A program made the position numbers and the translations under genes. This document shows positions 1-64,000 of a stretch of DNA of 64,000 nt, piece after piece. A model generated the notes under the pieces. It saw only the letters and a list, made by a program, of their open reading frames with translations, searched no databases and was not told where the DNA came from. The DNA lies in NCBI GenBank assembly GCA_016169945.1, contig JADLSH010000273.1:2523001-2587000 (forward strand), written 5' to 3'. How positions within the stretch are numbered: position 1 is the stretch's first letter; each line of letters opens with the position of its first letter. The DNA is from Trachythela sp. YZ-2020. Lineage: Eukaryota > Cnidaria > Anthozoa > Malacalcyonacea > Clavulariidae.

Positions 1-338
1 TTAAGTTTATTAAGTTTATATATTTTGTACAATAAAGCAATCCGCATGTCACGCTACTTTTACCGCCTAGCGCATTAGTCGAGGACCATAGGGTTGAAAT
101 TCAATTGTGAAATAAAGTGAATAAAACTGAATATGATATAGCTACTCCTAGAAGAATTATTATACCCAAGTGTCATAGCAATTGTCTAAATATATGACAT
201 ATTTTGTACGTGGGTCGAGTCAAACGCTAGGCGAGGATCGTAGCGTGAAAATTCAATAGTGAAATAGGAAGTCATCACTGACTGAAGCTTTCTCACAATA
301 CAATTCTCTATTTGACTTGCACGATTATTTTTCTTTAG
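1..338. other. Intron sequence with two diverged copies of a ~75-100 bp segment
   Basis: Non-coding sequence upstream of the first visible exon. Two related stretches can be seen, about 20-118 and 196-268. Each has an ATATTTTGTAC start, a GTCGAG / GCGAGGA middle and an ATTCAATNGTGAAATA end, so this looks like an old local duplication. The segment ends in a polypyrimidine tract and AG splice acceptor at 337-338. Confidence 0.5.
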
Positions 339-720
339 GACCGTATCCTCAGCCATACTTACTTGTGGGTACCAACAATAGAATCTTGGTAATTGACTTG
401 ATTACCTTTGATACAACAGTCGTCGTCAGTAGAACCCGAAATATTTGGGAGTTGGATATTGATACAGTGGACAAGAAAATGTACTTTGGACAACTAGGTA
501 AAGATATTCGTCGGGCGAATTTTGACGGTACTGGCGAAGATTCTGGCTTTGTGAAAGATTCTGGCTTTGATGGATTAACAATTGATTGGATTGGACGTCG
601 TGTATTCTGGACTGATTATGAAAAAGATAAGATTTACGTGGCGACTTTAAACGGCAAAGATAGCAGAGCGCTGATTCATACTGCGCTACCTACCTATATA
701 GCAATGGATCCCATGGAAGG
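339..720 (+). CDS. LDL-receptor class B (YWTD propeller) exon of an LRP/EGF-precursor-like gene, partial
   Basis: The exon is bounded by a TTTTTCTTTAG acceptor (AG 337-338) and a GG|GTGAGT donor at 721. It encodes about 127 residues with entry phase 1 and exit phase 2. Two LDLR-B blades are visible: MYFGQLGKDIRRANFDGTG and RVFWTDYEKDKIYVATLNG (FWTD is a YWTD variant). It ends in DPMEG, which continues across the intron into the next exon (33984), where GYLFWT completes the canonical DPxxGYLFWT motif. In this family the blades form a six-bladed extracellular propeller that binds ligands. The start codon, signal peptide and earlier blades lie left of the window. The family is clear; the exact paralogue (LRP4/5/6-like, EGF precursor or an invertebrate-specific receptor) cannot be told from this part. 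Confidence 0.88.
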
Positions 721-922
721 GTGAGTATTACGTAATTTGGAAGTAATTACATTCAACAGTTAAACATAGAACTTGTTTTATGAAAAAAACTCTTGCCGTG
801 ATGTAGAAATTTTTATATGTTATCTGTTTAGGTTTATATTAAACTATATACTTGAGAAAATGTCAAATAAAAATTAAATAATTTCGGCCAATCACAAACA
901 TTTCCAGCGTATACCCATATAC
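721..922. other. Start of the ~33 kb intron 721-33983
   Basis: The donor GTGAGT is at 721-726. No gene or repeat is recognised before the foldback element at 923. The whole intron reaches to the acceptor at 33982-33983 and carries nearly all elements listed between these positions. Confidence 0.6.
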
Positions 923-2084
923 GGGTAGGGATAAAACGCTGAAACTGAATCGCGGAAACGGAAACTGAAAGCGGAAACTGAATTGGGGATAAAACGCTAA
1001 ATTGGGGATAAAACGCTGAAATGGGGATAAAACGCTGAAATTGGGCTAAAACGCTGAAATGGGGAAATTTTATCGAAATCGTTGTTTGCCGAAATCGAAA
1101 TCCTTGCCAACACATGTAATTTATCAATAAAGTCGAAAAAATAAGAAAGTAGTTGATCACACGCAGCCTTTGAGATTTCTGCACAAATAAATCCATCACG
1201 GACTCAAAGAGCCTTGTCATACATCCATACACAAACACTAAACACATCCATAATGATGGCATTGAGTCTCTGTATAAATAGCATACACTTTCGCAGAATT
1301 TGCTATGGGCAGAGATGTTGACTTCACGGCAGTCAACGCATAAATGAGGCCGCACGTGGAAACATACTCTCATTACCCATGATGCTTTGCGGCCTGCTAT
1401 CCAACCTCCTCTGGTTCAGTTTGTTAAAAACGCAGGCTTACAATTTGTCAATCTTTACCTCACATAATAGTCAAACAGTGGCGTAGGAAGCGGTGGGGGG
1501 GCGGGGGGCCGCGCCCGCCCAATATTATATGAGGGGGGGCCGAATACCTTTTGGCCCCCCCAGAAATTAAAATAATTTTCATGGAAATGATGGAAACAGC
1601 TTAGTTCCCTGAATAAGCTTACTAAAAGAGGTAGATAAGACTATGAAACGGCCGTTTCCGGCGATCTGCGGGCTTCAAATTTAAAAATTTTTCGCTCGGC
1701 GTCAACCGTGGTGGCGCCTCGTGAGCTTGCGTCCCCCCCCCAATATTAATACGTTCCTACGCCCCTGTACTCAAATTTAATTCAGACGACTTTAATTTAC
1801 ATAAAAAATAGTGTAGCATAAAGATTGAGTTATATGAAGTGAAATTATATAATGTTACTTATTAAAACTAAAATACACACTATATCAGACGTTCTTCGAA
1901 AATTTGTCGTTGTCATTTTACGTTGTAATTTATTCGGCTTTATTGGCAAATTACATGTGTTGGCAATGGTCTATAGCAAACAACGATTTCGATTAAATTT
2001 GCCCAATTCTGCGTTTTATCTCCATTTCAGCGTTTTATCCCCATTTCAGCGTTTTATCCCCAATTCAGCGTTTTATCCCTACCC
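923..2084. mobile_element. Foldback element with minisatellite-bearing inverted arms
   Basis: The left end GGGTAGGGATAAAACGCTGA (923 on) is the reverse complement of the right end (to 2084, ...TTTTATCCCTACCC). Each arm contains four to six tandem copies of a ~20 bp unit GGGGATAAAACGCTGAAAT. They are followed by a matching stretch (ATCGAAATCGTTGTTTGC, then GCCAACACATGTAATTT) at about 1070-1130 on the left and, inverted, 1940-1995 on the right. The arms are thus roughly 150-210 bp. The interior has no credible ORF and is itself broken by the hAT MITE at 1476-1767. This layout matches foldback-type DNA transposons. No convincing target duplication was found. Confidence 0.75.
1476..1767. mobile_element. 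hAT-type MITE with 8 bp target duplication
   Basis: The terminal inverted repeats are CAGTGGCGTAGGAA at the left and TTCCTACGCCCCTG at the right. The flanking 8-mers are TAGTCAAA (1468-1475) and TACTCAAA (1768-1775), a 7/8 match. The element is 292 bp, GC-rich with G/C homopolymer runs and no ORF. The CAGNGGCGTA terminus and 8 bp duplication are hAT hallmarks. It lies inside the foldback element and so is younger than it. Confidence 0.85.
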
Positions 2085-2689
2085 ACAATATATAAGTACT
2101 TGTGGAAAGTATATCTCATACGTTAAGGCGTTGTTATTACTATTATAATTATTACTGTTACTTTTAAATAAATCGGCAAGTCCAATCACAAGATATAGAT
2201 ACAAGTATTCCAATATTAATTCCAATATATATTATATATATATGGACATCCATAAACGATACACGGTAAAAACATAATAAATTTGATAGAAAAATCTTAC
2301 AGTAAAGGATTTGCAAAAGGCTTTACGAAATTTAAAGTCAACAAATGCAGTGATCTTTCGGAAATAGAGTATGCTTAGCGCGCCTATAGTATGATAACCT
2401 GGGCAGTAATAACAATATCACTCTGACAGACCCAAACCATGACGAGCAACTCAATCACAATAAATATTCTGACCACAATTTCTGGGGAGCACCATATAAA
2501 ACGCATTGTACCATTATTTTTCACCATGTCAGAATGCCTCAATTACGTTACTACTACACTGGCCGCAGTTCATTCGAGAAAATTATTTCAAATTCCAAGT
2601 TGAAGTTATGTGATCCTCAACACGTAAAATAAGAACATTTGTATTAGACTCGGCGAGATTTCAAAATATCGAACTTCATTAGGCATTCT
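2085..2689. other. AT-rich intron sequence, nothing recognised
   Basis: No ORF, tandem array or clear inverted repeat was seen, only a short TATATATATA run near 2228-2240. Confidence 0.5.
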
Positions 2690-2990
2690 TACTAAAATTT
2701 GCGACAACCTTATTCTTATGTAATTTGACCTGCTGAATTCGAATTTACTGGTCGCCAGAACTCATTTTGCGTTTTTCATGGAGAAAATGACGTCACAACG
2801 TTTGTGCTTCTATGACGTCATAATAGAGCTGAAAATTCCAAGGAATCGCCTGCTCTGTACCGTTCTCTTCCTAATCCTATCAGTTTTGAGCTTTAAAACG
2901 CTCCCTATTATGTTTATTGCAAAAATGGCTACGAAAAATGTCGTTAATGGGCATATCACGACGTCATACGATGACGTCATAAGCGATTGA
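2690..2990. repeat. Dispersed repeat rich in TGACGTCA (CRE-like) palindromes
   Basis: The core 2690-2800 (GCTGAATTCGAATTTACTGG, GTCGCCA, ATTTTGCGTTTT, GAAAATGACGTCACAA) recurs in opposite orientation at about 16035-16140. TGACGTCA or near copies occur at about 2787, 2812, 2959 and 2972. TGACGTCA is the cAMP-response-element core bound by CREB/ATF bZIP factors. Here it belongs to a repeat, so a regulatory role is only a possibility. A 70 aa ORF over this stretch is considered spurious. Confidence 0.55.
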
Positions 2991-3109
2991 AAAATCTAGA
3001 TTTTCATTTAAAAAGAACTCAAGGAGCAGCTAAAATTGTAATCATTAACCTTAACACTAATACTTAAATCTCCAGAGAATCAAATGACAACAACTCAATG
3101 ACTTCATTG

Positions 3110-4082
3110 AATTTAAGAAGAAGAAAAACTATGTGACATACATTATGAACCAGGCTAGACGGGAGTTTTACAGAAACTTCATTGATGAGAACAGCGTTGA
3201 TCAGGGTCGGTTATTTAAGGCTACAAAGAAACTCATAGGCAAGAGGAACGATGTATCCTTCCCTCAATATTGTGACAAAGTAGCCTAAGCCAATGACATT
3301 GGCAGATTTTTTGTGAGTAAAATCGAAGGTATTCGATCGGATATCGAGGTTTTTGATGTTCATTTAAATAAGAGTGCGCGTGATGCAGTTCCTAAAGATC
3401 TGGCAGTAGATGATACTCAGATATTCAGTGATTTCCAACTTCTCACTGAAGATGACGTGAACTCGCTTATCCAAAAGTCACCTAAGAAGTCCTGTTCGCT
3501 AGATCCCATGCCAACATCACTGGTCAAGTGCCTTGACGAGCTTTTACCTACAATTGCGTGTATAGTTAATCTATCTCTATCATCTGGTCAATTTGCGGAA
3601 GATTGGAAGAAAGCTCTTGCCAATCCTCTTCTGAAGAAAGTTAGTTTATACTCGGAGTTTTGCAACCTTCGTCCGGTCAGTAATTTACAGTTTATATCCA
3701 AATTGACAGAACGTGCTCTTTTTTATCAAATGCACAATCACATGATGCGGTTTGATCTTTATCCTGTATTACTTCAGCATACCGCCAAGGACATAATACT
3801 GAAACAGCCCTACTCAAGTTGCATAATGATATTATTTTGAATATAGACAAGAAACACGTAACTTTGGTGGTGTTCCTTGACTTGAGTGCGGCGTTTGATA
3901 CTGTTGACCATGAGATCCTAATTTCGCGTTTGACAACAAGCTTTTGAATAAGAGGCAATGTCTTAAATTGGTTTATATCATACCTCACGAACAGATCTCA
4001 ACGAATTACCGTTAGTGGTTGCAATTGTGTTTCGAACAGTTTCCCTCTCCCACAAGGCGTCCCACAAGGCTTCCCAAGGGAA
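3110..4082 (+). pseudogene. CR1/L2-like LINE reverse transcriptase, 5' part of fragment (segment 1 of 3)
   Basis: The + strand translation gives the linker between endonuclease and RT (QARREFYRNFI, LFKATKKLIGK) and then RT blocks: SCSLDPMPTSLVKCLDELLP, an RPVSNLQFISKLTE block, LSAAFDTVDHEIL (the first catalytic Asp block) and PLPQGVPQG. It carries an in-frame stop and several frameshifts. Sequence then jumps to a minus-strand BEL element at about 4083. The LINE resumes after 7845 and again after 10964, ending in an ATT-rich tail at 11215. It is 5'-truncated at about 3110 and long dead. The YADD part of RT is missing between segments 1 and 2. Confidence 0.8.
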
Positions 4083-4091
4083 TCAAACAGT

Positions 4092-5122
4092 TCAATTAAC
4101 TAAATTAAACAATATCAAACTGTTCATTATTCGTCTTTTAAGTTGTCCTGTTACTGCTGCCTCTCGTCTAACTCTGCTTGGCTTGAATTCCATCGCTTCC
4201 GGATCGAGCTCCGATTTTGCTGACGGTTCTGGTTCTTTACCCTTATCATCTTTCGCTGTTATCTCAATCGGTATAAGTAATTGCAACGGTCTTCTCAAGG
4301 TCACAGTACCTCGTTTCTCGTTCGAGCCTATAACTCGAATTTCGGCAGCCCTTGTCTTTCCGTCCTTGCCTTCGAGTAACCTCGTAATCTTTGCAATCTT
4401 CCACAAACATCTCGCTGTTCCCTCGTTCTTTACAATCACTAGATCTCCAACCTCCACTCGTGGTTCCCTATCGCTAAACTTTCGAGCATTTTCACGTAAA
4501 ACTGTCAAATATTCTTGTTTCCAACGCTTCGTAAATTGCCGTAACAAATACCGATGGTGCTGCGCACGCTTCGTTAGGCTTTCGTGAGTACTAATTACTT
4601 CGTAACTCTCCTGATTTGGCTGAATCTTCTGCCGTAAATCAAGTGTGCTGGCGAAAGTGCATACGATGTACCCTCTACGTCGTCGTAAACATAAGTTAGT
4701 GGACGAGAGTTCATTACAGCTTCGACTTCGATTAACAATGTTCTTAGTTGTTCAAACGTTAGACGTGCACGACCTACTGATTTCTTTATACAATCCTTCG
4801 TTATTCTGACCAAGCGTCCCCAGAACCCACCCCACCAAGGGGTTTTCTCTACGATAAACATCCACTGAACTCCGACATTCGCTAAATGCTCTTGCACCAA
4901 GTTTGACCGTCCGATCTTCGTAATTTCCTACGCTGATCTTTTAAAATTCTTCGCGTTGTCTGACATGATTACACGCGGTAGACGCCTGCGACCAACGAAA
5001 CGACGAAAGGCCATGAGAAACTGCTCGGCGGAACAGTCTTCTACTAACTCTAAATGAACGCCTCGCGTCGAAGCACATGAAAATAAACAAAGATAAACTT
5101 TCTCAGTAGATCCTTTCGTTGT
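4092..5122 (-). pseudogene. BEL/Pao integrase and C-terminal DUF5641-like domain
   Basis: The minus strand 5122-4595 encodes the integrase core in broken frames: LELVEDCSAEQFLMAF, RRLPRVIMSDNAKNF (second catalytic Asp block), WMFIVEKTPWWGGFWGRLVR and LIEVEAVMNSRPLTYV (Glu block). There is a stop just before the NLVQEHLANVGVQW segment. Then 4547-4092 encodes the RQFTKRWKQEYL...RVEVGDLVIVKNE tail typical of BEL integrases. The upstream half of the polyprotein (RT palm, RNase H) is missing, so the segment follows directly on the RT N-terminus at 5123. The family call is firm; it is non-functional. Confidence 0.85.
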
Positions 5123-6036
5123 TTAACTTTGCGGATCCATTAAACACGATTCGCACCTTCGTAGTTGACTTGTACTCCCGTACAACTGCATGATGAGGCA
5201 AGTAGTGGGTCTTAGGATTGTTTTCTCATTCTCATTCACAGGCTCTACGATTCCGGCTTCTAGTTGCTCGACAATGATGTGATCGTATTTCTTCATTAAG
5301 TTCTCATTCTTCTGCAATCTCTGTTCTAGGTACGTCAGCCTCGTTTTGGACAATTCGTAATGGGTTGGTAACGTTTGATCATCGGTTTTCCACGGCAAGT
5401 TAACTGAATATCGTTCTCCTTCGCTTTCGATATTGATCTTAAACTGTTCGTCCTTGACGCTTTTCTGGTCAGATTCCTCATAAATGCCTATCGATTCGGA
5501 TCTTCGGTACTTCCAGATAGAATCCAACCAAATTTACTTTCGATGGCTACGAGACCAGTTTCACTTCGAATACCTTTCCCGGAAACAAAGTCCCAATACA
5601 TGTCTGAACCAATAAGTATGTCAATTGGCTTGTCATCACTCGTGGGATCACTTGCTAGGTCAAGCGATGCAAGAACTGGGCATGTACTAAGATCAACTTT
5701 AGAAGGTAAGGCACTACAAATCTTTGGAAATGTCAAGGCTGAAATGCTCAGAACATCACCATCATTTTTGAACAACTCAAATTCGACTAATGCACACTTT
5801 TGTTTGCGGTATAACTTATCACCAAATGTGCTTAAGTTCAAAGTTTCAACACGCTTTGTACTTAAACCAAGTCGATTCTTCAAATCATTTGTGATATAAC
5901 TACGCTGGCTACCTCCATCTAACAGAATGCGAACTGGCACAGAATTTGAGGTAGTTGTTCCACGAGCCAATGCTGTAGCAGTTTGGAGAACAACACTGGA
6001 TTTAGTTGTAAAGCTAGTCGCCGAAAGAATTCTCAA
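5123..6036 (-). pseudogene. BEL/Pao aspartic protease (DUF1758-like) and RT N-terminus
   Basis: 6036-5488 (minus) contains the retropepsin-like site VRILLDGGSQRSYITNDLK (DGG in place of the usual DTG/DSG), then the IDILIGSDMYWDF and SKFGWILSG motifs of the BEL protease domain. 5527-5123 continues with LPTHYELSKTRLTYLEQRL, the linker that precedes RT in BEL elements, and then frameshifts and stops. The two frames overlap, so at least one frameshift separates protease from RT. Confidence 0.82.
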
Positions 6037-7637
6037 ATCGCGACTCTCACCTGATTCTGCATGCTGACTTTCTGGGGGCTCTTACCTTCCCTGTTACTCG
6101 AATATTCAGGTCTTCTACTCAAATTGCAGATTGACTGGTGGTGACGTTTATTACACTTGCGACACTGTAATGAACGATTACATTCTGAGGCTCGGTGTCC
6201 CCTTTTTAGACACAAAAAGCAACGACGATCTCGCATTAAAATCTCTTTACGCTTACCAACATCTTTAACCTCTTCGCAAGATGCTGAGAAATGCGGCTTT
6301 GAACAAAATACAAATGTAATGTTACTCGGTTGACTGTTGGAATTGTTAAAAATGCCCCTGTAGCAATATTCTTGCCCGCATTGTTACGATTTCTTTCCCA
6401 CGGCTTTCTATTGTCAAAATTGTCATCATGCACTTTCAATGAAAAACTCGCTTCACGTGCCTCTACTTCTACTTTTAATAACTCTATGATATCCTTTAAT
6501 TCCAGCAGAGAACTCTTTGTCTTTCGTGCAACCAACAATCGTATATCGGAAGGTAACTTTGACATTACAATAGGTGTAAGCAGGCTGCCATACTGATGAG
6601 CACTAATACCAAGTGTTTCAAGCCCTCGCACATGAATTGTTAACTTATCCAAAACAGCTCTAAGATCTTTAACCCGACAATTGGAGCCTAAGGTAGGTAG
6701 CTTTAACAAGTCATCCATGTGTGCAGTGATTATCATTTGGGGCTTACCAAACCTATCCTTCAATATGTCTATGGCAACCTTGTAGTTGGCATTTGTCAAT
6801 GGCAAACCTTGAATGGCTCGGGCTGCTTCATCCTCAAGTAACGTGCTTAAGTAGTTAAATTTGTCGATTGGAGACATCTCTTCATTGTTGTGTATTAATG
6901 ATTCGAATAATTCCCAAAATGCATGCCATTTCTTAACATCATCCTTGAATTTAGGCAAACATAATTTTGGTAACCTCGGCTTAGCTACCTTAACTTGCTG
7001 GGTTTGATGCCCTACAGTTGTACTATGACTTCAACCACTTATAGACTCATTCAAGCCTTCACTCAAATTTGTATCCAATGGCGGGTTTGTGCTAACTTGC
7101 GTGTTCGTGTTATATTGCGTGTTCGTGTTGACTTGCGTGTTCCTGTTAACTTGCGTGTTCGTGGTAACTTGCGTGCTCGTTTCACCTACGGTATCTGCTT
7201 GCACATTTATACCATCCGACATATTCGACTGTGGTTCACTATTTTCAATGGATTGACTTGACAAAAGAGGTGTATTGTTCTTCGACAAAGTTTTACTAGC
7301 GGTTTTCTTCAAAAAATTGTTAATTTGACGTCATACCTCGATAACTTTCTCGGCTATCAATGATGACTCGTTTACCTCGTCTTCAATGTTTTCGATTTCT
7401 GCTTTGCTTAAAACTTCTTCGTCTAGCTAGCTACTCCAACAACTTCCCTTTCACTTTTACTGTTCCATTAAGTGTTTGTAAACGATCAATACTTTCCTCA
7501 GAATCGGGTACTTCTAATAAAATCTGCTCGACTTCGTTGGTTAACCTTGTTGAAACGCCACGATGAGCACGCCGAACAGCGACATTTCTTTCTAAACTTT
7601 GGCCTTCAATTTCCGAGTTTTTCGTAGCCATTTTCAC
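6033..7637 (-). pseudogene. BEL/Pao gag with CCHC knuckles
   Basis: The N-terminus at 7637 has the VRRAHRGVSTRLTNEVEQIL block common in BEL gag. 7312-7031 is a low-complexity NTQV/NTQ repeat. 6958-6236 carries the DUF1759-like capsid part (FKDDVKKWHAFWELFESLIH, NKFNYLSTLL-type block, AARAIQGL, LKDRFGKPQMI). 6236-6033 has zinc-knuckle-like CFLCLKRGHRASEC and CRKCNKRHHQSIC. Several frames are needed, so the ORF is broken at least three times. Confidence 0.85.
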
Positions 7638-7666
7638 GATAATACGACTTTAAAGCGATTATTTGT

Positions 7667-7684
7667 GCCCCACGTTGGGCACCA
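7667..7684 (-). other. BEL/Pao primer binding site for tRNA-Lys
   Basis: On the minus strand the sequence is TGGTGCCCAACGTGGGGC, directly next to the LTR edge (LTR ends ...TTAAGTACA). It is complementary, apart from one base, to the 3' end of animal tRNA-Lys(CTT) as I recall it (GCCCCACGTTGGGCGCCA). It sits about 30 bp before the gag start, as expected of a minus-strand primer site. Confidence 0.75.
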
Positions 7685-7850
7685 TGTACTTAAGAAACGT
7701 TATTTTCGCTCGAATAAACGAATAATACTCCGATTCAATACGATTTACTTGATAAAAATCCCCAAAACCCAACAACTTCAAAATTACATGCAAACTTGCG
7801 TTTTCCCGCGCCCGCGGTCCCTTAATATTATGCTATACTGTTAGTACTTA
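7685..7850 (-). repeat. BEL/Pao 5' LTR remnant
   Basis: About 165 bp lie between the primer site and the resumption of the LINE. The inner edge is TGTACTTAAG on the + strand (ending ACA on the element strand). The outer edge does not show a clean TG, and no second LTR exists at 4083, so this looks like a shortened single LTR. Confidence 0.5.
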
Positions 7851-8230
7851 ATGTAATGTTATGGAAGTTCTGCACAATTCTATCTAAAGAATCGACGCAA
7901 ACGCTAGTTCAAGCGTTCATTATTGAACGCCTTGATTATTGTAACAGCCTTCTTTATGGTCTACCCTCAGTCCATCTTGACAAACTACAACGTGCACAGA
8001 ACTCTGCGGCGAGAATAATCTGCAAAACATCAAGATTTGACCATATAACTCCTGTGCTACATACCCTGCATTGGCTGCCTATTAAATTCCGCATTAGCTA
8101 TAAAATACTCATTCTTACTCTTAAGGCGATTCACGGCCTTGCGCCTGAATATATTAGTAATTTAATAGGTATTAGGGAAAGATCCATATACAGTCTTCGA
8201 TCTAATAGTGGATTACTTCTTAACCAGCCT
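7845..8230 (+). pseudogene. CR1/L2-like LINE, RT thumb/C-terminal part (segment 2 of 3)
   Basis: The frame from 7856 reads LSKESTQTLVQAFIIERLDY, CNSLLYGLP, LDKLQRAQNSAARII, HITPVLHTLHWLPI, RISYKILILTLKAIHGLAP and EYISNLI. This block order is the conserved C-terminal third of CR1/L2-type ORF2. It continues the LINE interrupted at 4083 and is broken again at 8231. Confidence 0.85.
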
Positions 8231-10964
8231 ACAATCACTTTCAAAAGTTGTTGGGACACCTGCAGTTTTAGAGCATAGGTCAATCTGTACACTTGTAATA
8301 CACATTGGTCTCCCTTCCCTCCTCCCCCCTCCCCAATCAATGTTGGTTTCCCAATTGTAAGACCATACCCCGTCAAATATGATAATATTTTGGACACAAC
8401 ATTGAATAGGGGGCGGGGAGATCGACATTTGTCAATATAATAGGTATTTCGGGCGTCTGTTCCAACACATTTGAAAAGGATTGTCTGAACACTATACCCC
8501 AAATTTTTATTGTATATTTCAAAATAACTGGCAAAGAATGCTTTAAGGGCGATGTATTTATTTCTATATTGTGCATAGCAGATGTAATACAACATTTCTA
8601 ACCACTCTAGTTCGTGTGAAATTGGAAAAGTTAATAATTAACAGAATATATTGGCGTTTGGGTATAGTATCTTTAATTCCCTAAGGTTTACTGTGTTTTT
8701 AACTTTTATCAATTACGCCCAAAACTATTGAATTATTTAATGTGGTGTGGTAGTTAAACCAGACTATTTTGGTTTAAATATCTTAGATTTAGGGATAGTT
8801 TATCGCATAGCAATAGACTTCCGGTTATTATTCGTATACGAGCAATGGATCAGCCAACTGCTAAATTGGGTAGTCAAACCAAGTAAGCGCTTAGTTGACC
8901 ACGAGTAGTTAATGCGACAGTGTACATCTATCTAGAGCAGAATTCTCATACAGAATTGTCTCCCCATGGCTCTCGTACCGCCCATGAAGGATCACTCAGA
9001 TTGTAGTAAATTTGGAGGTACCTACGAAAAGGAGCTGGTCACTTGGACATAGCTACACCTTCAAGCACTACGTTTATGTTGCAAGTTATCAGAAAGTTCG
9101 TGAATAGTAAATAGGATTGTAGACAACCATTATACATTGCTTTGGGCACCAAACAACGCGCCACGGGTGGTTGAACTGATATGGTCATCACCATGGTGAT
9201 GCACGTCAGCTGGTGCCTTTTGGATATATTTTATGTACAATTCATTCGAATCCTAGAAAATCAACAGAAAGGAATGAGAGCATGTAATTCATGTTTTTCT
9301 AAACTTATTATCAACAATTCTACCACCGCTCTTGGGTCAAACCAACGTTAATTGTATACGCAAGCTATGCTAATAAGCTTTTCCGGAATAGACGATTGCC
9401 ATCAAAGTAGCATCGGTTGACACATCGGTTGACACTATATAAAAATGAAATAACGAGCCACTGAAATGCTTTTAAAACAGAACAAGGCTGAGAATAATAT
9501 GTTGAGAATATCTAACAATGTGTTTGCTAGTCATTAAAGAGTTTAAATGTGATTAAGCCAAATTTTGGAGCGGTTGACACTTTTTTATATAAATATATTT
9601 GCTATACTATGGTGATTTTTAGAGTTGAGTGTCAATCGATACACTTCACACAATTTTACATACTTTTTGGGAAAGAACAACCAGTAATATATCAATACAG
9701 GCTCCCTAAACACTTCCTTTTAGTAGTTACTGTGGAAAAATTGAATATGCCGTATCAACTCAAAGCTAAATTGAGGAAAATGTTGTACGATTTACAGTGT
9801 CAACCGTGTGTCAACCGAACACGTGTTTCAAGCGTCTTATATTACATACATGTTTCACGTCCTAAATAATAGATCTATATTTAATCACAGCCTCAGTGCG
9901 CCTCGGCATACATAGTAAATGATCATAATAAATAAAAATATTTTCTATTGGTATTTGGAGTATAGATTTACGCGATTGTCCTTTACACTCCAGCCACGTT
10001 TCTTGATATATTTCTTATTAGAAATTGCTTGATGGAATATACATAGTTGCTATTTTAGTCTGTGAGAAAATTCCCGATGGGATTCCTAGCCTTTTTAGCA
10101 ATTTTGCGAATATAATACTTGTTCCCATACTTAAGAAGGTAACATGTGCCTGCGTTTCGTCAGATATATCTTTTCGTCAAAGACCATGTTAGTATACAGT
10201 GTAACAAAACAACGGCAGACGCTATAAAGTTATAACACAGACACATTGTACAATCTTTCGTCAAATATGCACGGCTCATAGGCAATGTCCATCAATTTTC
10301 CCGTGCGTTTTACTGAACAATAATCGACGTCGCTAATTTTTCAGATAAATTTGCATATCACGCTTGCATAGACCAGTTTCAATAATATATCTCTTGAATC
10401 ACTCCCCTCCCAATACATCGCATTTTATAACTCCATATTGTATAATATACTATTCTATCGCGTTATATTTCAAATATATTGACCAAAGAACGCATAGGAA
10501 ACGAGATATTATATGCCAATGCAATTCGCTAAATATGTTACGCTAAATGCTATTTGAATTTCATGAAAATAACTTTGAGATATACTCTTTGACTGAAGGA
10601 AGTTATAGACGCCTTTCAGACAATCACTTTCAAAAGTTGTTGGGACACCTGCAGTTTTAGAGCATAGGTCAATCTGTACACTTGTAATACACATTGGTCT
10701 CCCTTCCCTCCCCCCCCCCTCCCCAATCAATGTTGGTTTCCCAATTGTAAGACCATACCCCGTCAAATATGATAATATTTTGGACACAACATTGAATAGG
10801 GGGCGGGGAGATCGACGTTTGTCAATATAATAGGTATTTGGGGCGTCTGTCCCAACACATTTGAAAAGGATTGTCTGAACACTATACCCCAAATTTTTAT
10901 TGTATATTTCAAAATAACTGGCAAAGAATGCTTTAAGGGCGATGTATTTATTTCTATATTGTGC
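8231..10964. mobile_element. 2.7 kb insertion with ~344 bp terminal direct repeats (LTR-like), non-coding
   Basis: Copies R1 (8231-8574) and R2 (10620-10964) are direct repeats, about 95% or more identical by eye. Both run from ACAATCACTTTCAAAAG to TTTCTATATTGTGC. LINE coding sequence stops at the left edge of R1 and continues at the right edge of R2, so R1-internal-R2 behaves as one insertion. Within each repeat the first ~254 bp are bounded by an imperfect inverted repeat of about 28 bp (ACAATCACTTTCAAAAGTTG and, as reverse complement, ACAATCCTTTTCAAATGTG). The internal 2.05 kb has no long ORF. It could be a non-autonomous LTR/TRIM-like element, or a MITE duplicated with its neighbourhood. 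No clear target duplication or primer site was seen. Confidence 0.6.
9412..9822. mobile_element. MITE with doubled CGGTTGACAC terminal motif
   Basis: The left end carries CGGTTGACACA(T) twice in tandem (9413-9435). The right end carries the same pair inverted (about 9800-9821). The 23/22 bp terminal inverted repeats differ only by one inserted T. A third copy, GCGGTTGACAC, lies inside near 9569. The element has no supported ORF; a 106 aa reading frame across it is judged accidental. The target duplication is unclear. Confidence 0.65.
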
Positions 10965-11215
10965 TAAACTACCTTTACATATTCCGAACACTGACAATTT
11001 TACAAGTTTTAAGAATATTTTGAAGACTCACTTTTTCAAAATTGCGTTTACTGTTTAAGTAAATTAAATTAATGATCTTATGTATGTAATTAGATTAGTT
11101 TGATTAGTTATCTTATCTGTCTATATCAATTCTTGTGAAGCGCATTTGATCGTGTTGATATGTTAATTTGCGCTATAAAAGTTTTAATTATTATTATTAT
11201 TATTATTATTAATTA
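10965..11215 (+). pseudogene. CR1/L2-like LINE 3' end with (ATT)n tail (segment 3 of 3)
   Basis: Coding resumes as KLPLHIPNTDNFTSFKNILK then THFFKIAFTV and a stop near 11055, the usual C-terminus of this LINE type. A short 3' UTR follows, and an ATTATT microsatellite tail at about 11185-11210 marks the 3' end. Confidence 0.82.
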
Positions 11216-11559
11216 TATCTTGTTAAATCGTAGCTGTGTGCAGTGATGACGTCATCATATTGGCGTTAAAATGCTATACTTTTAATATCTCGTTTCTGTT
11301 TGCATAGTAACCGCAAATGCCAGTGCAGAACAATTCTAACTTAATGCTGCTACATCGTAGTGTTGTGCATTCGCTTTTGCAAGAACAAAATTAACTATTT
11401 CCTTGTAGGCGTTTGGGATCAGTTGCACTGTCTTTAAAAGCGGAAAGTCTGCCGTCATCATCTTTCTAGCATCCTATTCCTTCAGGGTTTGGTAGGGAAG
11501 CTTGCTGACAGGATTCCTGTTTCCACTGCAAAAGTGCTTGATAGTGAACGCGCTTGATA

Positions 11560-13468
11560 TATAAATCCAAAGGTCCTTAGTGTGGGAGGAGGGAGTAATG
11601 CCGTGAAGTGATGCAGTGAAGTTAAACGTATTTCTAATTTTAACACCAAACGGGAACCGATAAGTTTAACCAATGTTGAAGCGTTTTCTAACCTTACACA
11701 GAAAGAACGAGCAAATGAAATTAATACAGCATTTTTAGAACCTCTCGAGGAATACAGGCTACAATCTCCGTTGCCAAATTTTCCGTTGGAAGAAATGTCA
11801 ATCTTTCCAAATGTATCCGAAATAAGGGTGCAAAAAGTTTTATCAAAACTTCCAACGAACAGGGCAAGTGGTCCCGATAAATTACCTAATTGGGTATTAA
11901 AGGAATACTCGTATGTTCTGGCCCTTCCAATCTCACTTATTCTCAACACTTCGTATCGAGAGCAACGTGTACCTACCACCTGGAAAATGGCTGATATCAC
12001 ACCTTTGCCAAAGATAAAAATTGTAAAAAATCCGAAGAAAGATTTAAGACCTATTTCACTTACTGCTAGTATTTCTAAAGTTGCTGAGGAATTTATTGTC
12101 GCTGATTATGTGAAACCAGCGGTTTTGAAAGTCATCGACCCGAACCAGTACGGCGCTATTCCTAAAAGTTCTACTACCATTGCATTAATCAGCATGATCC
12201 ATCGCTGGTCCACTGCCACTGACGGTAATGGTGCTGTCACAAGATCGATCCTTTTCGATTATCGCAAAGCGTTCGATTTCATCGATCATTCAATCTTGAT
12301 TCAAAAGTTATCAGAATTAGAAATACCTTATAGCGTCATCAACTGGATATCAGATTTCCTGACAAATAGATACCAACGTGTTAAATTAGCTGATACCTGT
12401 TATTCAGAATGGGGCCCAATTCCATCTGGTGTCCCCAAGGAACTAAGTTAGGACCTTGGTTATTTATTTTACTGATAAACGATCTAAAAGTAACTCAAGT
12501 AGACTTCTGGAAGTATATTGATGATTCAACAGTATCAGAAATTGTTCCGAAAGACTCTATTAGTAATGCCCAAAATATTACAGATGATGTGATTATGTGG
12601 TCTAATGAAAACAGAATGCAACTTAATCCAGATAAATGTAAGGAGCTACGGATCTCTTTTAACGCTGAGTCGAGGCCCTTTGATCCAATTGTAATTAATG
12701 GAAAAGAGTTAGAAGTTGTTACAGATATTAAACTCTTGGGTCTTACTATTAACAATAAACTATCATGGAAACCTCACATAGACAGAAGTGGTCAAAAAGG
12801 TCAACAAGAGACTTTATTTTCTTAAACAACTTAAACGTGCAAATGTTCCATGTAAAGACTTGGCCACCTTTTACACATCATGTGTTAGATCTGTCATGGA
12901 CTATGCCATCCCGGTATTTTATTATGCACTGCCTCAATACTTGCAAAATGATTTGAAACGGTTGGAGAAAAGAGCTATGGCCATTATCATGCCTGAAGAA
13001 AATTATTCTGATACACTAAATTTACTTGGTATTCCATCTTTGAAAGACCACCACGAACATCTTTGTGATAAGTTATTTCAATCTGCTGTGTCTGACTCAA
13101 ACAATAAAATTCATAATTTATTACCAGATAGGAATGAACTTAGTTACAATTTAAGACATGAAAGAACGTTTAATATTCCTATGACTCATACAAATAGGGT
13201 GGAAAACTCTTTTATATATGCAATGTGTAAAAAGGTTAATAATAGTTAGCATCCTTTCTTGAATTTTAGAATAGTTAAGATTTAAAATATTTTTACTAAT
13301 TTTTATCTAAGTAGTGTTGTCTTATAAGTAATTAGCATAATTATGATATCATGTATGTAAATAATTGGTTTTAGCTTAGTATTAATTGTAATAATTACGT
13401 AATTCAGCCTTCATGGCTGCAAGGTAAATTCATTAAATACACACAATACAATACAATACAATACAATG
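11560..13468 (+). pseudogene. Second CR1-like LINE, 5'-truncated ORF2 (RT) with (ATACA)n tail
   Basis: Reverse transcriptase runs from about 11600. It shows NRASGPDKLPNWVLKEYS, PISLTASISKVAEEF, a YRKAFDFIDHSIL block (catalytic Asp block), a SGVPKELS-type frame break at about 12440 where GVPQGT would be, KYIDDSTVSEI (the YxDD box as YIDD), then QLNPDKCKEL and the C-terminal CVRSVMDYAIPVFYYALP and RLEKRAMAIIM. Frameshifts lie at about 12430 and 12800. The end at 13249 is followed by a ~190 bp 3' UTR and an ATACA pentamer tail at 13441-13468. It is the same family as the LINE at 53780-58382. No endonuclease remains. Confidence 0.87.
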
Positions 13469-15229
13469 CTTCCGGTTTCGCAATTTTCGAGAATGACAGA
13501 TTCAGGAATCCCACACTCATACATTGTACAGTAATGATCCAATTAGGGGACAGCGCTTCCTTATCCAGCGTCGCAAGGAGGTGATATTTAAGTTGGAAGA
13601 GCTGACACTTGGCTTTGGTTGTATATACATGACGTCGTAGTGACCAGTCAGCGCATGAAAAGGAATCGAAGGAGCGCGGACACTGACCCTGCTGGAAGAT
13701 TGTCACTGGTGGCTCTGATGTCTTAGTATCTGCTCCGCCCTGCTGTTCCGGCCATCATCAATATATTTTCTCAACGAATATCAGATGCATGTGCCATGAG
13801 AATCAGAAGTACATCCGTATTATTTGCCGACACAACTACAGTAACACAAGTCTTCACAATGCAGTGTAGCATCAGACTAGTGTCATTCCCTCATACTCTG
13901 CAGAAAACGCCAACGAAGACCGCCCTTCTTTCCCATTTATAGATCCGCCAGCGGTATCGATGACCTTCTCTTTACGTGCACTGGGAAATTGAATGCTCTG
14001 AAAAGACCCTTGCTAAGTTAAAAGAGAACCTTATTTTCTGGTCACCTTAGAAAGTTTGTCCAGCTGTGAGGAAGTCGAATATCCCGGTTCTCGATGACTT
14101 GTATTTGATAATAACGCAATCTGTTTTATAGAGCTGCGGAGCGGAAGTTATCAGCAAAATCCCGGAAAGATTGAGCTTCGGTAGATTTCCCAATTGCCGC
14201 AACGAGTGCCGTTCCATTGATCAACAAGTAGCACTCCCCATCTTTATTGATAGCATGCGGACATTCCAGCCCCATAGTAGTCCATCAGTCAACAAAGCCT
14301 TCTGCCCGGTTCTTAGTCTCTCATTTGTCTCTGCATCATTTCATGTGAGAGGACATTAAGCAAATCTACTCGACGACCAGCCAGCCTCACAAGCAAGGAC
14401 GAGACGCTGAATAACACTGGAAAAACGTTTTCCTCTTCTGCCAATCCAAACATCTCCGACTTCAATTTAACAAACAAAGCTTCTCTATTGGTGAAGCAGC
14501 AGCACACAGCAGCTGCTCCATCTCTGCGATTAATATCGATCACCATTTTGCGTAGTTCAAATTCGAACTTGCAGAACTACGGAAGCATGCAGGAAAACTG
14601 TACAAATACAACTCCCATTTTTCTTTCTGTTTTGCCCGTGTAAAATGAAGTATAGACCCATGAAGTTGATATTCTCCTCGAAATCTGCGCAATAAAATCT
14701 GATCAACCACCGTTTGAAATCCCGGCGACTTCGAAGATGCAATCAGTTATTTTACTCCCTGCGATGATGACTGACGTGAAGATCCGAAATCTGCTTTCTA
14801 TATGATCCTCTGGTTTTGAGAGAGTACATTGATATTGAAGACCGCCAAGTCAGATGACAAGCTTCTCTTGTTATTCAAAAACAGCCAATATACTTCTTAA
14901 CGGTATTAAGGGTGTCCATTTCACGCAAGTGGTTCTTGGGAATGTTCACCCTGAGAATGTTCCTTGGTAACTTATAGTTCATCTCGCAATAACGACTGGT
15001 TAAACGACGTCCGCCGGCATTTGATTACGCTAGAACACCGCGACATTTTAAGGGGGCATGAACGCTTGTAGTGCAGACATCCGAGGAGAATGTCAGCTTC
15101 AAGTTTTCGTGAGGCTATATGGAGTTGGGTTTTTTTCTTCCTTGGTGTTTTTTCTTCAATGATAGATAATTAACAATTCAAATGTTCAATCAGTATGTTA
15201 CATATAATTTTCAAGCTTAGTGGTCAACT
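13469..15229. other. Unidentified, possibly decayed coding repeat
   Basis: This stretch has somewhat higher GC than its surroundings and many short open frames on the minus strand (for example 14546-14313 and 14742-14557), but no motif I recognise. It could be the corpse of a transposon ORF. No terminal repeats were seen. Confidence 0.3.
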
Positions 15230-15396
15230 GGTCATCCATAATTATCAAAATTCACAAGCGTACAGAGATACTCTTTGCATCGACCCCCTCCCCACCACAA
15301 CCACCACCCCTTTAGAAAGCGTATAATGATCACTAACGTCTCCCCCCCAGCGTACGGTTTGTACGCTTGTGAAAATGTTGATAATCATGGATGACC
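15230..15396. mobile_element. 167 bp foldback MITE
   Basis: The left arm GGTCATCCATAATTATCAA...CACAAGCGTAC pairs with the right arm GTACGCTTGTGAAAATGTTG...GGATGACC over about 34 bp with a few mismatches. The ~100 bp loop is rich in C runs. Its short length, long arms and lack of ORF suggest a MITE. No clear target duplication was found. Confidence 0.6.
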
Positions 15397-15525
15397 CATT
15401 CCAAGATGTTGAAAGCGAATATCATAACTAAATGTTACAAGTAGTATGGTTTCTGAAACTTTCAAATGTCATACTTAAACTGAAAACTTTAATACATTTA
15501 AAAAATCTTTTCAAACGGGATTATC

Positions 15526-15662
15526 GAGGTTAAAATGTCTAAAAATATTTTAAACAACTTTCCTAACATTTTAACTGGTCTTATTAAGGTTATTAACCTG
15601 AAAGAAGAACAGTTAAACTGTTTGAAACGTTGTTTAAAATATTTTTAGACATCTTAACCTCC
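15526..15662. repeat. Near-perfect hairpin, ~33 bp arms
   Basis: GAGGTTAAAATGTCTAAAAA (15526 on) is repeated inverted at about 15629-15662 with roughly one or two mismatches over 33 bp. The loop itself has a second shorter inversion (AGTTAAACTG and related). It is probably a small MITE; a structured RNA cannot be excluded. Confidence 0.55.
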
Positions 15663-16137
15663 ATTTAGATGTTACAAGTAGGTGAAAACAGTAATAACAA
15701 AATTAAGAAAATACTTGATATATATTTTCTGGTGAATGATCAGTAAATGGCATCTAGTGTGAACCTAATAATTCTAGGCATGTAACCTTAAATTGCTTTT
15801 GTAAAATGTATGTCTTCTTGAGATAAATAATGGATGTTTTCCCCTATCTTCAAAAATAAACATTTTATATAATTTTATAACCGAGCCAAATAACGCGAAG
15901 TACCGTTCCGGATTATTCCGAAATATCAAATTATTTTTTACCCTATAATTCAAAATTTGCTTAGTTACTGTTCCCTTTTAGAGTATATTCTATCTTTTAC
16001 CATTTTAATTTTATTTGTTGCAATTTACAACAACCGCTTTGCACTCTTTGTGACGTCATTTTCAGCCTTTAAAACGCAAAATCGGCGTTGGCGACAAGCA
16101 GATTCGAATTCAGCATAAAAATCACATAAGAAGGCAT
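15663..16137. other. Intron sequence with an inverted copy of the TGACGTCA repeat
   Basis: About 16035-16140 is the reverse complement of the core at 2690-2800 (same GACGTCA, TTTTGCGTTTT, CGACAA and GAATTCGAAT order). The rest is unassigned AT-rich sequence. Confidence 0.5.
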
Positions 16138-16570
16138 TTGCTGCCAGCTTTTACTAAAAAATGGCTCATGCGTCTTAAATATTCGACTTTTTCAGTTTTT
16201 CGTCTATATCAGCTTTCTGGCATCTGTTCTAATCATTGTCCTTTCCTTACAACTTATCCTACCGAACTTATACGCGCTGTCTGGTTATCTTGTGCTATTC
16301 CTGCTCAAAGAAAACAGGTTTCTATACCATTCCTGTTCATAAAAAAGAGTGCAACTAACCCGCTTCGATTTCCGACCCATCTTACTCGAAACCATACTTT
16401 GAAAGTATTTAACTACTTCTTCCTCTTGGCAAATGTGCTCATCCCAGTTTGCTGATGATGTGGCTGTGAACCAACATCTCTTGAACCGTTTCTCAATCTA
16501 GTGCCAATGGTCCAATATGTACAGTCTAGTACTTTTGACCATGAAGGTTATAACAAAATCCGCACACTAC
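16138..16570 (+). pseudogene. Highly decayed reverse transcriptase fragment
   Basis: Across frames one can read a VPVHKKECN-like block (compare P.HKKG), an RPxxLT...KVF block around 16365-16410, and SQFADDVAVNQHLLNRF near 16447-16497, an FADD version of the RT YxDD box. A W..NMYSL...K segment follows. The order fits a LINE RT. Stops and frameshifts are dense. The family is uncertain. Confidence 0.5.
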
Positions 16571-17856
16571 AGGTCAGGGGCGGATCTAGGAATTTTCGTA
16601 CGTTAGTCAAAATTGGGGCATCATTTTTTTTCAGTGGGGAGGGGGCCATGGGGCGCCATTGTTTTTGGCTAGGCAATAAAATGCTGTTTCGCCCCATATC
16701 AGGACTCATCAGCATGCCTAGGAAACACAAATTGCCATATATTATGGCAATCATCCAATTCATAATGTTGCCATATGTCCGGAGAACAGCATACCAATAA
16801 AATTTGCCGTTGAAGTGTACCTGAGCTGGCTTGCATTGCTGAAACTATTGGTAGATTTAATATTATAACTTTTAGCTGCATTGCTCCACCCAAACACAAC
16901 AGTCACGTTAAGTGCTATAATGGCATATACACCATATTTTATACACTATGAGCTTTGCTTTGGCCTACGTAGTGAAAACAAACTTTGGCGTAGCCTAGGC
17001 TCACTGCGATTGTTGGCCCTCACGAGAAGAATTACCTCGCTAGTTAAAGCAACATATTGATTAATTATTCTTTCTAAACTAGTAGCCGGGCTAACCTTGA
17101 CAAGCTACAAGTCGGGACGACAATGCATATATTGACAGCCAGTCTTACCGGCTCCTGGCTCCCTTTTTAGACTGGGCACAAATTTATTTGACTTTTATAT
17201 AGGTTTTACAGGTATATTCGTGCTGTTGCCTATAATAGGTGGTTGGCAAAATGGGTATTTGGCTATATGTGCCCAGAGTTTAGTAGGCCATTAGCAGCTT
17301 CTATTTATTAAAATAAGGAGGAACGAAGTTGAGTTACAACTACACAAGCACCGAACAATATAGTTTTATAGCAGATATTTTTGAAAATATATGAAAAGGG
17401 TTATGGTGTTCAAATATGTAATTTATAATATAATGCAAATTTGAAGAAAACCGAATTATATTTTGCTGCTCGGCCTAATTACAAGCCCCTCATGGATGTC
17501 AATTCCGCGGCTTTTCGCATTTTCGACATTTTGGTGAAGGTGGAAGCTGGCTGGTCAAGAATTTTGGTTGCAAAGTTTCATATCTTTTGCCGTTTCATAT
17601 CGCTGCAAAGTTTCATATGTTGTGTTGTCAACAGTGAACAGGATTTTTCCTATGCAGTGCACATAGTCTATATAAAATAAATAGACAATTGTTAATCTGC
17701 TTCAACATAACTTACTGTATATACCATAAATCATCTATGACATTTTCTCTTTGATATCCTTCCCACCAAAGAACACATGTGGACTAATGAAATTTGGTTG
17801 GGCAGAAATATCATACTAGTTTTCCCAGTTGCCAACATGAGGATATACAGTACAGT
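16571..17856. other. Intron with one orphan hAT-like terminus
   Basis: CAGGGGCGGATCTAGGA at about 16574-16590 looks like a hAT left terminus, but no matching right end is present before 17856. The rest is unassigned. Confidence 0.4.
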
Positions 17857-18161
17857 CAGTGGCGTAACGTTCTATCAGGGTGCCCCTGGTTCAAAATTTT
17901 TAAAGGCCCCTCTAATACGAATGCTGAAGGCACAAGCTCGGGGGTCCATTTTTAAATCTATAGTCTCTGAAATTCCATTGCCTGGCCCTTTGGGGAAAGA
18001 TTTTACAGAATTCTGATGGTCAGAAAACGATATTTTAACATAACAAAATTTACAATCTGTTGGGCCCCCGGACAACTCAGTTCAGGGTGCCCCCCTGGAA
18101 GTCCGATCGCCTGAGTGCCCCCGGCTCTTACCGGGTAGAGCTCATAGGAGTTACGCCACTG
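17857..18161. mobile_element. hAT-type MITE with perfect 8 bp target duplication
   Basis: The ends are CAGTGGCGTAAC and GTTACGCCACTG, perfect 12 bp inverted repeats. The flanks are AGTACAGT at 17849-17856 and at 18162-18169, an exact duplication. It is 305 bp with no ORF. The intact flanks suggest a fairly recent insertion. Confidence 0.92.
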
Positions 18162-19396
18162 AGTACAGTAAATTTGTAAAAAAACCTCCAATACAAAGTC
18201 ATTTCAATTTGTTTATGATATTGCAAGATTTATAATATTAGTCTATTTGCCATAAGTTGGTGGCCTTTTAACTTCTCTTACAATTTCATTTCCCAGTTTG
18301 TATTTTGGATAAGTTACTTTTCTGTACTGCTCTCCAGTTTTGGTCTTCTGGCCATCACGTCTCAAATCCTCAAGGCGGTCCTGAAATACTGAAAGCCGAA
18401 AGATCAGCCCTATTGAGACACTTGAACCAAATGCCTTTACTGATGTACCACGTGTAATGTAACTTTCCTGCAGTATGATCCCAACCATGAAAAACATAGC
18501 ATTTTGGGATGCCAGTGTTTAGTGTGTCCTAGAACCCTTCCAGGCAACTGATTTGCGCATCTGGTGAGAGCTTCTTAATGGCTGATTCCAACCTCGTATT
18601 CCCAATGATCGATTACACCTTGTCAAAAGCAGGTGTTCCTACTGTTCCTATGTTAAAAATAGCAATATTAACCCATTAATGTGCAAGATCCTTTCGTTGA
18701 CAAATAGAATCGCGCATTTGGACGCATTACAACTCAATGGGTTAAAAATGGATAGCTTTTCTGTTACACCTTTGCCACAACAATAAAGCCCTTATTAACA
18801 CTACACACCAGAGGTATAGCAGTATGTTTTGTGATTCATTGGGCAAATGTTCAATGTTTACAGGAAAGCAAGCATTTAACTGTGACAACTGATAAACAGA
18901 TTTGGAATGCAAAGTCGGTGGCTACACAAAGCTATTGTATGTCTGCAATTGCTAGAAAATTCCAGATTGTTCTCCTGGAAATGGGGGGGGGCCATAGAAT
19001 AAGGAGTCGACATTTTCTGCAATGTATTCCATTTTTATATTGAAGCAAGAACATGTACTACAATTTTACAGTCATTTAATACTTGTTTTAATCCATTTTT
19101 CGGTTGTTCCCAGCAGTTCCACATATATTTAAAGTGAAGTTTCGGAGTCTAATCCATCATCATGTTATAAAGACTACAATATTATATACTTCATGGTTTT
19201 AAAACTCGATCCGTTGTAATTCTCGGTAGAGTATTAATTTAAAGCCGTTTTACCGTACAACTAGAGATTTCAATCAGTCTAAAACTGTCTATAAAATACC
19301 GGCAATTCTTGCAGAAAATGCAGCTTTTTACCACACACAAGGATTTGTCGATGCAGTATATGGTAGTATTGGACCTGAAACACACTCCGTCCTAGA
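18162..19396. other. Intron sequence, nothing firmly recognised
   Basis: A minus-strand 84 aa open frame at 18497-18243 (ends VREVKRPPTYGK) has no recognised motif and may be a transposon remnant. Confidence 0.35.
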
Positions 19397-19855
19397 CCAG
19401 CCTCGTACCCAGGCGCTGTTAAGGAAAAGAAAAAAATCGCATTCAGCTCATTTATAGAGATCAGTGGCTAAGCTGTGCGAGCGCGCGGGAGTGCGTAAAA
19501 ATACCGCAAAAATTCAAGTTAACTATTTAATGTTGTTAATCGCAACTTCAGTCAAGGTAAACCGTTATAAATAAAATAACATGGGTTTCTTATGCCGATT
19601 ATTTTCCGAAAATATCGGTCGAACATGGCGACCGGCCGACAATTTAAGAAAATAAAGAAAAAAACAAATTCGGAAGAATAATGTCATTTTGAAATTCAAA
19701 ATAAAAAACAAGACGAGTTTGAGAGACTGTAAGTTTTCGACTCTACTTTAAAGTCATCATCAGACAGAATAGCAACAGAAAAGCTGCCGGTTACGCATTT
19801 TGCCTGAAGTGAGACCTCTGTTTGTATCTACTCTGTGACCTGGGTACGAGGCTGG
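19397..19855. mobile_element. MITE with CCAGCCTCGTACCCAGG termini
   Basis: The left end CCAGCCTCGTACCCAGG and right end CCTGGGTACGAGGCTGG form perfect 17 bp inverted repeats about 459 bp apart. The flanks GTCCTAGA (19389-19396) and TCCTAAGG (19856-19863) are only similar when shifted by a base, so the duplication is imperfect. No coding capacity was seen. A lone copy of the right terminus appears near 27541-27556. Confidence 0.75.
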
Positions 19856-22800
19856 TCCTAAGGCCCTTAAGGCCCTTTCAATATCAACGCCGGAAGTAAG
19901 AAAAGCATAGAAATCATAATTCGTGGCTAAAGGCTGTTTTAAACTTCAACCGCATCGTAGCGAAACCTAGCGTACAGGGCCGTAACTAAGGGGGGTGTTG
20001 GGGGGGGGGGTGTGCCGTACCCCCAAGATTTCAGAATTTCTCATATTCGGAAAATTGAGACATCTATTCGGAAATAGAAACGTCTCAGACCAAACGAAAA
20101 AAATCACCGCGTTTGTATATAGTACCCGCAAACTATGAGATTCGTATTCAGAAAATTGAATCCTATTCAGAAGTACAAAGGTTCAATCCAAAGTTACAAA
20201 AGCAAATTGTTTGTTTATATTATAACAATGGAATGTGTCGCAAATATAAATTTCATTTTCGGTATTAAAATTACAAAATTCGAGAAACCTGACATTGATT
20301 TATTTATTCGGAAATACGAAAATTGCGGTCCAAGGCAATTATAGCGATATAGACTGAAAATATTTTGAAGAAAGAAAATCCCTTTAAACTGTTGTGCAGC
20401 CATATATCTAGTTGAAGAACTGGATGAGCTAGAAATGATAGAATTGATAGAATTCTTTCTAACCTGGCCATTCGAACATTCTAATTTTGATGCAAAGTTT
20501 GAAACTTTTGTCAGAGATGACAAACGAATGTGACATAAAGGACTTAAAAATCACTTAATGCTGCAGCAGAATCAGAGATAAAATTATAAACAACACATTT
20601 CCTGTTGACAACATTAAAATACACTTAGGTCGATCGTTACCTGCGATTGTCGCCAAACTGCCGGGGCAGGGCATTTATTTACCGACGGGGCATTTGTTTC
20701 TCGATTCGGAAAGGATTGTGGTCTCTGCAGCGAACATGCATGTGCGCTGTCATAGCACATTTTAAAATGGTAATGAATATAAATGAAGTATTTGTGCCGT
20801 GATTAAAAAATAGCACTACCGCGAAGCGGGAGTTGGCTGATAAATAATACTGGCATAAATTGAACTGAGTGGAGTGCAATTTGGTCTGAAGTCAAACGCG
20901 TCATTGAAAAATAGCACGACCGCGAAGCGGGAGTGTGACAAGTCCTCCCCATCCCTCCCCCTCCCAATGTTCAACAATTACAATTTGGAGGGCAAATTTT
21001 GCCATGTTGATCGAACAAAAATATGATCGAACAAAAGTCATGTTGAGTTAGAACAAAAATCTCAAAGACCAGTTTGGGCAATTTGAAGAGTTTGCTAATC
21101 AAATATACAACATTTTCGGACATAAATCTTCCTCCTAAAGTGCGTGAAATGCCGTTTCCGAGACTCTACATTTCAAACAATTTCTAGAGGAGCATGCCTC
21201 TATACCCTCTAATAACCTCGTGCCTGCAGCACTCCATACCTGTGGATTCCTGCTAGCAGTACCAGAGCCCCCATAAACCTTTTTGGTTTCAGCTGCAGGG
21301 TTGGTAGATTGGCCTCTTGGAGGACAAATATCTCGAATTTGGCTTCTTTATTTTTCATTTGGTCGCGAAAAAAGGTTTGGCCTTTTTGGTTTATTTTTGG
21401 CCTCTTCACAGTTTACAAGAATTTTGTGAAAATTTGATTGATTCTCAAGTATGAAACATTTATTGTATGAAAATCGAATGCATTTTCAAGTTATAGCATT
21501 GTCTGAAAGAACCTGGTTGTAATTCTAGCCGCTCAGAATTGATGAAATTCAGCCAATTGTAAGGTTGATAAACCATAACCAATTATAATTCAGCATCGCA
21601 ATACGTTCGCAGAGGTCCGAATTTGGCTTATTTTTGACCGAACAATGTTTGGCCACTTTTGGTAAAATTAATTTTGGCTACTTTTTGCATGGTATTTGGT
21701 TCCGAGCAAGCTCTGAAGCCTACCAACCCTGTTCAGCCGGCCCCTTTACGTTGTGTCCCGTGTCCTTGTCGGGCAAGTCGAACCACACCCAAGTTACGCT
21801 CCTGGTTGGGAAGCGAGTGGGACAAACTATGGCAGGGTTTTGGGCCAACTGCAACGAACCAAGTCAGACAGTCCAATTACACCACTGTTCATAACTGGCA
21901 TACCGAGAACGTTTCCACTGGGAAGGAATGGGGGGGGGGGTGCTCCTTCCAAAATTTACCGACTATCCAGGGCAAAAAAGCGATGTTAGTCGCTAAGCCT
22001 CGTTACTAGTCCGTCACGCATTTTGGTTCAGCAAAATGTTATTGAGCCATAATCTAGGGGATCTGTCCCCCCAGAAAAAGTTTGAATTTTTGAAGCCTCA
22101 GAAGTGCATTTTCCGTGCTTTCTGAGAGGATATTTAATAAAAAATTGTGAAGCTTTTACACCTAAGTATTCAAGATTTTAACACATTTTTTAACTTTTTA
22201 CAACTCCCAATTCATCCTCAAGTTTTGAAATAATATTTGCTCCGTATAGAATTACAAGCGTCAGTGAATTGGTTTTGTTCCTTTTGATATATACACAATA
22301 TGAAAGTAACGACAAACTATTAGAGATGAGTTGATTGCACTGACCTATACTAAATGGACTGAGTGCTCGAGGTCAAAAAGTGTCCCCACCGTTGCTGACG
22401 TCATATAGGTCCTCGCATCGATGAAAATCACCGCATACCGTTATTTTCCTAATGTTATTTGTGCTCGCGGGCGAATTTGTGTTTTTGAAATTTAACGAAG
22501 TTTGTTTTTAATTTTTTTTCAATTCTGTGTTGTTTTTTTTGCAAACATTGTTGTTTTTGGTAAATATTTACTACCTTCGAGTTGAGAACAACCTTTTCCA
22601 AAATAGGAGTATATTTTCCTGTTGCAAATTTGAAAGCAAACATTTTAATTTGAAATAAAATGATGGCTTCGGAATGTTTTTATACACGACCACAACAAGA
22701 GCTTCGGGCCATCGATGATTGCTGGTATTTATGCTATAGTTTTTCCATAAAATTTGTCGTGTTATATAAGTATTAACCTTCTGCTGACATGTAAATTTTT

Positions 22801-22965
22801 TGCCGACAATCTTTCCTGGTATTATACTATCAATCCACTATCAATCTTATATCAATTTACTGACTATTTTCTAAAAAGTGGGTAACACCCCGCAACCCCT
22901 CCCCCCTCCGCTTGGTACGTCCCTGTTATTTATGGACTGAAGTGTTAATTATTGATTTTCTTTAG
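19856..22965. other. Mosaic of decayed DNA-transposon pieces; possible 5' region of the large ORF
   Basis: Orphan termini CAGGGCCGTAACTAAGG (about 19976) and CTTGGTACGTCCCTG (ending about 22925) resemble each other as inverted hAT-like ends, but their flanks do not match. A GACCGCGAAGCGGGAGT motif occurs twice (about 20816 and 20918). 21180-21300 has the CATGCCTC...CCTGTG block shared with the MITEs at 39510 and 40180. A TGACGTCA site is at about 22396. The stretch 22930-22965 ends in TTTTCTTTAG, a good splice acceptor for the exon starting at 22966. Confidence 0.4.
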
Positions 22966-25900
22966 CACACTATGTCAGATGACCATCAAAACTACTTCAT
23001 CAATTGTTGCGAATTTAATTTACCGTGCCATAATACTTGCGCGGCACACAAGCATTGTAAGTTGTGTGAGAAATCTTTTGATAATGAATACAAGTGTCGG
23101 AGGCACCGTAAGGAAGCGCATCTGAGTAGAGTTGTAGTTGTAGATGACCAACCGTGTTTACCTTGCAAGCTGACCCATGGAGAAACTAATTGTGGACGCG
23201 CTCATTATCATTGTCCCAAATGTCAAAAGATGGTAATAAATCGCAACAGATTTGTTAAACATTATGAAAGTCATTTGAAACAACAAAGAGCTGACGTTGA
23301 GATGACCTCGAGCATTCCAAAACACTCAGAAGATGAAGATACTTCAGCTAAGACAGAACAAGTCAACGAACCAAAGACCAAAAGACAAAAATCAGAAAGG
23401 AGAGAATGCCCAATATGCCAAAAAGTAATGGATATACGAAGTCTACCAAGACACCAAAGGGACATTCACAAAGAAGTAATTCCAACTAATGTTTGTGTAG
23501 ATGAAACGAGGGGGATATATATGGTGCGCAAGAGTTCTCATGGAGGTGTAGCGTTTCCTGTTCATGTTCAGAAATGTGTTCGGTCTCCACGTGATGTGAA
23601 TGCTAAACAAAATCCTTTTTGCGAAAACTACAATTGCATGGTTTATATGGAAGTCGCTTGGAGAAGTGGGATGAATGCCGTCGAGTGTCAGCACATTAGG
23701 GAAGTCGGTGTAAAGACAACATATAAGGAAAAGGTGGAACTTCGCGAAAGTGATCTGAATGACATTTCACACGATGGAACATTCAAAATATTAAAAGAAG
23801 AACGAATTGACCAATGCTTATCGCTTTCTCAAGCAGCATCAGAACACAATGCAGAGTTAATTGTAAGTTTTGAAGATGGTGAAAGATATATCCACTTTTC
23901 TGTATATGACGGTGGCGTCCACTACTATTCCAAATTGGGTAGGGTTATCGTAACTTGCGATCTAAGAAATGGTTATCTAGACTGTGGGTGTTGTCGTCGC
24001 AAACGTAGTTGCGTACACAAGGCAATCTGTTTGTGGTATTTGCGCGGTGTTGAGAAGTTGGAGCAGTTCCGTGGTATTGGTGAAGACGACAGTAATGATG
24101 AGTTAGGAGTGCAAAATTATGAACAACCATTAGAAACAGATCCGATGTATGAAGCAAGTGAACTCTTTTATCCGCCTGCTGACGAAAATACTGTTGCAAA
24201 TATGTGCAAGTATCTAAAAGAACATAAAAGAATCCCTTTGTCGGCTAATCGTGATAAGACAAAAGCCGTTCCTCGGAGATACACACCCACGGAAAAGGAA
24301 TGCCAATTTTGCAATGTTCGTCTTAGCAAGCCTATACGAATTACCACGAAGGCCACGGTAGTGACAATGGATTCTGTAATAACAAATGCAGAAACTTATT
24401 TTGTTAAATGCGAATCTTGTGGAATGTGTTTCAGCTATCAAGAACACAACGATGGTATACATAATTTTAATGATACATTTCTTATGGGATTGGACGTGTG
24501 TATCTATTTAAGAGATAGTCTTCAATGTCACATCCCCATTGGAAGCGCAACCGAAGTTTTGGAGCGAAGTCTAAAAACAAAACTGAATAGTCGAACGATC
24601 CTTAACGCTTTTCTTCATTTTGATGCCTTAAGTTGTCATGAATACAGATTCAACTGTTCTATCTGTGGTCATCATCCTAGCATAATCATCATGGATCTTA
24701 ATCGCAAAGTTTCATTCCAATGCCCTGTGGAATCATTGCGTCTACCAGCAGACTACCAGCAGAATACTGAGGAAAATGATGCTGTCGATTGCGAAACGTT
24801 TTGGGCGAATGTTGAATTATCAATGATTGTTCGCGGGTTTCCTGGCGCTAACGTGCAAGAATTTCTCGTTCGACCTGAATTGCTCAAATGGGCACCTTTT
24901 ATTGGCAGCAAGACACGAAGTAGTAACATTATTTACAACACTGAGCATAGAAAGGTCAGGATAGAAGATGGAGAAATTGAAGAAGACTGTCGAGAAGTAA
25001 CAGAAGAACGATTGCTCGAGGTGCTTCATCAGTCCACTCTCAAACAAACACGATCATTTGCCAAAAAAATCGGCTTGAATGGAGACTGTAGCAAGTTAGA
25101 TATTATAATGAACATTAAAAACGCAGTTCAGAATAACGAGGAACAATTCAAGAAAGCTTTCAACAAACTGTGGGGATGCTCTGGTGGCTGGGCATCTGGA
25201 ACGTGTCCACATGGGGTTGTATACGCTTTGAAATTTCTCATTCGCTCGGAGAGTCCCCGTGATTATGTTGACATTTTATTGTCTATGAAACACCAGCCAA
25301 ACATCACTATTGTTGATGTTGCTAACCTGGTCGCAGCCCACGGTAATAATCGGAAGAAAGAAATGTTTTCACCTTACAATGGTATGCTGATGGAGCCAAC
25401 ATCTGAGAATGTGGAAAAAGGAAAGGCGGGCGAACTCGACATCTCCTTGGATTGGTTGAATAGTGTGCAAGATGTGGTGAACCAACAGCGTACAGTGCAT
25501 CCTATTACCGGGTCAAATGACCACTATTGTCTATTTGACAGGTTTCACGAGGGCAATTGCAAAAAAGAACGTGAAGTATTGCGCAGAGTAACGCACGTTC
25601 GCCAGTTGAACGGTTTGATCAATACGCAGCGGCAGGAGCAACTTTATAACGTCTTCAACAAAGATAACCGTTTTCTAAACTCAATGAAGCCTGTAAACCA
25701 CATTTTCTTGTTCAGGTCAAACATCGACTTGTTAAATGAGCGAATTAACGAAAAAAGCATCCAGAACATCGAGCGGTTATCTTCCTTCACGTTAACTGAA
25801 GGTCAGTTTGGACGTGTCGTAATCGACAAAACAAGAAAGGTATCGGCGACGGCGACAGCTATTTCCACCGACCAATCAAACGTGTCAGATCGTATCCCGT

Positions 25901-27348
25901 CAGAGCCCGAACCCGCAGAGGTTAAGGGAAGCCCTGAGATAAAGGAAAGTTCTTCGCCACTACTGAGACCGACGAGTTCTCAAATTGATTTAACGGACTG
26001 CCCAAGCAGCCCCGAGAATAATACCAGCAACACACGTGTGTTTTCTAGTCGTCCTCCCGATAATCCAAGTGATCCTCAAGAAAACCCCTTCTGGATTCAA
26101 GAACTTGGCTTAAAACTGACCGACAAGAAAATTTTAGAGAAAGGACATTGGGTAAACGATCGTATTATCCTGGCAGTGTTTAAGATATTGCGAGTCCAAT
26201 CATGCACAGCTGAGCTTGGCGGACTACAAGATGTGATTCCTGCTGTTAGGTACGGATTTAGCAACGAAGAACACCGTAAACATTTTGTTCAGATTGTTAA
26301 TGTGCGTGGAAATCACTGGATAACACTATCCAATATCCAATCATGCGTTGATCAAGTTCGAATCTACGATAGCCTAGTTAGCCTTAATCGAAGAGGTAAG
26401 GAGATCCGCTATCCAATTGATGTTGAGGAGTGTGCCTGCAAGTTAGCAAGACCGGTTGGATTCGTTAACATGGTTGTCACCAACGTACAGCAACAGAAAG
26501 GTGGAACAGAATGTGGCTTGTTTGCAATATCAAACACTATTGCTCTCTGTTTCGGGATGGATCCAATCACATTGAAATGGAATCAGGATATCTTTCGTGA
26601 CAGTCTTGTGCGTTTGTTTGTCGATCGAGATTTTTCGTCATACCTGACGTCCACGTGCAAAAAGAAAGATGCCCCTATAAGCAAGTTTCTTTTCGAATGG
26701 GTTTGCTGGGTACATTGCCACTGTGCGATGCCTGATGATGGTGATCTAATGTCCCAATGCAAGAAATGCAAAAGGTGGTTCCATAGCAGTTGCGAGCATG
26801 GAGATTTCAACGATCCAGAGTGGAAGTGTCGCAATTGCATCAAACGAGAAGAAGATACCAGAAAATGGAAAGAGGCGCGACGGGAAGAAAGGGCTAAGTG
26901 TTTTGTTAAATTTCGTCAAGCAGCTATGAAATACAGTGAGCATGACGAGTTAGTAACACTGTACGATCAGTTGAATCAAGTTGCATTCAACAGCGAGCTT
27001 CCCCCTGGCGAAGACGCAGTTGGTTTCTTAAACGTTCAAGAGTACAATGAGTGTACTGGTGAGAGATTGTCCAAACGAAAACTTGGCATGACTTACGCTC
27101 ATGGTGAATTTATGTTCATCGTTATCTTTAGAGAAACACACGAAGACAAACTGACTGTATTTAAGACGCTGATCCACGAAATGGTACATGCAATCATGCT
27201 AAAGCGGAACATCAAGGGAAGATCACATGGGAAAGAATACAAAAATCTTGGCAAAAGTGTGTCCAGGATTTTGCAACCCAAGCTTCACGAGTTTGAAAAA
27301 CCGTACTGCGATTTAGTGATCGACGAACAGGATATATTTAAATCCTAG
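22966..27348 (+). CDS. 1458 aa zinc-finger / KDZ-transposase-like / Ulp1 protease / PHD / SprT fusion protein
   Basis: One intact ORF (ATG 22972, stop 27346-27348) sits in the large intron, in the same orientation as the host gene. An acceptor (TTTTCTTTAG, AG 22964-22965) lies just before the ATG and no stop lies between, so an upstream exon may add residues. Domains by residue: three C2H2 fingers (C29-C32-H45-H50; C81-C84-H97-H101; C146-C149-H161-H166); SWIM finger C338-x-C340...C347-x-H349; a cysteine cluster (C444, C447, C480, C483, C486, C562, C565) leading into IIIMDLNRKVSFQC (D575); a SAP-like helix pair (about 690-720); GTCPHGVVYALKFLIRSESP and TIVDVANLVAAH (D782); QLNGLINTQRQEQLYN (E889). 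The last segments resemble the KDZ/HMGXB3 transposase fold. Then a Ulp1/SENP protease with H1115 (NHW), D1133 (IYDS), Q1174/1175 and C1181 (ECG). Then a PHD finger (C1249-C1251-C1263-C1266-H1271-C1274-C1286-C1289). Last a SprT-like metalloprotease, H1402-E-x2-H1406 with H1419. Ulp1, PHD and SprT calls are firm; the transposase call is inference. Confidence 0.85.
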   Translation, partial: HTMSDDHQNYFINCCEFNLPCHNTCAAHKHCKLCEKSFDNEYKCRRHRKEAHLSRVVVVDDQPCLPCKLTHGETNCGRAHYHCPKCQKMVINRNRFVKHYESHLKQQRADVEMTSSIPKHSEDEDTSAKTEQVNEPKTKRQKSERRECPICQKVMDIRSLPRHQRDIHKEVIPTNVCVDETRGIYMVRKSSHGGVAFPVHVQKCVRSPRDVNAKQNPFCENYNCMVYMEVAWRSGMNAVECQHIREVGVKTTYKEKVELRESDLNDISHDGTFKILKEERIDQCLSLSQAASEHNAELIVSFEDGERYIHFSVYDGGVHYYSKLGRVIVTCDLRNGYLDCGCCRRKRSCVHKAICLWYLRGVEKLEQFRGIGEDDSNDELGVQNYEQPLETDPMYEASELFYPPADENTVANMCKYLKEHKRIPLSANRDKTKAVPRRYTPTEKECQFCNVRLSKPIRITTKATVVTMDSVITNAETYFVKCESCGMCFSYQEHNDGIHNFNDTFLMGLDVCIYLRDSLQCHIPIGSATEVLERSLKTKLNSRTILNAFLHFDALSCHEYRFNCSICGHHPSIIIMDLNRKVSFQCPVESLRLPADYQQNTEENDAVDCETFWANVELSMIVRGFPGANVQEFLVRPELLKWAPFIGSKTRSSNIIYNTEHRKVRIEDGEIEEDCREVTEERLLEVLHQSTLKQTRSFAKKIGLNGDCSKLDIIMNIKNAVQNNEEQFKKAFNKLWGCSGGWASGTCPHGVVYALKFLIRSESPRDYVDILLSMKHQPNITIVDVANLVAAHGNNRKKEMFSPYNGMLMEPTSENVEKGKAGELDISLDWLNSVQDVVNQQRTVHPITGSNDHYCLFDRFHEGNCKKEREVLRRVTHVRQLNGLINTQRQEQLYNVFNKDNRFLNSMKPVNHIFLFRSNIDLLNERINEKSIQNIERLSSFTLTEGQFGRVVIDKTRKVSATATAISTDQSNVSDRIPSEPEPAEVKGSPEIKESSSPLLRPTSSQIDLTDCPSSPENNTSNTRVFSSRPPDNPSDPQENPFWIQELGLKLTDKKILEKGHWVNDRIILAVFKILRVQSCTAELGGLQDVIPAVRYGFSNEEHRKHFVQIVNVRGNHWITLSNIQSCVDQVRIYDSLVSLNRRGKEIRYPIDVEECACKLARPVGFVNMVVTNVQQQKGGTECGLFAISNTIALCFGMDPITLKWNQDIFRDSLVRLFVDRDFSSYLTSTCKKKDAPISKFLFEWVCWVHCHCAMPDDGDLMSQCKKCKRWFHSSCEHGDFNDPEWKCRNCIKREEDTRKWKEARREERAKCFVKFRQAAMKYSEHDELVTLYDQLNQVAFNSELPPGEDAVGFLNVQEYNECTGERLSKRKLGMTYAHGEFMFIVIFRETHEDKLTVFKTLIHEMVHAIMLKRNIKGRSHGKEYKNLGKSVSRILQPKLHEFEKPYCDLVIDEQDIFKS

Positions 27349-28059
27349 CTAGGTATGAAGTATTTTAGTATGACCTATCATAGCTATAGGAACACCCTGC
27401 TCTTCAAGTTACCTAGCTCGAAACCTGTTTTCCACTTCAACCACTAACGTACTCCGTAGGATTTTCTTTAGTGCAAAATTAAGTGGTTCAACCCTAGTGC
27501 TCAGTAACGAAATAAATACGCAATTCAATTCCAAGGGCGACCGGGTACGTGGCTGGTATGATGCGTAGTAGCGTAGTAGCGTAGTCGAAGTGGAAAACAA
27601 GCTTAAACAAACACTTCTTTGCCCGACGAAGATGTCTTAAATTACTATCTGTTTGAAACCAAGGCTAGGTTTGTTTTTAAATCGTTGACGGAGAAGGGGG
27701 GGGGGGGCATTAACGAGAAGGGACCTAACGAGAAGCTGGTATATTGAAGATGTGCGAACGGAGAGGAGTCCGGGGTCCTCCCCCGTCTGGGAGTCTTTCT
27801 CCATAAAACTTACGTATTCTTGAGTCTCTGACAATTTTTTATATATCACATTTAATATAACAATTAGTTACAATATAACAATTAGTTCGTTCAAATTGAT
27901 TTTGATGGTTACGAACATTTGGAATGTTTATATTAGTATATGAACTTTAAAGTATTTGAAGGATTTTTCACATGCAGTTCTTGCGCTGTTGGGCGTCAGT
28001 TTTTATAAAATACTATTAAGTTAGAACATATAAATTATGTTCAACTGAGACGCCATGCA
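27349..28059. other. 3' flank of the large ORF
   Basis: AATAAA at 27511-27516, 163 bp after the stop, is a candidate poly(A) signal. A 12 bp inverted pair, GTTTTCCACTTC (27427-27438) and GAAGTGGAAAAC (27587-27598), flanks it. GGGTACGTGGCTGG (about 27543-27556) resembles the right terminus of the MITE at 19397-19855. No full terminal repeat of an enclosing transposon could be established. Confidence 0.45.
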
Positions 28060-28400
28060 AAATTAAAGTTGCACAAGTTGTGACAAACCTGCAGCAGACT
28101 TGCCTCAATGCTGCTTCAACAATTTGATATCAAAACGTGTTCGCACTGCTTTTTCCCGGCGGCTTGTTGACAAGTTGTCAACGTCTTGTTGACAACTTAC
28201 TGCAAGGTTGTTGACTCAACAGACTTCGTACAAGTCGTTCCAACAAAATTGTTCTCGTCCTGCAATTCAACAACTTGTTAACAATTTGTGAGTGACAACC
28301 TTGTAGCAACTTGATAAAATGATGGCATTGTTACAATGTGTTGACAAGCTTGCTACAAGTCTGTTGCGAACACATCATGTTAATTGATGAGATGTGAGAT
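28060..28400. repeat. Degenerate (TTGTTGACAACTTG)-type repeat cluster
   Basis: Many copies in both orientations of GTTGACAAGTTGTCAAC-like words (for example near 28165-28200, 28262-28290 and 28340-28372) produce a self-complementary region. Its origin is unknown. Confidence 0.5.
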
Positions 28401-28492
28401 TTTATGTGTGTAGTATTTTTTACGCATATTACGTATTTGCATAATATATAAATAAATAATTATATCCTGTTAGAAAGTTGTTAACATCATAT

Positions 28493-29225
28493 AGATACGG
28501 GTTGTATGTTACATATACGGGTTGTATGTTACATATACGGGCGTATGTTACATATACGGGCTGTATGTTACATATAAGGGCGTATGTTACATATACGGGC
28601 TGAATGTTACATATACGGGCGTATGTTACATATACGGGCGTATGTTACATATACGGGCTGAATGTTACATATACGGGCGTATGTTACATATACGGGCTGT
28701 ATGTTACATATACGGGCGTATGTTACATATACGGGCTGTATGTTACATATACGGGCGTATGTTACATATACGGGCTGTATGTTACATATACGGGCTGTAT
28801 GTTACATATACGGGCTGTATGTTACATATACGGGCTGTATGTTACATATACGGGCGTATGTTACATATACGGGCTGAATGTTACATATACGGGCGTATGT
28901 TACATATACGGGCGCGTATGTTACATATACGGGCTGTATGTTACATATACGGGCTGTATGTTACATATACGGGCTGAATGTTACATATACGGGCTGTATG
29001 TTACATATACGGGCTGTATGTTACATATACGGGCGTATGTTGCATATACGGGCTGTATGTTACATATACGGGCGTATGTTACATATACGGGCTGTATGTT
29101 ACATATACGGGCTGTATGTTACATATACGGGCTGAATGTTACATATACGGGCTGTATGTTACATATACGGGCTGTATGTTACATATACGGGCGTATGTTA
29201 CATATACGGGCTGTATGTTACATAT
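28493..29225. repeat. 19/20 bp satellite, block 1
   Basis: Tandem units TATGTTACATATACGGGC followed by either G (19 bp) or TG (20 bp), with a rare CGCG spacer of 21 bp. By length there are about 37-38 units, almost identical. Open frames of up to 221 aa (YIYG/MLHIRA/VTYTG) are by-products of the repeat and not genes. The block is cut at 29225 by an insertion that duplicated GTTACATAT. Confidence 0.95.
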
Positions 29226-29510
29226 TTATTTATTTATTTTATTTATTTACAAATATTTTACAACGGTAGCCCTTCAGAACACCTATGATCTGTTTTTCAA
29301 GAGGCCGTTTGAAACTGCTATTACATAATATTATTAGAAAACAAGAATGAAACCTAGTCAAATGCACACATAAGTATAAAATTATCACACTATTAAAAAT
29401 ATTTAAAAAGGAAAATTATTACATGCAGATGGAACATATGAATTTGCGGGCTGTATGTAACATACAGCCCGGAAATATACGGGCTGTATGTAACATACAG
29501 TGTGATAACG
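29226..29510 (-). mobile_element. Retroposed insertion (LINE/SINE 3' end) inside the satellite
   Basis: The satellite word GTTACATAT occurs at both edges (29217-29225 and 29511-29519), a 9 bp target duplication. The left part is a (TTTAT)n run, that is an A-rich (AAATA)n 3' tail if the element lies on the minus strand, followed by LINE-3'UTR-like sequence. The right part contains the inverted repeat GGGCTGTATGT-A-ACATACAGCCC (29448-29470) and a second copy of its left half, made of rearranged satellite words. Confidence 0.65.
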
Positions 29511-29803
29511 GTTACATATACGGGCGTATGTTACATATACGGGCGTATGTTACATATACGGGCGTATGTTACATATACGGGCTGTATGTTACATATACGG
29601 GCGCGTATGTTACATATACGGGCTGTATGTTACATATACGGGCGTATGTTACATATACGGGCTGTATGTTACATATACGGGCTGTATGTTACATATACGG
29701 GCGTATGTTACATATACGGGCGTATGTTACATATACGGGCTGAATGTTACATATACGGGCGTATGTTACATATACGGGCTGTATGTTACATATACGGGCG
29801 TAT
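29511..29803. repeat. 19/20 bp satellite, block 2
   Basis: The same unit and orientation as block 1, about 15 units. It ends where the (ATT)n tail of a minus-strand LINE begins. Confidence 0.95.
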
Positions 29804-30520
29804 TATTATTATTATTATTAAACACTGTATGTTCCCCAAAGGGCTTTTCAACATACACTTACAAATAAATTAATTAAACTATACTATCAAAATCTATATA
29901 AAACTATTATAAATCTGATGATTTAAAATTTAAAAGATGTTCTTTTAGTTTTTTCTTAAAACCTTTAAGTTCTGAAATGTTTTTTAGATCATCGTCTAGT
30001 TCGTTCCATATTTTAACTGCACGGTAATAAAAAGTTCTCTGTCCAGTAGCTGTTTTATAACTTGGAATGTCTAAATTGTGATTATTTCTAGTTTGACAGT
30101 TATGGATGTCAGATCGTTTTATGAATTTCTTTGTGAGATAGCTTGGCGCAAGGTTGTTAAGGCATTTGTAAGCCATCACCGCGTCTTTATAAATGAGTAA
30201 ATTATCGATAGTTAACCATTTGAGTTGTTGAAAACCTGGTGTCACATGATCAAATTTTTTAATATTCGTAATAATTCGGCATGCAAAGTTTTGGACTGTT
30301 TGCAATTTCTTCAAATTTCTGGATGAAGTATTGGCCCATACATTAGAACAATATAACAGCTTGTTTATTACCAGTGCTTCAATAAGTAATGATAACGTTT
30401 CTTTATCAAAGCTCTCCTTTACTCTGTTGATTTGGCATAATCTATTAATGCACGTAGATGATAGTTTAGAGATATGTTCATCATAAGAAAGATGTAAGTC
30501 TAGATGCATACCCAGATCTT
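29804..30520 (-). pseudogene. 5'-truncated LINE, RT C-terminal part, inserted into the satellite
   Basis: The minus-strand frame 30509-29907 (200 aa) shows MHLDLHLSYDEHISKL, YCSNVWANTSSRNLKKLQTV, ACRIITNIKKFDHVTP, APSYLTKKF and a WNELDDDLKNI block, the CR1/L2 ORF2 C-terminus. The (TAA)n 3' tail is at 29804-29820. Truncation falls inside the KDLG motif at about 30519. The reading frame is still open, so it inserted recently relative to other LINEs here. Confidence 0.85.
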
Positions 30521-30775
30521 GTTATGTTACATATACGGGCTGTATGTTACATATACGGGCTGTATGTTACATATACGGGCTGTATGTTACATATACGGGC
30601 TGTATGTTACATATACGGGCGTATGTTACATATACGGGTGTATGTTACATATACGGGCTGTATGTTACATATACGGGCTGTATGTTACATATACGGGCTG
30701 TATGTTACATATACGGGCGTATGTTACATATACGGGCGCGTATGTTACATATACGGGCGTATGTTACACATACGA
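30521..30775. repeat. 19/20 bp satellite, block 3
   Basis: About 13 more units in the same orientation, continuing the array after the LINE, with one GGTG variant and one CGCG spacer. It ends at ACACATACG. Confidence 0.95.
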
Positions 30776-30945
30776 ATAATATAAACTATAATATAAACTT
30801 AAAAGTGAATCGACAATTTAAAAAATACGACAAACAATAAATAATTTGAAATAATAATTTGTAATGAATAATTGAGTCACAATTACTTCGCTTCCACCCG
30901 GACCCAGACCCCAATGGCGATTACGTAATGCAGCGGTCAACCAAC

Positions 30946-31003
30946 CCCCGTATATGTAACATGCCCGTATTTGTAACGCGCCCGTATATGTAACGTAACG
31001 TTA
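30946..31003. repeat. Inverted remnant of the 19/20 bp satellite
   Basis: Three degenerate units CCCGTATATGTAAC(ATG/GCG) are in reverse orientation relative to blocks 1-3. This shows an inversion edge about 170 bp beyond block 3. Confidence 0.8.
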
Positions 31004-31730
31004 CCACCCCTGCTCATTTTTCTCGCTATTTACTTGGGGAGTTATGCTGATTTTGTCGCCATCTAACCTGGAAACTTATCCTGATTCGGTAAGTTGTTTA
31101 AACATGAATTTTGACACAAAAATGTTGACAATTTTACCTGTGTGAATTTAGCAGATTTTGTCAGTTGTATATGGAGCCATATTTGGCGTTTTTAACAGAA
31201 AAATATATATTGTCTGTATATATTATTGTCTTATATATTATTGTCTTATATATTATTGCATGTTCTAACACTGTCATTTTGCCTTAACTGCTTAAGTTCT
31301 AACATAAAGGTTTTTGTTTATAGATGAAAACAACAATCATGAATAAATGTACTGCATATTAAATGTGGATAATTTTGTCAGAACCAAACCTTATTTGCAG
31401 AACAATCTAAACTCACTGAGTCACTGGTACATGTATATACAAGAGAAGAAGTTAACAACAACAGCAACCATATGTTGTAAGAAGGTATCTTTTCGCACAT
31501 GATGTACAATTATTCCGTCTATTGGATTTTCTGCAACGACACGATATTATTGTATGGATCTAATATGCTCTGTTATATTCATTGTTTATACATTCAATTC
31601 AAGGACTATATTCATGGGTTATACTCCTGACTTTCAATACATTCACCTGGAATAAACAGTACATTTGTGTTCCATCATCCCTGACCATCACATGTTGACG
31701 TCATGTATCGATAATGGGGTTTAAAAGGCT
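31004..31730. other. AT-rich intron sequence, nothing recognised
   Basis: A short tandem TATATATTATTGTCT is seen at about 31205-31255. There is no gene. Confidence 0.5.
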
Positions 31731-32915
31731 TTTATTTTATTTATTTTTGTTTTACAAGTTTGCCATTGCAAAAGGTGTACATGATTTTATATATAAAGTA
31801 GTTACAAATGGCTGGAATTTCCACACAGAGATAGTTCTCCAATAACGGGGTTCCAAAAAATATTTAAAATATAAACTGTTATATGAAAACATTAAAAATT
31901 AAGCTAGCATTGTAACAATTAAACACGTAAACAACTGGACAAATATATGCATTAACAAACAAACAAAAAATGCCACACAAATATTTGTACAAATATTTAG
32001 CAATTAAACAACAGCTTGCAGGATATTAATATACTGCATGGAAGTCTGAAAAGCTAGATTTAGCAACATGTTCGAGTTGTTAAGTTACTTAGCGGGCGAG
32101 AAGTGTGACATTTAACACAAACAGACTTAAATGTTCTACTCATCAAATCTATGATCCTGAAGATCCCAAGATCTATCATCTATGTACTATTTCATTAGAT
32201 TAGATTTAAAAGTGACTAGAGTTTTAGTCGTATCTCTTATGGAGCAGGGAAGTATGTTCCATACATTAGCAGCTCTGATATAAAAGCTGTTCTGAAAAGT
32301 AACAGTTCTACTCTTGGTTACATTGAGTAAGATACCGTTGGTTGAATTAGCATTCCTCGTTTCTCGTGTAGGGATCTTTATGGAGATGTTACTGTCAGAG
32401 TTATTAATTATGCATTTATAAAGGTACACCATATCTAAATACTCGTGCCAGTAACAAACAGGGATGATTCCGATGGTGATCAAACGTTTCTTATACGAGA
32501 TAGATGTTTGGTATGGAAGTGAAAGTATAAATTTAGATGCACGTCGCTGCAATCGTTCGATTGTCAAGATGTTGTTGACCATTTGTGGTGCCCATACTTG
32601 ACTACAATAAGCCAGTTGACTTCGAACCATAGTCAAGTAGAGTATCTTTCGAACTCTCAGGTCGTGAATGTCGTACATTGTTCGCTTGACAAAGCCTAGC
32701 ATCTTGTTTGCTTTCATTGATATTTCCTGCACATGCTGATTCCATTTTAGATCTTTGGTGATGGTTATGCCTAGATCTTTCTCACTGGTTGGTCGTTTGA
32801 CTGGAATTATACCAACTTGTGTGTATTGGTTGTTTGTGGGCTGAAGACGTCTTGTAATCTGTAGAACTCCACACTTGGATTTATTTAAATTCATCTTGCT
32901 TTTAAAACTGTGCGA
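31731..32915 (-). pseudogene. 5'-truncated LINE, RT C-terminal part
   Basis: The minus-strand frame from about 32915 to the stop at 32187 reads MNLNKSKCGVLQIT, SEKDLGITITKDLKWNQHV, MVRSQLAYCSQVWAPQM, IERLQRRASKFIL and FYIRAANVWNILP. These are the thumb and C-terminal blocks of a LINE ORF2. A 3' UTR follows, and an (AAATA)n-type tail lies at 31731-31758. It differs in sequence from the LINE at 29804. Confidence 0.83.
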
Positions 32916-33105
32916 GGGTGTATTAGCAACATGTGGTATCCTGACAACATCCATACACCTTCAATTTTCTCACATACCTGATTGTATATTATGGACTATT
33001 GAGAAGATTGTGAACCTAACATGTTTCAGCAATGGCATCATAAAGTTAAATAAATATTTGTTATGTTATCATTTATGGAAATAGTCTCTGCAAGTAGACT
33101 TTATA

Positions 33106-33500
33106 TTTAATAATAATAATAATATGTATTTGGAGCATTATACAAAGTCTCAATGCTCTTACAAATAAAATTTCAAGTAATTAGTTAAAAGTAGCTAAAA
33201 CCATAGTGCGTGAAACAGCTACGCTTTACAAAGTTCTAATATATGCAATAAATACACAATACTAGTAATTTAATATATTTACATCGTGAATTATATAAAC
33301 TAATTAGGATTAAAAAGGTAAGTCTTTATAGCTGTTTTAAAATCGCTTAAAGAGTTTATACATCTTATAATATTGGGCAACGAGTTCCACAACTTAGCCG
33401 CAGCTACGGAAAGGATCTGTCGCCGTAACTTTTCGTACATGATTTTGGAATAACCAGGAGATTACTGTCAGACGATCTTAAATTACGTGAAGAAGTGTAT
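33106..33500 (-). pseudogene. Short LINE 3' fragment
   Basis: The minus strand reads RQILSVAAAKLWNSLPNII and then a SLSDFKTAIKTYLF block, the terminal motif of LINE ORF2, in a decayed frame. A (TAA)n tail is at about 33106-33122. Confidence 0.65.
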
Positions 33501-33983
33501 TGATTTAATAATTTACTAATGTAATTATATGTTGTTTGTACAAAGTATGTATAACTTATACAATTTAGTGCCAAATAGAATTGCAGAATATCACTCCTTC
33601 ATTCATGGCAACAGTGGGATGACCATATGCATGAGCAGATAGATGTACGCTTAACGTACCTATTTTTATACGTTACATGTGCCCGACAACAACAACGACG
33701 TTAGGCATGTTAGGCATTTTTAATAAGATTATTCGTTGGAAACTGTAACATGGAACTGTAAAACTTAAGAATTTTACATGTTCTATTTTGTCAGTCATTT
33801 ACTCTTTGCATGGAGTTTAGCATATAATGGCATTGATTACCGTTGGATAATCTACATTTTCATTCCTAGTAAATTAACTTAGTTCAACCGCTGCTTCCGC
33901 AGAAGAACTTCCGTACAGTGGTAACACCAGCCTTTGAATTCGTTTAATAAATAATTACAAATATTTCCTTTTGTTCTATGTAG

Positions 33984-34387
33984 ATACCTATTTTGGACTG
34001 CAGGTAGAGGTAAAGGCGTGCTGCGAACACACTTGGCTGCAGACAAGGACACAGAAATATTTCGCTTTAACACAATTGATCTATATAACGCTATGACTCT
34101 AGATTACCCCAACAGGCGAGTGTACGTGTTCAACCGGCGGGGTAATAGTGGTATACTTTCAATGGATTATGATGGTGGTAACGAGAGTAATATAATCAAT
34201 TTTCCTTCAGTTGGCAGTTATTTATCACAGGATGTAATTGGAAATTTACTATGCTTCAACAAAAGGTACTCGCCCAGGATTATTGAAATGAATGTCTCCA
34301 GCAAAGAGATAGAGCGTTATATTCCGTTACCTAAAGGCTACATCGTGAACAAGCTTCTCGTCGTAGACAGATCTCTGCAACCTGAAG
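33984..34387 (+). CDS. LDL-receptor class B exon, continuation of the LRP/EGF-precursor-like gene
   Basis: The acceptor TTCTATGTAG (AG 33982-33983) and donor GAAG|GTAAAT (34388) bound 404 nt, with entry phase 2 and exit phase 1. The joined frame begins GYLFWTAGRGKGVLRTHL, directly following DPMEG of the exon ending at 720, and goes on with RVYVFNRRGNSGILSMDYDG and VIGNLLCFNKRYSPRIIEMN, the later propeller blades. The terminal VVDRSLQPEG leads to the EGF at 35565, which usually packs under the propeller in this family. Codon phase and motif continuity support the joining across 33 kb. Confidence 0.9.
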
Positions 34388-35564
34388 GTAAATTTTATAT
34401 TGTGTGGTGAATGTTAGTACATTATACATATTTAGAACAGTAGTTTTCAACAGTGTTTTATTAGGCATAGTTAATATTAAACAATCGAAGACCAATGACA
34501 CTGAAACGCTGATTGACATGCAAGAGTGCCCCCCCCAAAAAAATTGAGAGCCAGCTACGGGCCTGGTGCTTGTAAAACTATTTTCAATTATATTATTTCT
34601 TGTTATCAGTTAGTGATAGCCGGCGAGTGCAGACTTTGCGTCGAGCTCCTGTTAACTTCCTCTTACACTGTCATTACCGTTATGTACATCAAACGATCTT
34701 AGTGATTCTAAAAAGATAATTGGAAACCTGAATTTGAACTGGTTTTTTAAATTGAGTAACTGCAACTTCCTGGTATTAATGATAAAGCTATTTGGTACCT
34801 AATTGCAAGTTTCAGAGGAATAAATACATCCCGATTGCGTGTTCTGTTTATCCGTTAGAGACGTTTGTCAAAATAGTGTCCTCAAGTACATGGCGGCGGT
34901 GATGATGAATTCTTAGCGGAAATGAAATTGCTTGTATTTTACCATAGTAGCTACCCTTGATCATGTCTACATGAAATCAAGAAACCACACTTGTCAACGT
35001 TCAATAATGTTTTCCAGGATTTAACTCCCTAGTTCAAACATGCTTCGAAAGGGACTTTAGAGAGGTATCACATGCTTATTAATAGTCATAAAACCATTTC
35101 CAGTCGTATTCTTGCCATATATCGCCTTGCTAGACAAAATTTACATTTTCATACTTGACATTAAGAAATGTTTGCACATTCGGGGTAAAACGCTTACGCG
35201 CAGATAGAATCGCCATTTATGTGATTCCCGATATTTGTCTGCAGGAATTAACATAAATTTGCAGTTCTGGACTGTACTTGAAAATACAGTAAAATGTCGT
35301 ACAACGAAATTGTGGCTGTGCTGTCCTAGGTTTTAAATTAATAAACAGAAAAATGCTTGCACAACAAACGTAAGCGAAATACTAGATCCAATTATAACAT
35401 ATATTTTTATTTGGTGAGTGGTTCTACCTTCGGGTAAACGTATGTGCTTGCACATCTGAAACCGCGTGAAACCTCCTGAGATATTTGAACGTTTAAGGTT
35501 TACTAAGACAATTTATACGTATTATAACAAACAAGTTTCCCTAAAATTACGACTTTATTGACAG
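34388..35564. other. Intron between propeller exon and first EGF exon
   Basis: No repeat or gene is recognised. The intron is bounded by GTAAAT and the TTTATTGACAG acceptor. Confidence 0.6.
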
Positions 35565-35675
35565 GACAAAGATGCCCAGAAGTTCCATGTGTTTATGGTT
35601 CCTGTAAATACATCAATGGTTCACACACTTGTCAGTGTGAATTGGGTTTCACATTCAATGGACGGTCTTGTACAG
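35565..35675 (+). CDS. EGF-like domain exon
   Basis: The 111 nt exon is symmetrical (phase 1-1). It reads CPEVPCVYGSCKYINGSHTC, then QCELGFTFNGRSC: six cysteines in EGF spacing, with an aromatic and glycines before the last cysteine. The donor GTATAT follows 35675. It is the EGF that closes the preceding YWTD propeller. Confidence 0.9.
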
Positions 35676-36034
35676 GTATATATAATGCAATATACTTAAC
35701 ATTTCTAATATGATAGCAGTAATGTTTTACTAAAAGACGCTTAGGTACGAGTGTAATTTCTTTCAAAGATCTGACATATCTTTACAGAATTAACTTTCGG
35801 GAAATATCTGTATTGATATAGAGTTTTGAACACACCTGTAGATAACGTGTGATTGCAGTGTTTATCTCTCCTGGTTGGTAATCGAAGTTGGTTATCTTCA
35901 CGCGAATATAGTATAAATTTAACTAACACGATGTGAACGCTAAGAAAGGTTTTTAGATTTGCCGCTCAGAATAGACTTTTTTGTCAAACAGGATAAAATA
36001 GCGAGTTTCTGGGAAGTGAAAAATCTTACCGAAT

Positions 36035-38578
36035 TTGAAAATCTTTACTAGAGAGAAGATTCTTTTAAATTAGATGAAGAATTAGTGCAAAATTCGAATC
36101 CAATCTCGGATATAGAAAATAATTAGTACAATCAAATACATCATATTTTGGAAGGGAAATTAATAATGAAAATTACACGTGATACTTTTGACGTCGTCCT
36201 CGCTCTGTTTAGGGAAGCCACAGCTATTTACGTCATGTGTACAACCTATGTACTTGAAACCGGGAGAAGTGCTACCTGGCCTCAGTACTGAAATAAAAAT
36301 ATTCTCAAACATAAGCCCCTACTAACTCCTCAAACTGTATCAAATCCATGCGATTAATAATACACGACAAGTTTTCTTTACGATAATGTATTTGAAGCAG
36401 TTTGTTTTGATCGTCGTCGTATCATTGCCGTCTTACATCGTAAGTTTTCAGGTGTTATGAAGATAACAACGCATCCACGATCCAAGAAAAGAATATATTT
36501 CTAAGTCTTTTCGGTCAAGGCTAAAACATATATTCTCACCTTTGGAGAAACTACCCGAGTATTTATGCGGAACAAAAAAAATTTACTTGGCACACGTTGG
36601 TATATTATCTTGTCTGGCAATTTTAGCAGCTATATAAGCAACTTCAAAAAATGTCAAGGAAAGGGAGAGAGGAAATTTCGTCACTGACGAGTGTCGATGT
36701 CCGACCGGGGCGGGGGCTAAATCCTCTGCGCGCCAACGTAATTTGGAAGATTGTTGGATTACCTAAAGAAGCTGTATGATTCCGCGCTGTGCAGGAATAT
36801 TACACGAACTGAATTTAAGGAGTTAGATAAGATAACAGCCGTGATGCAAAAAGACAACAAGGCCTTTGTACCACTGCTAATCTGAAGGGGTAATTGGAAA
36901 TTTGGGGCTCTGGACTGTCGAAGAATGCATCGATAAAACGAAGGTATTGTTTCTGCAATAATTGGTTTGTCCGTCTGTCTCTTCTATCTACAAACAGTTT
37001 TTCATTAAAAAGTGTTTTGGAAGTTTAATGAAGTAACAAACTGGCGTCAAGGTTGCATGAAAGACATAACTAACATTTTAAAGAAACTAAGACAATATTT
37101 AGAGGTGGTTTTCCTGAGAAATACAACTGGAAAACACTAGTCAAGGGTGCCAGTCACTTGACGAAACCAAAAATTTATTACCACCGTCTTTTTCAATTAA
37201 GATTTTGAACCCCTGAGGATGTTGTATTCTGCACTCAGGAATCCCGTTTATAAAAAGGCAATTGCCAATGCTGTTAATGTGGTAAGTAGTAATATACCAG
37301 CTGTAGTTATGTCCAAGGTAGATATTCATGTGGATTCTTCCTGTTGTAGTTCACGTGATAGAAGCATAGACAATATGGCATATCATTTAATCATGGATTG
37401 TTCAATCGTTTCATCTGAACGTGCAATAATATGTGGGATTTTCTTCTTGCTACAGTTACGAGCCAGTGCTCACCTGTTTATTGGGGACGATGAATCAATA
37501 TATTGCGGTATCTTCAGTGCTGATTTACAGGAACGTGGACAGTAGGATGAAACTATCTTATATAATTCATATATTACACTTGCTCAAGGAATATATTGCA
37601 TAGTTTTAATAAATTATTCTTAACTTTAGCTTGACTATGTTAAAATTGAAATTAGTCCCGGGGTTAATCGGGACTCTCCAGTATTGGACGTAATTAAGCT
37701 TCTGTCTATCTACGGATAATGGAGTTTCACTTTTAACCAATCACAGACGCGAAAGATCTACATATGATATGGGATACGCGCATGCCTATTATAATCACAT
37801 TGTCACAGTTCAATAGAATAAGTCACATACTCGTGAGAATTTTATATGTAGTATAGTGCATATTATTTAAGTAATCAGGGCGACATTAACATTACATTAT
37901 AAACATTATATTTACGTATTAAACGTTACTCGTGTTTCGAAACTTACTGTATAGCCTCACAGAGTAACAAATAAGAAGATGGGATGTGTCTAAAATTTTG
38001 CTCCACGATCTATCAGTAAAACAAGCATGATAATAAAACTCCATCAGTCTGAGGGAACTGAAGTGGCTTCCACTGTCGAAGGAACTCTATTTACGTGATG
38101 CATTCATGGATATTTTAAATGCATTAAAGCTACTAACCCTACGTTTTCAAGTGAGTACTTCCGAAGCAGATTATCAAGTAGTGGCCGACTTACAAGGTCC
38201 TCTAATGACATCCAAATCCTATAATATAAAACCGAACTTTATCAAGTCATGTATGGTAAATTTTAACTGTCTCAAGTGTGTTAAGTGAATGGCGATGCCG
38301 ATTGAAATTTTCTTTCAAATGGCAAGTTAATGAAGGTTAGCTGGCTCCCTTCCCAGTTATGAACCAAATATGCAATTTACTTTATAACACACAAATAGAG
38401 CGCATTTCACTGTTCTACTTATAATGTGTGTTCTACTGTTCAGGCAAAACGTATACAAACGTGTCTCCTATATGGTGATCGTACGCAACGATACAACCCA
38501 GCATGGGCACCCTTGAAAAATTTCTTCGCCAAGACGAACTCCGTATGTGTTTGCATGAGATTGTCCGGATAACATTGG
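36035..38578. repeat. 2.6 kb dispersed repeat, copy 1 (intronic)
   Basis: The sequence from GAAAATCTTTACTAGAGAG to GGATAACATTGG is repeated in the same orientation at 60461-63051 with high identity (about 96% by eye over long stretches). Copy 1 lacks about 45 bp present in copy 2 near 61015-61060. A 108 aa open frame (37219-37545 here, 61686-62012 there) is preserved, with a single amino-acid change seen (H/Q). No known domain was identified. There are no obvious terminal repeats at the edges. It could be a transposon of unknown class or a segmental duplication. Confidence 0.8.
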
Positions 38579-39509
38579 CTTGCATAACAACATGAGCACT
38601 GCAATACAATAATTACATGTTTTCGATGTAAGTAACCTAAAAACGCACATTCGTGTGTTAGTCTCACGGTTATAACCCAGTAACATAGAGACTTTTAGAT
38701 CGAAGGGACCGCGGAGGAGGTGCGCTTGCCGGCTTTATCCCCCGTCCCCCACCGCCCCATAAACAAGTCGTCAAACATACATCCTAGAATACACACAAAT
38801 TTAACATATAGGTTTTCACAACCATAAAGACATTACACTGAAGAAAACATCCTATGTATACCTCAGGTTAGCAGACGTATTCGGAACCTGAATTACCAAG
38901 GAAGAGAAATTAAGACACGAGCAAAATATGAAGTGAGAGAAGAAGCACAGTGGCAGCTTCAAACCTGAAACATCAGAAGACTTGTATAGAAAACTTTATT
39001 ACAAAGCCCTTGATGTGATTGTATTAGCGATTAACGAACGTTTCGACAAGCCCAGTTTTAAAGCTTAATTTGCGAAATTACAAGCTCCACTGTTAAGAGC
39101 TTCAAAATCGGAAGCCATTTCCTTTGAGTTAGCATAATGTAAAGGAATTTTACTCCAAGGATATCTAAGAAGATTCCTCCCATAAATAACAATACTCAAA
39201 GTACCCAGGAAGGAGAAAAACTATAATGTTTTGCTGAAGTCCTAGACGCCGTGAAAAGTTTGGACTGCAACGCGAGGCAAAATGATCAATTAAATTATCA
39301 CCATCTGCAAACTTCTATTAGTCAATTCGCGAGAGATCTTTTTCTACCGCACAACGAATAAAAACCTGGTTTAGGGCAAATATGTCGCAAAAGATATTTA
39401 ACTATCTGAATACTCATAAATACGAACTGATAATGCACGGCTGGTGGACGTGGCTAATTTGTTCGTGTCAAAGAGCTACATAAGAAAATGAAATATTGGT
39501 ACATTTACG
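38579..39509. other. Intron sequence, nothing recognised
   Basis: There is a short open frame of protein-like composition around 39210-39360 but no family motif. Confidence 0.4.
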
Positions 39510-39986
39510 CAGGGGCGTAACTTGGGTCTAAACATTGGGGGGTGTGGATCTTTTGCCCGACGAAAGGGCGTGGTGAAAACATAATGTAAAGGGGCCGGCA
39601 AAAGCCAAAAAGGTTTATGGTGCCCTCATTTCGCTTGCGGGAATGCACAGGTATCGAATGCTGAAGGCAATAGGCCACTAGGGGGTATGGGGGCAGGCTG
39701 CCCCAGAAAATTTTGAAATGTCGAGTCTCTGAAACGCCATTTTATGCACTTTGGGGGAAGATTTTATAGAATTATGATGGTCAGAAAATGTTGTATATTA
39801 GATTAGCAAATTTTTCAAATTGCCCAAACTGGTCTTCAAGGCTTTTTGTTCTTACTCAACATGCCTTGAATCTATTTTTGCCTGACCAACATGGCAAAAT
39901 TTGCCCTACGAAGTTACAATTGTTGAACATTGGGGGGGGGGAGGGGGTAAACTCAAAATCCAAACTCCCCACTAGTTACGCCCCTG
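39510..39986. mobile_element. hAT-type MITE with perfect 8 bp target duplication
   Basis: The ends are CAGGGGCGTAACTTGGG and, inverted, CAGGGGCGTAACTAGTGGG. The target duplication is CATTTACG at 39502-39509 and 39987-39994, exact. It is 477 bp. The interior contains a GGGGGTATGGGGGCAGGCTG...AAATTTTGAAAT block shared with the remnants at 40560-40620 and 43640-43685. Confidence 0.92.
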
Positions 39987-40179
39987 CATTTACGAAACAA
40001 GTTCTTTGCTATTTCTAAGGCTTAATGTTTACTTAACTCCAACAGGAACTCGTCGCACTTTTGGCGCTATTTTTCAGGTCATTTGAAAAATACAAATGTT
40101 TTAGGTACCCAATTAGGCACTTTAATTCTCTTTCCTTCAGTCTTGACGGTAAATAGTGATTCGTCGCATATGTTTGGTA

Positions 40180-40765
40180 GTCAGAGGTGGCGTAGCTTGC
40201 AAAACGCAGGTGGGGCGAACGATTTATGACGTCATCGAGAAATTGTTGAGTCGGCAGTGGGGCAAGCGATCGCAGCAATCGTTAGTTTATTAGGGAGTCC
40301 TGGCCAATGGTCTCATAGAACATTTTTATCTCTGAGGCTTGCTAGAGTTCCGGAAATACAATCAAAGTTGCTGGCTGCTGTAATATATTGTGCACACGCC
40401 CCCCAACATTTCCCATCGAATTTAAACATATGTCGAAGGTAGTCCTGAAGGAGAGTGGGAGGAGATTCAGTCCCCTAATGATTACGGCCTTGGTAGTCAG
40501 CTGCTTTAACATTAAACATTTGCAAAGAGTTTTGATGAAATGACATTTTAGGGACTATAGATTTCAAAACTTTCTGAAAGGCATGCCCCCATACCCGCTA
40601 AATCTCTCTATCATTGAGCATTTGTTACTAGTGCCACCAGGCCCTCTGATATCTTTAGCGCCCGAATCCAAAATATTCTCCGGAGTCCCTGCGCCAAGAA
40701 AATGTCCTTGACAGCGTAATATTAACGTAAACAGGGTAACGAGGCTTACTCCGGTGGACAATCTA
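40180..40765. mobile_element. Probable decayed hAT MITE
   Basis: Starts with CAGAGGTGGCGTAGC (40183 on), a hAT-like end. Near 40565-40610 it carries the CATGCCCCCATACCCGCTAA block, reverse of the interior of 39510-39986. GGCTTACTCCGGTG at about 40743-40757 may be the mutated right end. No target duplication is visible. Confidence 0.4.
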
Positions 40766-40957
40766 GTTATATAACTCTGAATGAAAGTTTCACACTTTCC
40801 TGTAATTGTATCAAATTTCTATCTTTATATAGCATCTATTGTAAATTAGTTATGAAAAACCGGTTGGGATAACTAATAGATATTCTATGTATGTGTATTC
40901 ATGTATGCAATAATATTATTCAAAATCTTCTAATTTCTCTTTCAATATTTTATTTAG

Positions 40958-41080
40958 ATATCGATGAATGCTTGTCATCTCCATGTAATCTTGCAGTTTC
41001 TGTTTCATGCAACAACACCCTAGGTTCTTACAGATGTATGTGTAAGAAAGGGTTCCGTTTTGATGGAGTGACATGTATTG
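40958..41080 (+). CDS. Calcium-binding EGF-like domain exon
   Basis: The 123 nt exon is phase 1-1, acceptor TTTTATTTAG and donor GTACGT. It reads DIDECLSSPCNLAVSVSC then NNTLGSYRCMCKKGFRFDG and VTC. The D-I-D-E-C start and N-x(4)-S-Y/F motif match calcium-binding EGF domains, and six cysteines are present. Confidence 0.93.
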
Positions 41081-42700
41081 GTACGTATTCTCGTATGTAT
41101 TAGCATGGTAACTAATTATCCTTTATTCCCTCTTCTCAACATTTGTACTCATCCTCACAGCTCCTGCTTTTTTTGTGTCGACATTTCTTTCGAAAGTATG
41201 ACACAGCGTGCGGCTGTAAGATAATCTAACCCATGCACCTGAAAACGACGTATATATTCGAATGCTATTTTCTGGTAATATACCTGCATGGTATTATAAA
41301 ACAATTTTATAGCGGTTTCAAATTTGTAATATCTTGCTGGACATGCGAGTAATTGTTTTAGTATATATGTCGTGAAGTTTTCTCATCGTACAGCTCCTGA
41401 CATAGATTCAGAATATATTAGTTATGGAAGTTTTTGTTTACCTAGCTTAATTAGGGATATAGCTATTTAAAAGGGACTTCAGTCACGAACATATATTTCA
41501 GTCGTATTGTATATACGATATAATTCACTACCATATTCTCTGCATAAAGTATTTTTCTGCACGGCTTATTTATCGGTGTGCGGGAAATCTTGAAAAAGGA
41601 AAATAGGCAATGAGTAAATAACTGTATTCAAATCAGTAACTGGTATATAGCATTTAATGCAGAGTCCAGTTCGTAACTAAGCATGATAAAGCTGTTCTTT
41701 GGCCTCTTGTATACCTTATGAGTTATGACTATCTACGTGAAATTATCTTTTCAAAACCTGGAATATATTACATGCAATGAATGTGGGAATTTTTAAGGAA
41801 TGTTCTATTTTTTTGCGAGTTGCGGATGGAAAAATGAGCGGATAATCAAATTTGGCATTGGCAAATAGCGCTGGTAATTTCCCTGGGTACTACTTGCTTG
41901 TGGGAATTTTGGGCGAAAAAGGAAGATCGAATGATTTCAATAATACCAGGTCTCATTTTTCATTAACTTTAATTTCAAAAGCATTGAGTCTGGCTTTGAC
42001 GTTAAGATTTACCGAACGTCTCATGCTGGATTGACAATGGAGGGCCTTCCTCGAAAATTTGTGACATTCAATTCACTGGCTGTCAAAAAATTCCGAACTT
42101 TCATTTCTCAGCATTGTCATGCACTTATAGAGTAGTATCTTGTATGATGATCTATGTATTGCAGTAACCAATACACATAAAATCTGGTTTTAATATATTG
42201 CAATAAATCTAAATCAGCAGGCTCCATGATTGTGATTTGATTAAACATTGACTGATTTAAATGGTCAACAAATATATTTCTTGCCCGAAATTTGATTAAT
42301 TTAAGCTTATAAAAGAAAATTGGGAAAGCTATTAAACACTGAAATTGATAAAACATTTCTGAAAATTTTCGATGATCATGACGGACAATTCTCTCCTGAC
42401 CTTGATTTTGAACATTTATTGGGAAATACTTCCATTGATTACTAAGTAATGGGTGTAAATCGCAGTGTTTTTAACGTGAAAGTTGCTAATACTTGGCAAT
42501 CATTGTAGAAATTAGGTAAAAAAGTGTACGACGTCGGCTAACTCCGTGCCCAGTGAACATTTATATTACTGCAGATAGTATTCAACCAGCAAAGCAAAAC
42601 TCACCGCCATGTTGTTCCTTCCTCTTTGGTAAAAAATATTTCCTCTAATTTTCCTTTTTTTTCAAAATTCGCTATCGGGGAAAATTCCCGAAAAATATAT
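41081..42700. other. Intron sequence, nothing recognised
   Basis: AT-rich sequence between the second and third EGF exons without recognisable elements. Confidence 0.5.
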
Positions 42701-42717
42701 CCCAGCGAAACAAATTA

Positions 42718-42960
42718 AGCCGCTATTTACCGGCACCTGCTTCTTTTACCTGCTACCAGAAACGTGCACAAATTAAACTATCCCAGTATTTTATTGTTAA
42801 ACATTTAGACATACGTTTTTCCTTTTCATATCTCAATTCGCAGCCGGATAAAATCCATCGGCATCCGCGCCTTTACCTGTCACCAGAGACCCGCACAAAT
42901 TAAACTAACAAAACTGTCCCAATTTTAATTGTAAAACGGTCAAACATCAGTCTTTTTACT
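42718..42960. repeat. Diverged two-copy tandem repeat
   Basis: Two ~120 bp units share a CCGGCAC/CATCGGCATC...TTTACCTG...CCAGA...GCACAAATTAAACTA core (first ending near 42825, second 42843-42960). It is an old local duplication of unknown origin. Confidence 0.5.
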
Positions 42961-43216
42961 TTGATCGCTAGAGTAATTGAGTCTTGTTTATTGAAATACC
43001 AATGCACCTTTTGTTGAAGTTTATTAAGATCTAAGCTTTTATGATTTAAAATTTGGTACACCTTTACTTTTTTAATTTGTAGGAAATGTCTCGGCTTTTC
43101 AGAGAGTGTGTATTAACGTTTTCAGTAATATTAAATAAATCACTTTCACTCAATCACTACAATGCTTCATACTAGGTAGAGAATGTTATGAATTTTCTTT
43201 AAACGTTTTCTTATAG

Positions 43217-43348
43217 ATGTTGATGAATGCAAATCATCCCAGTACTGTGGTTGTAAACGTTCAAAAAACGAAAAGTGCATAAATACCGAAGGATCTTGCA
43301 AATGTGGATGTGTTGAGGGGTTTGCCCAAAATGGGACAGAATGCTTTG
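43217..43348 (+). CDS. EGF-like domain exon with eight cysteines
   Basis: The 132 nt exon is phase 1-1, acceptor TTTTCTTATAG and donor GTAGGT. It reads DVDECKSSQYCGCKRSKNEK, CINTEGSCKCGC and VEGFAQNGTECFG. The DVDEC start and I-N-T-x-G-S motif are those of calcium-binding EGF domains, but there are eight cysteines instead of six: an extra C two residues after the second and an extra C two after the CxC pair. No later exon of the gene is recognised in the window. Confidence 0.9.
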
Positions 43349-43479
43349 GTAGGTAATATTCATATTTTCGTCGTATTTGTTCAATTTAAACCAATTATTT
43401 TGTGCTTCCAAGCAAAGGAATTTTTCGGATTCCAACAACTTCATTGACTGCTCGAGTCGTTCAAACAGAGGCGAAACTA

Positions 43480-43690
43480 CCACCTTTTCATTGGGAGGTG
43501 GGGGCGTCTGGTAGAATTGCCCTGCCAAAAACTATGATGTTCTGCAGCTCTATGAGGACCACGGATTCTTGAATTGAAAAGGCTAAAATTTCCGAGAGTG
43601 CAGTGACACTGGTATCGAGTGCTGAAGGAGCGAGACCTTTAGGGGAGTATGGGGGCATGCTCCCCCAGAAAAATTTGAAATTTGAATAAA
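43480..43690. mobile_element. Decayed hAT-MITE remnant
   Basis: Contains GGGAGTATGGGGGCATGCTC then CCCCAGAAAAATTTGAAATT (43644-43684), the interior block seen in the MITE at 39510-39986, plus a GGTGGGGGCG end-like stretch near 43497. The termini are not clear. Confidence 0.45.
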
Positions 43691-43892
43691 TGTATAATCT
43701 TACAACAACCCAAAACTTATGTAATGTGCTTCCCTTTTGTCCCATGTGTTTCTCGCTATTGTCCAATCAGAATGTTAGTTTCTGATCACGCGACGTTACG
43801 TGTTCAAACATAATATAAATATTTACAGTCTACTACATCACCCCCCTTTTTAGTGCAAAGTTTTTAACTTTGCAGTATTGTGATGGTGGGAA

Positions 43893-44415
43893 AAATTCAA
43901 ACGAGTCATACATAGTGTAAACTTTCCGGGGGGTGTTTACGATTGTTTGTATTTTTACAGAGCCTATAAAACTATAGAGATTTCTTTTTTTTTTAACTGC
44001 AGCCACACAAGTTATCACTTCATTCTATCGTTTTATGGAATGTTGGACAAAATATAATCAATTATAGATTTAATCATGACAATTTTACCTTCTGAGACAG
44101 GCATTTTGACGTATTATAACGATTACTTGCCCCCCGTACCAAAATTTTTAAATTCAAACGAGTCATACATAGTGTAAACTTTCCGGGGGGTGTTTACGAT
44201 TGTTTGTATTTTTACAGAGCCTATAAAACTATAGAGATTTCAATTTTTTTTAACTACAGCCACACAAGTTATCACTTCATTCTATCGTTTTATAGAATGT
44301 TGGACAAAATATAATCAATTATAGATTTAATCGTGACAATTTTAGTATTTTACCTTCTGAGACAGGCATTTGGACGTATTATAAACGATTACTTGCCCCC
44401 CGTACCAAGATTTTT
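43893..44415. repeat. 257 bp tandem duplication
   Basis: 43893-44149 and 44150-44415 are near-identical direct copies, from AAATTCAAACGAGTCATACA to CCCCCCGTACCAA..TTTTT. The second has a few indels. It lies next to the long-TIR element. Confidence 0.9.
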
Positions 44416-44479
44416 GTTTAGAAAAACTACCAATGCGCATGCGTTATTGCTGTATCACAAGGTATAATGGCGGACGTAT

Positions 44480-46262
44480 AGGCGCGTGTCGTACATAATA
44501 CGACAAACACGTTATTTTAGCTGCAGTGATAAACGATTTTATGTTTTAAAATTATGATTAATAAAATACGTTTTAGCGCTAGGCTATTTTAGTTCTGAAT
44601 TATATTTCAAATTACGACAAAGACCCGAGAGGGGTAAGTTTAAATCAACTTGCGTATACAATTTGTACACATCAAATAGTTACTGTCATTGTTTCTGGCG
44701 TATCATTTTATAGTTAATGGAAGTTCCTATAGCGTGAACTGCATAGCTTTAAATTTGCAGCACGACGAATTAATATAAAATATCTAAAAAAGTGAGTAAA
44801 GTACATGTCTTATTGGCATTGTCGTTTGCAATATATCTTGACCGCTTCGCTTTCTCGACAGCATCATGTACAAGCGCTAGCAGCTGCTATAGATTTCGTC
44901 GCTTTTGACCTATATATATATATACACACACAATGAGCGTCAGATTTCGGTGATTACAGATCTATACGCTGCCTAGTATTAAACTACAGTAGAATATTTC
45001 TATATATATCTTTTAACGCGTGTTTACTTTTAATAGCCAGCCACATCATGCATTGACATTGTGATTGTTTAGCGAGCGTGAGTAATTTGATACAAGGCTG
45101 TAAGCTATATTATTATTTAGACGTTGCTCTCCAAAATTTTTAATATTTCGCTTTATTTTTATTTCATGCATTTTTTGTCAATGAATTCATAAACTACTTG
45201 TGTATGCATTTTTGTCAATGAATTCATAAACTACTTGTGTTTCCTTACATTTTGAAATAGCATTTGGTTAGTTTTGTTATATAAAATAAACAGCCCCTAA
45301 ATTTGCCTTGTCAATTGGATTTATACAGCAGACTTGCCATGTGCAAATTAGTTGACCACACGTAATTTATGCTGTCTAAAGTCTAAATTAGTTCTACAGT
45401 TCTGCTTAAATTGGTTTAGATTCAATACCAGTATATCATGTGGCCTGAATTTCAGACACTCGCCCATTGAAGCCATTGCAAAAATGGAGGAGTGAATTCT
45501 ATATTAAATCAGCCCAAGCCTGTCTATATGATAATGATTAATCATATGCCAGTCAAACCTATTTGGTGTTTTTATTTGTGTTTATATACCTTGTTGGGCC
45601 TTAGCTGAAGCTGTGTCAAATTTTCAGTCGCAAATGTTTTGATGAGACAACATATAATTGCTGCCTTGCCAGTCAAAATTTTGCTTTGTGAACAGCAATA
45701 TATATAATAATGTTGTGTGAACACACACCACATTTTCTGTTATCAGAAAACTTTTGTATGTGACATTTTTTCTTGGGCTAACCGATGCCTGTTTCTCTGC
45801 AAATACAGTTGCTACATGTAATCAAATATCTGGGCAAATTTCCCCATTAAAATTGCCATAGAAAAATTGTTGTGTTGGCAGGGCTTAAAATCAAGATCAT
45901 GCGTCGCTATATAATGTCCTCAATCACCCCTTTATGGCTTTAGTAAGATAAACTGGACACTGACACTGTTAACGTATATGTTTTTAAAGCTATGCAGTTC
46001 ACGCTATAGCAACTGCCATTAACATATTAAATGATACGCCAGAAACAATGACAGTAGCCTAACTATTTGATGTGTACAAATTGTATACGCAAGTTGATTT
46101 AATAGACTTACCTCTCTCGGGTCTTTGTCGTAATTTGAAATATAATTCAGAACTAAAATAGCCTAGCGCTAAAACGTATTTTATTAATCATAATTTTAAA
46201 ACATAAATCATTGCAGCTAAAATAACGTGTTTGTCGTGTTATGTAGGCTACGACACGCGCCT
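44480..46262. mobile_element. 1.78 kb element with ~275 bp terminal inverted repeats, non-coding
   Basis: 44480-44753 (AGGCGCGTGTCGTAC...GCATAGCTTTAAA) is repeated inverted at 45983-46262 with small indels. The ~1.2 kb centre has no long ORF but has a 40 bp tandem duplication (TTTTGTCAATGAATTCATAA, twice, 45173-45240). Long arms with a non-coding centre fit a MULE/foldback-type non-autonomous transposon. No sure target duplication was found. Confidence 0.75.
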
Positions 46263-46599
46263 TTGACAGTATCTTACCTGATGGAGTGATGGTATAGATA
46301 TCAAATATACTGATAAAAAGTAGAAATTAAACCTGATTACAAATATTAAAAGGGGAAATAAAGAATTCAAAAAAATCGCTATTTCTGTAATCGTGATGTA
46401 GGATTAAACAAAATGTATTTGGCTGTCTACCGCAGTTTTGACATATACTTCCGTTCAACCATGCAGTGTTTGCTGACTTTATATAATAGCTAATTATATA
46501 TTTTCATTTCAACAGTTTTATGAACCGCCGCAACATGCATGCACAGCAATTACGCATGTACAGACCACGTTTGTCCCCCAGCTAGTCGATATAATATGA

Positions 46600-47822
46600 T
46601 CGAGAGACTAGGTTTTTCCCTTTGAAAGTTAAACTTTGCACTATCCTTGGATCACTAGTTATCTTTACACATTCCCCATAAAACAGGCTGTCCGTATCTT
46701 TGTGGTCTTCTTGACTCTCTCGTTGATCTTCGCCCTTCTTGGTTCTCATCACCATGATTATCATTGATTCTCACATCGTTCTCGCCACGATCATTTATTT
46801 GCGCGCTTGGTTGACAATCTTCGTCTTCGTCTGATGGTTTGTCAGGATCTGGGATTTTCTTAAAATGTGATACATTTCTAGTTATGATGTGACCATTTCT
46901 TGCTCTTGCTGTAACTCATGAATGTTGCCTCTTTATAACAACATATGGAATCGGATTGAAATTTGGGGTGAGCTTGTTCTTACGTTCTTGTCTAACTAAA
47001 ACATGGTCACCAATCTTAATATCGTTTTCCTTAACATTACTCCTGTTATCTGCAAACTGTTTGTTGTATTTCTGCTTTGCCTTTTCACTGTTCTGAGCGA
47101 CTTTGTGTCGATTGATAATGTTCCGCTTTTCTAGGATGGGAGTTTCACTTTTACCGTTCTATTAAAAAGCAATTCCGCTGGTTGTATATTTGTTGAAGTG
47201 TGAGGCGTAATTCTGTATTGCAGTAGAAAACGGCTGAGTTCTTGTTTCCACGGTCTTCCCTCTATGCAGGCGGTTTTTAACGCTTTGCCTAGTGGCCGCA
47301 TAAATCTTTCGGCCTCTGCGTTCCCTTGTGGCCACTTAGGTGTTGAAAATATTGCTTTTATTCCAAGTGTTTCTAAATACCGAACATACTCTTCACTATT
47401 AAAAGGCGGACCGTTATCTGTTTTAATGATAATGGGAATTCCGTGTCGGGCAAACATTTGATCTAATTTTGGTATTACTGTTGACGCTTTGGTGGAAAGG
47501 ACAATTTCGACTTCCGGGTATCGCGAATATCTGTCTATCGCTACCAACAAATAATCGCCAGAAGGGAGGGGACCATAAAAATCTAGGTGGAGTGTTTCCC
47601 ATTGTCCCTTGGGCATCTCGGTCATGCACACTGGTTCTGGGGGTGGTGGTTTCCCTGCAGCTTGACATGGTATACATCTATCAATGGTGTCCTTCACCAT
47701 CTTGTCTATGTTGGGAAACCAGATTTTTCTCGGATTAAAGCTTTTGTTTTGTTAAGACCTGGGTGCGTCTCATGGGAATGGCAATTGCTCGTTTCTGCAA
47801 GGCTTCTGGGATGACTAACCTG
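46600..47822 (-). pseudogene. Gypsy integrase
   Basis: HHCC-like end DTIDRCIPCQAAGK, core HLDFYGPLPSGDYLLVAIDR (first Asp), IIKTDNGPPFNSEEYVRYLE (second Asp), PQGNAEAERFMRPLGKAL (catalytic Glu), ELLFNRTVKVKLP, then the lysine-rich C-terminal part to about 46600 through a stop near 46915. A frameshift lies near 47740 between the zinc-finger half and the upstream VIPEALQKRAIAI segment. Confidence 0.88.
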
Positions 47823-50800
47823 CAATCCTGGACATAACTTGTTAATAAAACTCCAAGGTGCATCTGTCAGAGTATAAATTGTACTATAATTTCTGTATTT
47901 GACCTTGGATATCCCCCCTTCCCCCTAGACAATGTTGTTATGTTGCGTTTTAAGTCTGGGGATAATAATAGCAACATTGGTAGGGGGAGAGGGGGGCGAA
48001 AGCCTAATGAAGTTAGTCGAATGTGTGTTCCGGAAAATTTAAGCAATTTTATCAACTGTTATGTCCACGATTGTCTGTGATACATTGCAGTTTTCGAAGT
48101 GACACGCAATCAGTTACCGATAATCGTAAAGGCCCATTTTACACATTTGTTTAAGGACAGACCACTAAGGTTTCAAATGATGCTAACCTTTAAGTTTTTT
48201 GAACCATTTTTAATGTTTAAGCAAAGGCAATGCTGATAAAGACTATATATGTGAATTGGACAAAATATTGCTCACGAGCGTCTTTAGTGCAAGTACATGC
48301 GTATGCAGTACATAAACCTAAAGGTTTAAAATACTTTGTAAGAAATGTATCAGGAGAATTTAATATCTGTGTTTTGCCGTTAATTGGGATGCTTTGTAAA
48401 TATAAAGTGGACATAAATCGCATTTTGGGGCGAATAAGACCTACTGGTATCCAGTGGGCCGAACGGTTAACCACGGTTAACCATAAGCAATAATGAGAAA
48501 TTTGGACTTTGTGGCGATAAATGTGCCTGCATTTTAGCATATTGTGCTGTTTCTACACATAGTGTTAACCATCGAAAAGAATCAAGTGTTCACAACAATG
48601 AATTGTTCAAAACTACGACGGTTAACCACGGTTAACCACTGTAATTTAAATATACTAAAGACTCAATTATATATACAAAATAGTGGTTAACCGTGGTTAA
48701 CCGTTGGAATACGCCAATGGTAACAGTAATTGCTCCTAAAACGTTTCTTAAGGGTTCCTTTATATCTAATAAAAGAATCAAGTCCCAAAAGGTATAAATT
48801 TATAGCATTGCTTTAAATATAATTAAGATTTAGCAATGGTTAACCGTGCGGTTAACCGTCGAGTTATTATCCATTGAGTCTCAATCAAGTGCGCATCATA
48901 TTACATTCGACTTTTGCTACGGATATATGTTCGCACACACTCATAACCTAAGTTATTCGAATTTATAATGCACTAGTACATAGCAAGTTCTGTTTTATAT
49001 CCTATAAATGCTTTTAAACTCTCCTTATATGCTTATTATAAACACTGTATATAACGGTATAAACTAAGACATGGTGATTTCGACCAAGATTTAACTGGCC
49101 TATAATGCAAATTACTTCAGTTTCCCGTCAGCAATGTCGGTAAAAATGGCTAAGATTGACTTTAAATTAGAGTGGCTTACACTGCAAGATGATAATAGCC
49201 AATAAGGACAGATCATACATTCTATGTACGATATTGGCAATAGTTACCCTGCACGCTCATTACCTTGACAGTAGAATTGTTACGCGCGCTATTAATTGCA
49301 ACAGTCAATTTCGCGTATTATATGTTTATGCAACACTTAAGAAATAAATAATCGCACAATCCCTTTTAAATCTTTAAAACACGGTCTGTATTATAACAAT
49401 CTAATGCGTAGCAGAGTAATTCAGACGTTAAATCGTCAATATAACCCAACATATTCTCGCTATTTCAAGGTCCGTTCTCAGACAATCCTGGACATAACTT
49501 GTTAATAAAACTCCAAGGTGCATCTGTCAGAGTATAAATTGTACTATAATTTCTGTATTTGACCTTGATATCCCCTTCCCCCTAGACAATGTTGTTATGT
49601 TGCGTTTTAAGTCTGGGGATAATAATAGCAACATTGGTAGGGGGAGAGGGGGGCGAAAGCCTAATGAAGTTAGTCGAATGTGTGTTCCGGAAAATTTAAG
49701 CAATTTTATCAACTGTTATGTCCACGATTGTCTGTGATACATTGCAGTTTTCGAAGTGACACGCAATCAGTTACCGATAATCGTAAAGGCCCATTTTACA
49801 CATTTGTTTAAGGACAGACCACTAAGGTTTCAAATGATGCTAACCTTTAAGTTTTTTGAACCATTTTTAATGTTTAAGCAAAGGCAATGCTGATAAAGAC
49901 TATATATGTGAATTGGACAAAATATTGCTCACGAGCGTCTTTAGTGCAAGTACATGCGTATGCAGTACATAAACCTAAAGGTTTAAAATACTTTGTAAGA
50001 AATGTATCAGGAGAATTTAATATCTGTGTTTTGCCGTTAATTGGGATGCTTTGTAAATATAAAGTGGACATAAATCGCATTTTGGGGCGAATAAGACCTA
50101 CTGGTATCCAGTGGCGCCGAACGGTTAACCACGGTTAACCATAAGCAATAATGAGAAATTTGGACTTTGTGGCGATAAATGTGCCTGCATTTTAGCATAT
50201 TGTGCTGTTTCTACACATAGTGTTAACCATCGAAAAGAATCAAGTGTTCACAACAATGAATTGTTCAAAACTACGACGGTTAACCACGGTTAACCACTGT
50301 AATTTAAATATACTAAAGACTCAATTATATATACAAAATAGTGGTTAACCGTGGTTAACCGTTGGAATACGCCAATGGTAACAGTAATTGCTCCTAAAAC
50401 GTTTCTTAAGGGTTCCTTTATATCTAATAAAAGAATCAAGTCCCAAAGGTATAAATTTATAGCATTGCTTTAAATATAATTAAGATTTAGCAATGGTTAA
50501 CCGTGCGGTTAACCGTCGAGTTATTATCCATTGAGTCTCAATCAAGTGCGCATCATATTACATTCGACTTTTGCTACGGATATATGTTCGCACACACTCA
50601 TATAACCTAAGTTATTCGAATTTATAATGCACTAGTACATAGCAAGTTCTGTTTTATATCCTATAAATGCTTTTAAACTCTCCTTATATGCTTATTATAA
50701 ACACTGTATATAACGGTATAAACTAAGACATGGTGATTTCGACCAAGATTTAACTGGCCTATAATGCAAATTACTTCAGTTTCCCGTCAGCAATGTCGGT

Positions 50801-53056
50801 AAAAATGGCTAAGATTGACTTTAAATTAGAGTGGCTTACACTGCAAGATGATAATAGCCAAATAAGGACAGATCATACATTCTATGTACGATATTGGCAA
50901 TAGTTACCCTGCACGCTCATTACCTTGACAGTAGAATTGTTACGCGCGCTATTAATTGCAACAGTCAATTTCGCGTATTATATGTTTATGCAACACTTAA
51001 GAAATAAATAATCGCACAATCCCTTTTAAATCTTTAAAACACGGTCTGTATTATAACAATCTAATGCGTAGCAGAGTAATTCAGACGTTAAATCGTCAAT
51101 ATAACCCAACATATTCTCGCTATTTCAAGGTCCGTTCTCAGACAATCCTGGACATAACTTGTTAATAAAACTCCAAGGTGCATCTGTCAGAGTATAAATT
51201 GTACTATAATTTCTGTATTTGACCTTGGATATCCCCCCTTCCCCCTAGACAATGTTGTTATGTTGCGTTTTAAGTCTGGGGATAATAATAGCAACATTGG
51301 TAGGGGGAGAGGGGGGCGAAAGCCTAATGAAGTTAGTCGAATGTGTGTTCCGGAAAATTTAAGCAATTTTATCAACTGTTATGTCCACGATTGTCTGTGA
51401 TACATTGCAGTTTTCGAAGTGACACGCAATCAGTTACCGATAATCGTAAAGGCCCATTTTACACATTTGTTTAAGGACAGACCACTAAGGTTTCAAATGA
51501 TGCTAACCTTTAAGTTTTTTGAACCATTTTTAATGTTTAAGCAAAGGCAATGCTGATAAAGACTATATATGTGAATTGGACAAAATATTGCTCACGAGCG
51601 TCTTTAGTGCAAGTACATGCGTATGCAGTACATAAACCTAAAGGTTTAAAATACTTTGTAAGAAATGTATCAGGAGAATTTAATATCTGTGTTTTGCCGT
51701 TAATTGGGATGCTTTGTAAATATAAAGTGGACATAAATCGCATTTTGGGGCGAATAAGACCTACTGGTATCCAGTGGCGCCGAACGGTTAACCACGGTTA
51801 ACCATAAGCAATAATGAGAAATTTGGACTTTGTGGCGATAAATGTGCCTGCATTTTAGCATATTGTGCTGTTTCTACACATAGTGTTAACCATCGAAAAG
51901 AATCAAGTGTTCACAACAATGAATTGTTCAAAACTACGACGGTTAACCACGGTTAACCACTGTAATTTAAATATACTAAAGACTCAATTATATATACAAA
52001 ATAGTGGTTAACCGTGGTTAACCGTTGGAATACGCCAATGGTAACAGTAATTGCTCCTAAAACGTTTCTTAAGGGTTCCTTTATATCTAATAAAAGAATC
52101 AAGTCCCAAAAGGTATAAATTTATAGCATTGCTTTAAATATAATTAAGATTTAGCAATGGTTAACCGTGCGGTTAACCGTCGAGTTATTATCCATTGAGT
52201 CTCAATCAAGTGCGCATCATATTACATTCGACTTTTGCTACGGATATATGTTCGCACACACTCATATAACCTAAGTTATTCGAATTTATAATGCACTAGT
52301 ACATAGCAAGTTCTGTTTTATATCCTATAAATGCTTTTAAACTCTCCTTATATGCTTATTATAAACACTGTATATAACGGTATAAACTAAGACATGGTGA
52401 TTTCGACCAAGATTTAACTGGCCTATAATGCAATTACTTCAGTTTCCGTCAGCAATGTCGGTAAAAATGGCTAAGATTGACTTTAAATTAGAGTGGCTTA
52501 CACTGCAAGATGATAATAGCCAAATAAGGACAGATCATACATTCTATGTACGATATTGGCAATAGTTACCCTGCACGCTCATTACCTTGACAGTAGAATT
52601 GTTACGCGCGCTATTAATTGCAACAGTCAATTTCGCGTATTATATGTTTATGCAACACTTAAGAAATAAATAATCGCACAATCCCTTTTAAATCTTTAAA
52701 ACACGGTCTGTATTATAACAATCTAATGCGTAGCAGAGTAATTCAGACGTTAAATCGTCAATATAACCCAACATATTCTCGCTATTTCAAGGTCCGTTCT
52801 CAGACAATCCTGGACATAACTTGTTAATAAAACTCCAAGGTGCATCTGTCAGAGTATAAATTGTACTATAATTTCTGTATTTGACCTTGGATATCCCCCC
52901 TTCCCCCTAGACAATGTTGTTATGTTGCGTTTTAAGTCTGGGGATAATAATAGCAACATTGGTAGGGGGAGAGGGGGGGCGAAAGCCTAATGAAGTTAGT
53001 CGAATGTGTGTTCCGGAAAATTTAAGCAATTTTATCAACTGTTATGTCCACGATTG
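47823..53056. mobile_element. TIR-bounded tandem array (A-B-A-B-A-B-A, 1660 bp monomer) inserted in Gypsy
   Basis: A 1660 bp unit occurs three times plus a partial fourth (unit starts 47823, 49483, 51143, 52805). Each unit has segment A (~250 bp; 47823-48073, 49483-49730, 51143-51393, 52805-53056) and segment B (~1.41 kb). A begins CAATCCTGGACATAAC and ends GTTATGTCCACGATTG, 16 bp inverted repeats with one mismatch, continuing imperfectly further in. The array starts and ends with A. At its outer edges the Gypsy coding sequence carries TG on both sides (47821-47822 and 53057-53058). Removing array plus one TG restores the usual Gypsy RG-x-R-x-VIP motif in frame. Copies are about 99% identical. 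No coding capacity is credible; repeated 62-107 aa open frames are by-products of the homogenised unit. Confidence 0.9.
48465..48857. promoter_or_regulatory. Cluster of paired GGTTAACC palindromes in segment B
   Basis: Eight GGTTAACC sites in four pairs lie at 48465/48475, 48620/48630, 48685/48695 and 48838/48850, with start-to-start spacing of 10, 10, 10 and 12 bp. A single GTTAACC is near 48564. The same cluster recurs in the other units (near 50110-50520 and 51780-52190). The near-helical spacing suggests cooperative protein binding, for example by a transposase or a host factor. The function is inferred only. Confidence 0.55.
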
Positions 53057-53779
53057 TGGTTCCTCGCAAAACCATTCCCTCTGATGTGACGGTTAATTCA
53101 TCACGAACGGCCTTGAACTGCTTCACTGCATCGTAGTGCCATCTGTTTAGTTTGATGGCTGCTGGAATCGCACGTAAGGTTCTGTCCTCATTGGTAGCCT
53201 TCTTTATCTCTTCAAGTGTCATTGCTTTTGGGACACTGTTCGTGGTTATAAAGTTGACATAAGATTCTGTCATCTTTTGCTTTCTTGTATCCTTCGTTGG
53301 TCGCGGGTGTCGGTACAGATAGTCAGCCGGGTTAGTTGCACCGGCTTTATATACAACTTTGAAGGTATAAGGTTGTAAACGTAGGACCCATCGTTATATT
53401 CTAGCCGAGGGCTTTGACCTACTACTGCCATATATCACTTCAAGCTAGGGGATTGGGATCAGTTATTAGGGTGAAGTATTTTCCGTTGCGATAGAGATGA
53501 AAAATGTTCTACGGCCCATACGATGGCCAGTGCCTCTTTCTCTGTTTGAGAATAGCGTTTCTCGACTTCGGTTAATGCTCGACTGGCATAAGCAACTACT
53601 TTATTGTCATTTCTACCTTTCGTATTTTGCCAAAGTAAGGCACAAACTGGACTGGCATCGTCTGAAACTGTTGTTTCTTTGTTCATGTTAAAATATGCCA
53701 TACATGGTGCAGATGACATGGCATGTTTCAGGGCATCAAAGGCTTGTTGATCATCAGGGCATCAAAGGCTTGTTGATCA
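53057..53779 (-). pseudogene. Gypsy RNase H and RH-IN connection
   Basis: The minus strand 53719-53459 has AYFNMNKETTVSDDAS (RNase H first Asp region) and VVAYASRALTEVEKRYSQTE KEALAIVWAVEHF (Glu region); 53340-53057 has NPADYLYRHPR-like and ATNEDRTLRAI, then RWHYDAVKQF and GMVLRGT, cut by the array. A 26 bp direct duplication, TCAGGGCATCAAAGGCTTGT plus TGATCA, lies at 53728-53753 and 53754-53779 next to the LINE edge. Confidence 0.82.
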
Positions 53780-53946
53780 ACGCGTTGATGCGTTGAAGCA
53801 GAGCAGACGTGTTTTTTAAGCTCCGCTTATATTTCAACTAAAAGTTGCTAAAAAAGGTGTCGTAAGGAAACTAATTTAAGACTTCAAAGATACATCGCTT
53901 AGTTTATCGTCCTAGTTTATCGTTGCTTTGAAACGAGCTTTATACT

Positions 53947-55343
53947 ATGTGTAGCCTTCGCCTTGCATGGACCGGAGAATACGACGGTTTGAAACGACTA
54001 GTCAGCGAGGAATTAAAACTTGACGGTATATGGGAACAACCCGGTGGGTATAAAAAGATCTTCACTACATCTGATGAGCTAACGTCTATTTCGTGGTTAA
54101 AAGACAAGAAGACATTGACTTTCGAGGGAAAGGATTCAAAACAATTAAAACGAATGTTATGTTCTGTGTTAATTGGGGAAAATATTGTCTTAGACTCTAG
54201 ACAAGCCGACAAAAGCGACAAACGAAAATGCTCGTCTCAGTGTCCAGACTATAGCCTTGATATTGAGAGCTTACACTCGGGTCAAATGGTACATGGAGAG
54301 GCGATTCAATCACTCGGAGAATCGATTTCCAATGTAAACGAAGTGTTGTCCGAGCTTAAAGATTTCGTGTATAAAAACTCAAAACTTAATATCGAAACAA
54401 ACATTGTTGATTCAATATGCGCTGGTATAGTCGGTGAAGCGGATCAGCATATAATTACGGATAATTTACTAATCACCAGAGACAATACTAATGACACATT
54501 TGGAAAAGCTGATGAACGAGTACCTGAAGCAGACCAGCATACTATTACGCATAATTTACCAGCTACCACAGTCAATAACACCATTGTAATAGCTGATGAA
54601 TGCGTATCTGGAGCGCACCAGCATAATATTATTTATAACTTACCATCTACCATAGACAATGATACAATTGAAATTGCTGATGAACGCGTATCTGAAGCGG
54701 AACAGCATAACATTACGAATAATTTACCAACTACTATTACAGATAATAGTATCATTATAATAGCTGATGAATGTGTATCTGAAGTGGATAAGCATAACAT
54801 TACGAATAACGTGCCAGCTACCACAGTAAATAACACCATTATAATGACTGATGAACGAGAATGGCTTGGTCACCTCCTTTGATTGAAGCACCTGTATCTG
54901 AAGTGGATAAGCATAACATTACGAATAACGTGCCAGCTACCACAGTAAATAACACCATTATAATGACTGATGAACGAGAATGGCTTGGTCACCTCCCTTT
55001 GATTGAAGCACCTAATCCGGTTTCATCAAAAAATCTACTTTATGAAAGCACTTTCAACCACACTTTTCGAAGTAGATATAATCCAGAAGCACCGCATCAA
55101 CAATTTCATAAGAATAAGTACAACAACCGGTGTATACGTAAAGGCCAGAACTTTAAGCGACCAGTTATCCATCGCAATAATCCAATTACGCCCCATTTTC
55201 GATGGTACCAGACCAATCACCATCCCCCACTACGATCCGAGAGACTAACACAAAGTTTAGAATGGGAAAAGTACTTAGACTTTGTCCATCAAATGACAAT
55301 GCCCTATATGCATGGTCGACAAAAACTGACACAGTTTTTCTAA
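53947..55343 (+). pseudogene. LINE ORF1 with ~28 aa tandem repeats, frameshifted
   Basis: The frame starts at ATG 53947 (MCSLRLAWTGEYDGLKRL). After ~150 residues come five to six ~28-29 aa repeats of the form V-S-E-A-D-Q-H-N-I-T-N-N-L-P-A-T-T-V-N-N-T. The last repeat was duplicated at DNA level (about 54772-54890 and 54895-55010). One copy has CACCTCCTTTG and the other CACCTCCCTTTG; this one-base difference ends the first frame at 54882, and the second frame goes on (54861-55343) to a basic tail (RCIRKGQNFKRPVIHRNN). No recognised RNA-binding or esterase domain. ORF1 overlaps the start of ORF2 by about 140 bp in another frame. Confidence 0.78.
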
Positions 55344-58230
55344 CCGAAGGTTCTCCGACCATCTACCCGATCAAGGTGGTATCTGGTCGAATCCGTGAAC
55401 AGATTACTGGTGCTAAACTGAGAAGTAATCCGCATAACCTGATCAACGTTACATTAGAAAACCCATTACAAGCCGCGCCACTACCTAATTTAATACATAC
55501 TCAAGTTAGCAATTCCATGACAATGTCTAGCTCAGATATAGAAATCTCACCATCTCAAGGCCTGGTGTCTACCCTTCCCAAATTTTTTCTTTCCAATGTA
55601 CGATCCATATCCAATAAAGTAGACGATCTTGATGTAGTCGTCCAAAGAAATGGCATAGATTTTCCGGGAATTACAGAGACATGGCTGAATCCTAGCATCC
55701 CGGATAGCAGTATAAATATCCATGATTTTAACCTGGTTAGAAAAGATCGCTCTGGTCAACGTGGGGGTGGAGTTTGTGCATTTGTAAAATCAAATATCCC
55801 ATTCATGCCTCTTCCAGACCTATGTTGTCCGGATCACGAGAGTCTGTGGCTAAAACTTCGACCCTATCGACTTCCACGGGAATATCCCTGCATAGTTGTT
55901 GGTCTTGTATACCATCCACCACAAGCCGATAATAACGAACTGTATGACCACCTCATAACCTCATTGGACAAAATTTTAGCATCTTACCCAACAGCAGGTG
56001 TAATTGTTATGGGTGACTTTAACCAGTTCGACTCCAAACGCCTTTGTAGAAACACGTCACTTAAACAAATTGTAAAGAAACCTACCCGTGGGAATGCAAC
56101 TTTAGATTTAATATTTACTAATATGAAACGTTGTTACAATGACCCGGAAATACTCCCTGCTATTGGACAATCGGATCACATGTCAGCCCTGTTACACCCG
56201 GTTAGTAACGATCAGCGCCCAAATACCATTACCAAAGTCTGGGTCAGAAAGCGGAAGCAATCAAATATGCAGGCATTTGGTCGATTTCTTTTGGATCTTA
56301 ACTGGAATGTACTTTCGCAGCTACTCGATTGTCAAAAATGTGTGACCTGTTTTATGACATTATTCTCATGGGTTTGGACACAATTTTTCCCAAAAAGCTG
56401 TTAAACTTCACTGTAGAGACAAAGCGTGGATTACTCCTGAAATCAAACTCCTCATCTCCCAAAGACAAAAGGCCTTTGCCTTGGGAAATACAATTGAATA
56501 CAACAAATTGCGAAATAAAGTAATTCACGTCGTGAAACAGGCAAAGTCTAAATACTTCGAGTCTCAAGTGAATCATTTAAAAAATTCAAAGCCAAGGAAA
56601 TGGTGGAGTGCTATTAAAAACCTAGCTGGCTTTTCTTTAAAGCCTGCCTTCCATTCTGCAGAGGTGAATGGAACTATCTTGCAGGGACGAGACTTAGCAC
56701 TCGCTGTTAATAACGGGTTTTAGCCGCCACTAAATCGTTACCGCCGCTTTCAATTACTGATAAATTATCTGTGGAAGAACCTACCGTTTTGTACCCTATC
56801 TCCGTTGTTGATGTCGAATCGCGTTTAAAAGCAGTTAAATCGAATAAAGCTCCTGGTCCAGACTCTCTGCCAAATTGGATTCTCAATAACTTTTCAATGG
56901 AGATTTCAGAACCTGTGACAATGATTTTTAATGCCTCCATTAAACAAGCACAAGTTCCAACGCAGTGGAAAGATGCAAATGTCGTTCCCGTCCCTAAGAC
57001 ATCCCCGGTCACGGATATATCTTCAGACCTGCGACCTATATCTCTGACCGCCACGCTCTCAAAAGTTCTTGAATCATTTCCATTTCAATGGATTATGGAT
57101 ACCATTAAGTCTCAGTTGGACCCAAAGCAATTTGGATCGTTAAAAGGCTCTTCTACGATAGACGCATTAATTAGCATGTTCCACTGTTGGTATTCTAACA
57201 CAGACGGCAATGGCGAGACTGTTCGTGTTTTTCTGCTTGACTTTAGTAAAGCATTCGACAGAATCAACCACAAAATCCTGATAAAAGATGCAATTACTAA
57301 ATATTGATAAATCCTTAATAAACTGGGTTATTGATTTCCTGATGCAAAGAAGACAGAGGGTGAAATTGGGTTCTTCGTTCTCTGATTGGTCCTTGGTAAA
57401 TGGAGGCGTCCCGCAAGGTACAATCCTTGGCCCATTACTTTTTCTCATCATGGTCAACGATTTGGCTATTAACCACAAAGATAGATGGAAATATGTTGAC
57501 GACACTAGTCTCTCAGAAACAATCGGTAAAGGTTGTCAAAGTAACCTGCAATCCGTTATTAATAATATCGATCAATGGTGCACGGAAAATGATATGATGC
57601 TTAATCGTTCTAAATGCAAAGAGCTAATTATCTCGTTCGCTAAGGACGTCCCTAATCTTCGACCATTGTTTATTAAAGATCACTGTATGTCCCCAGTTTT
57701 ATCAGCAAAGGTTCTTGGTCTGTACTTTTCTTCTGATCTTAGTTGGAACTTACATGTTGAACACATAGTATACAAGGCATCAAAGAGACTTTTTTCTCCG
57801 AGTGCTTAAACGCAGCGGTCTTGGAGGGAGTTCTCTAATTCAAGTCTATACCACATGTATACGACCTGTGCTTGAATATGCATGCCAGGTTTGGAACTTA
57901 AACTCCCCTGACTACTTAAAGGAAGAAATCGAAAGAATTCAGAAGCGAGCCCTACGAATAATATGTCCTGACCTGTCATACCGCAAAGCCTTGGAAGTTT
58001 ATGAAATATCCTTGCTCTCTCAAAGACGAAATAATTTATGTAAATCCTATTTTAAGAAACTTCTCAACCCGGAAAATAAGTTGAATGAACTCATCCCTAA
58101 TAAACGCGAGGACTTACGTACTTACAATCTACGTAACGATCAGCATATTAACTTAATTAATTGTAAGACTACAAGATTTAGTAAAAGTTTTATTCCTTCT
58201 AGTATCGTATCATATAATGATTCATTTTAA
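55202..58230 (+). pseudogene. LINE ORF2: AP-like endonuclease and reverse transcriptase
   Basis: Endonuclease (55202-56330): NVRSISNKVDDLD, GITETWLN (catalytic Glu), RGGGVCAFVKS, VVGLVYHPP, VIVMGDFNQFDS (Asp/Asn) and IGQSDHMSALL (SDH motif). RT: KSNKAPGPDSLPNWI, DLRPISLTATLSKVLE, LDFSKAFDRINHKIL, GGVPQGTILGPLLFLIMVND, WKYVDDTSLSE (YVDD), MLNRSKCKEL and the C-terminal CIRPVLEYACQVWNL, RIQKRALRIICPD. Frameshifts or stops lie near 56320, 56520, 56720, 57300 and 57800. Confidence 0.88.
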
Positions 58231-58382
58231 TTGTAATATAAATTTTAGTTTTAATATACCGTATATATTACTATATGTATTAGTTTTTATCATGTAATTT
58301 AAATGTCAACTCTGTACAATTCAGCTCTTAGCTGCCATTCAGATTTTGTAATAAAATTCAATTCAATTCAATTCAATTCAAT

Positions 58383-59054
58383 CTCTAAATTTGTGTCATG
58401 TTCGTCTCTTGTTTTGCCATACACAATTATGTCGTCCGCTATGTTTCGTACACTTTTCAACCCAATATTTCCGCTGCTGCATTTTCCCCGTAATTTAAGC
58501 GTTTGTATCTGTATAAACCTGTGTAGGTGGTAAATGTGGTAATATATCTGCTACTTTCGTCTAGTTCTAACGGATGGTAGGCTTGAGAGAGGTCTAATTT
58601 AGAAAAGTACTTTGCCCCGTTTAGTTCAAAATTAATTTCTTCGACAGTTGGTATTGGGTGTCGTACTCTCTTAATCGCTTCATTTTCTGCTCGCATGTCA
58701 ACACATACTCTAACTGCTCCGCCCTTTTTAGGTACTGCTAGGATTGGTGACACCCATGGTGTTGGTTGGTTTTCTGGGACACGCTCTATGTCACTTTTCT
58801 CCAGATCTTTCAACGCTTCTCCTACCTTTTCTCGTATATGGTATGGTATGCGACGCTGTGGTTGTGCTTTTGGTGTCTTTTCTTGACCAATGTTCAATTT
58901 TACCGGGTTAGCCTTCAACTTTCCCAGACCGGTAAACATTGAATCATATTTTGAACTTATGTTCTCAATCTTACTGTCAGATTTTGTCGAAACCTTGTTT
59001 ACATGTATCACTGATACGACCAAGTTCTTGTGCTGTGGTTGATGAAATAAGATT
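58383..59054 (-). pseudogene. Gypsy reverse transcriptase, N-terminal half
   Basis: The minus strand 59054-58457 reads YHIREKVGEALKDLEKSDIE, TPWVSPILAVPKKGGAVRVC, VDMRAENEAIKRVRHPIPTV, KYFSKLDLSQAYHPLELD (first catalytic Asp) and TGLYRYKRLNYG. After a frameshift near 58480 comes the box IADDIIVYG (YADD type). The rest of RT is lost at the LINE insertion point. Confidence 0.87.
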
Positions 59055-59372
59055 ACATACATACATTATTCAGCTCACTCCCCGTTGGGGCTTTTCAGTG
59101 ACCGATTACATCAAGTATCTAGCTTACCTATATTATGTACTTAACCTACATTATTTATTTTTACAATTGTGATATTACTTTCCTAATCTGTCTATCCTAA
59201 CCCACCCAGTCAACTTTCCCTGTGGGAGGAAACCGGAGTGCCCGGAGAAAACCCACGACTTTCGACAGAGCGTTGACTTACTCTTTTCACATGAGTGTGA
59301 TGAGTGTCCTCAACGAGAATCGAACTCAAGACTCAGAGGTGAAAGGCGCTTGCTCTGACGACTGCGCCACCG
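59055..59372 (-). mobile_element. tRNA-derived SINE
   Basis: On the minus strand the head has a Pol III A box TGGCGCAGTCGTCAGAGC and B box GAGTTCGATTCTC. A body follows with the widespread invertebrate SINE core GGGTTTTCTCCGGGCACTCC GGTTTCCTCCC, and it ends in a short ATGTATGTA-type tail. The target duplication AAGATT is at 59049-59054 and 59373-59378. It interrupts Gypsy between protease and RT. It is not a functional tRNA gene. Confidence 0.88.
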
Positions 59373-59924
59373 AAGATTGCCACTACAAGGTGTTTCAGCG
59401 ACATAATATGTTGCTGCGGTGATATGTTTCCGTGTTTCAACAGTACTTACAAATTTTCCAATGAATTTCACTGGCGTTTCCGGACTATACGCGAATGCTC
59501 TGACTTTCGTTTTGTTGAGCTTGACTCCAGTCATTTTATCATAAGTGTTCCGATCAATAACATTAACTGTTGCTCCTGTGTCAATTGTCGCTTTAAATGT
59601 ATGCTTACAAACGGTGACATTGACGTTTGGGGTCTTTGTATTATTAACAGAATATAAATAATCTTTGTCTGTTGAATCACCACTTTCTTTTCCTTCTCGA
59701 ACTGGATGTACATCTTTCCGTTGTCTCTGTTCATAGTTTGACCTGTTCTGTGATCTATTACCTCGACAAACATTCGCAAAATGGTTCATTTTATTGCATT
59801 TTCGGCATTGTTTTCCTTTGGCAGGGCAGTTGCCATGGTAATGCATTCCACCGCAATTGTAGCATTTCTTCGGTTTCTCTTTGGTTGGGTCAATTTTGTT
59901 TGTTTCTTCACGACGCTCGTTCAA
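59373..59924 (-). pseudogene. Gypsy nucleocapsid knuckles and aspartic protease
   Basis: Two CCHC-like knuckles ([13 protein letters not shown] and [14 protein letters not shown]) are followed by the retropepsin site [16 protein letters not shown] (DTGA), and a [12 protein letters not shown] end cut by the SINE. The frame is open over this part. Confidence 0.87.
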
Positions 59925-60455
59925 CTGTCCCGTATTCGGCTCTGTTCGTCTCTTCGTCCATCGAGTAACATCGAAGGTAAATCGTGCTTAGGATCTTTCA
60001 AGGCACTTTTCCGTATTTTAGACGATAGTCCACCGACCATAATTTGTTGTTCAATTTCAAAGTTTACATCTGCATATTCACACGTCTGTGCTAATGACCT
60101 GAGTCGCGTATGAAAGTTTCACCTCGTTCTTGCTTGGCTTGTCTGATAATGTACACTTCGTACCGGCGATTTCGTTGTGGCTCAAAATGTCCCTTCAACT
60201 TCGCCTTCGCCGTGGCTCAAAATGTCCCTTCAACTTCGCCTTCGCCGTGGCATAATTGTCGTCGTTGCCCGTGTTTTCAAGTTGTTTAAAGATTTCTGTG
60301 ACTCGCTGGCCTGCTTGGTAAAGCAATAATGCTCGTTTTCGTTTCCGATCTGTTATGCCGCTTGCTATATTGAACATCTCAAAGTCATCAGTCCAATTTT
60401 TCCAACGGACACCCAGACTAGATCCTACTTCCGCGTCAGGGTTGAATTCTGGCAT
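59925..60455 (-). pseudogene. Gypsy gag (capsid part)
   Basis: The minus strand begins MPEFNPDAEVGSSLGVRWKN W, then DDFEMFNIASGI, RALLLYQAGQRVTEIF and AKAKLKGHFEP, a Ty3/Gypsy gag block. A 35 bp tandem duplication (60179-60248, unit starting CTCAAAATGTCCCTTC) shifts the frame at this point. Gag-like sequence then continues in another frame (RRYEVYIIRQAKQERGE...) towards 59925. Confidence 0.8.
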
Positions 60456-60460
60456 CGGTT

Positions 60461-63051
60461 GAAAATCTTTACTAGAGAGAAGATTCTTTTAAATTAGATG
60501 AAAAATTAGTGCAAAATTCGAATCCAATCTCGGATATAGAAAATAATTAGTACAATCAAATACATAATATTTTGGAAAGGAAATTAATAATCAAAATCAC
60601 ACGTGAGACTTTTGACGTCCTCCTCGCTCTGTTTAGGGAAGCCACAGCTATTTACGTCATGTGTACAACCTATGTACTTGAAACCGGGAGAAATGGTACC
60701 TGGCCTCAGTACTGAAATAAAAATATTCTCAAACATAAGCCCCTGCTAACTCCTCAAACTGTATCAAATCCATGCGATTAATAATACACGACAAGTTTTC
60801 TTTACAATAATTTATTTGAAGCAGTTTGTTTTGATCGTCGTCGTAGCATTGCGTCCTACATCGTAAGTTCTCATGTTTTGTGAAGATAACAACGCATCCA
60901 CGTTCCAAGAGAGAATACATTTCTAAGTCTTTTCGGTCAGGGCTAAAACATCTATTCTTACCTTTGGAAAAACTACCCGAGTATTTATGCGGAACAAAAG
61001 AAAACGTACTTGGCACATGTGCAATACGTCAATAGAAGAAAAGCGACATGGCGAACACGTTGGTATATTATCTTGTCTGGCAATTTTAGCAGCTATAAGC
61101 AAATTCAAGAAATGTCAAGGAAAGGGAGAGAGGAAATTTCGTCACTGATGAGTGTCGGTGTCCGACCGGGGCGGGAGCTAAATCCTCTGCGCGCCACCGT
61201 AATTTGGAAGGTTGTTGGATTACCTAAAGAAGCTGTATGGTTCCGTACTACTACTGTGCAGGAATATTACACAAACTGAAATTAAGGAGTTAGATAAGAT
61301 AACAGCCGTGATGCAAAAAGACAACAAGGTCTTTGTACCGCTGCTAATCTGAAGGGGTAATTGGAAATTTGGGGCTCTGGACTGTCGAAGAATGCATCGA
61401 TAGTACGAAGCTATTGTTTCTGCAATAATTGGTTTGTCCGTCTGTCTCTTCTATCTACAAACAGTTTTTCATTAAAAAGTGTTTTGGAAGTTAAATGAAG
61501 TAACAAACTGGCGTCAAGGTTACATGAAAGACATAATTAAAATTTTAAAGAAACTAAGACAATATTTAGAGGTGGTTTTCCTGAGAAATACAACTGGAAA
61601 ACACTATTCAAGGGTGCCAGTCACTTGACGAAACCAAAAATTTATTACCACCGTCTTTTCCAATTAAGATTTTGAACCCCTGAGGATGTTGTATTCTGCA
61701 CTCAGGAATCCCGTTTATAAAAAGGCAATTGCCAATGCTGTAAATGTGGTGAGTAGTAATATACCAGCTGTAGTTATGTCCAAGGTAGATATTCAAGTGG
61801 ATTCTTCCTGTTGTAGTTCACGTGATCGAAGCATAGACAATATGGCATATCATTTAATCATGGATTGTTCAATCGTTTCATCTGAACGTGCAATAATATG
61901 TGGGATTTTCTTCTTGCTACAGTTACGAGCCAGTGCTCACCTGTTTATTGGGGACGATGAATCAATATATTGCGGTATCTTCAGTGCTGATTTACAGGAA
62001 CGTGGACAGTAGGATGAAACTATCTTATATAATTCATATATTACACTTGCTCAAGGAATATATTGCATAGTTTTAATAAATTATTCTTAACTTTAGCTTG
62101 ACTATGTTAAAATTGAAATTAGATAGACTGGCCCGGGGTTAATCGGGACTCTCCAGTATTGAACGTAATCAAGCTTCTGTCTATCTACGGATAATGGAGT
62201 TTCACTTTTAACCAATCACAGACGCGAAAGATCTACATATGATATGGGATACGCGCATGCCTATTATAATCACATTGTCACAGTTCAATAGAAGAAGTCA
62301 CATACTCGTGAGAATTTTATATGTAGTATAGTGCATATTATTTAAGTAATTAGGGCGACATTGACATTACATTATAAACATTATATTTACGTATTAAACG
62401 TTACTCGTGTTTCGAAACTTACTGTATAGCCTCACAGAGTAACAAATAAGAAGATGGGATGTGTCTAAAATTTTGCTCCACGATCTGTCAGTAAAACAAG
62501 CATGATAATAAAACTCCATCAGTCTGAGGGAACTGAAGTGGCTTCCACTGTCGAAGGAACTCTATTTACGTGATGCATTCATGGCTTTTAAATGCATTAA
62601 AGCTACTAACCCTACTTTTTCAAGTGAGTACTTCCGAAGCAGATTATCAAGTAGTGGCCGACTTACAAGGCCATCTAATGACATCCAAATCCTATAATAT
62701 AAAACCGAACTTTATCAAGTCATGTATGGTAAATTTTAACTGTCTCAGGTGTGTTAAGTGAATGGCGATGTCGATTGAAATTTTCTTTCAAATGGCAAGT
62801 TAATGAAGGTTAGCTGGCTCCCTTCCCAGTTATGAACCAAATATGCAATTTACTTTACAACACACAAATAGAGCGCTTTTCACTGTTCTACTTATAATGT
62901 GTGTTCTACTGTTCAGGCAAAACGTATATAAACGTGTCTCCTATATAGTGATCGTACGCAACGATACTACCCAGCATGGGCACCCTTGAAATATTTCTTC
63001 GCCAAGACGAACTCCGTATGTGTTTGCATGAGATTGTCCGGATAACATTGG
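60461..63051. repeat. 2.6 kb dispersed repeat, copy 2
   Basis: The partner of 36035-38578, in the same orientation. It begins directly at the 5' end of the Gypsy gag. It carries the preserved 108 aa open frame at 61686-62012 and the ~45 bp stretch missing from copy 1. No gene family is recognised. Confidence 0.8.
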
Positions 63052-63089
63052 CCCTCATAACAAATCACCCGGGCTCAGAATGAGCATTC

Positions 63090-63450
63090 ACTGCAAAAAA
63101 AGTTCGCGTAAATTTACTCAAAAACTTGAGTAAAACAATGCGTCCACAGTGACACATACATTTGAGTAAATTTACTCATAGTTACTTGAGTAAATTTACT
63201 CAAAAACTTGAGTAAAGTGAATGCGTCCACAGTGACACACACATTTGAGTAAATTTACTCATAGGTACTTGAGTACATTTACTCATAGGTACTTGAGTAA
63301 ATTTACTCAAAAACTTGAGTAAAGTGAATGCGTTCACAGTGACACATACATTTGAGTAAATTTACTCATAGGTATTTGAGTAAATTTACTCAAAATCTGA
63401 GTACACGACTTTGAGTAAAAATACTCAGGCTGTGAGTAAATAAGCGATCA
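63090..63450. repeat. Palindromic minisatellite (GAGTAAATTTACTC)
   Basis: About three to four units of ~80 bp consist of GAATGCGTCCACAGTGACAC, ACATTTGAGTAAATTTACTC, AT(A)GGTACTTGAGTAAATTTACTCAAAAACTT-type blocks. The 14 bp perfect palindrome GAGTAAATTTACTC occurs at least six times, and shorter GAGTA/TACTC half-sites continue to about 63470. Confidence 0.85.
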
Positions 63451-64000
63451 GTTTTACGCAACCGTGAGTAAACTTATCCACACTCCGAGTATTCCGTTTG
63501 TTAGGAACCATTCAATTCATGCATCCGTGAAACAATTGATATAGAAAGTGATGTATTCGCCTTGCAATTACCTTAGAAATAGTTACAGTGTAAAACTACA
63601 CAACGTGCAATTTTATATTATATAAAAATACTTAGGGCATGCATGCAGTATATATATTAATGTTATAGTGTTTATAATTGTTCGTCGATACAATCAGTTG
63701 TTGAAGCGGACTTTTCTGCAGCACGTGATCTATCTGGGAAAGTATGTGCCATGGAATTGACAAACGATACCACTGACGTCGGTAACTTGTTCGAGTCAGC
63801 GATTTGCAACACACTTTTGCAAATACTGAAGAACGTTGTTTACTGTAGCCGGGTACTGATACATGAAAACATAAAATGTGGCTAGAAGGGCAAGAGTTCC
63901 TTTTACCATTCCCCCAAGAAAAGCAAACAGGACTTGACCGTCTGCCACGATGTATGAACGCTCTGATGCATTCAAAGTTCCTCGGATGACGATTAGAGGA
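63451..64000. other. Right edge, nothing recognised
   Basis: Non-coding as far as can be seen. Short open frames lack motifs, and no further EGF exon of the host gene was found. Confidence 0.5.

Follow-up and report, generated by a model that had tools for sequence, protein, structure and literature searches.

A DNA transposon whose protein joins a predicted DDE transposase core to Ulp1, PHD and SprT-like domains

Zisupton elements, of the Kyakuja-Dileera-Zisupton (KDZ) group, are described as multi-exonic (excerpt of PMC9297572), and 8-bp target duplications have been reported for them, a length that is also usual for hAT elements (excerpt of PMC12730594). Among other transposons, Ginger1-9_HM is annotated 'Ulp1, PHD', Ginger1 and Mutator elements are given with Ulp1, PHD or OTU domains, and an alignment of Ulp1/PHD sequences includes Mutator transposases (excerpts of PMC2836005). 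Literature searches returned no work joining a transposase, SprT and Ulp1, the domain lists of Zisupton (Bohne 2012) and of Iyer 2014 lying outside their scope, and none combining a transposase, Ulp1, a PHD finger and capture. Pairing 'SprT-like' with transposase gave no fusion, as judged by titles.

The gene described here lies in a 64,000-nucleotide stretch of Trachythela DNA (the window). Its single intact frame, read directly, is open from 22966 and runs on the + strand from an ATG at 22972 to a stop at 27346-27348 (22972..27348), encoding 1458 residues. This agrees with the original prediction of an intact 1458-codon frame; the residues named there (C338xC340..C347xH349, H1115, D1133, Q1174/Q1175, C1181, H1402-E1403-x-x-H1406 and H1419) are in place, and the protein carries the proposed domain set, on Pfam, structural and motif evidence that differs in strength from domain to domain. 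The observation of a multi-domain frame is confirmed as real. Directly upstream of CACACTATG, the sequence TTGATTTTCTTTAG resembles a splice acceptor when judged by eye, so that a 5' leader exon is possible. Pfam was scored both on sub-segments and on the whole protein; in the whole-protein scan, SprT-like (27.0) and Peptidase_C48 (20.8) are both slightly above cut-off. The dN/dS of the window frame is 0.37 against copy C11 and 0.47 against C82 (8.78 Mb), values that speak for constraint; against the partial copies C370, C101 and C24 it is 0.70, 0.64 and 0.30. All five comparators are broken or partial.

The N-terminal part of the protein contains three C2H2-like zinc fingers (residues ~28-50, 79-101 and 145-175; 23053..23500; this and all other features are on the + strand), which are indicated by Cys/His spacing and by Pfam matches below cut-off: two zf-C2H2_4 stretches, zf-C2H2 at 79-101 and a weak zf-Di19 at 145-175. 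Scored as a sub-segment, the finger pair reaches E 3.5e-5 and 24.6 bits (cut-off 27). A SWIM-type CxC..CxH (residues 338-349; 23983..24018) is a motif match only, and Pfam returned no SWIM match for the whole protein or its sub-segments. The CxC4 cysteine cluster (residues 432-539; 24265..24588) matches PF18717 in the segment scan with 33.8 bits against a cut-off of 26.9; it is not among the matches when the whole window protein is scanned, is not listed for the whole protein of copy C263, and is matched in 12 of the 24 members of protein set A3 at E<=1. Residues 571-956 (24682..25839) are predicted to form the RNase H fold of a DDE transposase core, with invariant D575, D782 and E889 as the predicted catalytic triad. 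Between the first and second catalytic Asp lies a SAP-like helical insert (residues 667-736; 24970..25179), visible in the window protein by structure alone, SAP folds aligning to these residues; in relatives, SAP PF02037 is above cut-off in P0027 and slightly below it in P0024. The core shares 9-10% identity with the ISCth4 transposase, which we take to belong to the IS256 group and which lacks the Ulp1-PHD-SprT tail.

The linker between core and tail is poorly conserved and ranges from 58 to >200 residues among relatives. In the window protein it contains a SIM-like QIDLT (residues 1004-1008; 25981..25995), which is suggestive only: the pattern, picked after inspecting the linker sequence, occurs in 5 of 21 linkers (twice in P0023), and the strict ELM SIM pattern has no match in the window protein's linker. 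The Ulp1/C48 domain (residues 1035-1223; 26074..26640) scores 24.6 bits as a sub-segment against the Peptidase_C48 cut-off of 20.7, and its His-Asp-Gln-Cys set (H1115, D1133, Q1175, C1181) is present within the Ulp1 fold by Pfam, alignment and predicted structure. The predicted fold is SENP-like, and the domain is a putative protease of SUMO or of a related modifier such as NEDD8 or ubiquitin. The PHD finger (residues 1249-1289; 26716..26838) reaches 21.1 bits, below the Pfam cut-off of 24. It has the C4HC3 ligands and W1269, presumably the Trp of an aromatic cage. By phmmer it matches Set3/Spp1 (E 0.003-0.006), and Foldseek aligns it with the H3K4me3 readers PPS, DIDO, TAF3, PHF13, PHF2 and Spp1 (E 0.03-0.15); H3K4me3 binding is predicted. 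The last domain, a SprT-like metalloprotease (residues 1330-1433; 26959..27270) with HEMVH at 1402-1406 and H1419, scores 31.7 bits as a sub-segment (cut-off 25.6). The original prediction had staked itself on a SprT fold here, and structure prediction yields a SPRTN-like one. When the SprT piece was searched by sequence against solved structures, the lone match was a ribosomal protein (E 1.1), taken as chance; in the structure searches, a family missing from the matches was not counted as excluded.

That the element is a DNA transposon is shown by its copies, which end in inverted repeats and are flanked by 8-bp target duplications, as expected of the mobile-element protein first proposed. 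The host genome has 45 matches, which fall at 15 loci besides the window, all of them examined, and at 6 more where the match is short and weak. Five copies were read at both ends, and each of them shows a perfect 8-bp duplication (GAAAATTT, GCTTGGCC, CATTTTAA, AACAAAGG and CTTTAATC) as well as terminal inverted repeats, with local scores of 72-217 versus shuffle maxima of 22-24. Copies of a second subfamily are 94-99.8% identical over the blocks compared and have unrelated flanks; a search with their right-end sequence gave 8 occurrences (<=2 mismatches), and one with a reversed control gave 0. One copy, C263, is complete (10,419 bp), with a duplication, repeats and a 1473-residue frame, and degraded copies retain 83-98% protein identity. 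The gene is multi-copy, not the conserved single-copy gene that had been named as the contrary case. At the level of sequence, then, the family presents an intact frame, domains with active-site residues, multiple copies, ends, duplications and one complete copy.

The window copy, delimited by DNA homology with C11 and C370, spans ~10.36 kb (20661..31015) and is left-truncated with an intact right end. Homology with C11 (pieces of 88-98%) and C370 starts exactly at 20661; C11 extends 1.53 kb farther left, up to its left end, and the window copy has lost its left terminal repeat. Its right terminal inverted repeat (30948..31007) is 98% identical, inverted, to the C11 left repeat and is followed by a terminal 8 bp outside the repeat, CCCTGCTC (31008..31015, by comparison of copy ends). 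The segment 30930-31015 matches C11 at 99%, and another multi-copy repeat starts at 31014-31016. With the end defined by C11 and C376, the right copy of the target duplication is expected to be ATTTTTCT (31016..31023), and empty target sites were found in the surrounding repeat. Because the left end is lost, the window copy cannot display a duplication pair, and when the window was scanned around the frame for inverted repeats with duplications, the top score, 46, fell on poly-G and did not stand out from the 44 reached in 4 shuffles. Downstream of the gene is a tandem array of 50 units of the 20-bp sequence CTGTATGTTACATATACGGG (28495..29803; <=3 mismatches), which is interrupted at ~29211-29523 and so forms two blocks; a third block of 12 units lies at 30520..30774 (<=3 mismatches). 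The array is common to C11 and C370 and so belongs to the element, and its unit contains GTTACATATACGGGC, a motif also present in the terminal repeat.

HExxH with a third His is found at the C-terminus of 10 of 32 proteins, and also in the frames of copies C11, C376, C263, C297, C79a and C379. In the 17 of these 32 proteins that were aligned, the two proteases go together: the Ulp1 Cys co-occurs with the SprT HExxH and His in 10/10, and in 7/7 PHD-bearing relatives without SprT, the Ulp1 Cys is replaced by Ser, Thr or Asn. Ulp1 and PHD are also found on the MULE protein P0019 (31% identity) and on P0020, which has a P-element-type helix-turn-helix; both terminate directly after the PHD finger, with SprT absent. 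Together with Ginger1, this makes Ulp1-PHD a module common to unrelated transposons. OTU and UCH domains occur on relatives of the core. Eight of the 10 SprT-like matches in the host genome fall in the element family. The others are C74, an intronless 185-residue frame with a zinc ribbon that looks bacterial, and C267, which by motif we take to be a GCNA exon; neither indicates where the element's SprT came from. Searches of bacterial and archaeal genome contigs (11 pattern stretches) and of viral contigs (28 pattern stretches) confirmed no relative.

The preferred reading, with a probability of about 0.6, is that the Ulp1-PHD-SprT tail strips SUMO from, and then cuts, proteins sitting on DNA at the insertion site of this DNA transposon. 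The substrates would most likely be the spent strand-transfer complex of the element itself and chromatin proteins close by. The C2H2 fingers, CxC4 cluster and SAP insert would hold the element ends, where terminal repeats, like the internal arrays, are made of repeated 17-20-bp motifs, and the PHD finger would dock onto active chromatin. Strand transfer would leave short single-strand gaps, the kind of junction that activates SPRTN; single/double-strand junctions are known to do so (PMC7826251). The activated SprT domain could then cut the transposase and its neighbours, while the adjacent Ulp1 would take SUMO off the substrates or, by removing SUMO, restrain self-cleavage in the way that the deubiquitinase USP7 does for SPRTN. 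Host repair would then reach the gaps. A stronger form, in which one polypeptide combines the transposase with a clearing kit (SUMO eraser, chromatin reader and DNA-triggered Spartan protease) and the completed insertion triggers destruction of the transpososome, is tentative.

Alternatively, the tail might mainly attack host silencing and keep element copies expressed, transposition itself being independent of it. PHD would bring the protein to chromatin, Ulp1 would strip SUMO from repressors, and SprT would destroy DNA-bound repressors. SUMO-dependent transposon silencing is established, and ubiquitin/SUMO proteases recur on unrelated transposases (P0019, P0020 and the OTU/UCH-bearing core relatives, as well as, in excerpts of PMC2836005, the Ginger1 and Mutator elements that carry Ulp1, PHD or OTU). 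Such a role leaves unexplained, however, why a DNA-dependent, sequence-unspecific SPRTN-type protease was fused rather than Ulp1 alone, and we regard it as unlikely. Less likely still, SprT might cut its own protein, freeing transposase, Ulp1 and PHD pieces or switching the transposase off. SPRTN does cleave itself in trans on DNA, under ubiquitin and USP7 control (excerpt of PMC7826251), and the poorly conserved linker of 58 to >200 residues would suit such processing, but no cleavage site is evident and SPRTN lacks sequence preference.

In the original prediction, the transposase could leave covalent DNA-protein crosslinks, which the tail would then repair. A link to crosslink repair or to genome integrity does exist for the SprT relatives SPRTN, Wss1 and GCNA, which have SUMO-interacting motifs in common (excerpts of PMC5098910 and PMC7826251). 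The core, however, is predicted to be of the DDE type. To our knowledge, no covalent protein-DNA intermediate is known for DDE transposases, so that the tail would more probably act on a tightly bound strand-transfer complex or on chromatin proteins, and the proposal of 'own transposase-DNA adducts' is weak and very improbable. Most improbable of all is a domesticated host gene in place of a transposon. The window frame is intact despite the lost left end of the copy, and the source name of P0009 is HMG domain-containing protein 3 (that of P0011 begins 'HMG domain-containing protein'), a likeness to vertebrate HMGXB3 by source-given name alone; in literature pairing HMGXB3 with transposases, HMGXB3 occurs merely as a neighbour gene. 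Against this stand the many genome copies, the duplications in 5/5, the complete copy, and degraded copies at 83-98% protein identity.

As far as we know, it is poorly understood how eukaryotic transposases come off the DNA once strand transfer is over, and a gene that unites a transposase, a SUMO protease and a Spartan-type protease, with a complete copy at hand, makes the question directly testable. If clearance of insertion sites is indeed the tail's role, the element brings its own tools for clearing proteins off DNA on insertion, and a crosslink-repair protease fold has been captured by selfish DNA, which holds 8 of the 10 genomic SprT-like matches.

Among known systems, the element resembles Zisupton/KDZ in its 8-bp duplications, KDZ-associated CxC4 cluster and predicted DDE-type core, and differs in its uninterrupted coding frame, Zisupton being multi-exonic (excerpt of PMC9297572), and in the added SprT domain. 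The KDZ similarity originally proposed is supported in part: CxC4 is above cut-off at 432-539 and the duplications are as in Zisupton (excerpt of PMC12730594), but the Pfam KDZ transposase PF18758 is not among the window core matches at E<=1, is not listed for the whole C263 protein, and is not among the 25 of 39 families listed for A3. Ginger1 and Mutator/MULE proteins likewise end in Ulp1 and then PHD (excerpts of PMC2836005; P0019) but have another transposase core. Unlike Ulp1/SENP/DEN1 proteases, the Ulp1 domain sits within a transposon protein. SPRTN/Spartan serves repair in the host and has different C-terminal motifs, whereas in the element a transposon protein carries SprT as its final domain. 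In phage Mu, the ClpX unfoldase acts on the transposase; on the stronger, tentative reading, the tail would be a eukaryotic, ATP-free counterpart of ClpX.

The 1458-codon frame of the original prediction (window 22972..27348, plus strand) is present together with every residue named for it, and an open frame of this length is not a product of chance. In a segment-by-segment scan, the CxC4 cysteine cluster, the Ulp1/C48 protease, and the SprT metalloprotease scored above the curated profile cut-offs. The predicted PHD finger retains its ligands, but its profile score falls below the cut-off, and of the C2H2 fingers one pair was recognised, weakly.

A search for other copies across 578 Mb (396 contigs) returned 45 matches; with 32 of the 405 first-look candidates scored, the copy number is a lower bound. 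Fifteen loci lie beyond the window, on contigs C11, C82 (at 8.78 Mb and, as C82b, at 0.67 Mb), C370, C376, C263, C297, C79 (two), C379, C351 (two), C123, C101, and C24. Several are remnants. Identity to the window protein is 93-98% for C11 and 83-92% for C82 at 8.78 Mb. Six more places (C16, C297 at 340 kb, C86, C240, C241, and C8) give short matches of 41-43% to residues 715-935. The frames there are open over 219-237 aa and may represent a small derived gene or a different element.

DNA homology of the window copy with C11 and C370 begins at 20661 and in C11 reaches the right end; positions 30930-31015 are found again, 99% identical, where the C11 copy terminates on that side. At 31014-31016 a different multi-copy repeat starts, whose other members supply the empty site. 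This flank (31014-32718) is part of that repeat, into which the element is set, and 38 of 40 genome matches to 30930-31130 follow the flank, not the element. Both ends were read in five copies (C11, C376, C263, C297, and C82b), and all five have perfect 8-bp duplications: GAAAATTT, GCTTGGCC, CTTTAATC, AACAAAGG, and CATTTTAA. At C82 (8.78 Mb) the left end alone was read, and at every other locus no more than one end. Copy lengths are 10,253 bp (C376), 10,419 bp (C263), 9,564 bp (C297), and 10,675 bp (C82b); the C11 copy spans about 23.6 kb and thus probably holds insertions. The inverted repeats start about 8 bp inward of the element ends. In C11 and C263 the outermost 8 bp of the left and right ends are not mutually inverted, and GAGCAGGG lies at the right end in one subfamily and at the left end in the other. 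A 20-bp array 3' of the frame, with 62 plus-strand units at ≤3 mismatches, belongs to the element, and its unit includes a motif repeated within the terminal repeat; in the second subfamily, a 17-bp unit occurs three times adjoining the right end. These units are putative transposase binding sites.

C263, of the second subfamily, has both ends, the duplication, and a frame of 1473 aa that runs without a break and encodes the motifs of DDE, Ulp1, PHD, and SprT, whereas the window copy has an intact frame but has lost its left end. A whole-protein Pfam scan of C263 placed C48 above the cut-off (21.0), SprT just below it (23.9), and PHD below it (20.3), with CxC4 unlisted; the SprT place scores 27.7, above the cut-off, in the genome-wide search. 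Other second-subfamily copies differ from C263 by 10 nonsynonymous and 6 synonymous changes, 15 and 3, 8 and 6, and 11 and 4, and these few coding differences suggest that the subfamily spread recently.

Elsewhere in the window lie a tandem 1.66-kb unit with three to four repeats, partly 100% identical (47823-53104); long direct repeats, 93-98% identical and 24.4 kb apart (36035-38412 and 60459-62885); and a 105-bp inverted repeat pair, 98% complementary and 1.46 kb apart (44538-44642 and 46103-46207), a candidate small non-autonomous element. Retroelement pieces at 5491-6958 (-), 11771-12451 (+), 55202-56404 (+), and 58460-59924 (-) contain DUF1759/DUF1758, reverse transcriptases, an endonuclease, a zinc knuckle, and an aspartyl protease.

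Three protein searches gave 31 relatives of the window protein, from sources including the sea cucumbers Holothuria leucospilota (P0009) and Apostichopus japonicus (P0023), goldfish (P0024), the crinoid Antedon (P0027), and abalone (P0028 and P0029). Because these named sources are animals, the window probably comes from an animal too. With the window protein counted, 10 of 32 have at the C-terminus the SprT HExxH with the third His after it (P0001-P0006, P0009, P0017, P0023, and P0026). The last of these bears the label of a bacterium, Sedimenticola, and we infer that P0026 is host DNA within a symbiont assembly. An intronless SprT with a zinc ribbon and a bacterial look (C74:8300-8950) lies on a 272-kb contig that is possibly a symbiont or contaminant within the present assembly.

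In a 17-row tail alignment, in which P0018 fits poorly, the Ulp1 Cys is present in all 10 SprT-bearing proteins, and Ser, Thr, or Asn stands in its place in all 7 SprT-less, PHD-bearing ones. Of the 32 proteins, 15 lie outside this alignment, a set made up of those with a missing, partial, or different tail, of P0015 and P0022, despite a PHD pattern match, and of the two unrelated transposases P0019 and P0020. Core trees place 8 of the 10 SprT-bearing proteins within one 11-member clade (UFBoot 99), whose other 3 members are without a complete tail, and the other two, from sea cucumbers, in a separate clade (support 100), with poor between-clade support; the Cys/SprT coupling therefore represents few events, not ten. 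P0010, P0021, and P0011, of the SprT-less clade, have an internal Ulp1 without the Cys and, by eye, an N-terminal Ulp1-like H..D..C pattern that Pfam does not recognise.

The domain combination points to a putative clearing of proteins from DNA. The main rival explanation is that the tail acts in anti-silencing. Strand transfer makes single/double-strand junctions beside the bound transposase. SPRTN, according to PMC7826251, is activated by such junctions and is self-cleaving, with the deubiquitinase USP7 as a brake. On these grounds we favour a proposed mechanism in which the tail would take apart the strand-transfer complex and would also remove nearby chromatin proteins.

The tail is modular: Ulp1 plus PHD accompanies a MULE/ZSWIM core in P0019 and a P-element-type helix-turn-helix in P0020. 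In each, the two domains are 28-31% identical to those of the window protein, and the protein ends directly after the PHD finger. This shared tail suggests that Ulp1+PHD has been exchanged as a module between unrelated transposons. The window-type core is also joined to OTU, OTU+Ulp1, or UCH domains in relatives. Ulp1+PHD on Ginger1 and Mutator was already described in 2010 (PMC2836005). The literature searched on SprT, Ulp1/PHD, and transposons contained no report of SprT on a transposase, and it is this protease that the present element adds to Ulp1/PHD, 8-bp duplications, and a KDZ-associated cluster. Ulp1/PHD-bearing DNA transposons themselves are known, and by its 8-bp duplications and CxC4 the element resembles KDZ/Zisupton, a possible placement for it.
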